From: a virus
DNA length: 48,581 nt
IMG/VR virus record: IMGVR_UViG_3300021959_000073
Location: 1 to 48,581 of that record
Strand: one strand, 5' to 3'
Made by a program: the position numbers and the translations under genes
Part shown: piece after piece, positions 1-48,581 of the stretch
How the letters are laid out: the number at the start of each line of letters is the position of its first letter
Numbering within the stretch: the stretch's first letter is position 1
The notes under the pieces: model-generated
What the model was told of the DNA's origin: nothing
Databases searched by the model: none
Seen by the model: only the letters and a program-made list of their open reading frames with translations

Positions 1-2
1 GT

Positions 3-143
3 TTAGTAAATTATAAAAAGGGTTTGCAAGTAGACCACGTTGACCGCAATCTAAATAATCTTGCGCCTGAAAATCTGAAGACTTACTGCCCTAATGCACA
101 CAGCGGTAAGACTATGAAGTATGAGGATTATATGCCAAAATGA
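3..143 (+). CDS. HNH homing-type endonuclease, C-terminal end (partial)
   Basis: The reading frame is open from the window edge and stops at 141-143. The visible 46 residues contain VDHVDRNLNNLAPENLKTYC, which matches the His-Asn half of an HNH nuclease motif (DHxDxNxxNNxxENL). Such nucleases are common free-standing mobile genes in T4-like phages. The stop overlaps the next start (ATGA). The N-terminus lies outside the window, so whether the gene is intact cannot be judged. Confidence 0.6.
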   Translation, partial: LVNYKKGLQVDHVDRNLNNLAPENLKTYCPNAHSGKTMKYEDYMPK

Positions 144-820
144 AAACTCTTGTATTCCAAGTTAATATAAAACCTAACGGAGTCAAAACTTCTGGTAAAA
201 AAAGGTTTGCATACTCCAATTCTCTTTATGGTTTTTCGAATCAAAGAGCTAAAGAGTATGCAGATAAATTTGGTGCAGATTATTTTTGCTTATATAACAC
301 AGATTGGTTAGGAAATGAATATGCACCATGTTATCATACATTGTATGTTTACAAAATGTATGAAAAATATGATAAAATATTATACCTAGATAGTGATGCT
401 GTAATAACAAAGAATTGTCCAAATATTTTTAATTATGATAAATTTTCAGCAGTTTTAGATAATTCAAAACAAACACCATCAGGAAAAGAAAAAAATAAAA
501 GAAAGTTACAAATACACAATCTTCCAGATACACATGATTATTTTTGTAGTGGAGTGATACTGTTTGATAAAAAGTTCTTACAATTAACTGAACAGTATTG
601 GAAAGATGAATTAGATTGTTGGAAAAATATTAAAAATGGTCAACACGACCAATCTGTGTTTAATGTGTTAGTTTCAAAATATTATGGAAAATATAATTTG
701 CTTGATGATGATTGGGGTTCTTGGAGAAAACGGGGCAAATTTATAACTCATTACAGTGGCCCAACACAAACATCAGAATGGACAGAAGAAAAGTTTTTGA
801 AATGGGAAAATAAACTATGA
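140..820 (+). CDS. GT8-like glycosyltransferase
   Basis: This 226-residue protein has the layout of a small GT-A (GT8-type) glycosyltransferase: a DxD metal/nucleotide-sugar motif in ILYLDSDAV near residue 80, then FCSGVILFD, GQHDQSVFN and a C-terminal HYSG. It would transfer a sugar from a nucleotide sugar to an unknown acceptor. It overlaps the agt-like gene by 4 bases (ATGA) and is two genes upstream of a TET/JBP-like oxygenase, so a role in DNA-base hypermodification is plausible. A role in modifying surface glycans is the alternative. The gene is visibly more A+T-rich than its downstream neighbours, which suggests recent acquisition. Confidence 0.7.
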   Translation: MKTLVFQVNIKPNGVKTSGKKRFAYSNSLYGFSNQRAKEYADKFGADYFCLYNTDWLGNEYAPCYHTLYVYKMYEKYDKILYLDSDAVITKNCPNIFNYDKFSAVLDNSKQTPSGKEKNKRKLQIHNLPDTHDYFCSGVILFDKKFLQLTEQYWKDELDCWKNIKNGQHDQSVFNVLVSKYYGKYNLLDDDWGSWRKRGKFITHYSGPTQTSEWTEEKFLKWENKL

Positions 821-1986
821 AAGTAGCTATTGTTCTAGGACGAGGCCTCGAAGGGTGCGGCGTTACAAAATACACTGTAGAGTTGGAGAGGTGGTTACTC
901 AACAACTCCCATACTCCTATGGTATATGCATCTAAGGATAAAAGGTGGTCTAGGAACGACTCCCATGAGATACAGAATTTGGTTCATGTGCGCTTTGACA
1001 GAGATGATTTTGATGAGGTATATGAGGGCTGTAAATCTTCTGATATAATTATATTCAATTCATTGCCGTCTGTTAATCACAGTAAAAAATGTCAAGATAG
1101 GTTTTCTACACTGTTGGACTTAGGCGTATATAGGGTGTTTATTCAGCATGATCATAACAAGTCTTCACTAAGAAGAAATACATTGCTACAAGATTCTTAT
1201 GAAAAATCAGATATAATATTTGCACACTCCGACACTGGTGATTTTGCAGACATGGTAAATACTCCAAATCTTTTTGATATGAGGAAAATAGATATTCACC
1301 TGATGCAGCCGGGAATATCATTTTCTCACTATGAGGAATATCATAAATCTGTTGAAGATCAAGATATGAAGCATCACAAATGGATAGGTCGGACTGCGAG
1401 ATGGAAAAACTATGACATGATGTTTGACTTCCATAATAAGTATTTAAAAGAATTGGGCCACTTAACCACATTTGAAGGAATAGATAAGAGTCCTATTTTT
1501 ATAGAGTTAAAAAACAGGAATAAGTTTTTTGATGAAGTTGTCTCAGAAATAGACACTGTAGACTTGAAAGATAGATATGGAAAGGATGCGACAGTCTTTG
1601 GTGATTATAACAATAAAGCAATGCTGAATAGGATGTCTAAATGTGGATTTGGCTATCAGCTGTCTTTACTTGAGGACAGATTTATTAAAAAATCCCTAGA
1701 GTTTACTCACTTAGAAATTGTTGCAGTTGGAGCAATACCTGTGTTCAGAAAAGAATACGGGGATATTTGTATTCATCGTTACTATGATAAACCTTTAACA
1801 GAATTAGATAGTGGAACAATATGGCTTTCTAATGACAACATGGAAGAGTGCAGAGATTTGGTGCAAGAGCTGTCTGCTAATGAAGAGCTAAGGAATGAGT
1901 ATAGAGATAAATCATATGATACATATTCTTACTATGACAGCAAATATACTACCCAAGATATGTTTGATAAAATGGAGATGTCATGA
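817..1986 (+). CDS. agt: DNA alpha-glucosyltransferase (T4 AGT homologue)
   Basis: The 389-residue product closely resembles T4 AGT, the GT-B enzyme that transfers glucose from UDP-glucose to 5-hydroxymethylcytosine in phage DNA. Shared blocks are GRGLEGCGVTK at the N-terminus, QHDHNKSSLRRN, FAHSDTGDF, WIGRTARWKNYDMMFDFH, CGFGYQLSLL and SLEFTHLE. The length fits T4 AGT (about 400 residues). It overlaps the upstream glycosyltransferase and the downstream oxygenase by 4 bases each, so the three are probably cotranslated. The product implies a hydroxymethylated pyrimidine in this phage's DNA. No dCMP hydroxymethylase is in the window, and the neighbouring oxygenase could supply the hydroxymethyl group instead. 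Confidence 0.88.
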   Translation: MKVAIVLGRGLEGCGVTKYTVELERWLLNNSHTPMVYASKDKRWSRNDSHEIQNLVHVRFDRDDFDEVYEGCKSSDIIIFNSLPSVNHSKKCQDRFSTLLDLGVYRVFIQHDHNKSSLRRNTLLQDSYEKSDIIFAHSDTGDFADMVNTPNLFDMRKIDIHLMQPGISFSHYEEYHKSVEDQDMKHHKWIGRTARWKNYDMMFDFHNKYLKELGHLTTFEGIDKSPIFIELKNRNKFFDEVVSEIDTVDLKDRYGKDATVFGDYNNKAMLNRMSKCGFGYQLSLLEDRFIKKSLEFTHLEIVAVGAIPVFRKEYGDICIHRYYDKPLTELDSGTIWLSNDNMEECRDLVQELSANEELRNEYRDKSYDTYSYYDSKYTTQDMFDKMEMS

Positions 1987-2930
1987 AGCATATAATCGCA
2001 CAGAATGATTATGGTGAGAAAGAGACTTTCGAAAAGTGGAACGGTAAGTTCTATGATGAGTCTGATCTTGATGAGATTATTCATGTAACAGAGGACACTG
2101 TTATCATGCGTCCAGATGCTACACTTGACGGGCCCGGTGTTCCTATTGCTTATGTGGTAACAAACGCATTTCCGAATGATGATATGCGTGATGTTCTCTA
2201 CGGCATCGAAGAATCATCTACCATGCGAGCAAACTGCGCTGGTCCTATTGACCCTGTTGAGATGGCTGCTAAGGGATTGATTGAGGGTGAACACTACAAA
2301 CTTCGATCTCCCAATTCGTACCATGTGAGAGCAAAAAATGGAAAGTGGGGTATGATCGCATATGCCAACGAAATTAATAGTGTAATGATTGGTGCAAAGC
2401 GTGGACGTTTCACAGGAAAAATTAACATATCCAATGAGGAGAGTTGGAAAGCACTGAAACCATTGTGTGTTGATGTTGAACGTGCATTTGAGAAAGCTGC
2501 ACCAGAGATTTACAATAGACAGAAAAGGTTCGCAGAAGAAGCAATCGCACCAGAGCATCGTCATGGTATGATCACCACCCTGAGTGCTAATCGGTACAGT
2601 GCAATGCAGAGTAAAGCCATGGGTGTTCATAGCGATGGGAAGGATGTTGAGTATACAACTATGAGTTGTCATCGACAGGGCGAATACACGGGAGCGTATC
2701 TCTCATTCCCTCGTTGGGGTGTAGGTCTTGATCTCCCAGATAACTGCGTGTGTATTGCAGATTCTAAGAGTTTACACTGTGTTACACCTATTAGTGGTGC
2801 GGGACAGAGGTTCACAACGGTCTGTTATACGGACCTATCTGCAGCCACAATAGGGAATATGGGTAAGTCAGAACGCCTGATTGGCCGGTTTGCGAAAAAA
2901 GAAGTTGGAAGTTTAGAAGACTTTATTTAA
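1983..2930 (+). CDS. TET/JBP-like 2OG-Fe(II) dioxygenase
   Basis: The C-terminal third of this 315-residue protein has the double-stranded beta-helix signature of TET/JBP dioxygenases. HSDGKD (residues ~217-222) supplies the HxD iron ligands, YLSFPRWGVGLDLPDN the central strands, and LHCVTPISGAGQRFTTVCY the distal His and the 2-oxoglutarate-binding Arg. Family members hydroxylate 5-methylcytosine or thymine in DNA. Directly downstream of agt, it could make the hydroxymethyl acceptor for glucosylation. The N-terminal half is not recognised. Another class of 2OG oxygenase remains possible, since phages of this type carry several. Confidence 0.6.
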   Translation: MKHIIAQNDYGEKETFEKWNGKFYDESDLDEIIHVTEDTVIMRPDATLDGPGVPIAYVVTNAFPNDDMRDVLYGIEESSTMRANCAGPIDPVEMAAKGLIEGEHYKLRSPNSYHVRAKNGKWGMIAYANEINSVMIGAKRGRFTGKINISNEESWKALKPLCVDVERAFEKAAPEIYNRQKRFAEEAIAPEHRHGMITTLSANRYSAMQSKAMGVHSDGKDVEYTTMSCHRQGEYTGAYLSFPRWGVGLDLPDNCVCIADSKSLHCVTPISGAGQRFTTVCYTDLSAATIGNMGKSERLIGRFAKKEVGSLEDFI

Positions 2931-2963
2931 TTGACACCCATCAAGTTCCATGTTATATAAATA
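2931..2963 (+). promoter_or_regulatory. Overlapping sigma-70-like and T4-late-type promoters
   Basis: TTGACA at 2931-2936 is followed after 17 bases by TATATA at 2954-2959 with an extended -10 TG. A T4 late box TATAAATA overlaps it at 2956-2963. A GGAG ribosome-binding site at 2981 serves the start at 2992. The arrangement would allow both early and late transcription of the downstream block. Confidence 0.7.
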
Positions 2964-2991
2964 GAATATAACACACACATGGAGCAGTTGA

Positions 2992-4128
2992 ATGTCTAAT
3001 CTCAATCACTATGTACGGCAATTACGCCCCCGTACAGAATCATATACTCCCCATGTTGATAGGATTCAAGACTTATTCATCAATGAAGCATCCTTTAGTC
3101 CTAAAAACTTTCCATCTGATGTGGGAAATAATAAATCTTTTTCTGGGGCTGGTGAAAGAACAACATATGCTCCAACAAATAAATCAACATACAAATATAA
3201 ATCTGGATTTGAAATAGCGAAAAAAACTTCTTTGTATTCTAAAACAGGAAAAGTTATAAAGTCATTAGTTCCTAATGACAGGGTTTATTTTACAATTCCA
3301 GCAACTCTACACAAATCTGATGAATTTGGTGTTCGTGGTAGAAAGACAACCCTTGCTCCAATATCTCTCAAAGGATTTGATAAAAGTGTAGATGGATACG
3401 TTTCAATAAGTGCTGTTATTAAACCTAGTGGTTCTTCTCAAGGAAGAGTTGGGGCTGGATCAAAAACACAAGATATGGTTGCACAGCATGTTATGGAGAT
3501 ATGTCGAAAAAAAGATTTACAATTTTCAAATGATTATAAGATTGCAAAAGCGGGTTCTACAATCCCTGACTTGGTAATGTCAATTGAAAATAAAAGTGTG
3601 CAATTTGAAATAAAAGGTACAAGTAATAGAAAGTCACAAGTTGCTTTTTTTGATAAGTCTGTTAAAAGGTCTGGTCGTAAACCAGAATTGCTTGAAGAAA
3701 TTGCAAATGTATATATTGATACATTAAAGACAAAAGACGGCAGCGTAAAAAAACTTATGTTAAAAGGTGGTTTTCCTAGTACTTTTGTAGGACTTATTGA
3801 TTTTTATAACTCAATAGATTCAAAAATTGGTTTAGCTGGCGATGAAGGTGTAATAAAATCTGGAAAATTACCATCTGATTTTATTACCGATGACACAACA
3901 ATAATGACTAAGATGTATAAAATAATATTGGATCACTTTGAGGAAGGTGGTGATGACTATTTTGTTATTCATAGTAGGTCTGATGATTCTTTTGAAGTAT
4001 ATTTTTTAGATAGAGGAGATAATATATTAAAAATGCCATCATTACCAAAGTTCAAGAGATTTGAGTTGTCAACATATGGGGGTGCTTCGAGTGGTTCTAC
4101 CCGTGTTGGACTTAAAATTAGACTTTAG
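2992..4128 (+). CDS. Putative PD-(D/E)XK nuclease-fold protein with capsid-targeting-like leader
   Basis: This 378-residue protein has an N-terminal stretch ending LFINEASFS, where INE|A fits the T4 prohead-protease rule (I/L)xE|A. The middle contains TIPDLVMS followed by VQFEIKGTS (about residues 195-212), the spacing of a PD-(D/E)XK nuclease active site. No closer family is recognised. It heads a run of genes with similar leaders and sits behind a late promoter box, so a nuclease carried inside the capsid is a reasonable hypothesis. The gene is A+T-rich relative to its neighbours. Nuclease activity is inferred from the motif alone. Confidence 0.5.
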   Translation: MSNLNHYVRQLRPRTESYTPHVDRIQDLFINEASFSPKNFPSDVGNNKSFSGAGERTTYAPTNKSTYKYKSGFEIAKKTSLYSKTGKVIKSLVPNDRVYFTIPATLHKSDEFGVRGRKTTLAPISLKGFDKSVDGYVSISAVIKPSGSSQGRVGAGSKTQDMVAQHVMEICRKKDLQFSNDYKIAKAGSTIPDLVMSIENKSVQFEIKGTSNRKSQVAFFDKSVKRSGRKPELLEEIANVYIDTLKTKDGSVKKLMLKGGFPSTFVGLIDFYNSIDSKIGLAGDEGVIKSGKLPSDFITDDTTIMTKMYKIILDHFEEGGDDYFVIHSRSDDSFEVYFLDRGDNILKMPSLPKFKRFELSTYGGASSGSTRVGLKIRL

Positions 4129-4136
4129 GCTATGAA

Positions 4137-5087
4137 ATGAAAACCTTCAAATCTTTATACGAGGAATTAGATTTCGCACCCACCCACTCATTAAGTTTAT
4201 CAGAACTTATTTTTACTAGGGCAGAAGGTGGATCAGATATGTCAGCCACTTCAGCAAGAAGAGGTGGGCCCGGTTCGCCAGCAAATCATATGTGGCTGCC
4301 TCTATCTGGTTCTATGTTTAAAAGAATATTCCCGAAGGAAGTTAGAGCAACAGTTTTTCATGTAACAAGAATGACTAGTTTTGATCAGTTGTATGAAATT
4401 CAAAACTCAAATCGTTCCATATCTGCATTTACAAATATGGATAGAACACCTATTGTTACAGGTGTACAGGGAGGTAGTGGTCTTGTTATTGAACTGGAAG
4501 GAAACATTCTTGCATCAGCAAAAGAAGACCTTATGTCTATTCCCGAAACATCTGGTAGAAGGATGCTTGGTTTTAATTGGTTCAGAGGTCCGTGGGGTTC
4601 CGATGATGTTGCGAAAATGCAAAAGGGTCTTGAAATACTATTGAAAGTATTAATCAAAAAATATGGAAAGGCCTTTGGTGGAGATGCACCAAAAGGTAAA
4701 GATGATTTTGACAAATGGATGCACATGCATGTGACATATAAAAATTCTAAAGTAAAGAATGCTGGTAGGATAATGCAATCTCTTATAAAGGATTATTTGG
4801 ATGGTGTTGAGAAAGTATTCAAAAAAAATTCCACACAGGTTCAGAATACATTGACTCGTTATATGCAACGCCGCAAAACTGATGATAACTGGGATGAGAT
4901 TGTAATTGATGATTTTGAAATCAAAAAGATATGGATAATAGAGGATGCAGATGAAATGGTGTCTGGTGCTGCTGAAGAGTTTAAATCTAACATAACATCT
5001 ACAAAATTACCAGTTGAGATTATTAATGCCCAGAACATGGAAGCACATGTAAGGGGTGTTGCAATGAAAGCTACAGGTAGGTCATAA
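4137..5087 (+). CDS. Unknown protein with capsid-targeting-like N-terminus
   Basis: The 316-residue product begins MKTFKSLYEELDF, close to the T4 internal-protein targeting sequence MKTYQEFIAE, with LYE providing an LxE cleavage site. The rest (RRGGPGSPANHMWLP, FHVTRMTSFDQL, VTGVQGGSGLVIELEG) matches no family I recognise. The FHVTR...GSGLVIEL arrangement recalls phage proteins with an ADP-ribosyltransferase-like core, but I cannot show this. Its stop overlaps the next start. Confidence 0.55.
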   Translation: MKTFKSLYEELDFAPTHSLSLSELIFTRAEGGSDMSATSARRGGPGSPANHMWLPLSGSMFKRIFPKEVRATVFHVTRMTSFDQLYEIQNSNRSISAFTNMDRTPIVTGVQGGSGLVIELEGNILASAKEDLMSIPETSGRRMLGFNWFRGPWGSDDVAKMQKGLEILLKVLIKKYGKAFGGDAPKGKDDFDKWMHMHVTYKNSKVKNAGRIMQSLIKDYLDGVEKVFKKNSTQVQNTLTRYMQRRKTDDNWDEIVIDDFEIKKIWIIEDADEMVSGAAEEFKSNITSTKLPVEIINAQNMEAHVRGVAMKATGRS

Positions 5088-6691
5088 TGATAACACAATC
5101 AGATTTAAATCAGGTAGAGAAGTTTGCTGATCGGCTGTTCGCAAAGGTTGGTATTGATGTTGAGTTCACTCGACACTTTATGGACAGGGTGAATGATGCT
5201 CGTAATAAGAAAGCTATCACACCTTCTGAACTGACTCGTCTATTCAAGCAGTCTTATTCCAAGTATGGTAAAAAGATAGCACAGCTTGGTCCTGATGCTG
5301 AAGCTGTTATCAATGACATGAAGACGAATATCAATATGCCATTTGTCCTCAACCTCAAAGGAAATGAGTTGGAGTTGGTGGCAAAAACTGTTATGCGTAA
5401 GAAAGATTTCAAGACCTCTGGTCCTAAGTTGTCTTTTGAACAGTTTAGTAATTGTTCACCTTTTGTTCTTTTAGAAGATAAGGGCGGTAAGAACCTTCAC
5501 CTAGAACATCTAGAGGATGAAATCCTTAACTATGGTGTTGATGGTGGTAGAGCTGCACTTGACTTCCTGCGTTCTCTACGAGATATGTTAGCGGGTTCTG
5601 CACGTTCTAGTGTAAACATGACGGTTAAGTGGGACGGTGCGCCAGCAATCTTCGCTGGTGTTGAACCAGAGACAGGTGACTTTTTTGTGGCCAAGAAATC
5701 TGTGTTCAACGTCTCACCCAAATTATACAAGACCACAAAAGAAATTGATGATGATTTATCTGGAGCATTAAATGAAAAGTTTAAAGTTGCACTTAAAGAG
5801 TTTTCTAAGTTGGGTATCAAGGGGGTACTACAGGGTGACCTCATGTTCACTGACGATGTGGAAACAGAGACTATCGATGGCGTCAAGTATTATACTTTTC
5901 AGCCTAACACTATTGTCTATGCTATACCTGTTGATAGCGTATTAGGTAAGACTATCAACAAAGCAAAAGTTGGTATTGTCTGGCACACCACATATACAGG
6001 CGACACCCTACAGGGTATGAAAGCATCATTTGGTGCAGATATTAAGGGGTTAAAAACCCCATCAAGCGTTTGGATGGATGATGCAACCTATAAGGACGCA
6101 TCTGGTAAGGCAACATTTACTGCTAAAGAGACAGAACAAATCACTGCTATACTATCACAAGTTGGTAAAACTTTCAATAAGATCAATGCGAATGGGTTGC
6201 GTAAGTTCCTTACTGTGCAGAACGGTATGACGGGTGCGATTGCTGGTGCATCTCTCAAGACTTACAATAACTCAAAGGTTCGTGCGGGTGAGAAGATTAG
6301 TAATCCTGCCGCACATGCAAAGGGTTATGAGAAGTGGGTGTTTGACTCTATCCAGAAACAGATTGACAAGGTTAAGAGTGACAAGGGTAAGAAGAAATAC
6401 ACTGACATGCAGAAAGAGTATGGCCGTGAAATAAAAAAACACACTCAAAATCTAACACAGATCATCACCTTCCAGAACCTATTGGTTGATGCGAAGATGC
6501 AAATCGTTAATAAACTAAATAGTGTAAAGGGTTTGACCGATACTTTTATTAAGACCTCAAATGGATTTAAGGTGACAAATCCCGAAGGATATGTTGCTAT
6601 TGACAGAATAAGTGGTGGTGCAGTTAAACTGGTGGACCGTATGGAGTTCTCGTTTAACAACTTCACAGCTGTCAAAAATTGGATGAAATAG
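5087..6691 (+). CDS. Fused protein with ATP-dependent ligase/nucleotidyltransferase-like domain
   Basis: The 534-residue product has two parts. Residues ~1-110 are a small module (FTRHFMDRVNDARN...). Residues ~115-534 look like a covalent nucleotidyltransferase: VKWDGAPAIFAG (motif I, KxDG-like), GVLQGDLMF (motif IIIa-like), and near the C-terminus PEGYVAIDR and VKLVDRMEF (motifs IV and V). RNA and DNA ligases share this order. LSFEQFSNCSPFVLLED at ~118-134 looks like a relic targeting leader, as if two separate genes had fused. Related proteins are frequent in marine T4-like phages (DUF6267, from memory). Ligase activity is an inference. Confidence 0.55.
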   Translation: MITQSDLNQVEKFADRLFAKVGIDVEFTRHFMDRVNDARNKKAITPSELTRLFKQSYSKYGKKIAQLGPDAEAVINDMKTNINMPFVLNLKGNELELVAKTVMRKKDFKTSGPKLSFEQFSNCSPFVLLEDKGGKNLHLEHLEDEILNYGVDGGRAALDFLRSLRDMLAGSARSSVNMTVKWDGAPAIFAGVEPETGDFFVAKKSVFNVSPKLYKTTKEIDDDLSGALNEKFKVALKEFSKLGIKGVLQGDLMFTDDVETETIDGVKYYTFQPNTIVYAIPVDSVLGKTINKAKVGIVWHTTYTGDTLQGMKASFGADIKGLKTPSSVWMDDATYKDASGKATFTAKETEQITAILSQVGKTFNKINANGLRKFLTVQNGMTGAIAGASLKTYNNSKVRAGEKISNPAAHAKGYEKWVFDSIQKQIDKVKSDKGKKKYTDMQKEYGREIKKHTQNLTQIITFQNLLVDAKMQIVNKLNSVKGLTDTFIKTSNGFKVTNPEGYVAIDRISGGAVKLVDRMEFSFNNFTAVKNWMK

Positions 6692-9600
6692 ATGCGTAGT
6701 TTTAGAGATATCACAGAGGCTAAAGAAACTGTTGTATTTGGATTCGGGCGATTCAATCCAAGCACGATTGGGCATGAGGCCGTTATTGAAAAGATTGCTT
6801 CTGTAGCAAAGGGCAATCCATTCTTCATATATCCTTCACATACTACTGGACCTAAAGACCCCCTAAAGCACTCTTTGAAAATTGCGTGGATGAGGAAGAT
6901 GTTCCCCAAGTACAAGAAGAACATTATTGTAGATAATAAGGCTAAGACTGTCATCAACATTGCTGAGAAACTATACAAGGATGGTTATAAAAATTTAATT
7001 CTTGTGGTGGGAAGCGATAGAGTAAAAGATTTCGATGCCCTATTACAGAGATATAATGATGCACCAGACAAAAAAGGTAATCAGTTATTCAAATTTGATT
7101 CAGTCAAAGTGGTATCTGCTGGAGAGCGTGATCCAGACGCAGATGGCGTTGCCGGGATGTCTGCCAGCAAACTCAGAAAGGCAGCATCAGATGGTAAGTT
7201 TGATGATTTCAAAAAGGGTATCCCCAATACATTGAACGACGCCGATAAGAAGAAATACTATTTTGACGTTCGTAAGGGAATGGGTATTCGTGAAGATCGT
7301 GAAATGGGTGATGACTATGATTCATTGCGTGACGCATACCTCACAGGTAAAATCTGGAACGTGGGTGAAGTTGTAGAGGCAAACGGTGTCAGTGGTGAGG
7401 TTGTTCGTAAGGGTACAAACTATCTCTCATTCGTAGCAGAGGATGGCAAGGTTCATAAGGCATGGTTACATGAGATTGAACTTGATGAAAATGCAGTTTA
7501 TGATAAAGCAAAGTCTGATGGTGCTAAAAAATATAAAGATAGTCTTGGTGGTGAAGAACCTCTGACAGCAGCAAAATCTCCCTTACAGAAATTGAAGGAC
7601 TTTGACAAGTCCAGAGTTGCCGCAGGGAAACCACCCATATTTACAGACAAGAAACCACCTAAGTTTATTCGCATGAAGAAGTCTGGCCAGATGACAATCA
7701 TGAATGTCCCTACTGATGAGATTGATAAATTTGAGAAGAAGGGTTATGAGATCATTGAAGACCTTGTTGGTGTAAAACCAATGAGTGGACCTACAGGACA
7801 AATCTTTGCATTGAAGTCTGAAGAAGTTGAACTTGATGAAGACGCTTCTGTATATAAAAAGACTGCAAGAAAAAATAAAAATGACGTTACATATGCTTTT
7901 GGTAGAACTAAAAAACTAGATGGCCAACCAAAAGAAAAGGGTGGATATTGGGTTTGGAAATTGTCGAAGAATTATGATGGAAAAGTTCGGGGTGGTATTA
8001 GAGACTCATGGGTATATGTTGACAAAGATTTATCTTATTCTGATGCTGTCAAATTAATGAATAAAAAACTTGGACGCAAAGAATTTAAAGAATCAGTTAA
8101 GGGTAAGGATGTTGGATATCCAGATGAATCCGTGAAGATTGGTAAGAAACACTATATCATCTACAAAGGTGGTAGAGAATGGTATGGATATGAAGTAGAC
8201 AAAGAGGGAAACCAGCTTGGAGACTCAGTGTTTGATCCTAAAAAGAGTGAACTGATAAAGATTCTCGCACAAGAAGGTCTTGATGAGCGCAACTACGCTA
8301 AAGAATATGCGAACTACCAAGGAACACCAGAACAGATTGCTCGCCGTTCTTCAAGGAACAAGGCTCGTAGGGCAATGGGTGACAAGGCAGTTAAGGGTAT
8401 GGACGTTGGACATAAAGACAACAACCCAATGAATAATGACCCGAAGAACCTACGCATGGAGAAACCATCTGACAATCGTAGAGAACCACGGTTGCGTGAA
8501 GAAGATGAACTTGATGAGATGGCATGGTATAAAGTAGCACTAGCAAAAATTAGTCAATTGAACCACCCTAAAGATTATGAAAAAATGGTCAAACAATATG
8601 CGACTGATATGAAAAAACCAGAACTAAAAAACAAGACTGCTTCTTATATCGCAGCAAGGATTGCCCAAGAGTATAAGGGTCAGGACGGTAGAAAACTTGT
8701 TCAGTATATCAACAAACTGGTTGATGATGGTAAACTCCCCAAAGAACTCAAGGCAGAATATCAAGAAGAAGAAACAATGCAGACCTTTAGTGATTTCGTT
8801 AAACAGATCAATGAAGTCAAACAGGACAAAGATGTAGATGATAAGGATGGAACACAACCAGCAAAGTACTATGCTGGTGATATGGCCAAGTCTACCAAAT
8901 CCAAGAGGGATGCACACTTCAAAGCAAAGAAGGCTGGTCCTGCTCCCGGCGATGCTTCTGCAAAAACTAAACCATCCACACACACTAAGAAGTTCAAACA
9001 GATGTATGGCGAAGCGTTACCTAAAGATGCAGATCAAGGTGATTACATCGATGATTTCGAGAAGTCAGATGCACCACAGTTTAGGGGTAAGTCTAAAGAG
9101 AAACGCAAGGACATGGCTATCGCTGCATACCTCTCAAAGAATGAGTCTTTCCTAGATAACGTCAGTAGGATGTTGGGTGAGGATGGTCACACTGATGTTG
9201 CGTCTATGAAAAATAAGGTTCAGATTGCTCAAAAAGCATTGATGAAGATGCAAGGTGAACTGACTAAACTTGGTGATGAAGATGATCTACCTACATGGTG
9301 GACAAACAAGGTTGCAACAGCAGTATCTCGTTTGGATGACATGTCTGATTATATTGACACTCAGGTTGAAGATGTGCAACTAGACGAAAAGATTGAAGGT
9401 CTGGTGAAGAAGGCAGATAAGTCTGGTATGCCATACTCTATTCTCAAGAAGGTATATGATCGTGGTATGGCAGCATGGAAAACGGGTCATCGTCCCGGCA
9501 CCACACCACAACAGTGGGCGATGGCGAGGGTCAACTCGTTCGTGACAAAGAGTAGTGGCACTTGGGGTAAAGCAGATAAAGACCTAGCAAAACAGGTTGA

Positions 9601-9964
9601 ACAGATAGAAGAAGCTTGTTGGGTTGGATACAAACAGGTTGGTATGAAAAAGAAGGGTAATAAAGAAGTGCCCAATTGTGTACCAGAAGAGAAAGAATTA
9701 AATGAGTGGGGTGAGATTGAGGAAGAATCAGAATATCAAGGTCGTAAAGTCACTCTAAACAAACCCACAAAGGGTGATGTTAAAAAGTCCAAGGTGTATG
9801 TCAAGAATGAAAAAGGCAATGTAGTCAAGGTCGAGTTCGGTGATCCTAACATGCAAATCCAAAAAGACATTCCATCACGAAGGAAAAGCTTCCGTGCTCG
9901 ACACAATTGTGATAATCCCGGCCCAAAATGGAAAGCAAGATACTGGTCATGCAAAGCATGGTAA
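6692..9964 (+). CDS. Modular capsid polyprotein with N-terminal nucleotidylyltransferase
   Basis: This 1090-residue protein opens with MRSFRDITEAKE, where ITE|A is a likely prohead-protease site. A HIGH-superfamily nucleotidylyltransferase follows (GRFNPSTIGHEAVI, then GMSASKLRKAA near residue 155). A string of short modules is separated by LxE-type junctions: IELDE ~266, EEVELDE ~380, GLDE ~530, DELDE ~607, VQLDE ~895, KELNE ~1003. One module is HNH-like (VGHKDNNPMNNDPKNLRM ~572-589), another resembles DUF5872 (DRGMAAWKTGHRPGTTPQQW ~920-940). The C-terminus FRARHNCDNPGPKWKARYW is common in marine phage virion proteins. The protein probably enters the prohead and is cut into peptides and enzymes; this is inferred. 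Confidence 0.65.
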   Translation: MRSFRDITEAKETVVFGFGRFNPSTIGHEAVIEKIASVAKGNPFFIYPSHTTGPKDPLKHSLKIAWMRKMFPKYKKNIIVDNKAKTVINIAEKLYKDGYKNLILVVGSDRVKDFDALLQRYNDAPDKKGNQLFKFDSVKVVSAGERDPDADGVAGMSASKLRKAASDGKFDDFKKGIPNTLNDADKKKYYFDVRKGMGIREDREMGDDYDSLRDAYLTGKIWNVGEVVEANGVSGEVVRKGTNYLSFVAEDGKVHKAWLHEIELDENAVYDKAKSDGAKKYKDSLGGEEPLTAAKSPLQKLKDFDKSRVAAGKPPIFTDKKPPKFIRMKKSGQMTIMNVPTDEIDKFEKKGYEIIEDLVGVKPMSGPTGQIFALKSEEVELDEDASVYKKTARKNKNDVTYAFGRTKKLDGQPKEKGGYWVWKLSKNYDGKVRGGIRDSWVYVDKDLSYSDAVKLMNKKLGRKEFKESVKGKDVGYPDESVKIGKKHYIIYKGGREWYGYEVDKEGNQLGDSVFDPKKSELIKILAQEGLDERNYAKEYANYQGTPEQIARRSSRNKARRAMGDKAVKGMDVGHKDNNPMNNDPKNLRMEKPSDNRREPRLREEDELDEMAWYKVALAKISQLNHPKDYEKMVKQYATDMKKPELKNKTASYIAARIAQEYKGQDGRKLVQYINKLVDDGKLPKELKAEYQEEETMQTFSDFVKQINEVKQDKDVDDKDGTQPAKYYAGDMAKSTKSKRDAHFKAKKAGPAPGDASAKTKPSTHTKKFKQMYGEALPKDADQGDYIDDFEKSDAPQFRGKSKEKRKDMAIAAYLSKNESFLDNVSRMLGEDGHTDVASMKNKVQIAQKALMKMQGELTKLGDEDDLPTWWTNKVATAVSRLDDMSDYIDTQVEDVQLDEKIEGLVKKADKSGMPYSILKKVYDRGMAAWKTGHRPGTTPQQWAMARVNSFVTKSSGTWGKADKDLAKQVEQIEEACWVGYKQVGMKKKGNKEVPNCVPEEKELNEWGEIEEESEYQGRKVTLNKPTKGDVKKSKVYVKNEKGNVVKVEFGDPNMQIQKDIPSRRKSFRARHNCDNPGPKWKARYWSCKAW

Positions 9965-9966
9965 CT

Positions 9967-9982
9967 TATAAATATATAAATA
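9967..9982 (+). promoter_or_regulatory. Tandem T4-late-type promoter boxes
   Basis: Two adjacent TATAAATA boxes (9967-9974 and 9975-9982) lie upstream of the second polyprotein gene, followed by an AAAGGA ribosome-binding site before 10005. They match the T4 late promoter, recognised by gp55/gp33-modified RNA polymerase. Confidence 0.7.
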
Positions 9983-10004
9983 GAATATAATAAAGGAAAA
10001 TCCT

Positions 10005-12074
10005 ATGTCAAATTACAGAAAAACAATGGCCGATGCGCTGCGAGAGATGTATCCTCTTACAGAAGAAACACAGATTGATGAAGCTACAATGAGTTCTTCT
10101 CAGATTGCGAGGTTGAAGAAGGCATATGAACCTATGCGTGATAAGAAAATCAGTACATCAAATGCTGATAAACTTAGCGCAATGATGGACAAGGTGGGTA
10201 AAGACAAAGAAGCACTTATCCAGTTGTTCAAGGCAGATATTCCTTTCGTGAGTCAAAGCGCAGTAACAAAACTTATTACCAAGCACAATATGAAGGGTGC
10301 TGAGATTAATAAGTTGCGGGAAGAAGTTGACCTTGATGAGGTAGGTGGTTCTGCGTTTGGTGGAACGATTGATAAAATTCAAAAGGTTGTTGATGACAAA
10401 CAAGCAACGAAGATTGATGGTGTAATGGTTGATACATTTACCGCATCATTAATTATGAAAATCTGGAACGGGGTGAGCAAACAAAATCAAGACAAGATGA
10501 GGAAAATGAAAGTCACTCAACTTGCTAAGACAGCATATAAATTGGCAGGAATGAAAGAAGAAGTTGACCTTGATGAAGGAACAAAACAGGTTCTTGCTCA
10601 CGGTGGTAAAGGTAAGTATAAAGTAACCAAGGATGGCGACAAAATTGAAATTAAGTTCGGTGGTAAGGTAGTTGGAACTGCTGACTTTGACCGTGGTGCT
10701 GACAGTTTCTTCGTAAGTATCAAAGGTGAGAGGGGTCAGAAGTCTTTTGACGATGCACAGGCAATTGCTGATTATTTCGCAAAGAACAAGATTACAGAAG
10801 AAGTTGACCTTGATGAAGGTAAGATGAACAATGCGACGATGCAAGCAAACAAACCAAGGATTGAAAAAGCAAAAAAACTTATGGGACCATCTACAAGTAG
10901 AAAAGAAGGCATACAGATGGTTGCAAAGGGTATGCCCACTTCAGAAAAAGAGGCTACTAAACTGGTTGATACAGTTATAAAGATGATGCAGAAAAATGAT
11001 TATGTCCCAGAAGAAGTTGACCTTGATGAAAATCTCAATGAAATAAAAAAACATATTGATGATCTTGAGTTTGAGCGCAAGCGTATGACAACCAGCGGTC
11101 AGGAATCTTTAGATAAACTCATTAAGGCAAAAAGTATAAAAGATGCCAGAAAAGCATTTGATGACATGTATGGATACGAATATGACAGAGTTACATCAAG
11201 TGGTCAAGAGAGTATGGTTAAGATTGGTAAAATGTTGGGTATGAAGATGGAAGAAGTTGACCTTGATGAAGATAGTCTTGATGATTTTCAAGACTTTGCC
11301 CGTCTTTATGGTGGGGGTGATGAAATTTATGTTGTAACTCAAGGAAAAGATTCTAATTCACTAAAAGTTATTGGTATAGAAAAAGACCCAAATAAAGCAA
11401 AGAAAATCCGTGATCGTGCTAAAGGTGCGAGAGCAAGTCTTTGGGGTCAGATGAAAAGTTCTCAAAAAGTTCTCAAACTAAAAATTGGTGATCCTGTTAG
11501 TTTTGAAGACTCCAAAAATAAATTATCTTTTATTGAAGAAGTTGACCTTGATGAAGGTAAGATGTCTCAGTTGCACCAGTATATCAAAGACAAGAAGAGC
11601 GCAGAAGAGATTGCGAAACTGATGAAGTTGGATGTCAAAACAGTTAAGTCACTGATGAGCAGTCATCATCCAGAGGATGTTGAAGAGGGTGCTGCAGCTG
11701 ATGCTCGCCGTGCAATGCGTGCTGATCCAGATATGCGACAGAAGTTCTCAAAGGATGTTTCTGCAACTGATGATGACGTAAAGGGCGCATCAAAGAATAT
11801 TATGATGCAGATGCGAAAAGCACAATCACTGAATGGTCGTTTCGATGTTGAGTTTGCTGACGGTAAGAAAGTTAAAATTCCTGCGAAGATGGCTATTGCA
11901 GTTCAGCAGAAATACAATTCTATGAAAAGACCCGCAGAGAAAGAAAAGTTTCAGGCAAAAATTGGAAAGTCTTACAAGGATATGTTGTCTGCACTTAAAG
12001 AAGAACTACAACCCAAGAAAGAATCAATCCTAGAACGGATGAATAGAAAACTCAAGGAGAATAAAGATGGGTAA
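10005..12074 (+). CDS. Modular capsid polyprotein with six EEVDLDE linkers
   Basis: The 689-residue product starts MSNYRKTMADALREMY and has a first junction TQIDE|A. Six perfect EEVDLDE linkers then separate unrelated 70-95-residue modules, near residues 106, 185, 265, 336, 416 and 511. LDE fits the (I/L)xE specificity of T4 prohead protease gp21, so the protein looks like a precursor cut into about seven small basic polypeptides inside the prohead. No module has an enzyme motif I recognise; the sixth (MSQLHQYIKDKKSAEEIAKL) is HTH-like. It lies behind a double late promoter. Its stop overlaps the next gene by 8 bases. Confidence 0.6.
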   Translation: MSNYRKTMADALREMYPLTEETQIDEATMSSSQIARLKKAYEPMRDKKISTSNADKLSAMMDKVGKDKEALIQLFKADIPFVSQSAVTKLITKHNMKGAEINKLREEVDLDEVGGSAFGGTIDKIQKVVDDKQATKIDGVMVDTFTASLIMKIWNGVSKQNQDKMRKMKVTQLAKTAYKLAGMKEEVDLDEGTKQVLAHGGKGKYKVTKDGDKIEIKFGGKVVGTADFDRGADSFFVSIKGERGQKSFDDAQAIADYFAKNKITEEVDLDEGKMNNATMQANKPRIEKAKKLMGPSTSRKEGIQMVAKGMPTSEKEATKLVDTVIKMMQKNDYVPEEVDLDENLNEIKKHIDDLEFERKRMTTSGQESLDKLIKAKSIKDARKAFDDMYGYEYDRVTSSGQESMVKIGKMLGMKMEEVDLDEDSLDDFQDFARLYGGGDEIYVVTQGKDSNSLKVIGIEKDPNKAKKIRDRAKGARASLWGQMKSSQKVLKLKIGDPVSFEDSKNKLSFIEEVDLDEGKMSQLHQYIKDKKSAEEIAKLMKLDVKTVKSLMSSHHPEDVEEGAAADARRAMRADPDMRQKFSKDVSATDDDVKGASKNIMMQMRKAQSLNGRFDVEFADGKKVKIPAKMAIAVQQKYNSMKRPAEKEKFQAKIGKSYKDMLSALKEELQPKKESILERMNRKLKENKDG
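10320..11554 (+). repeat. Six dispersed 20-bp direct repeats encoding EEVDLDE
   Basis: The sequence GAAGAAGTTGACCTTGATGA recurs at 10320, 10557, 10797, 11010, 11250 and 11535, always in frame, with spacings of 237, 240, 213, 240 and 285 bases. The copies are identical in DNA although the modules between them are unrelated. That suggests homogenisation by recombination or recent module shuffling at the linkers. A variant (GAAGTTGAACTTGATGAAG) occurs near 7828 in the preceding gene. Confidence 0.9.
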
Positions 12075-12738
12075 GAAATATTTTGACACAAAGGCCGAAA
12101 CCCTTGAATCTTCGATTCTAGGTATTTGGACAGAAGCAGCTAAGAAGGTTGCTGAAACCAATAAGAACAACAAGTCTGATGATGGTGAGGGGTTGGATGC
12201 AGTTCAACCAAAAGCAGTCAAGAAGAAGTTCAAGGATCGTAAGGACAAGGACATCGACAACGATGGCGACACTGATGATTCTGATGAGTATCTTCACAAT
12301 CGTCGTAAGACAGTATCTAAGGCAGTAAAAGGTAAAGTAAAGGATGAAGGTAACGCATTTGGAATGGCACTAAAGGCTGCCAAAGACAAGGGCGAAAAAA
12401 CTTTCGTTGTTGCTGGTAAGACATATGAAGTCAAAGAAGGTTTCGCAGTACCAGAAGATGTTCCTGCAATGGAAGTCGGTACAGACCGTTATCGTGAATA
12501 TGCTGTTGGTCTTACGCCCGGTGAAAATGCTGAGTTTGCAGCTGCACAGGACTTCAAGGTTGCTTCAATGAAGGAAGCACTTGCAAAAGTTTGGGGTTTG
12601 GACGAGAAAGCACTTGACAAATCCTCTAAAGAAGAGTATGATGAAGAAGATGAGGAGCTCAAACCCGTTAAAGGTTCAAAGACCATGACAGGTGGAAAAG
12701 TTGCTAAAGTGGATACTAAACCCAAAATTGATGGTTGA
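12067..12738 (+). CDS. Capsid-associated protein with EF-hand-like loop
   Basis: The 223-residue charged protein begins MGKKYFDTKAETLESS and has WTEAAKK as a possible cleavage region. A loop KDIDNDGDTDDSDEYLHNRR (residues ~59-78) resembles an EF-hand or dockerin-type calcium site. GNAFGMALKAAKDKGEKTF is a module also common in marine phage virion proteins. It follows the polyprotein genes and precedes a probable nucleotidase, and is probably another prohead-internal protein. The C-terminus is acidic. Its exact role is unknown. Confidence 0.5.
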   Translation: MGKKYFDTKAETLESSILGIWTEAAKKVAETNKNNKSDDGEGLDAVQPKAVKKKFKDRKDKDIDNDGDTDDSDEYLHNRRKTVSKAVKGKVKDEGNAFGMALKAAKDKGEKTFVVAGKTYEVKEGFAVPEDVPAMEVGTDRYREYAVGLTPGENAEFAAAQDFKVASMKEALAKVWGLDEKALDKSSKEEYDEEDEELKPVKGSKTMTGGKVAKVDTKPKIDG

Positions 12739-12739
12739 A

Positions 12740-13255
12740 ATGAAAAGTTTGTTGGATATGATGGAGGCATCTGGTGATGATCTCCCAGAAATTTATTGTG
12801 ATATGGATCAGGTTCTATGTAACTTTATCGGCCGTGCTGAGGAAGTTATTGGAATGCCCTTTGCTAAGTTCGGTAAGGATGACCGCTGGAACAAGATTAG
12901 GGACACAAAGGATTTCTGGGCAAATCTAGATTGGATGCCGGGTGCAAAACGGTTATATTCTTTTATTCAGAAGTATGACACGCACATCCTTTCTGCTTAT
13001 TCTGATCGTGATGATAACTCTAGGGCGGGTAAGAAAAAGTGGTTGAAGAAGAATACTAAGATTAAACCTCGTAACATCAATCTTGTGAAGAGGGCAGACA
13101 AACAGAAATATGCAACTACTGATGGGAAACCAAACATATTAATTGATGATTATAAGAAGAACATTGTAGAGTGGGAATCTAAGGGTGGTATAGGCGTTTA
13201 CCACACAGAAGTGGGTAAAACCATTGCTGAGTTGAAGCGTCTAGGTTTCAAATAA
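12740..13255 (+). CDS. HAD-like 5'(3')-nucleotidase / phosphatase
   Basis: The 171-residue protein has the HAD-superfamily motif I YCDMDQVLCNF (DxDxV) near residue 17, HILSAYSDRDD as motif II/III region and ILIDDYKKN as motif IV. This fits 5'(3')-deoxyribonucleotidases. I start at 12740 (MKSLLDMMEASGDD), because the leader then resembles the capsid-targeting peptides of its neighbours (MME|A). An in-frame ATG at 12731 is an alternative. A packaged nucleotidase would be unusual; nucleotide salvage is the conventional role. Confidence 0.65.
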   Translation: MKSLLDMMEASGDDLPEIYCDMDQVLCNFIGRAEEVIGMPFAKFGKDDRWNKIRDTKDFWANLDWMPGAKRLYSFIQKYDTHILSAYSDRDDNSRAGKKKWLKKNTKIKPRNINLVKRADKQKYATTDGKPNILIDDYKKNIVEWESKGGIGVYHTEVGKTIAELKRLGFK

Positions 13256-13263
13256 CCTAAATA
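13256..13263 (+). promoter_or_regulatory. Late-promoter-like CCTAAATA box
   Basis: CCTAAATA sits about 40 bases upstream of a strong AAGGAG site and the structural gene at 13303. The same extended string AATAACCTAAATA recurs before the curli-like cassette at 24756-24768, suggesting a shared late-promoter variant. Confidence 0.5.
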
Positions 13264-13302
13264 AAAGTAAAATCTATTCTTGCAAGAATAAGGAGAAAAA
13301 CA

Positions 13303-13983
13303 ATGCCTTTATGGGGAAATTCGGACGCTGTTGAAGCTAAACCAAAACACTTCACAGACGCTGAGAAATTAAACGTATATGCCACAGAACAAGGTTGGGT
13401 TAAGAAAACAACTGGAACTGGTGGTCGTGCTGGTCGCACACAGGAAGAAGTTATTGTTGCGATTGGTGGTCTAAGTGCCTCTCTGAACCTCGCAGATATT
13501 ACTGCTATTGATTGGAATATCAGTGCATTTGATAAGTCTGATGGCGGCACTTTGAGTGCTACAGTTACCTTCAACGAAGAAGTTGAAGTTGCTACCGATG
13601 GCGGCACACCACACCTTGCTGTTACAAACGGCAACCAAGGAACTGGTTCTGGTCGTGGTCCACACAACCTTCTGTATGTCAGTGGTTCAAGCACGAACAG
13701 ACTCACGTTTGAACTTGCAATTGCTGCCGCTAATGCTGCGACAAACGCAGATGACGTTCTTTCAATCGCAGCAAACGCTCTTGCCTTGAACAGTGGTACA
13801 ATTAACGAAATGTCTCTTGATCACTTTGTTCTAGAGAGTGGAACAAACAATGGTGATCAGGGTGAATTTATCCGACTAGAGGATCAACGTGGTTACTTGA
13901 ACCAAGAAGGAAACACCGTTTCTACAATTACTAACGCAGCTGCAATCGGCAGTGCCGCAGGAACAATTACTGTTGCTGCATAA
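13303..13983 (+). CDS. Virion structural protein (marine T4-like)
   Basis: This 226-residue protein begins MPLWGNSDAVEAKPKHF and continues YATEQGWVKKTTGT, an N-terminus characteristic of structural proteins in marine T4-like phages. The C-terminal half is rich in Ala, Asn, Thr and Gly with beta-strand character, such as SATVTFNEEVEVATDGG, like an immunoglobulin or bacterial adhesion repeat. It may be a capsid decoration or neck protein. It has a strong ribosome-binding site and a late-type box upstream. Confidence 0.5.
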   Translation: MPLWGNSDAVEAKPKHFTDAEKLNVYATEQGWVKKTTGTGGRAGRTQEEVIVAIGGLSASLNLADITAIDWNISAFDKSDGGTLSATVTFNEEVEVATDGGTPHLAVTNGNQGTGSGRGPHNLLYVSGSSTNRLTFELAIAAANAATNADDVLSIAANALALNSGTINEMSLDHFVLESGTNNGDQGEFIRLEDQRGYLNQEGNTVSTITNAAAIGSAAGTITVAA

Positions 13984-13987
13984 GTTG

Positions 13988-13995
13988 TATAAATA
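13988..13995 (+). promoter_or_regulatory. T4-late-type promoter box
   Basis: TATAAATA lies about 37 bases upstream of the start at 14032, which has an AAGGAG ribosome-binding site. Confidence 0.65.
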
Positions 13996-14031
13996 ACTAT
14001 ATACTATGTCATAATATGAAAAGGAGAAATT

Positions 14032-14280
14032 ATGATCGATCTTGATAAGATTAATGAACGCAAACAAGTTATTGCGAAAGACATTGAAGCGGTTCGGACC
14101 CGTATGGCAGAAGCGCAGAAGAAATTCGCAGAGGACCAATCATTGTTGCAGGCACTTATGGGTGCATATCAGCAGTGTGACGCCTTTGCAAAAGATTTTA
14201 ATGATGATACTCCCAATGAGGAGAGTGATGTAGAGAATAGTGAAGACCTAGAGGATGTAAAACCTGGCGGTACTGACTAA
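14032..14280 (+). CDS. Small coiled-coil protein
   Basis: The 82-residue protein is a helical coiled coil (INERKQVIAKDIEAVRTRMA and onward) with a central FAEDQSLLQALMGAYQQC and an acidic C-terminal tail. It has its own late promoter and is followed by an intrinsic terminator. Size and context suggest a minor virion or assembly factor; no family is recognised. Confidence 0.6.
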   Translation: MIDLDKINERKQVIAKDIEAVRTRMAEAQKKFAEDQSLLQALMGAYQQCDAFAKDFNDDTPNEESDVENSEDLEDVKPGGTD

Positions 14281-14296
14281 TATCTACAATAGCATT

Positions 14297-14317
14297 CCCA
14301 CAATTTCGTGGGTTTTT
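14297..14317 (+). terminator. Intrinsic terminator
   Basis: CCCAC (14297-14301) pairs with GTGGG (14308-14312) around a 6-base loop, followed by five T. Confidence 0.75.
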
Positions 14318-14334
14318 ATAAGGAGAAGCCAAAA

Positions 14335-14811
14335 ATGGCAGATAAGAAGATTACAGCCCTAACAGACCTATCGACAGGTATCGCTACAGAAGACCTTTTG
14401 CATGTGATTGATAACCCAACGGGTACACCAATCAACAAGAAGATTTCTGTTGCAAACTTTTTGAACCTTAATCCCGTTCCTCTGGCAACCAACACAGTAG
14501 AAAACATCGTTGAAAACGGTGCAGCCAACCTCGCCAAAGGTATTCACCTTCTTGGTGGTGCAGATGCTGCTTGTGCAGTTACCTTGGCTGACGGTACTGT
14601 AACTGGTCAGCTTCATACGTTTATTGCTAAAGAAGCAGTAACGAATCCACCTACAGTTACTTTGACCACTCCCGGTGGTGCAGGTAATATTGCTACTTTC
14701 AACGCTATTGGTGAAAGTGCAACTTGTCTCTGGACAGGTGCTGCTTGGTACTGGATTGCTCATGCTACAAATGTTACGGGTGATCTTGGAACAGGTCCAG
14801 CGCTTACATAA
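14335..14811 (+). CDS. Virion structural protein
   Basis: This 158-residue protein starts [20 protein letters not shown], a sequence typical of small structural proteins in marine phages, and continues [16 protein letters not shown]. The C-terminal part is beta-rich and hydrophobic with Gly/Thr-rich strands ending [13 protein letters not shown]. The ATG at 14335 is chosen because AAGGAG lies 9 bases upstream; an upstream in-frame GTG falls inside the terminator hairpin. It sits between two hairpins, as an isolated transcription unit. Confidence 0.6.
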
Positions 14812-14830
14812 TAGTATACTACTTTGGTGT

Positions 14831-14847
14831 GGGGGGCTTGTCCCCCC
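14831..14847 (+). terminator. GC-rich hairpin, probable terminator
   Basis: Six G (14831-14836) pair with six C (14842-14847) across a CTTGT loop. The following tract (CGCCATTTTA) is only weakly T-rich, so it could be a terminator or an RNA-stabilising hairpin. Confidence 0.55.
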
Positions 14848-14873
14848 CGCCATTTTACGAATGGGAGAATTAA

Positions 14874-15026
14874 ATGGTTGAAGTTTTATCAGAGGTAAAT
14901 TGGGGCAAGGCAATCGAACCTGTCACCAAAGTTTTTACTAAGAAAAAAGAAGAACCTAAATTCCTTGAAGAACAAATTAGAGATTACTATCCCTGTGACG
15001 TAGAACCGAAGGACGAAGAAAAATGA
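14874..15026 (+). CDS. Small acidic/basic protein, 50 residues
   Basis: A GGGAGAA site precedes this ATG. The product runs MVEVLSEVNWGKAIEPVTKV to VEPKDEEK and its stop overlaps the following start by 4 bases, which supports it as a real coupled gene. No family is recognised. Confidence 0.6.
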   Translation: MVEVLSEVNWGKAIEPVTKVFTKKKEEPKFLEEQIRDYYPCDVEPKDEEK

Positions 15027-15472
15027 AAACATTTAAGAAATTCGTATCCGAAGAAACTTTAGACGAAGCCACATTTCAGACAACTATTGCTTCTCTAAAC
15101 CAAGACATTCCAACAGGTGATTATTCTGATCCCAGAGTTGTGAAGGCGCTTAATTCTTTCGTGGGTACAGTGGCAAGAGCTACAATGGACGGAACAATGA
15201 TCCCTGAGATGGTTGTTGGTAAGATGAGAAATTCTCTAAGTAAGATTGGACTAACCTTTGGTGAAGTCCCAATGATGGAAGGTGAAAGTGGTTCCTTTGA
15301 TTTACCCCTAACCAGTTTTGGTGGTCGTTTCGGTAAAGGTTTGGATACGCCATTTGATGAGTTTGAAGCAGATGACGGTATCTCGCATCAAGTAGAGGGT
15401 GGTCTAAAACTAGTACTAAATTATGAAATGCAAGAGGATAATTCGTGTAGGTTGACTGCTTCTATTCAATAA
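15023..15472 (+). CDS. Capsid-targeted protein with leader MKTFKKFVSEETLDE|A
   Basis: The 149-residue protein has the clearest T4 internal-protein-like leader in the window: MKTFKKFVSEETLDEATF, with LDE|A as a cleavage site. The rest (FVGTVARATMDGTMIPEMVV, then LTSFGGRFGKG) resembles a conserved protein near the neck/capsid genes of marine T4-like phages whose function I do not know. It is translationally coupled to the upstream 50-residue gene. Confidence 0.6.
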   Translation: MKTFKKFVSEETLDEATFQTTIASLNQDIPTGDYSDPRVVKALNSFVGTVARATMDGTMIPEMVVGKMRNSLSKIGLTFGEVPMMEGESGSFDLPLTSFGGRFGKGLDTPFDEFEADDGISHQVEGGLKLVLNYEMQEDNSCRLTASIQ

Positions 15473-15473
15473 A

Positions 15474-15836
15474 ATGTATGAGAAGATAACTACTAACAAT
15501 TTCATGATGTATGCTATTAAACATTATGAGAATCCACATTGTGAAGGTGAAAAAGAGTTTCATGATGATATGAAGAGGTTTAAGTATATTAAACGTCTAC
15601 TAAAGAAGTATAGAGTGAGTGGAGTATTAAAAGAACGGTTGCTTCTGAACCATATTATTATTCTTAGGAACTTGTTTGGAAATGAGGCATGTGTTACCCT
15701 TTTACTTTTTAAGACACAACCAGAATATCTTGAAGTCTTGAAGTCTTTCCTACTTTTCCTAAATATGATTAATCCAGATGAACTGAACGAAATTGATTTG
15801 GATGAAGGTGTTATAGATATATTAAGGAAAATCTAA
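15474..15836 (+). CDS. Conserved marine T4-like phage protein
   Basis: This 120-residue helical protein begins MYEKITTNNFMMYAIKHYEN and has KRFKYIKRLLKKY and LLLNHIIILRNLFGNEA. I recall it as a conserved family in marine T4-like phages (DUF7207, to be verified), with no known function. An internal EIDLDEG near the C-terminus matches the LxE pattern of the polyproteins. Its stop overlaps the next start (TAATG). Confidence 0.6.
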   Translation: MYEKITTNNFMMYAIKHYENPHCEGEKEFHDDMKRFKYIKRLLKKYRVSGVLKERLLLNHIIILRNLFGNEACVTLLLFKTQPEYLEVLKSFLLFLNMINPDELNEIDLDEGVIDILRKI

Positions 15837-16450
15837 TGGGAAGAGCTATAGACTTATTTGTTACATACAGGTTCATAAAACTGCTTGTAACACCATTTGA
15901 CCAGATGCCTGCTTTTAAACTGGGTATTATCGATAAAGACGGTCAAAGAGTGATGGAAAAGACTGTTTCCCGTGGTATGCAACCCACTGACCTCAATACT
16001 GCTGAGAAGAAGAACGCATACACTGTTCTTCACAAACTCGTATTCAACATCAAAAAGATTTTTGGTAAGGTGCCCGGACTTAGGACTAAGTTGGGAACCT
16101 ATGCTGCAGCCCTGTTCCTACTGAAAGATACATTCAAAGAACACGTTGAAGACCCTGATATTTTCGAGAAGGAGTTCATGAAGTATCTCAAAGAAGAGGG
16201 ATACGAGATAGACAACACAATTTCAGAGGAAGTCATTGGATTTGGAGAGGTACTCCCCAAGGGAGAGTACACTCTAGTCAATGATATCCTAAATAGTGAA
16301 GAGGAAGAATTAACTGCTAAGAAGGGTGACAAGGTAGTTGCGTTTGACGATGAAGCACCGTTAGATACAATTCTTGGTATTGACATATTTCCTATTATTC
16401 ATGTTAAGACACAAGAAAAAATATACGTCAGTTTGGAAGACATAAAATGA
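15836..16450 (+). CDS. Conserved T4-like phage protein of late block
   Basis: The 204-residue protein contains FIKLLVTPFDQMPAFKLGII, typical of a conserved late-region family in marine T4-like phages. The N-terminal half is predicted helical and basic; the C-terminal half is an acidic domain. It ends EKIYVSLEDIK, and this ending is repeated 340 bases downstream as a short remnant. Function unknown. Confidence 0.55.
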   Translation: MGRAIDLFVTYRFIKLLVTPFDQMPAFKLGIIDKDGQRVMEKTVSRGMQPTDLNTAEKKNAYTVLHKLVFNIKKIFGKVPGLRTKLGTYAAALFLLKDTFKEHVEDPDIFEKEFMKYLKEEGYEIDNTISEEVIGFGEVLPKGEYTLVNDILNSEEEELTAKKGDKVVAFDDEAPLDTILGIDIFPIIHVKTQEKIYVSLEDIK

Positions 16451-16746
16451 AAAGCTATCAAAAATTTATGCAAGAAGTCTATAAGTTGCAGCTCATTCGA
16501 GATAAATCTATGGACGTTTTAAAAATTACTGATACTAAGAACCCAAAGACTAAGATAGAAGTTCGTGGCAAAAAGGGTTACGAAATTGATGGATATGACA
16601 AAAAAGATAGACTACATAGTCTTTTAGATAAAATTGGAAAGTCTGCAAACATGAGCGATCTTGTGAATGGAGAGGTTGTGAGTATCAATCCTAAACACCC
16701 AGACGCAAGAATGGCGAACAAGACCCTTGATAAGATTGCAAAATAA
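16447..16746 (+). CDS. Small protein with capsid-targeting-like leader
   Basis: This 99-residue protein begins MKSYQKFMQEVYKLQ, very close to T4 internal-protein leaders (MKTYQEFIAE), and is then basic (IEVRGKKGYEIDGYDKKDRL). It overlaps the upstream gene by 4 bases. Flanking 32-bp repeats mark it as a likely inserted cassette. A T4-style internal protein is the best guess. Confidence 0.55.
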   Translation: MKSYQKFMQEVYKLQLIRDKSMDVLKITDTKNPKTKIEVRGKKGYEIDGYDKKDRLHSLLDKIGKSANMSDLVNGEVVSINPKHPDARMANKTLDKIAK

Positions 16747-16793
16747 TGAAAACAAAGGAAAAGATATACGTCAGTTTGGAGGACATAAAATGA
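16746..16793 (+). pseudogene. Duplicated 3' remnant of the 204-residue gene
   Basis: A 15-codon frame MKTKEKIYVSLEDIK copies the ending KTQEKIYVSLEDIK of the gene at 15836. It overlaps its neighbours by ATG/TAA contacts, as a gene would. It is best read as recombination debris that now supplies the ribosome-binding site (GGAGGA) for the gene at 16790. Confidence 0.6.
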
Positions 16794-17374
16794 AACGATG
16801 GACAGAAGTATCGCCTTACAATGGATTAGAAGAAGATGCTCCCGCAAATAATGCCGGTAGTGGCGATGTTGCAATGCCACCTGATGCAGTCAAGAAAAAG
16901 AAGAAGACCCTACTTGACCGTTCCATGATGGACGCTCGCACTAAGGCATATCGTGAACACCGAGCTCGTCTTGAAACTCGCCGTGCAAAACGAGAAGAGA
17001 GAAAGAACAAGAGTAAGTTCATTGAAAAGGTCAAAGAGGAAGTTGCAACTGAGATGGCATATGGTTCTGGACACGATACAGTCAAACCTATGGCTGATAT
17101 TCAACCAGTGAATGCTGCAAAGTCTTCATCTGGATACGAACTGTATCACAAGGACTTCTCTGGTGCTATGCAACACGCATACAAGTTCGCAAAGAGCAAA
17201 GGCGTGATAGTAGACCCTGATGAGATTGATAGTAAGGTTGCGAGTGGTCCAAGAAAACCAAGCAGTGGTAAGACGAACAGTTACATCCTAGATACTAACA
17301 AAAAACAGAAGGTACATATTCAAGTTGCTAATCTCGACAACAAGAGATATGAACTTAACATGTATATTCAGTAA
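16790..17374 (+). CDS. Basic capsid-associated protein
   Basis: The 194-residue product begins MKRWTEVSPYNGLEEDAP. Its central region is highly basic and helical (RTKAYREHRARLETRRAKRE and onward), followed by a small folded domain ending in NLDNKRYELNMYIQ. The ATG at 16790 follows GGAGGA by a good spacing; a longer frame opens at 16727 without a ribosome-binding site. A DNA-condensing internal protein is plausible from the charge and neighbourhood. Not recognised further. Confidence 0.55.
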   Translation: MKRWTEVSPYNGLEEDAPANNAGSGDVAMPPDAVKKKKKTLLDRSMMDARTKAYREHRARLETRRAKREERKNKSKFIEKVKEEVATEMAYGSGHDTVKPMADIQPVNAAKSSSGYELYHKDFSGAMQHAYKFAKSKGVIVDPDEIDSKVASGPRKPSSGKTNSYILDTNKKQKVHIQVANLDNKRYELNMYIQ

Positions 17375-17853
17375 TGATTAAAGTTTATCTGTTCCTGATT
17401 ATCATGGGTGTAATAGGTGGCGTAGGTTACGGTGGGTACATATATTACAAGGACACTCAAGAGCGTATTGCTATCCTGACCGAAAACAATGCGAAACTAG
17501 AAGTAGCTGCACAACTGCAAGAAGAAACTATCAATACGATGATTGAGGATGTTCAAAGAAATTCAGAACTAAATAGAGAACTACAAAAAGAATTACAAGT
17601 AGCAGAACAGTATGGTGACCAGTTGCGTAACACTCTGCGAAAACATAACCTAACTCACTTGGCGAATAAGAAACCGGGTTTGATAGAGAAGAGGATGCAA
17701 AATGCGACCAATCGTTTATGGGACGATCTTGCTATTATCACTGACCCTAATGGGGTGCGGCCGGATAATGCCACCGAAGGTGGTGACGGTGACAAAGGTA
17801 GTAAAAACGGAAATTCCGGTAGTAGCAAGACCAAAACAAGTCCAACTAAATGA
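17374..17853 (+). CDS. Inner-membrane spanin (Rz-like)
   Basis: This 159-residue protein has an N-terminal membrane anchor (YLFLIIMGVIGGVGYGGYIY), a long periplasmic coiled coil (ENNAKLEVAAQLQEETINTM and onward) and a low-complexity Gly/Ser/Lys tail. That is the architecture of an i-spanin, which bridges to an outer-membrane partner and disrupts the outer membrane at lysis. A lipoprotein gene starts inside it in another frame, the classic overlapping Rz/Rz1 arrangement. Confidence 0.75.
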   Translation: MIKVYLFLIIMGVIGGVGYGGYIYYKDTQERIAILTENNAKLEVAAQLQEETINTMIEDVQRNSELNRELQKELQVAEQYGDQLRNTLRKHNLTHLANKKPGLIEKRMQNATNRLWDDLAIITDPNGVRPDNATEGGDGDKGSKNGNSGSSKTKTSPTK

Positions 17854-18082
17854 CGTTAAGATTTATGTAGTTTCAAAGGTAAACTACGATGAATTTATTA
17901 AGTCATATGAAAAGAAAAATGGAGCGGATTCGTACATTGCGCTATCAGTGAAGGACTACGAAAACCTTAGTCTAAACTTTGCTGAACTGAGACGATATAT
18001 AGAACAACAGAAGCAGATCATTGTCTACTACGAAAATGCAGTAGTACCGAATAAGGAAGAGGAAGATGGGAAAGTTCAATAA
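17702..18082 (+). CDS. Outer-membrane spanin lipoprotein (Rz1-like)
   Basis: The 126-residue product begins MRPIVYGTILLLSLTLMGCG, a lipoprotein signal with lipobox LMGC. A Val/Pro-rich segment (MPPKVVTVTKVV) and a helical C-terminal half follow. It overlaps the i-spanin gene by 152 bases in a different frame. Together they should span the periplasm and fuse the membranes during lysis. It is longer than lambda Rz1, and the C-terminal helix (LRRYIEQQKQIIVYYENA) may pair with the i-spanin coiled coil. Confidence 0.75.
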   Translation: MRPIVYGTILLLSLTLMGCGRIMPPKVVTVTKVVKTEIPVVARPKQVQLNDVKIYVVSKVNYDEFIKSYEKKNGADSYIALSVKDYENLSLNFAELRRYIEQQKQIIVYYENAVVPNKEEEDGKVQ

Positions 18083-18545
18083 TAAAATTTCAGCTGAATT
18101 CCATCCACCTAAGAAGTGGATTCTGGAACGCTCTCTCTCATATCAGAATGAAGAGATTGATGAGGGCGCACTAGAGACAGTTGGTGTGAAATGTCCTGCA
18201 AGTAAGATCACTTGTACTAAGGGATTTGTGACAGACCTTGCTAGTGTACCCCGTGCAATCTGGTGGTTGATTTCTCCGTGGGACATTGCCCGTGCTGCTA
18301 TCATTCATGACCTTCTCTACAAACGTATTCGCCAGTATCGTGAAAAAGAAGGTGTTCTTGATGAACACCCCAATGTATATGAAATTATCAGTAACTACAA
18401 GGCTGCAAAGAAAGCATCAGACAATGTATTTCTGATGGCAATGAAAGACGCTGACCCCGCCATTCCTAAATGGAAGATGTATGCCGCATACTATGCAGTT
18501 GTTCTCTGTGGTCGTTGGTCAATCATTCCAAGGGAAGAAGACTAA
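18066..18545 (+). CDS. DUF1353-family phage protein
   Basis: The 159-residue protein carries KGFVTDLASVPRAIWWLISP followed by ARAAIIHDLLYKR, the signature I associate with DUF1353. Members occur in phages and prophages, often near tail or lysis genes; the function is unsettled. It overlaps the o-spanin gene by 17 bases, suggesting it is part of the lysis operon. Confidence 0.75.
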   Translation: MGKFNNKISAEFHPPKKWILERSLSYQNEEIDEGALETVGVKCPASKITCTKGFVTDLASVPRAIWWLISPWDIARAAIIHDLLYKRIRQYREKEGVLDEHPNVYEIISNYKAAKKASDNVFLMAMKDADPAIPKWKMYAAYYAVVLCGRWSIIPREED

Positions 18546-18721
18546 TGATGTCAGAAGAATGGGGCGTGATCTATTGTAAAAATTGTGGTCATGAGTCGCA
18601 TTGTGGAACAAACAAAATGGTTGATCATCGTGGTTACAGTAGCGATGGTGGAATCATGGGTCAGACAGAAGTCTGCAAATCTTGTCGTTGTACAAAATGT
18701 TCAATACCCGATTGGGGTTGA
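18545..18721 (+). CDS. Small double zinc-knuckle protein
   Basis: This 58-residue protein has CKNCGHESHC near the N-terminus and CKSCRCTKC near the C-terminus, arranged as a zinc ribbon. Tandem ATGs at 18545 and 18548 overlap the upstream stop. No closer family recognised. Confidence 0.6.
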   Translation: MMSEEWGVIYCKNCGHESHCGTNKMVDHRGYSSDGGIMGQTEVCKSCRCTKCSIPDWG

Positions 18722-18722
18722 T

Positions 18723-19004
18723 ATGTGGGAAATGGTTGAGAGACTTGCCAGTGATCGCCTCTGGTTATACACAAGTATTATTGGTTCATTAGCAGGCGCA
18801 GCAGCTCTTGCATATCTAAGTACCACAAGGATTGGTCTTTGGGGTTATTCTAAGTTTGATGCATTAGTAGATTATTTGGTTGCAAAGTGGGGTTTGAAGT
18901 GGCTTGAGCAACCAGAGGATGCTTGGAGAAAAAGGTATCCAAAGATTACTGAAAAAATCGATGATTTGCAAATGAGAATAGAAAAGATAGAAAAGGAGAA
19001 ATAA
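18723..19004 (+). CDS. Small membrane protein, possible holin-related
   Basis: The 93-residue product has one hydrophobic segment (LYTSIIGSLAGAAALAYLST, residues ~15-34), then an amphipathic region and a charged coiled-coil tail ending KIEKEK. The start at 18723 lies one base after the upstream stop. Its position between spanins and other small membrane proteins makes a role in lysis plausible but unproven. Confidence 0.55.
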   Translation: MWEMVERLASDRLWLYTSIIGSLAGAAALAYLSTTRIGLWGYSKFDALVDYLVAKWGLKWLEQPEDAWRKRYPKITEKIDDLQMRIEKIEKEK

Positions 19005-19005
19005 T

Positions 19006-19170
19006 ATGTTTGATTGGATTAAAAACAGAATTATGGAACGTACTTCTTGGGATGGCGGCGCACTTATCGGTGTTGGACTAGTTGTACTATTCCTTGGACC
19101 ATTTGCAAAATATGCTGCAATGGCAGCTATCGCATGGGGTGTTCTAACCATGTTGAAATCTGAGAAGTAA
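19006..19170 (+). CDS. Small hydrophobic protein, candidate holin component
   Basis: This 54-residue protein (MFDWIKNRIMERTSWDGGAL...) has a 30-residue hydrophobic stretch with a Gly/Ala-rich centre that could form one or two short membrane segments. It follows AAGGAG and sits in the lysis cluster. Small size and topology fit a holin or pinholin; no sequence family is recognised. Confidence 0.55.
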   Translation: MFDWIKNRIMERTSWDGGALIGVGLVVLFLGPFAKYAAMAAIAWGVLTMLKSEK

Positions 19171-19175
19171 ATATT

Positions 19176-19607
19176 ATGGTAGAGTTGGAGACAGAGGTTA
19201 AACTTCTCAAAAAAGAGTTGCAGGACCAAGCAAAAATACATGACCGTTTGGATGTTGCGATTGAAAAACTAACTGATGTCTCCAACTCTATTCATCGTAT
19301 GCTTGCCGTACATGAAGAGAAGATTGCTCGACAAGAAGAGGCCACCGTAGCAGCAGCTGCTAAACTAGAAATCCGTCGCACAGAATTGACTGCTAAGATA
19401 GACGAATTGCACTCTCGTATCACCACAAACACAAAAGAGATTATGACTGCTGCAGCTCAACAGCACACTGAACAGAACAAAGAGATACAGAAGATTAAGG
19501 ACGAACTTGCTGCAAGGGTGGGCGTCCTAGAGAAATGGCGGCATGTCCTTATCGGATCATCAATCGTCGCAGGATTTATTTTACACAAAATGGTGAATCT
19601 TACTTGA
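19176..19607 (+). CDS. Coiled-coil protein with C-terminal membrane anchor (XhlA-like layout)
   Basis: The 143-residue protein is almost wholly coiled coil (VELETEVKLLKKELQDQAK and onward) and ends in a single membrane segment HVLIGSSIVAGFILHKM. Tail-anchored coiled-coil proteins of this kind (XhlA-like) act with holins in some phages. It is the last gene of the lysis block, before a host-type promoter. The assignment is structural, not by family. Confidence 0.55.
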   Translation: MVELETEVKLLKKELQDQAKIHDRLDVAIEKLTDVSNSIHRMLAVHEEKIARQEEATVAAAAKLEIRRTELTAKIDELHSRITTNTKEIMTAAAQQHTEQNKEIQKIKDELAARVGVLEKWRHVLIGSSIVAGFILHKMVNLT

Positions 19608-19632
19608 CATTTTACCATAGACCTGTTATTGT
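19604..19632 (+). promoter_or_regulatory. Sigma-70-like promoter, possibly leaderless
   Basis: TTGACA at 19604-19609, 17-base spacer with extended -10 TG, TATTGT at 19627-19632. The predicted transcription start falls on or next to the ATG at 19639, and no Shine-Dalgarno sequence is present, so the primase mRNA may be leaderless. Confidence 0.7.
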
Positions 19633-19638
19633 CTATGA

Positions 19639-20634
19639 ATGTCTTATATTGATACAAAATACCTAAACATTATCAGCCCCTATCTTCAGCAGTTCAAGAA
19701 GAAGGGCGATAATCTATGGAACTTCCGTTGTCCCTATTGTGGGGATTCCCAGAAATCACGAATTAAGGCAAGGGGATTTGTCTTCCGTAAGAAGAATGAC
19801 CTGTTCTTCAAGTGTCATAATTGTGGCACTGGTGCGTCTTTAGGTAATCTGATCAAGACAATCGACTCAAAAACCTACAAAGACTATATAATGGAACGAT
19901 ACAAAAAGGGGGTCGAAACTCGCAGTAGTCCCCAGCCGGAGTTCAAATTCAATGCACCAGTGTTTCGCAAAAAGGGTATCCTTGAGGGGCTTAAATCTAT
20001 TAAGAACCTACCTGATGACCACCCAGCGAAACAGATTGTTGAAAGACGAAAACTCCCTGTGGAATCGCTCTCCGATTTGTATCTATGCGAGTCATTTTTT
20101 AAATTCACGAATTCGATAATCAAAGGTAAGTTTCCTTCTTTGGATGGTGATCATCCAAGGTTGCTTATTCCGTTCCGTGGTGAAGATGGTGAGGTGTTTG
20201 CGTATCAGGGTAGAGCCTTTGGTAATGAACAACCTAAGTATATCACCATCAAAATTGATGAAGATCGTGATAAGATTTTTGGTCTGGATAAGGTAGATAA
20301 GAGTAAACCTATTCTTGTTGTTGAAGGACCGTTAGATAGTCTGTTTCTAGATAACTGCATTGCAGTCGCCGGAGCAGACTTTAGTAATATGGAAGGTGAC
20401 CTCACAGTCATCTATGACAATGAACCTAGAAATAAGGAGATCAACAAACAGATAGAGAAGACGATTGATCAGGGGAAAAGCGTATGCCTGTGGCCTGATA
20501 ATATAGAATATAAGGATATCAACGATATGATAATTGCGGGATATTCTAAGAAAGAAATACAAGACATCATAACAAATAACACCTTCTCCGGTGTCGCAGC
20601 AAAGTTGAGGTTCGCAGATTGGAGAAGGATATAG
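19639..20634 (+). CDS. 61: DNA primase (T4 gp61 type)
   Basis: The 331-residue protein has an N-terminal zinc ribbon, C31PYCG and C59HNCG, followed by a Toprim-like core with LVVEGPLDSLF (~residue 229) and TVIYDNEPRN. This matches phage primases that synthesise RNA primers with the gp41 helicase. In T4 the helicase needs loader gp59, and a gene 59 homologue is also in this window. It begins a new transcription unit, ahead of ribonucleotide reductase. Confidence 0.85.
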   Translation: MSYIDTKYLNIISPYLQQFKKKGDNLWNFRCPYCGDSQKSRIKARGFVFRKKNDLFFKCHNCGTGASLGNLIKTIDSKTYKDYIMERYKKGVETRSSPQPEFKFNAPVFRKKGILEGLKSIKNLPDDHPAKQIVERRKLPVESLSDLYLCESFFKFTNSIIKGKFPSLDGDHPRLLIPFRGEDGEVFAYQGRAFGNEQPKYITIKIDEDRDKIFGLDKVDKSKPILVVEGPLDSLFLDNCIAVAGADFSNMEGDLTVIYDNEPRNKEINKQIEKTIDQGKSVCLWPDNIEYKDINDMIIAGYSKKEIQDIITNNTFSGVAAKLRFADWRRI

Positions 20635-20643
20635 GAGCAAGAA

Positions 20644-22449
20644 ATGGAAGTCGCAACCGCTGAAGTTGTATACCTCGAAACCACAGAAGACTACGTTGGA
20701 ATCAAAATAGACAGAACAAAAGATCAATCTCTATCAGAACAAGCTAAGAAGTTACTTACAGATTACTACCAGACAAAGGATGAGGTATCACCACAACAGG
20801 CATATGCACGAGCAGCGGTTGCGTATTCATATGGTGACATGGACCTTGCCCAACGCATTTACGATTATGTAAGTGACGGGTGGTTCATGTTTGCGTCACC
20901 TGTGTTATCCAATGCTCCTATGCCGGGTGAGAAGGTAAGAGCTCTTCCTATCTCTTGCTTTCTTACATATGTCCCCGATACACTGGAAGGACTGATTGAC
21001 CATTCTGCTGAGTTGCGGTGGTTGTCAGTCAAGGGTGGTGGAGTCGGGGGACATTGGAGTGATGTTCGTGCAGTGTCAGATAAGGCACCCGGACCTATGC
21101 CATTCATTCATACAGTGGACGCTGATATGACCGCATATCGACAGGGGAAGACCCGTAAGGGGTCATACGCTGCATACATGGATGTATCCCACCCTGATAT
21201 TATTGAGTTCCTTAATATGCGTATTCCTACAGGAGATGTCAATCGTAAGAACCTAAATCTGCACCATGCGGTGAATATCACGGATGCATTCATGCGAGCT
21301 GTAGAACGAGATGAGATGTGGGACTTGGTTGACCCTAACGAACAAGATGCCCGTGACAGTATGAAGGCAAGGAAGTTATGGGAGACAATCCTAGAGATTC
21401 GTTATCGCACAGGTGAACCCTATCTAAACTTCATTGATACTGCTAATCGTGCATTACCACAGACCATGAAAGACAAAGGATTAAAGATTAACGGGTCTAA
21501 CCTGTGTAATGAGATTCATCTACCTACCAATGATGACCGCACTGCTGTGTGTTGCTTATCATCTGTCAATCTGGAGAAGTATGACGAATGGAAGGACACA
21601 CCAATGATTCGTGACCTTATTCGATTCCTAGACAACGTACTTCAGTTCTTCATTGACAATTCTGGTGATGAGATTAGTCGTGCTCGTTTCTCTGCTTCAC
21701 AAGAACGATCCCTTGGTTTGGGTGCAATGGGTTGGCATTCCTATCTACACAAGAATCATATTCCTTTTGAGTCCGATACTGCTGCGGTTAAGAACATTCA
21801 AATCTTTGAACATATCAAATCAGAGGCAGTTGCAGAGACATTAAAACTAGCAACAGAAAGTGGTGAGTGTCCAGACATGGAACGCACAGGTCGTCGCAAT
21901 TCCCATCTATTGGCCATTGCACCTAATGCTAACAGTTCTATTATCTGTGGTACATCACCATCTATTGAACCTAGTAAGGCAAATGCATACACGCATAGAA
22001 CCCGTGCTGGTTCACATCTGGTCAAGGACAAGTATCTTGAAGCGGAATTGATGAAGGTAAATAAGAATGATGCGACAACTTGGAGTTCAATCATCACCAA
22101 TGGTGGTTCTGTTCAACATCTAAGTTTTCTGTCACCAGAGGTAAAGAGTATATTTAGGACTGCTATTGAAATTAACCAGAACGCAATCGTAACTCAAGCC
22201 GCAGATCGTCAAAAGTATCTATGTCAGGGTCAGTCTCTAAATATATTCTTTCCATCAGGAGCATCGAAGGTAGACCTACATAAAGTACACTATAATGCTT
22301 GGAAGTTGGGATGTAAGGGGTTGTATTACTTACGAACAGAAACTTCAAACAAAGCAGAGAACGTATCAACCAAGGTAGTGCGTGAAGCACTGAAAGATTA
22401 TGAGACTCAGGCTATGAGTCAAGAGGAGTGTGTTGCGTGTCAGGGATAA
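20644..22449 (+). CDS. nrdA: Ribonucleotide reductase class Ia, alpha subunit
   Basis: The 601-residue enzyme reduces ribonucleoside diphosphates. Active-site signatures are present: LPISCFLTYVPD and CCLSSVNL (redox cysteines), SNLCNEIHLP (thiyl Cys and Glu), LYYLRTETS (radical-transfer tyrosines) and a C-terminal ECVACQG thiol pair. It is shorter than E. coli NrdA because the N-terminal ATP-cone is missing, so it would lack normal dATP feedback inhibition. AGGAG precedes the ATG. The gene overlaps nrdB by 13 bases. Confidence 0.95.
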   Translation: MEVATAEVVYLETTEDYVGIKIDRTKDQSLSEQAKKLLTDYYQTKDEVSPQQAYARAAVAYSYGDMDLAQRIYDYVSDGWFMFASPVLSNAPMPGEKVRALPISCFLTYVPDTLEGLIDHSAELRWLSVKGGGVGGHWSDVRAVSDKAPGPMPFIHTVDADMTAYRQGKTRKGSYAAYMDVSHPDIIEFLNMRIPTGDVNRKNLNLHHAVNITDAFMRAVERDEMWDLVDPNEQDARDSMKARKLWETILEIRYRTGEPYLNFIDTANRALPQTMKDKGLKINGSNLCNEIHLPTNDDRTAVCCLSSVNLEKYDEWKDTPMIRDLIRFLDNVLQFFIDNSGDEISRARFSASQERSLGLGAMGWHSYLHKNHIPFESDTAAVKNIQIFEHIKSEAVAETLKLATESGECPDMERTGRRNSHLLAIAPNANSSIICGTSPSIEPSKANAYTHRTRAGSHLVKDKYLEAELMKVNKNDATTWSSIITNGGSVQHLSFLSPEVKSIFRTAIEINQNAIVTQAADRQKYLCQGQSLNIFFPSGASKVDLHKVHYNAWKLGCKGLYYLRTETSNKAENVSTKVVREALKDYETQAMSQEECVACQG

Positions 22450-23687
22450 GAGTAGTAACAAAAACAGATTGTCCATTTTGTTCGATGGCAAAGAATTGGT
22501 TGAAGGAACATGCGTTTGAGTATGAAGAAGAGTTGATTGATAATGAAGAGGAACGTCTTGCGTTCTATCAGACAATCAATGGTGCTACCGAAGTGGTAGG
22601 TGAGATGAATACTCGTAGAGTTAATTCTGTTCCTCAAATCTTCATTGATGACAAACGTATCGGTGGGTATGATGAACTAATGAAGGTAGGCGATGATCTA
22701 TTAAAGAAACGTAGTGGTGGTGGACTATTGCAGTTCAGTGAAACCTATAAACCTTTTCACTACCCGTGGGCAGTAGAGATTACCACACGACATGAGAAGG
22801 CACACTGGATTGAGGACGAACTTGATTTGTCAGAAGATGTATCAGATTGGAAGTCCGGTAAGGTCACTCAGGTTGAGAAAGATTACGTCACCAATATTCT
22901 ACGTCTGTTCACACAGTCAGATGTTGCAGTGGGTCAGAACTACTATGACCAGTTCATTCCCAAGTTCAAGAATAATGAAATCCGTAACATGCTTGGTTCC
23001 TTTGCAGCTCGTGAGGGTATTCATCAACGGGCATATGCTCTACTGAATGAGACACTTGGATTACCAGACAGTGAGTACCATGCATTTCTTGAATACAAGG
23101 AGATGGTCAATAAGATTGAGTTCATGCAGGAGTCCGACAATACTACCATGAAGGGGCTAGGACTTGCACTTGCAAAGTCTGTGTTCAACGAGGGTGTTGC
23201 ACTGTTTGCATCATTTGTTATGCTTCTCAACTTCCAACGGTTCGGTAAGATGAAGGGTATGGGCAAGGTTGTCGAGTGGTCAATCCGTGATGAGTCTATG
23301 CATGTCGAAGGAAACGCAAAGGTGTTTCGTCAGTTCTGTGTTGAACACCCCAAGGTGGTTGACGATGATTTCAAGGGAGACATTTATACAATGGCTCGAC
23401 TTGCAGTCAAGTTGGAAGACAAGTTCGTTGACCTTGCTTATAAGATGGGTGAGATTGAAGGTCTAGATGCGTCTGAAGTAAAATCATATATAAGGTATAT
23501 AACAGACAGACGTTTGTTGCAGTTGGGTTTGAAAACCAATTTCAAGGTGAAGGAAAATCCTTTACCTTGGTTAGAGTGGGTACTGAATGGTGCAGATCAT
23601 ACTAACTTTTTTGAGAACCGTGTTACGGAGTATGAGGTGGCAGGATTATCAGGTAACTGGGATGACGCATATGAGGCAGTAGATTGA
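22437..23687 (+). CDS. nrdB: Glutaredoxin-NrdB fusion (RNR beta subunit)
   Basis: Residues ~1-85 are a glutaredoxin with KTDCPFCSMAKNWL (CxxC) and the cis-Pro region NSVPQIFIDDKRIGGYDEL. The remainder is a class Ia NrdB with REGIHQRAY (metal Glu/His and radical Tyr) and VEWSIRDESMHVEGN. The fusion ties the electron donor to the reductase. I prefer the GTG at 22437, nine bases after AAGAGGAG; a GTG at 22428 overlaps that site. It lies within a nucleotide-supply operon behind nrdA. Confidence 0.9.
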   Translation: MSGIRVVTKTDCPFCSMAKNWLKEHAFEYEEELIDNEEERLAFYQTINGATEVVGEMNTRRVNSVPQIFIDDKRIGGYDELMKVGDDLLKKRSGGGLLQFSETYKPFHYPWAVEITTRHEKAHWIEDELDLSEDVSDWKSGKVTQVEKDYVTNILRLFTQSDVAVGQNYYDQFIPKFKNNEIRNMLGSFAAREGIHQRAYALLNETLGLPDSEYHAFLEYKEMVNKIEFMQESDNTTMKGLGLALAKSVFNEGVALFASFVMLLNFQRFGKMKGMGKVVEWSIRDESMHVEGNAKVFRQFCVEHPKVVDDDFKGDIYTMARLAVKLEDKFVDLAYKMGEIEGLDASEVKSYIRYITDRRLLQLGLKTNFKVKENPLPWLEWVLNGADHTNFFENRVTEYEVAGLSGNWDDAYEAVD

Positions 23688-23836
23688 AACTTATAGTATG
23701 TGAAGAATGTGAAGCTGAGTTTCGTATTAAACATGGGATGGATGATCATTATTATTTTATAAAGTTTTGTGTATTCTGTGGGGGTGAGCTCGCAGAAGAA
23801 CTTGAAGATGAAGTAGAAGAGTACGGTGATGAGTAA
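23684..23836 (+). CDS. Small zinc-ribbon protein
   Basis: The 50-residue product starts at a TTG overlapping the nrdB stop and reads LKLIVCEECEAEFRIKHGMD, then FCVFCGGEL and an acidic tail. Two CxxC pairs 27 residues apart make a zinc ribbon. Similar small proteins are frequent next to replication genes in marine phages; function unknown. Confidence 0.65.
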   Translation: MKLIVCEECEAEFRIKHGMDDHYYFIKFCVFCGGELAEELEDEVEEYGDE

Positions 23837-24260
23837 TTTTTATATTACTGGAACAAGGAGAGGTCTTGGTCAAGCACTTAGTATATTCTATGACACAGTA
23901 GATACTCTAGAAGAATGTGATGTGTTCATTAATTGTAAGCACGATGGGTTTCAACAAGTTGATCTATTATATAAGGCTGCTGAACTCAACAAACGTATAA
24001 TCAACATAGGGTCAAACTCACCGGATCAACGTGGAAATAGGATTAGAACTTATCCAACTGAAAAAGCAGCACTAGACTTTGCTAACGATCAATTATATTA
24101 TCTAGGAATAGATACGACGATTGTAAGGTTTGGTCGTTTTGATACTGATAGGGTTGCTCATATTGACGCACCAAAAATGACTGTATCATATTGTGTGGGC
24201 GTGATTGATTGGATTCTTAATCAACCATATAGAGTTAAAGACATTACGGTTACACCATGA
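23829..24260 (+). CDS. Short-chain-dehydrogenase-like Rossmann protein (shortened)
   Basis: This 143-residue protein begins with NFYITGTRRGLGQALSIFY, a TGxxxGxG nucleotide-binding loop, and includes FINCKHDGF and RIINIGSNS, as in short-chain dehydrogenases. YPTEKAALDFA keeps the YxxxK catalytic pair. It is about 100 residues shorter than the usual family, so the cofactor domain is compact or degenerate. Substrate unknown. The gene overlaps its neighbours on both sides. Confidence 0.6.
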   Translation: MSNFYITGTRRGLGQALSIFYDTVDTLEECDVFINCKHDGFQQVDLLYKAAELNKRIINIGSNSPDQRGNRIRTYPTEKAALDFANDQLYYLGIDTTIVRFGRFDTDRVAHIDAPKMTVSYCVGVIDWILNQPYRVKDITVTP

Positions 24261-24412
24261 ACATGTGGAAATATTGGTGTAAGGCAATTGGGTCTAAATC
24301 ATTTGATGAAGATAAAAAAGCAGACAGGGTTGCAATAATCAGGACTGTCTGGGTTATCCTACATATAGTAACGTGTTTTGCTATCATTGCAAACGCTTGG
24401 AGACAATGGTGA
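24257..24412 (+). CDS. Small single-pass membrane protein
   Basis: The 51-residue product has a basic N-terminus (MNMWKYWCKAIGSKSFDEDK) and one hydrophobic segment (VWVILHIVTCFAIIANAW). It overlaps the upstream stop (ATGA) and the next start. It belongs to a recurrent type of small marine-phage membrane protein of unknown role. Confidence 0.6.
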   Translation: MNMWKYWCKAIGSKSFDEDKKADRVAIIRTVWVILHIVTCFAIIANAWRQW

Positions 24413-24747
24413 AAACGAGTTCAGCAAAGGCAAAAGGTCGTAGATTCCAACAGTGGGTTCGTGATCAGCTGATTGAACAACTTGACGTACATCCAGAGGA
24501 TGTAGAGTCTCGCAGTATGGGTGCAGGGGGTGAAGACCTTATCATGGCCCGTGCTGCGAGAGAGAAGTTTCCGTATTCTATTGAGTGTAAGAACCAAGAA
24601 TCCCTTAATGTGTGGAAATCATACGAACAAGCAGAGTCAAACTCTGGTGATTATGAACCCGTAGTGTTCATTAAACGCAACAACCAAAAACCTCTTGTAG
24701 TGGTTGATGCTGAATATTTCGTTAAATTACACGAAAAATCGTCCTAA
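24406..24747 (+). CDS. PD-(D/E)XK-type nuclease / resolvase-like protein
   Basis: The 113-residue protein has an N-terminal basic helix (KAKGRRFQQWVRDQLIEQL), then RSMGAGGEDLIMA and YSIECKNQESL. The ED...ECK arrangement is a compact PD-(D/E)XK active site as in phage Holliday-junction-resolvase-like nucleases. The ATG at 24406 overlaps the upstream stop; a longer frame from 24373 would run over that gene. The substrate is not known. Confidence 0.6.
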   Translation: MVKTSSAKAKGRRFQQWVRDQLIEQLDVHPEDVESRSMGAGGEDLIMARAAREKFPYSIECKNQESLNVWKSYEQAESNSGDYEPVVFIKRNNQKPLVVVDAEYFVKLHEKSS

Positions 24748-24760
24748 ACGAATCGAATAA

Positions 24761-24768
24761 CCTAAATA
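24761..24768 (+). promoter_or_regulatory. Late-promoter-like CCTAAATA box upstream of curli-like cassette
   Basis: CCTAAATA lies just ahead of AGGAGAA and the start at 24787. It shares the 13-base string AATAACCTAAATA with the region upstream of the structural gene at 13303. No sigma-70-like promoter is visible between here and 31591, so the cassette is probably transcribed late. Confidence 0.5.
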
Positions 24769-24786
24769 TCCATAGGAGAATACCGT

Positions 24787-25065
24787 ATGGAAATCTTTGG
24801 TGTTATTGCTGAGTTAGGTTTTACCATCACTGCTGTACTAGGTGGTGGTGTTTTTATTGTTATTCTCCTAAAATATATTCTCGCTTCTGTTGTGGATGCG
24901 GCGTCAAATTTGAATATGTTGATTTCGGCGTTGGATAACCGTGTCAAAACTCTTAATAATGAAATTGTACGATTAGATTCTTTGGTATGCCATGTATTGG
25001 GTGTGAAGCCAGATGTCAGAAGGATGTCTGCGGCCGATGGCAAGGAGGATGCCAGAAAGGATTAG
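24787..25065 (+). CDS. Small membrane protein with coiled coil (paralogue of next gene)
   Basis: This 92-residue protein has one N-terminal membrane segment (FTITAVLGGGVFIVILLKYI) followed by a heptad-rich stretch (LNMLISALDNRVKTLNNEIV). The neighbouring gene has the same design and similar residues (LIDRVRMLDNDMIRMD), so the two look like diverged duplicates. The layout resembles BhlA/UviB-type small holins. Their position at the head of the curli-like cassette could instead link them to secretion. Confidence 0.55.
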   Translation: MEIFGVIAELGFTITAVLGGGVFIVILLKYILASVVDAASNLNMLISALDNRVKTLNNEIVRLDSLVCHVLGVKPDVRRMSAADGKEDARKD

Positions 25066-25069
25066 TTGT

Positions 25070-25324
25070 GTGGAAGATATTATTAAAGCGGTTCAAGACG
25101 AAGGTATAACTGTTGTCATGGCTGTTGGTATGGGTTATTTTATATTTTTTATATGGAAGTATGTGACTCAACAAATTTTACCCGCACTCGACAAAGCTAC
25201 GATGACAACTATATCTCTCATTGACAGAGTAAGGATGCTTGATAATGACATGATAAGAATGGACCAGAAAATCAATACGATTCTGGAACTTCGTGACATA
25301 GAAAAGGAGAAGAAGGATGAGTAG
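25070..25324 (+). CDS. Small membrane protein with coiled coil (paralogue of preceding gene)
   Basis: The 84-residue product starts at GTG 25070 behind AAAGGA, with one membrane segment (VVMAVGMGYFIFFIWKYV) and a coiled coil ending RDIEKEKKDE. It pairs with the gene at 24787. The frame extends upstream, but those starts lack a suitably spaced ribosome-binding site. The stop overlaps the csgF-like start by 8 bases. Confidence 0.55.
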   Translation: MEDIIKAVQDEGITVVMAVGMGYFIFFIWKYVTQQILPALDKATMTTISLIDRVRMLDNDMIRMDQKINTILELRDIEKEKKDE

Positions 25325-25871
25325 GAACTTTTTCAGTCTAAAAACAGGTCATCATGCTTCTGATGTATTCTTTAAAAATCAGGCAATCTGGCACGATAGT
25401 GATATGCTCAAATCATTCTTGATAGGGGCATTTGTCGGTGCGCTCTTTGCTTTCGGATGTGCATTCCTCTCACCTTCACATGCTGGGGAACTTACTCACA
25501 CATGGAAGTCACCCGCATTTAGTGGTCAGGGATACAGCGCACATGTTTTGACCATTGAGAACCAAGAGTTTTCAAGGTCGCAAGCAATTAGAGAAAAGAA
25601 AGAAGCTGCTGAACGTCAAGCAATACGAGATGCTGCAAATACAAACCTTTCTAAATTTATGAAGAATGTGGAATCAAGAATATATGCACAACTTTCAAAA
25701 CAACTAGTAGATAGTATGTTTGGAGAAGAGGCTTCAACTTCCGGTACAGTTACTTTTGAGGGTACAACAATTAGTTATGTCAAAAGTAGCGAAACCGTAG
25801 ATTTAACGATTGTGGATGCAAATGGTAGTACGACTGTTATCACTGTTCCTGTTGGCGACTTTACTTTCTAG
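25317..25871 (+). CDS. csgF: Curli assembly factor CsgF-like protein
   Basis: The 184-residue product has a hydrophobic signal/anchor at residues ~30-57 ending SHAGELTH, then KSPAFSGQGY and VLTIENQEF, equivalent to the FRNPNFGG...LLNSAQAQN region of CsgF that inserts in the CsgG pore. A C-terminal beta-rich domain (ISYVKSSETVDLTIVDANG, then TTVITVPVGDF) matches the CsgF end. In curli systems CsgF sits on the outer face of the CsgG channel. The start at 25317 has a good AAGGAG and gives an unusual 29-residue N-terminal extension; ATG 25404 would give a plain signal peptide. It overlaps csgG. Confidence 0.75.
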   Translation: MSRNFFSLKTGHHASDVFFKNQAIWHDSDMLKSFLIGAFVGALFAFGCAFLSPSHAGELTHTWKSPAFSGQGYSAHVLTIENQEFSRSQAIREKKEAAERQAIRDAANTNLSKFMKNVESRIYAQLSKQLVDSMFGEEASTSGTVTFEGTTISYVKSSETVDLTIVDANGSTTVITVPVGDFTF

Positions 25872-26610
25872 TTGTGCGAGCATCCAACCACAGGATGCTC
25901 CTGTACCTAGTACTGTGCCGTTAGTAGATGAACTATACAACATAACACCACCTGAACGTAAGGTGCCGGTTGCGGTGTATAAGTTCAATGACGTAACAGG
26001 ACAAAGAAAATCCAGCTCATCACTTGCATTACTAAGTAGTGCAGTGACACAAGGTGGAGATATATGGTTAATCCAAGCCCTAAAGAAAGCAGGTAAGGGC
26101 GAGTGGTTTCAAGTCATAGAAAGAATGGAACTGGAAAATCTGTTAAAAGAAAGACAGATTATACGAAACACAAGAAAGAACTATGACGGAGATACGGCAG
26201 AAAAGATTAAACCCCTATTGTTTGCGGGAGTATTGCTGACAGGGGGCATAGTTGGGTATGACACCAATACAAGTACAGGTGGTATGGGGGTAAGATATCT
26301 GGGTATTGGTGTATCTGATGAATATCGTAAGGACATGGTAACAGTGGCTTTACGATTAATATCTGTACAGACAGGTGAAGTACTTTTGGCAGTCAGTTCT
26401 CAGAAAACTATTCTGAGTACAAAGTTATCTGCCACAGTGTTTAAATTTTTAGATATGGGAACTAAATTGCTGGAGACTGAAGCAGGGATAACGGACAATG
26501 AGTCCACTACCTACGCTGTGAGAAAAGCAATTGAACAAGCAGTTATTGAAATAATCAAGGAAGGTGAGCAAAAAGAATTATGGAAATTTAAAGAGGAGAA
26601 AATCAAATGA
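25822..26610 (+). CDS. csgG: Curli secretion channel CsgG-like lipoprotein
   Basis: The 262-residue protein has a lipoprotein signal MVVRLLSLFLLATLLSSC with lipobox LSSC. CsgG landmarks follow: PVAVYKFNDVTGQRK, FQVIERMELENLLKERQIIR, GGIVGYDTNTSTGGMGVRY, LGIGVSDEYRKDMVTVALRL, TGEVLLAVSSQKTILS and FKFLDMGTKLLETEAG. CsgG forms the nonameric outer-membrane pore that exports curli subunits. Length is close to E. coli CsgG (277). Its start lies within the csgF-like gene, 50 bases before that stop, and its end overlaps the curlin-like gene by 4 bases. ATG 25816 is an alternative start. Confidence 0.9.
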   Translation: MVVRLLSLFLLATLLSSCASIQPQDAPVPSTVPLVDELYNITPPERKVPVAVYKFNDVTGQRKSSSSLALLSSAVTQGGDIWLIQALKKAGKGEWFQVIERMELENLLKERQIIRNTRKNYDGDTAEKIKPLLFAGVLLTGGIVGYDTNTSTGGMGVRYLGIGVSDEYRKDMVTVALRLISVQTGEVLLAVSSQKTILSTKLSATVFKFLDMGTKLLETEAGITDNESTTYAVRKAIEQAVIEIIKEGEQKELWKFKEEKIK

Positions 26611-27290
26611 GAACGAGCATACTTACAATACTCGCTTACTTTGTTATGTGTAGTGTGAGTTATGCGAGCGACGTATACATAACACAGTCTGGTGCGAGCC
26701 TGACTGCAAACATCAATCAAGATGGACAGACCAATAAGTTCGGTGATGATACAACTGATGTTACTCTAACAGGTGACAGCCAGACGTTAGACATTGATCA
26801 GGTTGGTAACACTAACACCATTGCTGCATCTGTTGTCGGTGCAACACAGACATTGACAATAAATCAGACAGGTAATAGTAATACGTCTAACGTATCTGTT
26901 GGTGCTAACTCTGCATCTGATGACAATAGTATTATCCAAACAATCACTGGCAGTTCAAATACAACAACAGTGAACGTGGGTAATAATGCTGCAACCGATG
27001 ATGCTGATATTGATATCACTGCGACAGGCGATAGCAATACTATTACAGTAAATGAAAACAGCACTGCTACAATGGGTGTTGGTGACAAGAAGGTGACGAA
27101 CATCACAGCTATCGGCGGGAGTAATACGATTACATCAACACACACTGGTGCTGCTGATCAAGACACAACTCTTCATCACACTGGTTCATCTAGCACATTT
27201 TCAATTACACAGGGTGGTGCCTATGATGGAGCTGTAGATGTGACAACAGTGGGGTCAAATCACAGTGTTACGATTACTATGGACGATTAG
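26607..27290 (+). CDS. Curlin-repeat secreted protein (first subunit)
   Basis: The 227-residue protein has a Sec signal ending VSYAS. Curlin-type repeats with the Q-x-G-x-x-N pattern follow: INQDGQTN, IDQVGNTN and INQTGNSN in the first half, then looser Asn/Thr/Ser-rich repeats (TITGSSNTTTVNVGNN, ITATGDSNTITVNEN). Such repeats form the stacked beta-arcs of CsgA/CsgB amyloid. It directly follows the csgG-like gene and overlaps it by 4 bases, so it is the natural export substrate. Whether it polymerises is untested. Confidence 0.75.
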   Translation: MRTSILTILAYFVMCSVSYASDVYITQSGASLTANINQDGQTNKFGDDTTDVTLTGDSQTLDIDQVGNTNTIAASVVGATQTLTINQTGNSNTSNVSVGANSASDDNSIIQTITGSSNTTTVNVGNNAATDDADIDITATGDSNTITVNENSTATMGVGDKKVTNITAIGGSNTITSTHTGAADQDTTLHHTGSSSTFSITQGGAYDGAVDVTTVGSNHSVTITMDD

Positions 27291-28326
27291 TATCATTCTC
27301 TTTAGTACCAGTGCTTATGGTGCTATTGGAAATGTGGTGAAACACAAAGGGAATGCTTCTGTAGAACGGTCAGGTGAAAACTCTGTTTTGCAAAAGGGTT
27401 CTGATATCGAGTTCAAGGACACGGTGAAAACTGGTAAAGGCGATGTTGGTATCAAGTTTGTTGATGACACCAACGTAGCAGTGAGTGCCCACAGTGCCTT
27501 GGTTATCGATGAGTTTATCTATGACCCTAACTCTAGAAAGGGGTCGAAGTTGGTTATGAATATTGCACTTGGCACGGTGCGTTATGCGAGTGGTAATATT
27601 GCGAAGTTGAATAATCAGAACGTGGACATTCGGACACCAACAGCAAGAATTGGTGTGTTGGGAACGGCGTTCAGTATGACGGTGGATGAGGTTGGTAAGT
27701 CTTTAATTATTCTGTTACCTAATAAAGACGGGACAGTGGGTAAGATATCGGTGGAGACTGATGTAGGACAGGTTATAATGAATCAAGCATTTCAGTCAAC
27801 TGTGGTTGGTACAGGAGAAGCAAAACCATCCAAACCAGTGATACTAGATTTGACACTAGACCAGATTAACAACTTATTGATTATCAAACCACCAAAGAAG
27901 AAACTTATCAAATTGCTTAGTGACTCAAAGGCAAACAAGAATTTACTTGATATTGATTTTCTTGAGTTTGCCGCTTTAGATAAGAATGAGCTAGAGGAAG
28001 ACTTGTTTGAGTTTAACGAGTTGGACATTAACGATTTGGATGTGGAGTTACTAGGTAACATTCTTGACCAGATTGCTCTTGCTTTGGCTCAGTCAGAGTT
28101 GATAGATGGTAGGACAAGTGGATTTAATAAGTCAACACAAGTTAATACACTGGTAGACGGAAACAGCACACGAATCATACGAAGGGTAGGAAACAATACA
28201 ATAGAACTAGACTTGATAAACGACTATGGATATACAATCAACATTACACAGGGTACACCCGTGCCGGAGATAACAACAAGAGATGAAGACGCTTCTAATA
28301 TCATTACTATTACTCAGTCTGACTAA
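27265..28326 (+). CDS. FecR-domain secreted protein with curlin-like tail
   Basis: This 353-residue protein has a signal peptide (LLWTISIILFSTSAYG) and a FecR-type domain at ~20-170: GNVVKHKGNASVERSGE, FVDDTNVAVSAHSALVIDEF and the diagnostic RTPTARIGVLGTAF. An acidic Leu-rich middle (NELEEDLFEFNELDINDLD) and an Asn-rich C-terminus ending ITITQSD, like a curlin repeat, follow. In bacteria extracytoplasmic FecR domains often occur beside CHASE2 cyclases, one of which is encoded downstream. It may anchor or nucleate the fibre or signal to the cyclase. It overlaps the genes on both sides. Confidence 0.75.
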   Translation: MLRLLWTISIILFSTSAYGAIGNVVKHKGNASVERSGENSVLQKGSDIEFKDTVKTGKGDVGIKFVDDTNVAVSAHSALVIDEFIYDPNSRKGSKLVMNIALGTVRYASGNIAKLNNQNVDIRTPTARIGVLGTAFSMTVDEVGKSLIILLPNKDGTVGKISVETDVGQVIMNQAFQSTVVGTGEAKPSKPVILDLTLDQINNLLIIKPPKKKLIKLLSDSKANKNLLDIDFLEFAALDKNELEEDLFEFNELDINDLDVELLGNILDQIALALAQSELIDGRTSGFNKSTQVNTLVDGNSTRIIRRVGNNTIELDLINDYGYTINITQGTPVPEITTRDEDASNIITITQSD

Positions 28327-29068
28327 CATTGCTTTTGCAGGCAATTCAGTTATAATCAATCAAGTTACCACTGGTAATTCGAATAGTATCACTGTGGATG
28401 TAGATGGAAATGATAATGAAATTAATATGAGTCATGGCGGTGGAAACAATACCATCAACATAACACAAGAGGGTAAAGACGGTTACGTTGGATATACTTC
28501 TGCTTGGGGCTCTGGTGCATCATGGGGTGGTGACCTCGACGGCGACAGTAATTCTCTATTGGTAAAACAATTGTGCAATCAATCAACCTGTGGTGGAGAC
28601 AGGTTTGAATTTCACATAAAGGGCGATAGTAATGATGTTGAGTTTTATCAGGGATATACCGTGACAGCTGGCGGTGTTGCTTCGTCTGATACAGTAGAAC
28701 ATGGTGGTCATTCTATAATACTTGATATTCACGGGTCAAGCAATACATTTTTAGGAAGTCAAAGGTCAAATAACTCTGGACATGAACATAGCATGGTGAC
28801 CTATATATACGGAGATAGCAACGATATTTACATGCGACAAGATAGTAACGTGAGTAAAACAATGAACTTGACTGTGAATAACGATACTAATAATATTGAT
28901 ATGGTACAAACTGGTAATGCTGCACACAGTGCTACAGTAACAGTTTCGGGGTCTTACTCAACAACTCTAGACCTAAAACAACAGGGCGGCACAGCACAAT
29001 CGTATAGTCTATCGCAAAGTTGTGCGACAGTGGGGGGATGCAGTGTAAGCGTTACACAAGGGAATTGA
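28283..29068 (+). CDS. Curlin-repeat secreted protein (second subunit)
   Basis: The 261-residue product has a clear signal peptide (MKTLLISLLLLSLTNIAFAG). It carries several curlin-like units (INQVTTGNSN, NITQEGKDG, MVQTGNAA, LDLKQQGG, VSVTQGN) around an Asn/Gly/His-rich middle (HGSSNTFLGSQRSNNSGHEH). Two cysteine pairs (LCNQSTCGG and SCATVGGC) suggest disulfides, unusual for curlins. It begins 44 bases inside the FecR gene. It could be a minor or nucleating subunit equivalent to CsgB. Confidence 0.7.
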   Translation: MKTLLISLLLLSLTNIAFAGNSVIINQVTTGNSNSITVDVDGNDNEINMSHGGGNNTINITQEGKDGYVGYTSAWGSGASWGGDLDGDSNSLLVKQLCNQSTCGGDRFEFHIKGDSNDVEFYQGYTVTAGGVASSDTVEHGGHSIILDIHGSSNTFLGSQRSNNSGHEHSMVTYIYGDSNDIYMRQDSNVSKTMNLTVNNDTNNIDMVQTGNAAHSATVTVSGSYSTTLDLKQQGGTAQSYSLSQSCATVGGCSVSVTQGN

Positions 29069-29069
29069 A

Positions 29070-29543
29070 ATGAAAACATTTATTGAGTTTGGCGCCCCAT
29101 GTAATATGAGAGGGTTAGAAACTATCCCATATAGTATTACAAAAGCGAAAAAAGAAGGTTATAGAACAATTGCAATAGACTGTAAGAGCCGAGATTTTCA
29201 TTTCACACCAGAATATATTAAAGTTGTAGACAAAACATATTATAATTATTGGAGTGATGACATAGATATTCCTTTAGCAGATAAATGGATTTCATATGCT
29301 TCACTTGAACATTGTCCTAAAGAAAGAGTTTTAAAAGAGGTTGAAGGTATTGCAAAAAAAGTTAAAGGCAGTGGGGAATTGTCAATTGACTTATCACAAC
29401 ATGTCCACGGGCCGTGGACATACCTAAATAATATACAAACATCTGAATGGATAGATATTATGGATAATTTTTTTATATACATATTTGAAGAAGATTTAGA
29501 CGATGAGATGATATATTTTAGAAATTGTGTGGCGGCGCTATGA
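29070..29543 (+). CDS. Unknown protein within the curli-like cassette
   Basis: This 157-residue protein (MKTFIEFGAPCNMRGLETIP...) has no signal peptide or membrane segment and no motif I recognise. It is clearly more A+T-rich than the genes around it. It starts directly after the second curlin-like gene and overlaps the cyclase gene by 4 bases, so it is cotranslated with the cassette, yet may be a late insertion. A cytoplasmic role is likely. Confidence 0.5.
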   Translation: MKTFIEFGAPCNMRGLETIPYSITKAKKEGYRTIAIDCKSRDFHFTPEYIKVVDKTYYNYWSDDIDIPLADKWISYASLEHCPKERVLKEVEGIAKKVKGSGELSIDLSQHVHGPWTYLNNIQTSEWIDIMDNFFIYIFEEDLDDEMIYFRNCVAAL

Positions 29544-31591
29544 AAAAGTGGATTATATCATTATCAGTGATTTTAGTATTATGTGGATTGCGTTTTGCAG
29601 ACCCGTGGTTTTTGGACATGGTGCGACTCAAAGCACTAGACCAACACCAACGTAATCAGGAGTCTCTGACTCTCTCTAACCTTGCTACGGTAGAGATCAA
29701 TAATCAAACAATCAGAAAACTAGGTCAGTGGCCGTGGGATCGAAACAGGGTTGCAAACAAAATTATAGAACTCTATCAGGCTGGTGCCTCTATCGTGGTT
29801 GTCCCTATTCTATTTGCAGACCCAGACAGATTTGGTAAAGATGATGCACTTGCCAGAATACTCAAAAAGACTCCTACGGTTATAGGACAGATACCCAGCA
29901 ACGACAAGAGTAACACTGGTGTGGTTCGTGGTGTTGCAACTGTTGGAGAAGACTGGCAACCGTGGGTATACAGTTACCCCGGCGTGGTTGGTCCTATTCC
30001 AGAACTGGCAAAGAGTGCCAATGCGGTTGGTATGATGGTAATCGCACCAGAGAAAGATGGTGTGGTTCGTCGTATGCCTTTGGTTGTTGCAGTGGGCGGG
30101 AAGTTGTATCCATCTATCAGTATGGAAATCCTACGCATGGCTGCGGGGGATATATCGTTTCAGATGAAGACAGGTATTGCTGGTGTGGAGAAACTACGCA
30201 TACCCAAATACAAAATGATTGACACAGATGCTAATGGTAATATCTGGTTGGACTTCAAATGGAAGACACCAGTGTATGCATTACATGAGAAATTACCAGA
30301 CCTCACAGGTAAGATCGTTATACTGAGTATGACTGCTTCTGGTCTAGAAAGTCCCGTAGCAACCCCTGTGGGGGTCATACAGTCGCATAATCTTATAGGT
30401 GCATCACTTGCTACCATGATGACAGGACGCAATATAACCAGACCATTTTGGACTGACCTTGCTGAACTTGCAGTCAGTGGAGTGGGTGCATTGATCTTAG
30501 CATCAGTGGTTCTCACACTCGCATGGTATTTTGGGGCAGTATTACTACCCATTTTTCTTGTTGGATCGTTCTACGGGTCGTCCTACCTCTTTACAGAGTA
30601 CAGTTATCTAGTGGATTGGTCATATCCCGTCCTTACTATGTTTGTGGTCTGGGCCATTGCTGCGTTCTTACGGTTCATGGAAGAATATAAGGAGAAGATG
30701 GAGATCAAGAAACAGTTCGCAGGGTATGCATCACCTACAGTTGTGCGTATGCTACAGGAGAACCCTTCTCTTATTAAAGATGGTATGAAGAAGGAGATCA
30801 GCATTTGCTTCTCTGACCTTCGTGGGTTCACACCGTTGGGTGAGAGTTTTGGTGATGATGTCAAGGGTCTTACTGAAATCATGAATGGGTATATGGATGC
30901 AATCACACAACCTATTTTAGATTCAAATGGCATGGTGATCAAATATATCGGTGATGCGAGTATGCATATTCATAATGCACCTATAGATGACCCAGACCAT
31001 CCAAGGAGCGCAGTCAAAACTGGACTACAGATGTTAGATGCAGTAGTAAAGTTTAACGACAAGATCGTTGCAGAAGGTAAACCACCTATAGGAATGGGTG
31101 CGGGTATCAACACCGGCCTTGGTTATCTTGGAGAGATGGGTTCTACTATGCGACACAGCTACGATGTTCTAGGAGATGCAGTATCGACTGCTGCTAGGAT
31201 TGAGAGCAAGTGTAAGGAATATGGTTGTCTGCTGTTAGTAGGCGAATCCACATATGACTTGACTAAGAATGACTTCTTCTATCTCAAGGTTGATGAACTG
31301 GCAGTGAAGGGTAAGACCATCGGTATTCGTATCTACACCGTCCTGAGTGAAATGGATTGGATGATGAAGAATACCAATTGGGGTATGGCAGAAAACCAGC
31401 ATGAAAGAATGCACGAGTATTATAGCAATCAACAATTTGACCATGCCATTCGTCTATGCAATGATCTGATGAATGAATTTGATGGTAAAATGAGAAACTA
31501 CTATACTATGTGGATAGAAAGGTGTGAGTTCATGAAGACCCAGCCACTAGACAAAGATTGGAACGGTGTGTTCATAGCCACAACTAAATAA
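29540..31591 (+). CDS. CHASE2-domain class III adenylate/guanylate cyclase
   Basis: The 683-residue protein has an N-terminal membrane segment (WIISLSVILVLCGLRFA), a large extracytoplasmic CHASE2 sensor (~25-290, including VEINNQTIRKLGQWPWDRN and GVVRRMPLVVAVGGKLYPSI), and three membrane spans at ~295-375. A class III cyclase domain follows: ICFSDLRGFTPLGES and IKYIGDASM (metal aspartates), GAGINTGLGYLGEMGS and YDVLGDAVSTAARIESK. The transition-state Asn is replaced by Ser (DAVST) while the Arg is kept. It would make cAMP or cGMP in the host in response to an envelope signal. The start at 29540 is chosen over 29525 because it overlaps the previous stop by 4 bases. Confidence 0.85.
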   Translation: MKKWIISLSVILVLCGLRFADPWFLDMVRLKALDQHQRNQESLTLSNLATVEINNQTIRKLGQWPWDRNRVANKIIELYQAGASIVVVPILFADPDRFGKDDALARILKKTPTVIGQIPSNDKSNTGVVRGVATVGEDWQPWVYSYPGVVGPIPELAKSANAVGMMVIAPEKDGVVRRMPLVVAVGGKLYPSISMEILRMAAGDISFQMKTGIAGVEKLRIPKYKMIDTDANGNIWLDFKWKTPVYALHEKLPDLTGKIVILSMTASGLESPVATPVGVIQSHNLIGASLATMMTGRNITRPFWTDLAELAVSGVGALILASVVLTLAWYFGAVLLPIFLVGSFYGSSYLFTEYSYLVDWSYPVLTMFVVWAIAAFLRFMEEYKEKMEIKKQFAGYASPTVVRMLQENPSLIKDGMKKEISICFSDLRGFTPLGESFGDDVKGLTEIMNGYMDAITQPILDSNGMVIKYIGDASMHIHNAPIDDPDHPRSAVKTGLQMLDAVVKFNDKIVAEGKPPIGMGAGINTGLGYLGEMGSTMRHSYDVLGDAVSTAARIESKCKEYGCLLLVGESTYDLTKNDFFYLKVDELAVKGKTIGIRIYTVLSEMDWMMKNTNWGMAENQHERMHEYYSNQQFDHAIRLCNDLMNEFDGKMRNYYTMWIERCEFMKTQPLDKDWNGVFIATTK

Positions 31592-31610
31592 AAAAAATCA
31601 AAGAAATGTC

Positions 31611-31639
31611 TTGACAGGGGTCAATTTTTAGTGTATAGT
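31611..31639 (+). promoter_or_regulatory. Sigma-70-like promoter
   Basis: TTGACA (31611-31616), 17-base spacer, TATAGT (31634-31639), upstream of the gene at 31675. It restarts transcription after the curli-like cassette. Confidence 0.8.
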
Positions 31640-31674
31640 ATGCTTGTAGATTGGTTCTAAGGAAAGATATAAAT

Positions 31675-31896
31675 ATGATTATGGATGTATACCTTCACAC
31701 AGCCCTTGCAATGGGTGTTATCGGTGCTGCATATTTTGCAGGAAATTATTTTAGGAATCCAAAGATTGAGGATGTTGTAGAATCGATGCTTGAAACTCTC
31801 GAATCAGAGGGTTATATTAAGACCAAAATGGATAAGGATGGCGACAAGGAGCTTGTTCTTATTGAAGATGTGATAAAAGACCTTGACAAATCCTAA
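31675..31896 (+). CDS. Small membrane-anchored protein
   Basis: The 73-residue product has an N-terminal hydrophobic segment (LHTALAMGVIGAAYFAGNYF) and an acidic helical tail containing VESMLETLESEGYIKTKMDK. AAGGAAAG precedes ATG 31675; the frame is open from 31651. Its 3' end contains the -35 box of the next promoter. Function unknown. Confidence 0.6.
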   Translation: MIMDVYLHTALAMGVIGAAYFAGNYFRNPKIEDVVESMLETLESEGYIKTKMDKDGDKELVLIEDVIKDLDKS

Positions 31897-31911
31897 AAAT
31901 TAGTTTATAGT
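31883..31911 (+). promoter_or_regulatory. Sigma-70-like promoter, possibly leaderless
   Basis: TTGACA (31883-31888), 17-base spacer, TATAGT (31906-31911). The predicted start of transcription coincides with the ATG at 31918 and there is no ribosome-binding site, so the mRNA may be leaderless. The same transcript would include the tRNA at 32051. Confidence 0.75.
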
Positions 31912-31917
31912 TATATA

Positions 31918-32295
31918 ATGAGCGGTATGCATTTATTGCCTGTGTATTATTCGACTACGAATACTCGCAAGCGCAAACAGAAAAAGAAGTCGGCCTCTGT
32001 CCTAGAGGCAGAGCGTCAACACGCAAAGTTTCTCAAGAAGATGGGTATAGGCACTCGTAGCTCAGCTGGAACAGAGCAACGGCCTTCTAAGCCGTGGGTC
32101 ACAGGTTCGAGTCCTGTCGAGTGCGCCAAATTAGAGTCCTGCAAACCTACTTACAATTCTTCTATGTCAAAGAAAGAAGAGAATGTTTATACTGGCACTG
32201 AGATTATAGGTATCGCACAGATGCACAAGTCCAATGCTGTGCCGGTACGAAACAAGAAGTCTGCTGAAGAAGTTGCAAAGATGAGGCGAGGATGA
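31918..32295 (+). CDS. Conserved phage protein interrupted in frame by a tRNA gene
   Basis: The 125-residue frame begins MSGMHLLPVYYSTTNTRKRK and KFLKKMGI, and ends ENVYTGTEIIGIAQMHKSNA and AEEVAKMRRG. Both ends are characteristic of one small conserved protein of marine T4-like phages. Residues ~45-70 (TRSSAGTEQRPSKPWVTGSS...) are simply the translated tRNA-Arg at 32051-32128. The tRNA is 78 bases long, so the frame is kept. Either the protein tolerates a 26-residue insertion or processing of the tRNA destroys the message. Confidence 0.6.
   Translation: MSGMHLLPVYYSTTNTRKRKQKKKSASVLEAERQHAKFLKKMGIGTRSSAGTEQRPSKPWVTGSSPVECAKLESCKPTYNSSMSKKEENVYTGTEIIGIAQMHKSNAVPVRNKKSAEEVAKMRRG
32051..32128 (+). 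tRNA. tRNA-Arg (anticodon TCT)
   Basis: The acceptor stem GCACTCG/CGAGTGC, D-arm GCTC...GAGC, anticodon stem ACGGC/GCCGT with loop CTTCTAA, and T-arm ACAGG/CCTGT with loop TTCGAGT all pair perfectly, and CCA is encoded. It reads AGA codons, which A+T-rich phage genes use often. It lies wholly inside the sense ORF 31918-32295. Confidence 0.95.
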
Positions 32296-32684
32296 TCACT
32301 GAAATCTTCGATGATACTTTCAAGCTTGCACAGTCAGTAGAACCTGTTCGTGGTGCAAGGATTGCTGCGGCAGTGGTACGCAAGGGCAAGGTGGTTTCCT
32401 ATGGATACAATCATAAAAAGACACACCCCTTTCAGGCTCAATTTTGCAAGAACAATCATGCAGTGTTTTTTCATGCAGAGGTCCATGCAATCAAGAATGC
32501 ACTCAAGTCAATTGATGTAGAAGACTTGTCTAAGTGCGAACTATATATTGTAAGGGCAAAGAGAGATAAGGCGAACAGAAAATGGATTACTGGTATGTCA
32601 AAACCATGTAGTGGATGCAAAAAGTGCATTGACTTATTTGACCTAAAGAGTGTATACTATTCAAAAGAAGGAGAATTGGTGTGA
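32292..32684 (+). CDS. Cytidine/deoxycytidylate deaminase-family protein
   Basis: This 130-residue protein has the zinc motifs of the cytidine deaminase fold: FHAEVHAIKNAL (HAE) and KPCSGCKKC (PCxxC). The N-terminal GARIAAAVVRKGKVVSYGYN fits the family's first strands. The likely substrate is dCMP or another pyrimidine, consistent with the nucleotide-metabolism genes in this phage (nrdAB, thyX), but the size is small for a regulated dCMP deaminase. It overlaps the genes on both sides by 4 bases. Confidence 0.75.
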   Translation: MITEIFDDTFKLAQSVEPVRGARIAAAVVRKGKVVSYGYNHKKTHPFQAQFCKNNHAVFFHAEVHAIKNALKSIDVEDLSKCELYIVRAKRDKANRKWITGMSKPCSGCKKCIDLFDLKSVYYSKEGELV

Positions 32685-32884
32685 AAGTTGAAGTGCGTAA
32701 TAATAATGTTGAAAAGGCGATGAGGATTCTAAAGAAGAAGCTCACCGAAGATGGGTTCTTTAATGAACTGCGAGAACGAGAGTTTTACACATCGAAGGGT
32801 GAGAAGAAGCGACACGAACGTGCTGCCTCTAAACGACGGCAGAAACGTAATCTTGAAAAGCGAATGGAAGAACAGGGATATTAA
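32681..32884 (+). CDS. rpsU: Ribosomal protein bS21 homologue
   Basis: The 67-residue protein matches bS21: KVEVRNNNVEKAMRILKKKL, then LREREFY and a basic C-terminus RHERAASKRRQKRNLEKRM. Host S21 is about 70 residues and helps the 30S subunit engage the Shine-Dalgarno region; phage copies are thought to bias host ribosomes towards phage mRNAs. It starts at GTG with AAGGAG upstream and overlaps the deaminase gene. Confidence 0.88.
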   Translation: MKVEVRNNNVEKAMRILKKKLTEDGFFNELREREFYTSKGEKKRHERAASKRRQKRNLEKRMEEQGY

Positions 32885-32888
32885 TCCA

Positions 32889-33521
32889 ATGGCACGCAAG
32901 AAGAAGATCACTGCTACTACAGATAATAGTGAGTGGAAAGCACCTAAGAAACGCAAACCCCGCAAACCCATGTCTGATGAACAGAAAGCAGCTGCATCAG
33001 AACGTCTTGTAAAAGCAAGAGAAGCAAAACTTGCTAAGAACCCTGATTATGGTAAGACCAACATACATGAGAGTTTGCGTGGTCTTCCTGATGAACATCA
33101 GCTAAGTCCTGCTAGAGTTAAGAAGTGGATCAAGGTTCAGCAAGATTATGCAAAGTCTGAACGTGCTGCTGTAAGACAAAAGGTAAAGGGCGCAGACGCA
33201 AAACTTGCAGATCATGAGGGGTACATTCGCAATATGCAAAAATACCTTCGTGATGGTGTTTGGGTGGATATGTTCTACGGAGAACAGCAACAAGGTAAGA
33301 TTCGCAACAAATGTGTTGCAATGGCTTACTACTGGTATGGACCACGCAAGGGTCAACCAAAACGAGACGTAGGAACATTCTATCCTGATTTGGGATTGGT
33401 GTGGACACAAGAAATGCTTGAAGAGGAATATGGAAATGAGCGACCAAGAGACGACACCGCCGGAGAACGTGATAAAGGGACCGTGGCTCGCAAAAAGCGG
33501 AAGAAAAGTAAAGCTTCCTGA
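32889..33521 (+). CDS. Conserved basic phage protein
   Basis: The 210-residue product begins MARKKKITATTDNSEWKAPK and is followed by KRKPRKPMSDEQKAAASERL, a strongly basic N-terminus typical of a conserved marine-phage protein. The C-terminal half has WVDMFYGEQQQGKIRNKCVA and PKRDVGTFYPDLGLVW. No catalytic motif is recognised. The ATG at 32889 is chosen; the frame upstream overlaps bS21. It overlaps the next gene by 86 bases. Confidence 0.55.
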   Translation: MARKKKITATTDNSEWKAPKKRKPRKPMSDEQKAAASERLVKAREAKLAKNPDYGKTNIHESLRGLPDEHQLSPARVKKWIKVQQDYAKSERAAVRQKVKGADAKLADHEGYIRNMQKYLRDGVWVDMFYGEQQQGKIRNKCVAMAYYWYGPRKGQPKRDVGTFYPDLGLVWTQEMLEEEYGNERPRDDTAGERDKGTVARKKRKKSKAS

Positions 33522-33852
33522 TGAGGATGTTATTGCTATGCAACAGGACAGGCAATTCGCTGAGGAACTTACTCAGAGTTTGATGGTCCAGATGATTCAC
33601 ACCATGAGTGAGAATGGTATTGATGTTGGTGCGAAATCTTTTATTCGTGACATGGCAATGGTTATTTCGATGGTGAACGGTTCAATATATAGAGATATGG
33701 AAATGGAACATATAACACAAAAGTTCATGGAAGAATATGTTGATATCAATATTAATGAAGATAATGTCTTTGAGACAGAAGTTGACTTTGAAACAATTAC
33801 TGAACTAGCAAATTTAGTAGAGGAAGATGATGATGACCCAGAAATTTCATGA
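33436..33852 (+). CDS. Conserved phage protein, function unknown
   Basis: This 138-residue protein begins MSDQETTPPENVIKGPWLA and has a helical core (VDVGAKSFIRDMAMVISMVN-like region) with an acidic C-terminal tail. AGAGGAA lies 8 bases ahead of ATG 33436; ATG 33430 is too close to it. It overlaps both neighbours. I recognise it only as a recurrent marine T4-like phage gene. Confidence 0.5.
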   Translation: MSDQETTPPENVIKGPWLAKSGRKVKLPDEDVIAMQQDRQFAEELTQSLMVQMIHTMSENGIDVGAKSFIRDMAMVISMVNGSIYRDMEMEHITQKFMEEYVDININEDNVFETEVDFETITELANLVEEDDDDPEIS

Positions 33853-34504
33853 ACCATTTAGTCCAGCAATTCTAGAGACTGAAGTGACAAAGCGATTTAT
33901 AAAAATCGTTAATGATGTATCTGATGATGTTCTTTCCAGTGAAGAAAAAAGTAAGAAGTGGGATTGGTCAAACCACCTTGTTGGTAAGGTGAGTAAAGAA
34001 GTTCTAATTCCTCTTACTAGTGAAGAAGACAAACAATATCTTCTCAAAACTGTAAAACAGGGATGTCTAGACTATCTGCTTCACATGATTCAGAAGGGGA
34101 GAAATAATCCTTGGACTCGAATGGACTCTGCAAACTGGAATAAAAAACCTACATTAGCTAATATTCATCTAGATCACAGTTGGGTAGTTAGTCAGTATGC
34201 TGGTGAATTCAATCCTTTTCATCACCATAACGGAGATTTCTCTGGTGGTATCTATCTCAAGGTGCCAGAAGGTATGAACGATGAATGGGCAGAAGATTTG
34301 CAAGATCACTATCCTGCAAAGGGTTTGATTGAATTTGCATATGGTGAAACACAATCTTTTAGGTGTGACAATTTGAAATTCAAACCAGAGGTTGGTAAGT
34401 TTCTAGTATTTCCATCTTGGTTGAAACATCTTGTGTATCCCTTCTCTGTAGAAGGTGAACGACGCATGATGGCCTTCAATGCAACCGTTATAAATAATAA
34501 ATAG
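33833..34504 (+). CDS. Putative 2OG-Fe(II) oxygenase
   Basis: The 223-residue protein has NPFHHHNGDFSGGIYLKVPE, FEFAYGETQ-like strands and FPSWLKHLVYPFSVEGERRM, as in the 2OG-FeII_Oxy_5 group: His and Asp iron ligands, a distal His and an Arg for 2-oxoglutarate. Such proteins are frequent in marine phages, but their substrates are unknown. Three ATGs occur in a row (33827, 33830, 33833); the third has the best ribosome-binding-site spacing. It is one of four oxygenases in the window. Confidence 0.7.
   Translation: MTQKFHEPFSPAILETEVTKRFIKIVNDVSDDVLSSEEKSKKWDWSNHLVGKVSKEVLIPLTSEEDKQYLLKTVKQGCLDYLLHMIQKGRNNPWTRMDSANWNKKPTLANIHLDHSWVVSQYAGEFNPFHHHNGDFSGGIYLKVPEGMNDEWAEDLQDHYPAKGLIEFAYGETQSFRCDNLKFKPEVGKFLVFPSWLKHLVYPFSVEGERRMMAFNATVINNK
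34489..34496 (+). promoter_or_regulatory. Possible T4-late-type promoter box
   Basis: TATAAATA overlaps the end of the oxygenase gene, 24 bases before the rnh start. AAATAATAAATA follows, so the region is generally A+T-rich and the box may be fortuitous. Confidence 0.4.
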
Positions 34505-34519
34505 AACGAAAGAATAATT

Positions 34520-35365
34520 ATGGCTATTTTAGTTGATATGAACCAGATTTCAGTTGCATCCGTAATGATGCATCTGCACATGACAAAGCAGACCAAACCC
34601 GATGAGGATATGGTCCGTCATATGATCCTCAATTCTCTACGCATGTATCGCATGAGGTTTTGCGATGAGTATGGCGAATTGGTTCTATGTTATGACTCCA
34701 AGCACTACTGGCGTCGGGACTATTACCCTGAGTACAAGCACAGTCGTAAGAAGGGTAGAGAAAAATCCACAAATGATTGGGATGCCATCTTCGAAGTGCT
34801 GAACGCAGTCAAGGCAGAACTGAAAGAGTTCTTTCCCTACAAACATCTTGAGGTGTATGGTGCAGAGGCTGATGATATCATTGCTGCCCTATGTGGTGAG
34901 TTGGAGTTCGACAACGGTAAGACGTTGATCCTGTCAGGCGACAAGGATTTCATTCAGTTGCAGAAGTTCCGTAACGTGACACAATACAGCCCCATCACCA
35001 AGAAGTTTGTTAATGGTGTTGACCCAGATATCTATCTGAGTGAGCATGTTCTAAAGGGTGACAGCAGTGACGGCATTCCAAACGTGTTATCACCAGACAA
35101 TACTTTCGTGGATGGGCTGCGACAGAAACCTCTGAGCAGGAAGAAAATTCAGGCTATGGTTGAGGGAGAGTTTCCTAACGATGAGGTCAAACGAAACTTT
35201 CAAAGAAACAAGAGACTGATTGACCTCAAAGAATCACCACCTGAGTTATTTTTTGATATACTGAAAGAGTATCAAGATGCACCAGATGGTGACCGTAGCA
35301 AACTACTAAATTATTTTACACAGAAGAGGTTGAGAAACCTCGTTGAATCGATAGGAGAATTCTAA
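34520..35365 (+). CDS. rnh: RNase H / 5'-3' exonuclease (T4 Rnh, FEN-like)
   Basis: The 281-residue protein has the FEN-family acidic clusters ILVDMNQI, VYGAEADDIIAAL and LILSGDKDFIQLQ. These are followed by a helix-three-turn-helix DNA-binding segment KGDSSDGIPNVLSP. It removes RNA primers from lagging-strand fragments, working with gp32 (gene begun at 48244). Length is close to T4 Rnh (305). Confidence 0.88.
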   Translation: MAILVDMNQISVASVMMHLHMTKQTKPDEDMVRHMILNSLRMYRMRFCDEYGELVLCYDSKHYWRRDYYPEYKHSRKKGREKSTNDWDAIFEVLNAVKAELKEFFPYKHLEVYGAEADDIIAALCGELEFDNGKTLILSGDKDFIQLQKFRNVTQYSPITKKFVNGVDPDIYLSEHVLKGDSSDGIPNVLSPDNTFVDGLRQKPLSRKKIQAMVEGEFPNDEVKRNFQRNKRLIDLKESPPELFFDILKEYQDAPDGDRSKLLNYFTQKRLRNLVESIGEF

Positions 35366-35859
35366 TGGCGATAGACACATATACACGCAGCTTTGCTGAA
35401 ATCTTGACACAGGTTTCCAAGATAAAGACAAAGAAAGAGAAAGTTCAATTTTTGAGGCAGTACCAGACTGATGCACTTCGCATGATCTGCAAGTCGTCTT
35501 TTGACCCAAAAATCGTATGGGAACTACCCGAAGGTGATGTACCATACACACCAAATGATGCACCAGAAGGAACAGAGCATACTTCATTGCAGCAAGAGGT
35601 ACGCCGACTGTATCACTTCATTAAGGGTGGTAATCCTGCTCTAAATCAGAACAAACGTGAAATGATGTTTGTCCAGATGCTTGAGGGTCTTCACAAGGAT
35701 GAGGCAGAACTATTGATTGCTGCAAAGGATAAGACCCTGCATCGTAAGTACAAGGGATTGTCTGATAATGTGGTCAAGGAAGCGTTTGATTGGGATGATG
35801 ATTATGTCCGAATCGAACAAACTCAGTATCCACAGGCAAAAGGACTTGCCGCAGGCTAA
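35365..35859 (+). CDS. Conserved T4-like phage protein (DUF6433-like)
   Basis: The 164-residue protein contains YTRSFAEILTQVSKIKTKKE, WELPEGDVPYTPNDAPEGTE and GGNPALNQNKREMMFVQMLE. I recall this as a conserved family in marine T4-like phages (DUF6433, to be verified). LLIAAKDKTLHRKYKGLSDN is its C-terminal signature. It overlaps rnh by one base. Function unknown. Confidence 0.65.
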   Translation: MAIDTYTRSFAEILTQVSKIKTKKEKVQFLRQYQTDALRMICKSSFDPKIVWELPEGDVPYTPNDAPEGTEHTSLQQEVRRLYHFIKGGNPALNQNKREMMFVQMLEGLHKDEAELLIAAKDKTLHRKYKGLSDNVVKEAFDWDDDYVRIEQTQYPQAKGLAAG

Positions 35860-35909
35860 CTTTTTTTGAGAATCGTTTAGAATCAATGACTTAGCATGTA
35901 CGATTTTTG

Positions 35910-35938
35910 TTGACAAAGCCTGATTTTTGGTCTATACT
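35910..35938 (+). promoter_or_regulatory. Sigma-70-like promoter
   Basis: TTGACA (35910-35915), 17-base spacer, TATACT (35933-35938). Transcription would start near 35945, giving a leader with an AAAGGAAGAG ribosome-binding site before the start at 35971. Confidence 0.85.
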
Positions 35939-35970
35939 TAGGTATAAACTGAGAAAACAAAGGAAGAGAC

Positions 35971-36321
35971 ATGAACAACGAAATGAACACCCTGATTGAG
36001 AACATCAAAGAAGATTACCTTAACTGGACCACAATCTGTGCAAACAGTGGTGGTCGAGGTGGACTCAGTGACATCAATAACACGATGATCGCTGAGTTCA
36101 ACGAGAAAATTACCTACAAGATTGGTAATAAGTACATCAAGGTATTTACCGAAGGTGGTAGCGTTTGGGGTTTTGTTGTCAATACCGACAACGACAAGAA
36201 GTTCAAGAAGGGCGACATTCTGAAAGCCGCTGGTTGGGCTGCTCCTGCTCGGAACAAAGCACGGGGAAATATCCTCGACGGTGGTTACACCATCAACTGG
36301 ACTGGCCCTCTTTATCTCTAG
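35971..36321 (+). CDS. Small phage protein, probably early
   Basis: This 116-residue protein (MNNEMNTLIENIKEDYLNWT...) has a compact beta-rich region (YKIGNKYIKVFTEGGSVWGF) and a Gly/Ala-rich stretch AAGWAAPARNKARGNI. A strong host-type promoter and a good ribosome-binding site suggest high early expression. No family is recognised; similar small proteins recur in marine phages. Confidence 0.6.
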   Translation: MNNEMNTLIENIKEDYLNWTTICANSGGRGGLSDINNTMIAEFNEKITYKIGNKYIKVFTEGGSVWGFVVNTDNDKKFKKGDILKAAGWAAPARNKARGNILDGGYTINWTGPLYL

Positions 36322-36331
36322 GAGATTGATT

Positions 36332-36418
36332 ATGAAGAAGATTGCAACAATCGCTATTGAAACTATGTTCATGTTAACCCTATTTGCGGCAGGGTGGTTT
36401 GCCCTCGTCGCATTTTAG
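36332..36418 (+). CDS. 28-residue membrane microprotein
   Basis: AGGAG precedes this ATG by 7 bases. The product is almost entirely one membrane helix (IETMFMLTLFAAGWFALVAF). It shares the transcript of the preceding gene and ends just before the next promoter. Confidence 0.55.
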   Translation: MKKIATIAIETMFMLTLFAAGWFALVAF

Positions 36419-36421
36419 GGG

Positions 36422-36450
36422 TTGACAGATTCTATTTCGTGTGTTATAGT
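36422..36450 (+). promoter_or_regulatory. Sigma-70-like promoter with extended -10
   Basis: TTGACA (36422-36427), 17-base spacer ending TGT, TATAGT (36445-36450), upstream of the start at 36477. Confidence 0.85.
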
Positions 36451-36476
36451 AAGATATAATCAAGAGAGATTGAGAT

Positions 36477-36902
36477 ATGAACTACGTCAATGTCATAGGT
36501 GCTACGAAGAAGAAACGTGCTCTCGCTGAGAGTGCCGTTACCTTCTGCATCAGTGAGTTGATGCCTCGTATGCGAACCCTTGAGATTGAACTCAACATCA
36601 AGAATCTCAAGAATGAAGGTGTTGCTGGTTGGTGTTATGAAGGTGACGGTAATCGTGACTTCTACATTGACGTTGATAAAGCACTTGACGATGAGGAGTT
36701 GGTTGAGACTGTGTGTCATGAAATGGTGCATGTGTGGCAGGGTGCCACTCGCAAGATGAAAGACCTTGATGGATTTCGTAAGATGTACATGGGTAAGGTC
36801 TATGATGATACTACTGCATATGATGATGAGCCTTGGGAGATTGAGGCATACGCAATGCAGGGTGGACTATTGGAAAAATTTAAAGAGGAATATGTGATAT
36901 GA
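36477..36902 (+). CDS. SprT-like zinc metallopeptidase-fold protein
   Basis: The 141-residue protein carries HEMVHVWQ (residues 81-88), the HExxH zinc motif of SprT-like proteases, with a downstream EIEAYAMQ that may give the third ligand. The N-terminal part (LEIELNIKNL...GWCYEGDGNRDFYIDVD) fits the family's beta-sheet. Possible roles are cleavage of DNA-protein crosslinks or host proteins. It overlaps the next gene. Confidence 0.7.
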   Translation: MNYVNVIGATKKKRALAESAVTFCISELMPRMRTLEIELNIKNLKNEGVAGWCYEGDGNRDFYIDVDKALDDEELVETVCHEMVHVWQGATRKMKDLDGFRKMYMGKVYDDTTAYDDEPWEIEAYAMQGGLLEKFKEEYVI

Positions 36903-37084
36903 GTAAGATGAATAACTGGATGATGGACATCGAAGATTTCTGTAATGGATATTTCTTTGATGCACCTGTTCCGAATGACTTCAGTGTTGATGAGATTGTT
37001 GAGGATGTTGGAATGTACTTCAAGAGCAACGAAGCATCTAAGTACGCCAAACAGTATCTCACTGAACAAATGGGTGAAATGTGA
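36899..37084 (+). CDS. Small acidic phage protein
   Basis: This 61-residue protein (MSKMNNWMMDIEDFCNGYFF...) is acidic with a helix EIVEDVGMYFKSNEASKYAK. It is overlapped at both ends by neighbours in the same operon. Related short proteins are common in marine T4-like phages; function unknown. Confidence 0.6.
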   Translation: MSKMNNWMMDIEDFCNGYFFDAPVPNDFSVDEIVEDVGMYFKSNEASKYAKQYLTEQMGEM

Positions 37085-37590
37085 ACGGCCTTGAAGCAGC
37101 AATCATTGGATTGATGATTGCAGTCCCTCAACCAAGCACCCCGACAATTGAACCTGATAGGTCTGCCGAGTGTCTTGCACTTAACATGTATCATGAGGCA
37201 AGAGGTCAGGGTATTGCAGGAGAGCTTGCAGTTACCGCTGTCGTATTGAACCGTGTTAATGATAAGAGATACCCTAACACCATCTGTGAGGTGGTAGAAC
37301 AGGGGCCTACACGAGCATCATGGCAGAACCCCCAAGTGAGATACCCTATAAAAAATAGGTGTCAGTTCAGCTGGTTCTGTGACGGCAAGAGTGATACGCC
37401 TCGTAATAAAAAGATATATAATAGGATGTATGGTCTTGCAGGAGCAATTCTAAGTAATGAGATTTCCTTCTTAGATATCACTGGTGGTGCAACGCATTAC
37501 CATGCAGACTATGTATCGCCTGCTTGGGCAAAGACTAAAACGAAGACTGTAGAGATACAGGATCATATTTTTTATCGTTGGGAAAAATGA
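37081..37590 (+). CDS. SleB-like cell-wall hydrolase
   Basis: The 169-residue protein has a short hydrophobic N-terminus (LEAAIIGLMIAVPQPS) and then a Hydrolase_2/SleB domain. ALNMYHEARGQG holds the catalytic Glu, and VVLNRVNDKRYPNTICEVV, QFSWFCDG and GGATHYHADYVSPAWAKT follow. It would cleave peptidoglycan, a second lytic enzyme beside the gene e-type lysozyme at 40892. The hydrophobic N-terminus could direct export, but no clear cleavage site follows. The start is a GTG overlapping the upstream stop. Confidence 0.85.
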   Translation: MNGLEAAIIGLMIAVPQPSTPTIEPDRSAECLALNMYHEARGQGIAGELAVTAVVLNRVNDKRYPNTICEVVEQGPTRASWQNPQVRYPIKNRCQFSWFCDGKSDTPRNKKIYNRMYGLAGAILSNEISFLDITGGATHYHADYVSPAWAKTKTKTVEIQDHIFYRWEK

Positions 37591-38114
37591 GTCACTTTAG
37601 GTTTATCGAAAGAAACATTGACGTAAGTGATATCCTCGCTGATATAAAGGATGAGGATTGGGCTGTAGCAGGATCACTACAAGGTGCTTCTGGAGATACG
37701 AAACCGTATGGATTTCTACCCCTCACTATGGCTGCGGTTAAACACCCTGACGACGACCCTAAAAAGACTGAACTTCAACAGAACACTCCTATGTACTATC
37801 GTTATCCCGGTATCAGGAAATGGTTGAAGTCTTATAAACTGCACCGACATTCAAGAGCAGCGTTCTTTAGATTGAGGCCAGGCGATACACTAGGTCTGCA
37901 TGTTGATGAAGGTGACTACTATCTGACACGGGACAGGTATCATCTATCGTTGCAGGGTACATATCTGTACACGGTTGAAGATGAGTCACATCAGATTGAT
38001 CCCGGCACATTTTTCTGGTTTGACAACAAACGTCCACATATGTCATATAACAATGGTGATGTTGATAGGCTGACATTTGTGTGGGACGTTCCCAAGGGTA
38101 GGAGAAATCCATGA
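37587..38114 (+). CDS. Aspartyl/asparaginyl beta-hydroxylase-like 2OG oxygenase
   Basis: This 175-residue protein has LRPGDTLGLHVDEGDYYLTR (HxD), RYHLSLQGTYLYTVED and FWFDNKRPHMSYNNGDVDR. This matches the Asp/Asn beta-hydroxylase-like group of 2OG-Fe(II) enzymes, with a distal His and Arg. Its substrate is unknown. It lies back-to-back with another oxygenase gene, both overlapping by 4 bases in one operon. Confidence 0.75.
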   Translation: MSHFRFIERNIDVSDILADIKDEDWAVAGSLQGASGDTKPYGFLPLTMAAVKHPDDDPKKTELQQNTPMYYRYPGIRKWLKSYKLHRHSRAAFFRLRPGDTLGLHVDEGDYYLTRDRYHLSLQGTYLYTVEDESHQIDPGTFFWFDNKRPHMSYNNGDVDRLTFVWDVPKGRRNP

Positions 38115-38605
38115 TTGAAATATTTGATAATGTTCTGGGTACTAACAAATATGATCAAGAGATATCCCATTTAAAATGGTCATACGAGTATCAACCAATA
38201 ACTCCACCACTACTCAACAAGCACTGGTATTCTGACGGAAAACCTTTCATTGATGACCTGTTCAAAGATTTGGTAGGATCAATCCAATTAGAGGGTTTAG
38301 ATTCCGTTAACTCCTCTTATATTCTTGGCCACACTCATGGGTTGGAACAACAAGCTCATTATGACGCTTGTGACTTCACCATGATATATTATCCAAAACT
38401 GGATTGGCAATCTGATTGGGGTGGTGGAACATTGATTGGTGACACTCTGGTTTCATATGTTGGTGATCGGTTAGTGATTTTCAGTTGTGACCAGATACAC
38501 CAAGGACAACCAATTTCAAAGTATTGTCAGGAATTGCGGCCAATCGTCGTATTTCAATGTAATGCTAAAAGCGCAATGATAGAAAGATTATCATGGCAGA
38601 GGTAA
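38111..38605 (+). CDS. Prolyl-4-hydroxylase-like 2OG-Fe(II) oxygenase
   Basis: The 164-residue protein has QQAHYDACDFTMIYYPKLDW (HxD), WGGGTLIGDTLVSY and FSCDQIHQGQPIS with a following RPIVVFQ. These are the iron ligands, GGG turn and 2-oxoglutarate Arg of prolyl-4-hydroxylase-like enzymes common in marine T4-like phages. The biological substrate is not known. It overlaps the next gene by 13 bases. Confidence 0.75.
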   Translation: MIEIFDNVLGTNKYDQEISHLKWSYEYQPITPPLLNKHWYSDGKPFIDDLFKDLVGSIQLEGLDSVNSSYILGHTHGLEQQAHYDACDFTMIYYPKLDWQSDWGGGTLIGDTLVSYVGDRLVIFSCDQIHQGQPISKYCQELRPIVVFQCNAKSAMIERLSWQR

Positions 38606-38826
38606 TATCACTGACAGACCTGATTGAGTCTAGACTCAAGAAACAACAGGAGATTGAGTATTATCAGGAAACGCTGATAAAACTACAAAGAAAGATTGCT
38701 GAGTTGGATAAGGAAGTTGGTATCACAACTATAATTATTGACATGATTGAGACTGAAAGGGTCTTGACATTAGATGAAAAACAAGGTAAGATGTTATTGT
38801 TGAATTCGAAAAGGAAAGAAGAATGA
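38593..38826 (+). CDS. Small coiled-coil phage protein
   Basis: The 77-residue product (MAEVISLTDLIESRLKKQQE...) is mostly coiled coil (YYQETLIKLQRKIAELDKEV) followed by IIIDMIETERV. It is a frequent small gene in marine T4-like phages with no known role. A 12-codon frame follows at 38823 that I do not call. Confidence 0.6.
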   Translation: MAEVISLTDLIESRLKKQQEIEYYQETLIKLQRKIAELDKEVGITTIIIDMIETERVLTLDEKQGKMLLLNSKRKEE

Positions 38827-38857
38827 GCGCTGTTATGGATACGATTGAGGAAATGCA

Positions 38858-39085
38858 ATGAACAAACGACTTGAGAATAAAATTAATCGGTGGTATGGTG
38901 ATGGTATTCGTACCAGAGTATGGCTTGCAAAACACTGGTATAGATGGATTACATTTGGTTGCACTCAACATTATATTGAGAACTGTGGATGTGGTCCTAA
39001 TAATGGTAAGATCGATGACCCTAAAGGGTTTGCTGAAATTGCAGAATATGCATACGATAATTATGGAGATATGTACAAGAAATGA
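38858..39085 (+). CDS. Small phage protein, function unknown
   Basis: This 75-residue protein (MNKRLENKINRWYGDGIRTR...) has a basic N-terminus and a CTQHYIENCGCG cysteine cluster in the middle that might bind a metal. It overlaps the next gene by 4 bases (ATGA). Not recognised. Confidence 0.5.
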   Translation: MNKRLENKINRWYGDGIRTRVWLAKHWYRWITFGCTQHYIENCGCGPNNGKIDDPKGFAEIAEYAYDNYGDMYKK

Positions 39086-39606
39086 ACATATTCTACCTAG
39101 ACCGTGACCCCGTTGTTGCTGCACAGATGATGTGTGATAAGCATGTGGTCAAGATGATACTGGAGAGCGCACAGATGCTCTCCACTGCCCATCGTGTCCT
39201 TGACGGGGATGAGTATGCTGATCGTAAGGGTCTGTATAAACTGGCTCATAAGAATCATCCAAGCACTATCTGGGTTCGTTCCAGTTTGGAAAATTACACA
39301 TGGTTGTACGACCACATGGTTGCTCTTATGGTAGAGTACACTTATCGGTATGGCAAAAACCATGCTACAGAACGGTTGCTTGCACCATTGTTTAAGTCTC
39401 CCAAGAATATGGATTTTGAAACATTCTTTAGTGATCCACCCCAGTGTATGCCCGAAGAGTGCAAAGGTGATGACACGGTGCTTGCTTATCAGAAGTACTA
39501 TATAGTTGAGAAATCAGGCTTTGCCACTTGGAAGAGTAGAGCAGTACCGGAGTGGTTTAATGCAGAGAGAGAGTCATTGGGATTACATGGGGCGACGAAT
39601 GCGTGA
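39082..39606 (+). CDS. Conserved phage protein with CDKHVVKM motif
   Basis: The 174-residue protein begins MNIFYLDRDPVVAAQMMCDK followed by HVVKMILESAQMLSTAHRVL, then HKNHPSTIWVRSSLENYTWL and YGKNHATERLLAPL. It is a widely conserved marine-phage family; I have seen it annotated as a pyrimidine-dimer glycosylase but cannot support that from motifs. The conserved His, Asp and Lys cluster suggests an enzyme acting on nucleic acids or nucleotides. Confidence 0.6.
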   Translation: MNIFYLDRDPVVAAQMMCDKHVVKMILESAQMLSTAHRVLDGDEYADRKGLYKLAHKNHPSTIWVRSSLENYTWLYDHMVALMVEYTYRYGKNHATERLLAPLFKSPKNMDFETFFSDPPQCMPEECKGDDTVLAYQKYYIVEKSGFATWKSRAVPEWFNAERESLGLHGATNA

Positions 39607-39619
39607 GGAGAGAAATTAT

Positions 39620-39739
39620 ATGTATGGTAAGGTTGGTCTAACCAGCATGGAGAGAGAATTACTCAGTAGAGTAGAAGAATTAGAACGTAAGGTTTCCTTG
39701 CTTGGTGGTGACCCTAAACAACTGGAGTTAGACGTATAA
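39620..39739 (+). CDS. 39-residue coiled-coil protein
   Basis: TGAGGAGAG precedes ATG 39620. The product (MYGKVGLTSMERELLSRVEE...) is one amphipathic helix followed by LLGGDPKQLELDV. The upstream in-frame extension overlaps the previous gene and lacks a ribosome-binding site. Confidence 0.5.
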   Translation: MYGKVGLTSMERELLSRVEELERKVSLLGGDPKQLELDV

Positions 39740-40038
39740 TGCCAACATATACATTTTATGATAAAAAGACAGGTAAGGAATGGGATGATATGATGCCTAA
39801 TTCTGAACGTGAAGAGTATCTAAAGGATAATCCACATATCAGTCAAATCCCCGGTGGGTTTGCTTTTGTCGGTGATCATATCATGGGTATGGGACCAAAA
39901 CAAGATGGTGGTATGACAGAGAACCTTCAGCGGATTGCTGAGGCACATCCCGGTTCTGCCCTTGCTGACCGCTATGGGGGTGAGACTACCAAACAACAAA
40001 AAACTCGTGCAGTTCTTAAAAAGCACGGTGTTGTTTAG
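39739..40038 (+). CDS. Conserved small phage protein
   Basis: The 99-residue protein begins MPTYTFYDKKTGKEWDDMMP and has EYLKDNPHISQIPGGFAFVG. Similar proteins occur throughout marine T4-like phages and resemble zinc-ribbon regulators (MPTYxFxDxxTG) without the cysteines. Function unknown. Confidence 0.6.
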   Translation: MPTYTFYDKKTGKEWDDMMPNSEREEYLKDNPHISQIPGGFAFVGDHIMGMGPKQDGGMTENLQRIAEAHPGSALADRYGGETTKQQKTRAVLKKHGVV

Positions 40039-40046
40039 TATAAATA
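40039..40046 (+). promoter_or_regulatory. T4-late-type promoter box
   Basis: TATAAATA begins directly after the stop of the 99-residue gene and 140 bases ahead of phoH. It could drive the structured non-coding stretch that follows. Confidence 0.55.
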
Positions 40047-40054
40047 GTATTGAT

Positions 40055-40165
40055 GCGGGCGAGAAATCAAACTTCAGCACTGCTGCACAGCGGCAACGGA
40101 AGCTGGGAAGTCACTCCGCCTATGCATCAGAGGGGGGTCCGAACCCCCCTCTCACTACTTTCATA
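40055..40165 (+). ncRNA. Candidate structured small RNA
   Basis: This gap of about 140 bases between a late promoter box and phoH holds no gene with a ribosome-binding site. It is more G+C-rich than its surroundings, has several short self-complementary pieces (such as CTGCTGCACAGCGGCAACGG), and ends in a perfect 9-bp hairpin at 40129-40152. It could be a small RNA or a leader that controls phoH. No known RNA family is recognised. Confidence 0.35.
40129..40152 (+). terminator. Strong hairpin, terminator-like
   Basis: AGAGGGGGG (40129-40137) pairs perfectly with CCCCCCTCT (40144-40152) across a TCCGAA loop. The following tract (CACTACTTTC) is poor in T, so termination may be inefficient. Confidence 0.55.
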
Positions 40166-40178
40166 ATAAGGATATATA

Positions 40179-40892
40179 ATGGTCAGTGTTAAGAAGAACA
40201 AAGAGATCAATCACAATAATCTAGTATCAGTCAAACCCATCACTGATAATCAGAAAGTGGTTTTTAAATCATTTAAGGATGGTAAGAACCAGTTCCTATT
40301 TGGTGCTGCGGGTACAGGTAAGACTTTTAGTGCATTGTTTCTTGCACTGCAAGCAGTGATGGACTTGAAGACCAAATATGAGAAGGTCATATTGGTTCGA
40401 TCACTTATCCCTACGAGGGAGATTGGTTTCCTGCCGGGTGATGAAGAAGATAAGGCCGCACTGTATCAGGTGCCATATCAGAACATGGTACAGTTCATGT
40501 TTGAACAACCAAATGAACAGGCGTTCAGCAATCTGTATGATCGTCTCAAGGGACAGGGTACACTCTACTTCCTATCAACTTCTTTCCTAAGAGGGTTGAC
40601 ATTTGATAACGCAATCATTATAGTAGATGAATGCCAGAATATGAATTTCCACGAACTTGATACTATTGTCACCCGTGTTGGTCAAGACTCAAAGATTATG
40701 TTCTGTGGTGACTTTGATCAGACTGATTTACAGAGGACAAATGAAAAAAATGGATTACATGACTTCCTCAGAATTCTTGAGGAGATGGAAGAGTTTAACT
40801 GTACTGAGTTTACTATCGGTGATATTGTCCGTAGTGGCTTCGTTCGTAGTTATCTCATTAATAAGATTAAGCTTGGGATAGGAATGGAATAA
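40179..40892 (+). CDS. phoH: PhoH-like P-loop ATPase
   Basis: The 237-residue protein has Walker A FLFGAAGTGKTFSALF (residues ~39-54), VRSLIPTREIGFLPGDEEDK, and Walker B NAIIIVDECQNMNFHE followed by MFCGDFDQTDL. This is the PhoH family, common in marine phages; the role in infection is not established, but a helicase/RNase-associated activity is suspected. AAGGA precedes the start. The stop overlaps the lysozyme gene by one base. Confidence 0.9.
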   Translation: MVSVKKNKEINHNNLVSVKPITDNQKVVFKSFKDGKNQFLFGAAGTGKTFSALFLALQAVMDLKTKYEKVILVRSLIPTREIGFLPGDEEDKAALYQVPYQNMVQFMFEQPNEQAFSNLYDRLKGQGTLYFLSTSFLRGLTFDNAIIIVDECQNMNFHELDTIVTRVGQDSKIMFCGDFDQTDLQRTNEKNGLHDFLRILEEMEEFNCTEFTIGDIVRSGFVRSYLINKIKLGIGME

Positions 40893-41335
40893 TGAATTTA
40901 GAACAATTTAGAGAACAACTCGAAATCGACGAGGGAGTTAAATATGAGGTATATAATGACCATCTTGGTTATGCTACTTTTGGCGTCGGCCATTTGGTCC
41001 TTGAGTCTGACCCCGAATACGGTGATCCCATCGGCGCTCCCGTCAGTGAGTCCAGAGTCATTGAGGCCTTCGAACAGGATTGCGAAAACGTCTTGCGAGA
41101 CTGCCACATCCTTTACGAAGACTTTGACGATCTGCCAGAAGAAGCTCAGCAAGTGATTGCTAACATGATGTTCAATATGGGCCGACCTCGCCTGAGTAGA
41201 TTCAAGGGTATGAAACGTGGTGTGGATTCCCGTGATTGGAATGCCGCCGCAGATGAGATGGTTGACTCGGCGTGGTATCGTCAGGTCACCAATCGAGCAA
41301 ATAGACTAGTTGACAGGATTCGTGCTTTGGCATGA
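40892..41335 (+). CDS. e: T4-type lysozyme (GH24 endolysin)
   Basis: The 147-residue protein has DEGVKYEVYNDHLGYATFGV with Glu14, Asp23 and Thr29 at exactly the spacing of T4 lysozyme Glu11, Asp20 and Thr26. MMFNMGRPRLSRFKGM and SAWYRQVTNRANRLVDRI follow. It hydrolyses peptidoglycan at lysis and has no signal peptide, so it needs a holin. It is slightly shorter than T4 lysozyme (164). It overlaps phoH and the sulfotransferase-like gene. Confidence 0.92.
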   Translation: MNLEQFREQLEIDEGVKYEVYNDHLGYATFGVGHLVLESDPEYGDPIGAPVSESRVIEAFEQDCENVLRDCHILYEDFDDLPEEAQQVIANMMFNMGRPRLSRFKGMKRGVDSRDWNAAADEMVDSAWYRQVTNRANRLVDRIRALA

Positions 41336-41922
41336 CGATATTATCGACTAAAAAATATCTCTTTATTAAAGTGCAGAAAACTGGTGGAACGACTATATTT
41401 AAACAAATGTTGCATCATGATTCTGGTGCTAAAGTTATACAAAGAATTCGAGATGGACAAGCAACTTTTCATGTTGAATCTTCTTGGATAAAAGAAGGTG
41501 TATTTCCAAAATTAGGTTTGGAATGGGATGAGTATTTCAAATTTGGTTTTGTAAGAAATCCTTGGGATAGAGAATTATCAAATTATTTTTACAATGGGGG
41601 AAAATTTAAACCCCCAGAAGATATTTCTTTTAAAGAATGGTTAAATATGAATTTAAGAAAAGACGGACTAATTCATGATCATAACACACCTCAATGTGAT
41701 TATCTAACTGATGTAGATTACATAGCACGGTTTGAGAATTATGATGAAGAAGTTAAATATTTGTTTCCAAAAATATGTGTCGATTGGGCCCAAAATTATA
41801 AGCATTATAACAAGACAGACCATAAACCTTATTGGGAATACTATGATGATGCAGATATAATGAAAGTTCATCAGTGGTATGAGAAAGACATCGAAATGTA
41901 TAATTATGAGTTTGGAGAATAA
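41332..41922 (+). CDS. Sulfotransferase-family protein
   Basis: The 196-residue protein has YLFIKVQKTGGTTIFKQML (residues ~9-27), the 5'-phosphosulfate-binding loop, and FGFVRNPWDRELSNYFYNG (~80-98), the 3'-phosphate-binding motif of PAPS-dependent sulfotransferases. It would move a sulfate from PAPS to an unknown acceptor, perhaps a cell-surface sugar. It is clearly A+T-rich compared with its neighbours. The next gene is APS-kinase-like, which would make PAPS, and this supports the assignment. Confidence 0.75.
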   Translation: MTILSTKKYLFIKVQKTGGTTIFKQMLHHDSGAKVIQRIRDGQATFHVESSWIKEGVFPKLGLEWDEYFKFGFVRNPWDRELSNYFYNGGKFKPPEDISFKEWLNMNLRKDGLIHDHNTPQCDYLTDVDYIARFENYDEEVKYLFPKICVDWAQNYKHYNKTDHKPYWEYYDDADIMKVHQWYEKDIEMYNYEFGE

Positions 41923-42389
41923 TGAAGATTTTAGTGATGGGTCTGCCGGGATCAGGTAAGAGTACATTTGCTGAACCTCTGGCCAAAAGTTTATTTGGTA
42001 TATGGATAAATGCAGATCAAGTAAGAGAGAAATACGATGATTGGGACTTCTCTGATAAGGGACGTATTCGACAATCACAGAGAATGAAACACCTTTCAGA
42101 TGGGGTGGTCATGGCTGGTGGAGTTGCAATTGCAGACTTCATTTGTCCTACAGAAGAAACACGCCGAGAGTTTGACGCAGATTTCATAATATGGATGGCA
42201 ACAATAGGTGTCGGTAAATATGAGGATACCAATAAGATTTTCATAGAACCCGAAGATTATGATATAAGGATAGAAAAATGGATAGATACAAACCAACTGT
42301 TCAAATGCTTGGACGGTTTCAACCATGGCATAAAGGACACAGAGAACTTTTCAAGAGAGCTCACGCAAAGACTGGCCAAGTTGCAATAA
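41922..42389 (+). CDS. Adenylylsulfate (APS) kinase-like P-loop protein
   Basis: The 155-residue protein has Walker A MGLPGSGKSTFAEPLA, then NADQVREKYDDWDFSDKGRI and GVAIADFICPTEETRREF, in the order seen in CysC-type APS kinases, which phosphorylate APS to PAPS. It is shorter than CysC (about 200). Its last 37 codons overlap the next gene in another frame. Other small P-loop kinases cannot be excluded, but the adjacent sulfotransferase favours PAPS synthesis. Confidence 0.7.
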   Translation: MKILVMGLPGSGKSTFAEPLAKSLFGIWINADQVREKYDDWDFSDKGRIRQSQRMKHLSDGVVMAGGVAIADFICPTEETRREFDADFIIWMATIGVGKYEDTNKIFIEPEDYDIRIEKWIDTNQLFKCLDGFNHGIKDTENFSRELTQRLAKLQ

Positions 42390-42607
42390 TGGTTCGACTC
42401 ACTGGTGAGGGATGGTTTGATCAACCAGACGTTATTGCTGATCTTAAAAATCACGGATATGAGTATGATAAGGATTATATTATTATGCACGTTCCGAATA
42501 TAGTGAATATCACATATGGTAGAGATGTTGGGTATGATATTGAGCAAGAACATCTTGGTGAAGAAATAGAAAAGATTTCTGCGACAAGGATTCGTGCGTT
42601 ATCATAG
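42278..42607 (+). CDS. HIGH-superfamily nucleotidylyltransferase
   Basis: This 109-residue protein has MLGRFQPWHKGHRELFKRAH (HxGH-type nucleotide site) and KISATRIRALS (ISxTxxR motif), as in NMN adenylyl- and cytidylyltransferases. It begins 112 bases inside the APS-kinase-like gene. It is small for NadM/NadR, so it may be a stripped-down enzyme. In the sulfation context, an ATP-sulfurylase-like adenylyltransfer is conceivable, since that family also uses HxGH, but NAD metabolism is equally possible. Confidence 0.65.
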   Translation: MDRYKPTVQMLGRFQPWHKGHRELFKRAHAKTGQVAIMVRLTGEGWFDQPDVIADLKNHGYEYDKDYIIMHVPNIVNITYGRDVGYDIEQEHLGEEIEKISATRIRALS

Positions 42608-42609
42608 GT

Positions 42610-42617
42610 TATAAATA
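42610..42617 (+). promoter_or_regulatory. T4-late-type promoter box
   Basis: TATAAATA begins 3 bases after the upstream stop, with GGAG before the start at 42639. Confidence 0.65.
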
Positions 42618-42638
42618 TATGATAAATGGAGATTAAAT

Positions 42639-42986
42639 ATGACAACTTACACAGTCACAAGAGTTATAACAAGACCTAACACTTCAACTCAATGGCCGAG
42701 GGAAGATTTGGGGTTAAGTGGTGAGGGTCGCATTCTCGAAAATGTTACCATCTCCACTAGTTTTGATAGCGATAATCTAGTGCAAACAAGTAGTTATGTT
42801 TGGGCATCCAAAGCAGATTATATAAACAATCTTCCTAGTGAAGATAACCCCGCCCCTAACTGGATCAAACGGCGGGATCAATATAATACACATATGTCCT
42901 CAAACAACATAACTGGCAGAATTACAGGAGAAGATGGTACAGTTAAGGTTTTTAATAGCTCTAATAATACTTGGGAAGAGGAATAG
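42639..42986 (+). CDS. Small late protein, possibly structural
   Basis: The 115-residue product (MTTYTVTRVITRPNTSTQWP...) is polar and beta-rich, with NTHMSSNNITGRITGEDGTV near the C-terminus and no catalytic motif. It has its own late promoter, separate from the enzymes upstream. A tail or fibre-associated protein is plausible. Not recognised. Confidence 0.5.
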   Translation: MTTYTVTRVITRPNTSTQWPREDLGLSGEGRILENVTISTSFDSDNLVQTSSYVWASKADYINNLPSEDNPAPNWIKRRDQYNTHMSSNNITGRITGEDGTVKVFNSSNNTWEEE

Positions 42987-42997
42987 AAAATTAAATA

Positions 42998-43714
42998 ATG
43001 TTTAATCATGTAGGGGTGGAGTTGCAACCCATAACAGCAACTAATAAGGACGGTGTTCGTCTATATGAGACACCAGAGGGTAATAAGTATCCATCAATCA
43101 CAACAGTTCTATCAGTCCGTAATAAGAAGGGACTGATGGAGTGGCGTAAGAGGGTAGGTAATGAAGTTGCCAACCATGTAGCACGAACTGCTGCGAATCG
43201 TGGCACTAAGGTTCACCACATGTGTGAAGATTACCTCAACAACATGCCGACCAATTTCCCCAAGGAATGGGCGAAACACAAGAAGAATTTCCTGCCATAT
43301 TGTCTTTTTGGTCAACTTGCAGACAAAGCATTATGCAATATTGATAACATATATGCACAAGAAGCAGGACTCTATAGTGATAAATATAAGGTAGCGGGAA
43401 GGGTTGATTGTATTGCAGAGTACAATGGTGTACCGTCGATTATCGACTTCAAGACATCAACCAAAGAGCGTAAAGACGAATGGAACGAAAGTTATTACAT
43501 TCAGGGTTCTGCGTATGCAGAGATGTTCGGAGAAAGAACTGGCATAGAAATCTCTCAGGTAGTGATTTTAGTAGTAACAGAGGATGGAACTGTCCAAGAG
43601 TTTGTAAGAGACAAACACGAATACCTTGATGCTCTAGTGGAAACCGTTGCAGAATGGAGCAAACAGAATGAAACCTCTAGTAGCAGTACTGGCAGTGTTT
43701 CTGTTAATGGGTAG
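42998..43714 (+). CDS. PD-(D/E)XK exonuclease (RecB/Cas4-like)
   Basis: The 238-residue protein has YPSITTVLSVRNKKGLMEWR near the N-terminus, AANRGTKVHHMCEDYLN, then VAGRVDCIAEYNGVPSIIDF with the following KTSTKERKDEW and YYIQGSAYAEM. GRVD...IIDFKT and QGSAYA are the D, D-x-K and Gln motifs of RecB-type nucleases. In phages such enzymes process DNA ends for recombination. It overlaps the next gene by 47 bases. Confidence 0.85.
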   Translation: MFNHVGVELQPITATNKDGVRLYETPEGNKYPSITTVLSVRNKKGLMEWRKRVGNEVANHVARTAANRGTKVHHMCEDYLNNMPTNFPKEWAKHKKNFLPYCLFGQLADKALCNIDNIYAQEAGLYSDKYKVAGRVDCIAEYNGVPSIIDFKTSTKERKDEWNESYYIQGSAYAEMFGERTGIEISQVVILVVTEDGTVQEFVRDKHEYLDALVETVAEWSKQNETSSSSTGSVSVNG

Positions 43715-44042
43715 CCAAACCTTAGCGCAAGAAACAATTCCAGAACCACAAGATTTAAAAGAATTTCCAAATTGGATTGTAACACAGAAACCTGTGTTAT
43801 GCGGTCCTGTAAAGGAAGTTATGGATAAGGTCAAAGAGTTTGGTGAAGAATCAATTTCCGCTTGGGTAGATGCAGAACAGAAAAGTGTTGTCATGTCCTA
43901 TATAAATGAAACCACGGGTACAGCCACAGTATTAGAAATACAGGGTAAGTGGGCGTGTATTTTAAGTCAGGGAGTGGGTGGAACTTTACTTTCATTACCA
44001 AAAAAAATTAAAGGAATGCCAATAAAGCACTTGACTTATTAA
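43668..44042 (+). CDS. Small secreted (periplasmic) phage protein
   Basis: This 124-residue protein has a signal peptide MKPLVAVLAVFLLMGSQTLA-QET and a small mature domain with two cysteines (KPVLCGPVK and KWACILSQG), probably disulfide-bonded in the periplasm. GGAG precedes ATG 43668. Similar secreted proteins are found in many marine phages; function unknown. The -35 box of the tmRNA promoter lies in its last codons. Confidence 0.65.
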   Translation: MKPLVAVLAVFLLMGSQTLAQETIPEPQDLKEFPNWIVTQKPVLCGPVKEVMDKVKEFGEESISAWVDAEQKSVVMSYINETTGTATVLEIQGKWACILSQGVGGTLLSLPKKIKGMPIKHLTY

Positions 44043-44059
44043 TCCCCGTGTGTTATATA
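44031..44059 (+). promoter_or_regulatory. Sigma-70-like promoter for tmRNA
   Basis: TTGACT (44031-44036), 17-base spacer with extended -10 TG, TATATA (44054-44059). Transcription would start near 44066, at the 5' side of the tmRNA acceptor piece. Confidence 0.75.
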
Positions 44060-44142
44060 TAAGATACAATTTGATGATACGAATTGAATACAGAACTGGA
44101 CGGGGGTGCGATACCCCCCGCCTCCACCAAAAGGAGATTGTC

Positions 44143-44214
44143 ATGAAAGAGATGATATCAGGAGATTCAGATGAAGAATCCTCTAGTAAAAAAAATATCG
44201 GTATTTATGTTTAA
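44143..44214 (+). CDS. Short ORF in tmRNA intervening segment
   Basis: AAGGAGATTGTC gives this ATG an excellent ribosome-binding site. The 23-residue product (MKEMISGDSDEESSSKKNIG...) is acidic and Ser-rich. It overlaps the membrane-protein ORF at 44171 in another frame and might couple its translation. Confidence 0.4.
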   Translation: MKEMISGDSDEESSSKKNIGIYV

Positions 44215-44305
44215 GTTATATATTCTTTGGAGTGTATGCGCTGATATTATTCTCATTTCTGGTATCATAGCCTTGTTACTTGGTTATGGTAAAATCTCTT
44301 TTTGA
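44171..44305 (+). CDS. 44-residue membrane protein in tmRNA intervening segment
   Basis: The ORF reads MKNPLVKKISVFMFKLYILW followed by a hydrophobic segment (VCADIILISGIIALLLGYGK), with GGAG 6 bases upstream. It ends one base before the 5' end of the tmRNA coding piece. If translated, the precursor is both an mRNA and a tmRNA precursor. Coding status is inferred only from the ribosome-binding site and composition. Confidence 0.45.
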   Translation: MKNPLVKKISVFMFKLYILWSVCADIILISGIIALLLGYGKISF

Positions 44306-44493
44306 TGGGGGCGAAATAGGATCGACAGGCTGGAATAGATGAGTGGAGAATTGTCGGATGACTGCGTTATTGGTCAAATTTCTAAATGCAAACGATAATG
44401 CAAACTATGGAGATTACGCTCTAGCAGCATAATCTTTCGGGGTTCGGTGGGTTCCTTGCAACAGAATACCCACCACTTTATTCAAAAAGAGTA

Positions 44494-44522
44494 TTGACAA
44501 ATATATAATAACCTGTTATACT
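44494..44522 (+). promoter_or_regulatory. Sigma-70-like promoter
   Basis: TTGACA (44494-44499), 17-base spacer ending TGT, TATACT (44517-44522). Transcription would begin near 44529, so the hammerhead ribozyme forms the very 5' end of the transcript. Confidence 0.85.
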
Positions 44523-44525
44523 CTG

Positions 44526-44587
44526 TATATAATGTCACTGATGAGTTTGTGAAATTCAAACGAAACACTTTGTGTCTGACAAATATT
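44526..44587 (+). ncRNA. Hammerhead ribozyme (type I topology)
   Basis: All core elements are present. CTGATGA at 44538-44544. Stem II GTTTG/CAAAC (44545-44549 with 44557-44561) with a 7-base loop. GAAA at 44562-44565. Stem III CAC/GTG (44566-44568 with 44572-44574) with a TTT loop, plus the A-T pair. Cleavage site GTC ending at 44576. Stem I TGTCA/TGACA (44533-44537 with 44577-44581), extended by ATAT/ATAT beyond an internal loop. Cleavage is predicted between 44576 and 44577. It is the first element of the mRNA of the next gene and lies 100 bases downstream of the tmRNA coding piece. Confidence 0.88.
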
Positions 44588-44622
44588 GTCTAACTTATCA
44601 TCTTGAAAGGATGAATTATACT

Positions 44623-44892
44623 ATGACTAAAACTACGACTAAGACTTCTAAGGTTATTGCCGCTCTCGAAAACGGTACTGAACTTACTGCGAAACAGATT
44701 AGCGCTCGATATGGCGTTAAGAATGTTCGAGCGCTCATGAGCTCACTTCGTATGCAGGGATATCCTGTATATCTCAACAAACGCACTAGTGTGTTTGAAG
44801 GTGAGACTAAGGTTTACAATAAGTATCGTATTGGTAAGCCAACCCGTGCTGTGATTGCTGCTGGTTATCGTGCTCTTGCACAGGGTGTCTGA
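44623..44892 (+). CDS. Small helix-turn-helix protein
   Basis: The 89-residue protein starts MTKTTTKTSKVIAALENGTE and contains TAKQISARYGVKNVRALMSS with LRMQGYPVYLN, a winged-helix-like DNA-binding fold. AAAGGA lies 14-19 bases before ATG 44623; ATG 44611 is too close. Its leader carries the hammerhead ribozyme and a terminator follows, so it is a monocistronic, probably highly expressed regulator. Target unknown. Confidence 0.65.
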   Translation: MTKTTTKTSKVIAALENGTELTAKQISARYGVKNVRALMSSLRMQGYPVYLNKRTSVFEGETKVYNKYRIGKPTRAVIAAGYRALAQGV

Positions 44893-44941
44893 TTAACAGA
44901 CTAAATACCACTACTAACGGGTGATGCCGTAATACATCCGT

Positions 44942-44971
44942 GAGGGGCCAACGGTTAGCCCCTCAACTTTT
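44942..44971 (+). terminator. Intrinsic terminator
   Basis: GAGGGGC (44942-44948) pairs perfectly with GCCCCTC (44958-44964) across a 9-base loop, followed by AACTTTT. Confidence 0.75.
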
Positions 44972-44988
44972 AAAGGGAGACTAAACAA

Positions 44989-45360
44989 ATGAAGAAACTA
45001 ATGATCGGAGTTGCACTAGCAACTTGTATTTCAAGTGTTGCTATGGCAGAAGAGAAGAAAGTTTCATCTGTTCTACCTAAAATTGACATGTCCTTTGTGA
45101 CTGATACTGAGCGTAATGTAACTCAGGAAACAACCTCTACAAAATTTGGTGTGGTTGCTGGAATTAAGGGATTTGATCTGTCAGTTAAACCATCGTTTAG
45201 CTGGGACGACAGTGAAATTTCTAATGTTGAGTTTTGGGGTGGATATACATTTGATGTGAATGAATCCTTTGGTATTACACCTTATGGTGAAGTCAATTTC
45301 AATAATGATTTTGAAACCGCCGATAAAATTGTCGGTGTTAAGACTGAATATAAGTTCTAA
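44989..45360 (+). CDS. Secreted porin-like outer-membrane protein
   Basis: The 123-residue protein has a signal peptide MKKLMIGVALATCISSVAMA-EE, then alternating amphipathic strands (TKFGVVAGIKGFDLSVKPSF, VEFWGGYTFDVNESFGITPY) and a C-terminal Phe (VGVKTEYKF), the BAM recognition feature of outer-membrane beta-barrels. Its length fits a barrel of about 8 strands. GGGAG lies upstream and terminators lie on both sides, so it is expressed alone. A superinfection-exclusion or envelope-modifying role is plausible; no family is identified. Confidence 0.7.
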   Translation: MKKLMIGVALATCISSVAMAEEKKVSSVLPKIDMSFVTDTERNVTQETTSTKFGVVAGIKGFDLSVKPSFSWDDSEISNVEFWGGYTFDVNESFGITPYGEVNFNNDFETADKIVGVKTEYKF

Positions 45361-45373
45361 GACTAAAGGTTAC

Positions 45374-45402
45374 GGGGTTCCTTTCAAAAACCCCCATTTT
45401 TT
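45374..45402 (+). terminator. Intrinsic terminator
   Basis: GGGGTT (45374-45379) pairs with AACCCC (45389-45394), followed by CATTTTTTATTTT. Confidence 0.75.
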
Positions 45403-45419
45403 ATTTTAATGGAGTACAC

Positions 45420-45638
45420 ATGGCACTGAATACTGCAAAGACATTTTCGATGGAAATCGAACGTATTGCAAACGAAAAGAATATCACTCATTTGGAAGCA
45501 GTCCTTGACTATTGCCATCGTCAAGAGATTGAACCCGATACAGTGGGCCGTCTTATTTCCAAGAGTCTCAAAGAGAAGATTGAAGCAAACGCACGGGAAC
45601 TAAACTTTCTTCCAAGACAGGCACAGCTTCCAGTATGA
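45420..45638 (+). CDS. 33: Late-promoter transcription accessory protein (gp33-like)
   Basis: The 72-residue protein aligns by eye with T4 gp33: FSMEIERIANEKNITHLEAV and then SKSLKEKIEANARELNFL correspond to gp33 FIIEKMVEEFGMSYLEA and SGIIEKIQSEAIDENLL. gp33 bridges RNA polymerase and the sliding clamp gp45 to activate late promoters. It is shorter than T4 gp33 (112), lacking the N-terminal part. TATAAATA boxes elsewhere in the window support a T4-like late system. It overlaps the next gene by 4 bases. Confidence 0.75.
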   Translation: MALNTAKTFSMEIERIANEKNITHLEAVLDYCHRQEIEPDTVGRLISKSLKEKIEANARELNFLPRQAQLPV

Positions 45639-45757
45639 CATATGAACTGAAAGTTCCAAACGGAACATACAGGGCAAATAATTTATTTGTTCTATTCTTC
45701 ACTGTAGTCAAACATAGACTGCATCATTTAATTAAAGACAGGAAGTTTATGGACTGA
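45635..45757 (+). CDS. 40-residue protein, function unknown
   Basis: The product MTYELKVPNGTYRANNLFVL... has a hydrophobic centre (NNLFVLFFTVV) and a basic C-terminus. It overlaps gene 33 by 4 bases and the next gene by one base, which supports it as a coupled gene. Confidence 0.55.
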   Translation: MTYELKVPNGTYRANNLFVLFFTVVKHRLHHLIKDRKFMD

Positions 45758-45903
45758 TGAAACATCTCAAGGAAAACAACACTAACTATTTTATGCACCT
45801 TGCTCATGCGTGGGTGATGGCTATTGTTCTAATTATTCACGGGGTAATCCCCTGCATTTTAACTGATTGGGTATCGAAGCGTATCTGTAATGGAACCGAT
45901 TGA
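45757..45903 (+). CDS. Small membrane protein (DUF6356-like)
   Basis: The 48-residue protein MKHLKENNTNYFMHLAHAWV is followed by a hydrophobic segment (MAIVLIIHGVIPCIL). This matches a small family I recall as DUF6356, with an HLxEN...YFxH N-terminus and an Ile/Pro-rich membrane segment. It overlaps the gene 59 homologue by 14 bases. Function unknown. Confidence 0.6.
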   Translation: MKHLKENNTNYFMHLAHAWVMAIVLIIHGVIPCILTDWVSKRICNGTD

Positions 45904-46471
45904 CGTTTATCTAATGTACTGTGCTATGAAAGCACACTTTGGTAAGGGTGACTATGACTTTGTAACATACAAGGGCAAGACTCGTATCAAGAGAGACACC
46001 TTCTATAAACGTAAGGACAGATCGTTCTTCGTAAAACTTTCACGCAAGTACAACACAGAACAAGAAATTCAAAACTACTTTGTATCAAATTTCATCAAGG
46101 ACAAGAAGGGGTATATTGCCAACTTCAATGATGAGAACTACGAGTCATGGAAACTAAAACGACAGGGTTTCTTTGATCTGTTTGAGGTAGAGATGAAACC
46201 TCTTGTAGAAGCGTTTGAGGATTTGTTCACAGTAACGAATGGGCAGCACCCAAAATTAATGAAAGAGTTTCTAGGTGGCCGAGTGTCATTAGAGACATTG
46301 ATCATACTAGATGAGCTGGTCAACTTTGGACCAGATTGGAATAAACAATTAGAGGATGATATCATATGGATTGATTTAGATAATCTGATGAATAATTACG
46401 AAAGGTTCTTGACAATTGATCAAGAACAGTATAAGATAAGACTATTAAAACTCATAGAGGAGTCCAGTTGA
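45890..46471 (+). CDS. 59: Replicative helicase loader (gp59-like)
   Basis: The 193-residue protein aligns with T4 gp59: DVYLMYCAMKAHFGKGDYDF, KRKDRSFFVKLSRKYNTEQE and YFVSNFIKDKKGYIANF match gp59 VYKLYLMIKQHMNGKYDV, RRDKYFFQKLSEKYK and LIFISNLVANQDAWIGD. The C-terminal VSLETLIILDELVNF also corresponds. gp59 loads the gp41 helicase on gp32-coated forks. Length is near T4 gp59 (217). Gene 32 starts about 1.8 kb downstream. Confidence 0.85.
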   Translation: MEPIDVYLMYCAMKAHFGKGDYDFVTYKGKTRIKRDTFYKRKDRSFFVKLSRKYNTEQEIQNYFVSNFIKDKKGYIANFNDENYESWKLKRQGFFDLFEVEMKPLVEAFEDLFTVTNGQHPKLMKEFLGGRVSLETLIILDELVNFGPDWNKQLEDDIIWIDLDNLMNNYERFLTIDQEQYKIRLLKLIEESS

Positions 46472-46665
46472 TGGATAGAGTAGAGGGGTTCTTTGAGGCA
46501 CGGTGCCGGGAACTAGAAAAAGAAGTGAAGGCAATGCAATTTGTCAACGCTGAGATGTCGGTTAAAAACGACGAACTGTCGGAGCGAGTTAAGACACTTG
46601 CTAATCGCCAACCCACTTGGCCAAAGGGTTATAAACCTCAGCGTAGGTTTAACTCTAACAAGTAG
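46471..46665 (+). CDS. Small coiled-coil protein
   Basis: The 64-residue product (MDRVEGFFEARCRELEKEVK...) is a coiled coil with a basic tail (KGYKPQRRFNSNK). AGAGGAG is 8 bases before ATG 46471, which overlaps the gene 59 stop. No family recognised. Confidence 0.6.
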   Translation: MDRVEGFFEARCRELEKEVKAMQFVNAEMSVKNDELSERVKTLANRQPTWPKGYKPQRRFNSNK

Positions 46666-46673
46666 ATGGAATA

Positions 46674-46747
46674 GCTGGTATAGTTAAACGGTATAACGAG
46701 GGTTTTGTAAACCTTAATTGAGAGTTCGATTCTTTCTACCAGCACCA
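46674..46747 (+). tRNA. tRNA-Thr (anticodon TGT)
   Basis: Acceptor stem GCTGGTA/TACCAGC, anticodon stem AGGGT/ACCTT with loop TTTGTAA, T-arm GAGAG/CTTTC with loop TTCGATT, discriminator A and an encoded CCA. It reads ACA. It lies in the short gap before thyX. Confidence 0.92.
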
Positions 46748-46760
46748 TTTTGGAGATATT

Positions 46761-47426
46761 ATGAAAGTAAGAATGACATCACATTCTACACCAGATAACA
46801 TTATTGGTGTAGATGACGCACAGGAACTCATCGCATATTGTGCGAGGGTATCCAATCCCGGTAACCAGAACAACAAGATCACCAGCGAGAAGCTTATCAA
46901 GTATCTCATCAAGCATAAGCACTGGTCACCCCTAGAGATGGTTAGTGCATGTTTGGAGATTGAGACAACGAGGGACATTGCTCGTCAGATTCTACGACAC
47001 CGATCTTTTTCGTTTCAAGAGTTCAGCCAGCGGTATGCAGACCCTACCAAGGATTTGTCATTTGAGACTAGGGATGCACGTTTGCAAGACCCTAAGAACA
47101 GGCAGAACAGTATCGATCTGAGTGAGGACAACCGCCGACTGAATGAAGATTTTCGAATGAGACAGACGGAGATTATCCGACAAGCTAAAAAGGTCTATGA
47201 GTGGGCCATTTATAATGGTATTGCCAAGGAACAGGCTCGTGCAGTTCTTCCAGAGGGCAACACAGTGTCCCGACTATACATGAACGGTACACTACGCTCA
47301 TGGGTACACTACATTGACCTACGGAGTGCGAATGGTACACAGAAGGAACATCAGGATATTGCGATTGCATGTGCTCGTGAGATTGCAAAGATTTTCCCCC
47401 TCATGACGGATATCAGTAATGTCTAA
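46761..47426 (+). CDS. thyX: Flavin-dependent thymidylate synthase ThyX
   Basis: The 221-residue protein carries RHRSFSFQEFSQRY (residues 79-92), the ThyX signature, with KHKHWSPLEM upstream and RAVLPEGNTVSRLYMNGTLR downstream. It makes dTMP from dUMP using methylene-tetrahydrofolate and FADH2. It completes, with NrdAB and possibly the deaminase, a dNTP-supply set for phage replication. Confidence 0.95.
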   Translation: MKVRMTSHSTPDNIIGVDDAQELIAYCARVSNPGNQNNKITSEKLIKYLIKHKHWSPLEMVSACLEIETTRDIARQILRHRSFSFQEFSQRYADPTKDLSFETRDARLQDPKNRQNSIDLSEDNRRLNEDFRMRQTEIIRQAKKVYEWAIYNGIAKEQARAVLPEGNTVSRLYMNGTLRSWVHYIDLRSANGTQKEHQDIAIACAREIAKIFPLMTDISNV

Positions 47427-48204
47427 GGCAGTAGTAATTGGTAATGGTGAGTCACGCAAGTGGTTCGGTGATAAACAGTATGAGGTGGATGCTGTCACAT
47501 GGGGTTGCAATGCAATCTGGCGTGATGTGATGGTGGACAACCTTGTTGCAGTTGACTATGGTATGCAGCAGGAGATTTACGAATCCAACAATTGGAGAGA
47601 TATTCAGTGCTGGTTTGCAAACTGGACAGTCCTTCCTGCTGATGTAGCAGACATGATGCTTATGGGGTATGACATTCCAGAGACATTCATTCACAAGACA
47701 ACAGGCATTACAGACCGTTGTGTAATATCAGGTAAAGACCCTGTGGGACTCAGTGAAAGGATTGAATCTGCAATTCAACAGTTTCCCCACCTTGATATGA
47801 AAGACCTTCAGATGAAGCTGGAGAAGGATGTTGGACTTTGGATTACATATGTCTATGAGGATGACAACATAAATACGATTGACTTTCCTATTGGATGGTC
47901 AGCGGGTAACACCGCTATGCACCTTGCATGTCAGCAGGGTGCAACAGAGATTTATATATTGGGGTTTGACCTATCATCATATGATGAGCCGTTGAACAAC
48001 ATATATAAAGGGACAGATAATTATCTGCCCAGTGATGCAAGAGGTTTTAATCCAGTGAACTGGCAGAACCAAATGCAAACTGTTTTTAGAGAGTTCAAGG
48101 ATGTTCAGTTTTCTTGGGTAGATGCCAAAGAGGAATTTATTCAAGAAAATAATCTAAGTTACTTGACAAAAGCAGATTTTTGTGATAAAGTGGTAACACT
48201 ATAA
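47419..48204 (+). CDS. Rossmann-like GNGESR protein
   Basis: The 261-residue protein begins SKAVVIGNGESRKWFGDKQY and continues VTWGCNAIWRD and NLVAVDYGMQQEIY. Its C-terminal part includes GWSAGNTAMHLACQQGATEI and YILGFDLSSYDE. This layout recalls DUF115/MptE-like and glycosyltransferase-associated proteins that occur in marine phages, but I cannot name its activity. It overlaps thyX by 8 bases. Confidence 0.55.
   Translation: MSKAVVIGNGESRKWFGDKQYEVDAVTWGCNAIWRDVMVDNLVAVDYGMQQEIYESNNWRDIQCWFANWTVLPADVADMMLMGYDIPETFIHKTTGITDRCVISGKDPVGLSERIESAIQQFPHLDMKDLQMKLEKDVGLWITYVYEDDNINTIDFPIGWSAGNTAMHLACQQGATEIYILGFDLSSYDEPLNNIYKGTDNYLPSDARGFNPVNWQNQMQTVFREFKDVQFSWVDAKEEFIQENNLSYLTKADFCDKVVTL
48163..48191 (+). 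promoter_or_regulatory. Sigma-70-like promoter for gene 32
   Basis: TTGACA (48163-48168), 17-base spacer, TAAAGT (48186-48191). AAGGAG precedes the gene 32 start, and the leader is about 45 bases. Confidence 0.7.
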
Positions 48205-48243
48205 ACATACGAAATCGCATATATTTACATAAGGAGAATACAT

Positions 48244-48581
48244 ATGTCGTTAAGTGCGCTCAAGAAGTCCAATTCGTTGGACAAACTGCTTGGTGCAGTC
48301 CAAGCAGAAAACGCCCCCCAAGATAAGAAGTCCTATCAGGATGACCGCCTCTGGAAACCTACGATGGATAAGACCGGCAACGGTTATGCTGTTATTCGTT
48401 TCCTACCCGCAGTAGAGGGTGAGGATATGCCTTGGGCAAAGGTCTGGAACCATGCGTTTCAAGGCCCTACTGGACAGTGGTATATTGAGAACTCTCTCAC
48501 CACCATTGGACAGAATGATCCCGTATCAGAGATGAACTCTGCATATTGGAACTCTGGTGTTGAGTCTGACAAGGAGATTGC
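48244..48581 (+). CDS. 32: Single-stranded DNA-binding protein gp32 (N-terminal part)
   Basis: The frame is open to the window end (112 residues). LSALKKSNSLDKLLGAVQAE resembles the gp32 B-domain for cooperativity, and the following DRLWKPTMDKTGNGYAVIRF with LPAVEGEDMPWAKVWNHAFQ and GQWYIENSLTTIG is the characteristic start of the gp32 core. It coats replication-fork DNA and recruits gp59. The remainder is cut by the window. Confidence 0.9.
   Translation, partial: MSLSALKKSNSLDKLLGAVQAENAPQDKKSYQDDRLWKPTMDKTGNGYAVIRFLPAVEGEDMPWAKVWNHAFQGPTGQWYIENSLTTIGQNDPVSEMNSAYWNSGVESDKEI

Follow-up and report, generated by a model that had tools for sequence, protein, structure and literature searches.

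The beginning of the analysed stretch of viral DNA (the window, 48,581 nucleotides) carries a group of genes that quite likely encodes a pathway of cytosine hypermodification acting at the level of DNA, in which methylation, oxidation and glucosylation would perhaps be followed, as the fourth and last step, by the action of a GT8 glycosyltransferase. The cluster is probably a known sort of DNA disguise built from a new combination of parts.

Organization of the Gene Cluster

The window opens with the C-terminal end (positions 3–143) of a ResIII/helicase-like protein with an HNH domain, which is followed on the same plus strand by three genes: a GT8 glycosyltransferase (140–820, 226 aa, PF01501, E = 3.5e-9), regarded by its inferred role as a candidate second-sugar transferase; a T4-type DNA alpha-glucosyltransferase, AGT (817–1986, 389 aa, PF11440, E = 1.7e-67); and a TET/JBP-type Fe(II)/2-oxoglutarate dioxygenase (1983–2930, 315 aa, PF12851, E = 4.1e-7), which presumably converts 5mC to 5hmC in DNA. 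The neighbouring pairs GT8/AGT and AGT/TET each share a 4-base overlap, ATGA. The preliminary description of this DNA had placed a T4-type agt homologue between overlapping GT8-like and TET/JBP-like genes, and the coordinates, overlaps and Pfam matches agree with it. The matches of GT8, AGT and TET to their families are not due to chance, and dN/dS ratios of about 0.08–0.28 indicate purifying selection on all three genes.

The region upstream of the window is available on L002, an overlapping contig from the same virus population, whose positions 6581–19507 are identical to positions 1–12927 of the window (100.000% identity over 12,927 bases). L002 contains the whole 595-aa helicase-like/HNH protein (4936–6723) and, beyond it, a C5-cytosine methyltransferase (3667–4875, PF00145, E = 3.4e-52), located 1.7 kb upstream of the first base of the window, and a DNA polymerase; the helicase-like/HNH protein lies between the methyltransferase and GT8. 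A search for a C5-methyltransferase had been suggested as a check, and the gene was found here and beside TET in most relatives.

The gene order of the window cluster was confirmed on L090, L002 and L061. An assembly artefact cannot explain the linkage, because the order methyltransferase–helicase/HNH–GT8–AGT recurs on a separate contig, L090, and is repeated with other slot contents on L007, L010, L061 and L091. Among the 74 contigs on which a TET gene can be recognised, 57 also carry a methyltransferase, and it adjoins or overlaps TET in 39; the 17 contigs that have none are mostly short, although L012 lacks one despite 8 kb of upstream sequence. On L044 (1528–3603) methyltransferase and TET are naturally fused into one protein of 691 aa, whose methyltransferase half is 37% identical to that of L002 and comes from another branch of methyltransferases, here combined with the same TET. 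This adjacency, together with the L044 fusion, is the strongest sign that TET would act on 5mC.

Other genes were also observed next to TET in relatives (L003 3196–3729, L051 3148–3606, L068 3713–5173 and L016 3409–4650). They encode small P-loop kinase-like proteins, a nucleotidyltransferase–kinase fusion and unassigned proteins, and are possible alternative hypermodification enzymes.

AGT and the TET Dioxygenase

The assignment of AGT is supported by the Pfam match given above, by the PHROG alpha-glucosyltransferase family (E = 9.4e-84) and by a full-length match to T4 AGT structures (E = 5.7e-77). The residues H114, D115, R204, K209, E306 and E311, which we take to be the functional residues of T4 AGT, are invariant among the AGT relatives. 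By family and catalytic residues, the cluster thus includes a glycosyltransferase of the type that uses 5hmC in DNA, and the earlier naming of this gene as a T4-type agt is borne out.

TET was the weakest call: its PF12851 (Tet_JBP) score falls under the curated cut-off of the family, and a sequence search of the PDB with TET as the query gave no useful match. For this reason, its structure was predicted from 25 relatives (pLDDT 83.8) and the fold compared. The leading matches were all TET enzymes, with Z = 19.8 for TET2, 17.8 for CMD1 and 16.8 for NgTET1 (across the matches to these three, Z ranged from 16.6 to 19.8), and the next families, AlkB and FTO, had Z of about 13–14. Across 67 TET relatives, the Fe/2OG residues H216-x-D218, H265 and R276 do not vary. 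The agreement with the folds of TET2, CMD1 and NgTET1 settles the assignment, so that the TET/JBP-like oxygenase of the preliminary description stands despite the weak Pfam score; the choice of substrate does not follow from the fold by itself.

GT8 and a Possible Second Sugar

GT8 belongs to its family by a PF01501 score above the cut-off and by a DxD motif, present as an invariant DSD (D84-S85-D86). On L061 its place is taken by TAGT (PF20691), which exactly replaces GT8 between the same two junctions, and the same holds for L011; the AGT–TET DNA of L061 is 97.8% identical to that of the window, and the upstream flank 94%. The slot is empty in L005, L007, L010 and L091. In T6-like phages, TAGT puts a second glucose onto alpha-glucosyl-hmC (PMC13216743, PMC13390438), and transfer of a second sugar by GT8 is plausible because GT8 fills the exact slot of TAGT in nearly identical relatives. 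The G+C content of the GT8 and TAGT cassettes, 28.5% and 30.8% against 42–44% for methyltransferase and TET, is as expected for exchanged genes. The second sugar that had been mentioned earlier as a possibility is therefore backed by the slot exchange and is put forward here, still, as a proposal.

It is also possible, though we lean away from it, that GT8 stands outside the DNA pathway and glycosylates a virion protein or a host surface glycan, merely sitting in the operon. A Foldseek comparison with a modest GT8 model (pLDDT 66.6, from 6 sequences) gave LgtC and the PBCV-1 capsid glycosyltransferase as the best matches, the latter in favour of such a role, as are a remote homologue in S-CAM7 located within a fucose/sugar/tail-fibre cluster and the glycan-like neighbours, FkbM-type and others, on L098 and L099. 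The linkage of the gene argues against it: an independent search for GT8 gave 6 loci, all with a methyltransferase and 5 with TET, and to this are added the overlap with AGT in the window and the exact exchange with TAGT. On L097–L099, GT8 follows TET without AGT, and one of these contigs also has TAGT. Overall, we regard a role of GT8 in DNA modification as moderately probable and set it no higher because the remote relatives serve virion and surface glycans and because of the neighbours on L098 and L099.

Cofactor of the Methyltransferase

The nearest solved relative of the C5-methyltransferase (METHYLTRANSFERASE) is SpCmoX (8YF3, E = 2.2e-73, about 41% identity), a GC-specific cytosine C5-carboxymethyltransferase (PMC12783734). 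This relationship favours a CmoX-like enzyme that transfers a carboxymethyl or other group from a SAM analogue, with TET and the glycosyltransferases acting on that product and not on 5mC; so does the residue at motif X, which is Leu here, usually Asn in C5-methyltransferases and Arg in CmoX. The same residue also argues in the opposite direction. At the position of the Cx-SAM-binding R350 of SpCmoX (Asn304 of HhaI), Leu is fully conserved in the TET-linked clade (56 of 56 TET-associated methyltransferases), whereas S-B43, S-CRM01 and Mcat8 have Arg, and the fused enzyme of L044 has the canonical Asn. CmoA was absent from seven records, including L002, L045, complete Melnitz (the nearest isolate) and the window, whose own genome is incomplete. 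CmoX was rejected as an identity of this enzyme on the Leu in place of Arg350 and the absence of CmoA, and we consider a CmoX-like reaction quite unlikely.

As judged from its sequence, the enzyme is most likely a SAM methyltransferase, its cofactor being uncertain insofar as motif X has Leu and not the usual Asn, and it is possibly GC-specific. The CmoX/CmoA/CmoY system of Synechococcus phage S-B43 (PMC12783734) is similar in that a related cytosine C5-transferase, which in S-B43 needs a GC motif, occurs in a T4-like marine phage; it differs in that here Arg350 is replaced with Leu, CmoA is absent and the partner is TET, while the partner in S-B43 is an amide ligase.

Dinucleotide and 4-mer counts, examined for clues to the methylation motif, told nothing about GC. 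As a separate observation, CGCG is missing from the window (0 seen, 36 expected) and GATC is depleted (118 against 215 expected), and in pieces of Melnitz the counts are 1 against 64 for CGCG and 23 against 507 for GATC; this depletion possibly reflects restriction avoidance.

Source of the Hydroxyl Group

Most likely, the acceptor arises within DNA, in the order C, 5mC, 5hmC and alpha-glucosyl-hmC, because methyltransferase and TET occur as a pair or a fusion and because no dCMP hydroxymethylase was found in the window, L002 or Melnitz. The search for PF00303, the thymidylate-synthase-type family that includes this enzyme, gave no match in the window, L002, L045 or the complete 141.5-kb Melnitz genome, with positive controls; for the window virus itself, the absence of a PF00303 protein with the dCMP-selecting Asp (PMC8670742) is bounded by the part of its genome that is known, about 55 kb of perhaps 140 kb. 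That search, too, had been named in advance as a check.

A hydroxymethylase encoded outside these 55 kb could supply hmC by the T4 route, with TET employed elsewhere, for example, in further oxidation of hmC. What speaks for this route is L094, where positions 1–4390 contain in a row a gp42-type dCMP hydroxymethylase, an AGT 50% identical to ours and a divergent C5-methyltransferase-like gene. The hydroxymethylase upstream of AGT matches T4 gp42 (1b49) with E = 4.4e-49 and keeps the dCMP-selecting Asp, so the AGT lineage can be used with the T4 route. Against it are the PF00303 result, the ThyX and dCMP deaminase domains carried by the window, and the methyltransferase that adjoins TET in most relatives and is fused to it in L044. 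We therefore find the T4 route very improbable for the window virus, and it seems from the gene neighbourhoods that different phages supply the same AGT lineage by two distinct routes.

Also very improbable is a base-J-like pathway in which the substrate of the dioxygenase is thymine and hmU is the acceptor for the glycosyltransferases, since PF12851 does span TET and JBP but the dioxygenase is linked and even fused to a C5-cytosine methyltransferase, the AGT family is the one that uses hmC, and the best folds, which by themselves leave the substrate unfixed, are those of TETs acting on 5mC.

The preferred reading thus remains oxidation of methylated cytosine in DNA. The preliminary description had proposed both that such oxidation supplies the acceptor and that a T4 glucosyltransferase is combined here with a TET-type route; as far as genes and residues go, the methyltransferase–TET linkage supports both.

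Relation to Melnitz and Other Features of the Window

The window virus is related to Methylophilales phage Melnitz, whose genome backbone is similar, and can be described as a Melnitz-like, T4-related marine phage. The TET and methyltransferase of Melnitz EXVC044M are 56% and 74% identical to those described here, and their genes overlap; unlike the window, Melnitz has no AGT or GT8 beside TET. This is a point against the DNA-level pathway, as Melnitz has TET and methyltransferase yet no AGT at that place. In the Melnitz annotation, TET was left as a hypothetical protein and the methyltransferase was read as ordinary protection against restriction.

A permuted two-piece tmRNA (Rfam, ARAGORN), also reported for Melnitz, lies at 44027–44523 of the window. 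The region of 12–48 kb encodes CsgG and CsgF of curli secretion (curli genes are also known in Melnitz), CHASE2 and guanylate cyclase domains, a sulfotransferase, an APS kinase and more 2OG oxygenases. A mosaic protein of 1090 aa, encoded at 6692–9964, combines cytidylyltransferase-like, Gp23-like, HNH and DUF5824 pieces; its length and pieces vary in relatives.

Comparison with Known Systems

In T4, T2 and T6 (gp42, AGT, BGT/TAGT), glucosylation relies on the same AGT family, and TAGT occurs in the nearest relatives of the window as it does in T6. The difference is that a gp42-type dCMP hydroxymethylase was not found here, and the hydroxyl group is presumably made on DNA by methyltransferase and TET.

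Phage gene clusters that join a C5-methyltransferase and TET with glycosyltransferases were reportedly described by Burke et al. in PNAS in 2021. The marks of such clusters are present here, namely, a C5-methyltransferase in the cluster and a TET with HxD...H...R. According to the passages of PMC12730594 and PMC11404850 that deal with them, citing Burke 2021, such clusters were already known; the likeness lies in the joint occurrence of the three kinds of enzymes and in the presumed conversion of 5mC to 5hmC and glycosylated cytosine in DNA. Here, in distinction, a T4-type AGT stands first with GT8 as its partner, the comparison being drawn from the accounts in the citing papers. The papers searched, among them those citing Burke 2021, gave no report of a TET cluster with a T4-type AGT or of an exchange of GT8 and TAGT. 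Within this search, both the pairing with AGT and the exchange appear new, with uncertain priority.

Proposed Pathway and Its Significance

The sequence examined shows the genes with their families, catalytic residues and linkage, and it lacks the nucleotide route; from this we infer every reaction, the sequence motif and the purpose of the pathway. The C5-methyltransferase encoded upstream would methylate cytosines within a short motif that may be GC; TET would hydroxylate 5mC in DNA to 5hmC; AGT would put alpha-glucose on 5hmC; and, as a weaker step, GT8 may add a second sugar, different or differently linked, in place of the T6-type TAGT. The resulting hmC would be glycosylated at restricted sites and would protect the DNA against host nucleases. 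The more specific proposal of a motif-restricted hmC disaccharide made wholly on DNA, with a GT8 sugar or linkage unseen in T-even phages and with GT8 and TAGT as interchangeable end-cap cassettes, is tentative, and we rate it somewhat short of even.

If this model is true, the T4 glucosyltransferase is a module whose substrate can come from either of two unrelated hydroxylation routes, at the nucleotide level in T4 and L094 and at the DNA level here, and the last sugar is swapped in the manner of a cassette among phages that are nearly identical. By the DNA-level route, glycosylation would be confined to chosen motifs, which bears on phage evasion of modification-dependent restriction.

Follow-up and report, generated by a model that had tools for sequence, protein, structure and literature searches.

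The question raised by this locus is why one phage protein should carry the same short acidic linker six times, encoded each time by identical DNA, between modules that are otherwise unrelated. The window, i.e. the whole stretch of DNA analysed, is the 48,581-base virus contig IMGVR_UViG_3300021959_000073, clearly only part of the genome of a marine T4-like phage, with genes for an alpha-glucosyltransferase, T4 RNase H, a T4-type primase, DUF6267 and subunits of ribonucleotide reductase; Pelagibacter phage HTVC008M and the Methylophilales phage Melnitz, both Kyanoviridae, were the nearest isolates found. The ORF at 10005-12074 (+ strand) encodes a protein of 689 residues and 76 kDa (P0001) which, as a whole, was matched by nothing in PHROG or Pfam at E 0.01. 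Six copies of the 20-mer GAAGAAGTTGACCTTGATGA start at 10320, 10557, 10797, 11010, 11250 and 11535, all perfect, in frame and read as EEVDLDE, just as an earlier sequence-only reading had it. The record contains no further copy, and a control search with the pattern reversed gave 0 matches. With the amino acids fixed and the codon usage of the window, the probability that all six codons are the same in the six copies is 3.6e-11, a value by which chance or codon bias was ruled out as the origin of the identical linkers.

The chain, read throughout on the + strand, opens with a capsid-targeting-like leader (MSNYRKTMADALREMYPLTEETQIDE, 10005-10082) with LTE and IDE sites at its end, followed by module 1 (ATMSSSQIARLKKAYEPM..., 10083-10319), whose DNA is matched at 72-92% in other surroundings (contigs L011, L018 and L024 among them). 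The six linkers (10320-10340, 10557-10577, 10797-10817, 11010-11030, 11250-11270 and 11535-11555) then alternate with module 2 (VGGSAFGGTIDKIQKVVDDK..., 10341-10556), module 3 (GTKQVLAHGGKGKYK..., 10578-10796), module 4 (GKMNNATMQANK..., 10818-11009), module 5 (NLNEIKKHIDDLEFERK..., 11031-11249), module 6 (DSLDDFQDFARLYGGG..., 11271-11534) and module 7 (GKMSQLHQYIKDKKSAEEIAKLMKLDVKTVKSLM..., 11556-11687). A conserved C-terminal domain (11688-12002), whose last residues are LKE-666, and a tail (12003-12074) that contains additional ILE and LKE sites as well as the stop codon complete the protein. Linker-to-linker intervals are 79, 80, 71, 80 and 95 residues, in agreement with the 71-95 claimed at the outset, and the outer segments measure 112 and 172. 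The modules, claimed then to be unrelated, do fall in different families, so that several unrelated domains share one chain, as the separately folded domains of the structure models also indicate. Degenerate linker-type sites lie at both ends (LTE-20, QIDE-26, DVEE-561, LKE-666 and ILE-677), and no [IL]xE occurs in the module interiors of this protein.

The same linker was found in many other phage proteins. The exact 20-mer is present in 84 stretches of IMG/VR contigs, for which chance would give well under one, as estimated from the size of the collection, and a protein scan of IMG/VR returned 29 related loci, two of which (L007 and L008) are the window's protein, identical over its full length. 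The two sets combined, after removal of redundancy, contain 95 proteins of marine phages whose linkers follow [EDK]E-x-[DE]-[LI]-x-E and which span several gene families: orthologs of the ORF, the cytidylyltransferase ORF upstream of it, the MGKKYFDTK... ORF downstream, and others. The linker DNA is almost invariant across contigs and can be written as GAAGAAGTTGA[AC]CTTGATGA[AG].

It is at these linkers that modules are exchanged between related viruses. DNA alignments of the ORF to other contigs have both their limits within about 0-5 bases of linkers, with 90-98% identity inside and different neighbours outside, as expected from the recombination at linkers that the sequence-only reading had proposed. 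Module 2 is matched over 10320-10577/10581 at 90-94% DNA identity (L013, L017, L022, L024, L025, L027 and L028), module 3 over 10557-10819 at 97%, between other neighbours (L016), and module 5 over 11010-11271 at 98.5% (L010) and 98% (L105), while matches of module 7 in other phages begin at linker 6. Comparing module order in related phages, the check suggested at the time, placed the 11 members of the module-3 family in 11 different contexts of previous and next module. Protein alignments behave likewise: 29.5% (3') and 17.8% (5') of their ends fall within 8 residues of a linker, against 9% for random positions, and 370 ends lie 0-2 residues past a linker, against 38 for random positions. 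The combination of near-constant linker DNA and diverging modules points to a linker that is either carried along at a cassette's end or serves as a short homology or adapter. T4-like phages recombine at a high rate; as 20 bp is a short homology, we can only infer the molecular route of exchange. Apart from the polyproteins, the C-terminal half of ORF 16727-17374 (YELYHKDFSGAMQHAYKFAKSKG...) resembles a between-linker module in the polyproteins of L015, L016 and Melnitz, a likeness indicating that modules occur in separate genes too.

The linker also looks like the cutting site of the phage's own capsid protease. The prohead protease of T4, gp21, cleaves after (L/I)xE (PMC9026906), a rule to which the LDE of the linker had been said to conform, and the pattern at the sites (L or I at P3, E at P1, A or G at P1') agrees with this. 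L or I occupies P3 in 204 of 209 linkers and E occupies P1 in 206 of 210 (D in 1), while P4 is free (E/D 111:93), figures to be read knowing that some of the loci were retrieved with the exact 20-mer, so that P3 and P4 are fixed in these, though P1 can still be E or D. Moreover, recombination homogenises the linker DNA, and strictness within the motif is therefore not fully independent evidence. The least circular evidence is the preference at P1', since this position lies outside the repeat: A and G together make up 53% at P1', compared with 14-18% at P2'-P4' and a background of 15%, and A or G is the first residue in 44 of the 92 independent module-start families (p 7e-14). This preference bears directly on the idea that the repeats serve recombination alone, as a signal at the DNA level (a hot spot or homing target) with incidental amino acids. 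Such a signal would account for synonymous positions that are nearly constant across phages, but not for selection on P1', nor for the fact that EEVELDE (n=86) and EEVDLDE (n=85), the commonest linkers in the 95 proteins, are about equally frequent and that degenerate forms such as EEIEIDE and EETELDE occupy the equivalent place; we consider it highly improbable.

If the linkers are cut, sites of the same kind should be scarce within the modules. [IL]xE was counted 5 times in modules of up to 100 residues, against 13.2 expected (P 0.005), a size limit which was chosen after looking and within which missed linkers are rare. In these modules the control motifs [IL]xD, Ex[IL], [IL]xxE and [VF]xE showed no significant depletion, and control proteins from these phages showed no depletion of [IL]xE itself (57 seen and 49 expected; 98 and 87). 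The ratio E/(E+D) is 0.35 in modules versus 0.49-0.54 in controls. Over all modules, long ones included, the depletion of [IL]xE was a trend only (15 against 19.7 expected, P 0.15), as it was in an earlier test with loose boundaries (11 against 15.2, P 0.14); tests of this loose kind gave no more than a trend since linkers that had escaped detection (IDEAR, IEIDE, EIKEG) entered the count as module interior. As regards structure, the AlphaFold2 model of residues 106-271 consists of two compact domains, corresponding to modules 2 and 3 (pLDDT about 70-90), and three linkers, all with pLDDT <50; the models were built from sub-alignments (A2 and A3), the full-length alignment having misplaced module fragments.

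Disordered linkers would equally suit a protein that is never cut, i.e. a multidomain virion or ejected protein organised as beads on a string, in which acidic flexible linkers are spread by recombination and no proteolysis takes place. Module exchange alone would then explain the identical linker DNA, and there is precedent in polyvalent phage proteins packaged whole, such as the N4 virion RNA polymerase (PMC5512222). An acidic spacer, however, needs no E over D at P1 (206:1) where P4 varies freely (111:93), and the uncut protein leaves both the A/G preference at P1' and the avoidance of [IL]xE in modules unexplained. We therefore regard it as unlikely, and cleavage by a gp21-type (I/L)xE protease inside the head as the better account of the site pattern. 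Considered together with swaps at exactly these linkers, this suggests that the linker is both a cutting site and a recombination adapter.

No S77/gp21 protease was found in the 48.6-kb window, a point against the cleavage reading. The refuting condition first named, a genome with no gp21-type protease, cannot be judged from this record, in which head genes are missing altogether because it is only a fragment. A gp21 (Pfam S77) is present in HTVC008M and Melnitz, whose related proteins have EEIEIDE- or LDE-type sites, and in three contigs bearing the exact linker (G011, G013 and G016), and the gp23 of the latter three reads FLTE↓A, LLGE↓A and LLME↓A, respectively, at the maturation position, as located by analogy with T4.

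The leader likewise recalls the proteins that T4 packs inside its head. That of the ORF, MSNYRKTMADA, belongs to a family pattern M-[TS]-x-Y-x-x-[TS]-M-x-[ED]-[AS], in which, among 30 relatives, Y4 and M8 are conserved in all 30, E/D10 in 29 and A11 in 18. Its spacing matches that of T4 IPII/IPIII, MKTYQEFIAE↓A (T4 IPIII from AF158101), which is a likeness of pattern and not a significant alignment. In T4, the first ten residues are enough for targeting, and in IPIII an Asp at position 10 blocks processing and not targeting (PMC9026906). The ORF product has no (L/I)xE at residue 10 (MAD↓A), relatives having mostly M-x-E↓A; with Asp10, its leader would be cut further on, at the LTE-20 or IDE-26 that follow. 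Directly 5' of the ORF (9967-9982, + strand) stand two adjoining TATAAATA boxes, which resemble T4 late promoters, TATAAATA being the T4 late-promoter consensus. The window contains 8 such boxes, all on the + strand, against 2.5 expected, a number reached in 0 of 100 shuffles, and similar boxes lie upstream of the orthologs in L015 and HTVC008M. Furthermore, the modules are basic (median pI 9.9 versus 6.1 in controls), as are the T4 internal proteins (PMC9026906). A small protein encoded downstream at 15023-15472 (+ strand) has a T4 IPI-like leader, MKTFKKFVSEETLDE↓ATF compared with MKTFKEFTSTTTPVSTITE↓ATL in T4 IPI.

Packaging is also suggested by the gene immediately upstream. The ORF at 6692-9964 (+ strand) encodes a modular protein of 1090 residues built like that at 10005-12074: a leader, MRSFRDITE↓A, is followed by a cytidylyltransferase/NMNAT-like domain, a gp23-like piece, an HNH-like piece and DUF5824, joined by ELDE-type linkers (IELDE, EEVELDE, EDELDE and EDVQLDE). 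Its syntenic relatives are the virion cytidylyltransferases of cyanophages. Cytidylyltransferase/NMNAT-like proteins have been detected by mass spectrometry in virions of S-CREM2, S-SZBM1 and S-SCSM1, as has S-CREM2 gp160 in those of S-CREM2, with the authors' caveat that abundant non-virion proteins may be carried over (PMC10665884, PMC9146016). The cyanophage proteins have leaders resembling capsid-targeting sequences (MKNFSSFLTE↓A in S-CREM2, MRFRQFIIE↓A in S-SZBM1), and the segments of gp160 are separated by INE, LSE and EETEISE↓G. By analogy with these proteins and those of T4, the 689-residue protein would be packaged too. As a separate observation, residues 354-392 of the 1090-residue protein, just before EEVELDE, resemble a segment conserved in the major capsid protein gp23 (DLVGVKPMSGPTGQIFALK); this fragment, found also in two related contigs, is perhaps a capsid mimic or docking piece. 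In addition, a DUF7207 protein (ORF 15474-15836, NEIDLDEGVID) and a DUF1353 protein (ORF 18066-18545, EEIDEGALE) each carry a single site near an end; such IDE/LDE-type sites in small neighbours suggest that more genes of the region may be head-protease substrates.

A protein that enters the prohead and is cut there could also be a core scaffold of the gp22/gp67/gp68 type, filling the core until gp21 reduces it to pieces, most of which leave the head. The protease motif is common to both, several gp21 sites occur per chain in the T4 proteins as here, and the core proteins of T4 are indeed cut to several fragments which mostly leave the head (PMC9026906). Against this, the modules are folded and basic, vary widely and are exchanged at a rapid pace, a variety which a filler does not need; the relatives carry gp22 as a separate gene; and the syntenic modular proteins are retained in virions according to mass spectrometry. 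A scaffold thus seems improbable, more so than the uncut protein. We know of no folded exchangeable cassettes in gp22, gp67 or gp68.

The reading that we consider probable is that ORF 10005-12074 encodes a precursor of internal head proteins, cut by gp21 at linkers which double as adapters for exchange. The precursor would be expressed late, and its leader, similar to the capsid-targeting sequence of T4, would take the chain into the prohead core, where a gp21-type prohead protease would cut after each LDE to yield about eight small, mostly basic domains of some 5-12 kDa. The released domains would remain with the DNA and then enter the host cell with it, whereas the linker, as a short homology or adapter, would allow cassettes to be swapped in frame between polyproteins, genes and phages. 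Cutting inside the head, as first proposed from the linkers, is well supported, if indirectly, by the site pattern, the depletion in modules, the leader, the disordered linkers and the gp21 and gp23 of relatives.

This is how T4 treats its internal head proteins, which are packaged in the prohead core and later ejected (PMC9026906). IPI, IPII, IPIII and Alt share with the ORF a leader some 10 residues long that has Tyr at position 4, a hydrophobic residue at 8, E or D at 10 and frequently A at 11, as well as (L/I)xE sites, small basic products and a late-type promoter. The 689-residue protein would accordingly work like them, with packaging, gp21 cutting and ejection of its modules, and is nevertheless not classed as their homolog: no internal-protein family (IPI, IPII, IPIII or Alt) appeared among the whole-protein matches at E 0.01 or the weak module matches. 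T4 has one small protein per gene and one propeptide, whereas here seven or more domains are joined by a standard linker whose DNA is the point of exchange; a string of exchangeable cassettes would be what is new.

Other systems share single elements of this arrangement. The polyvalent proteins of phages and plasmids (Iyer et al. 2017, PMC5512222) also combine many unrelated domains per polypeptide, extensive domain mosaicism, presumed delivery with the DNA and a proposed release into units. There, release is proposed to be brought about by an embedded peptidase (MPTase) domain, and the sections consulted describe no uniform linker; here, an identical linker is present and release would be due to the head protease acting in trans. 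In the ORF product, Pfam revealed no peptidase or listed polyvalent domain, MPTase, ART, ParB and LPD being absent from the whole-protein matches at E 0.01 and from the weak module matches. The ejection proteins of phiKZ and SPN3US are packaged, ejected and cut at x-x-E by a gp21 homolog (gp175 and gp245, respectively), with several cuts per propeptide (PMC10052503), steps which are predicted for the present protein; in SPN3US, 13 of the 14 mapped cuts remove N-terminal propeptides, and none frees a string of separate domains (PMC10052503). Finally, the open-licence PMC papers searched described no prohead-protease polyprotein with exchangeable domains.

Modular shuffling by mobile regulatory cassettes, with a short repeat as the homology for swaps, was reportedly described in T4-type genomes by Arbiol et al. 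in 2010. In their cassettes an intergenic repeat (promoter plus stem-loop) swaps genes, whereas here a coding repeat swaps domains within a gene.

As to what the modules do, single modules gave nothing above cut-off against Pfam and PHROG, and the folds of modules 2-3 found no Foldseek match at E <0.001 in PDB or BFVD and a best VIA-align Z of 3.9. Module 7 may be helix-turn-helix-like, as its model has three helices (VIA-align Z about 5 to HTH domains) and its match to Pfam Sigma70_r4_2 (E 0.003) falls below cut-off. The C-terminal domain, alpha/beta in the model, is better conserved than any other element and stands last in the chain of the majority of relatives. Among the T4 proteins, Alt and IPI have host take-over or anti-defence roles, and similar roles here would be in keeping with basic domains that are ejected and quickly exchanged.

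Beyond this protein, we lean, with less assurance, towards a general plug-in system for injected proteins in marine T4-like phages, in which one coding sequence would be both protease site and universal recombination adapter, and the cassettes it bounds would be packaged, released and traded without further adaptation. If true, a protein-processing site and a recombination junction would be one sequence, and a DNA-virus polyprotein would evolve by cassette swaps at its own processing sites. The linker would then be a search handle, already delimiting 92 module-start families in a small sample, most of them unannotated, and linker-bounded modules would become candidate factors for taking over the host early or countering its defences. 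Abundant bacteria of the sea are infected by phages that encode large proteins lacking annotation, and these may be delivered into the host along with the DNA.

Two further gene groups in the window deserve mention. At 140-2930 a T4-type alpha-glucosyltransferase adjoins a TET/JBP-like 2OG oxygenase, whose Pfam match is below cut-off, both preceded by a GT8 glycosyltransferase, from which a phage DNA with oxidised and glucosylated cytosine appears possible. A curli-like block at 25317-31591 comprises CsgF and CsgG (E 1e-19 and 5e-57, respectively), an ORF whose curlin repeat is weak, and genes for a FecR-domain protein and a CHASE2-adenylate/guanylate cyclase.
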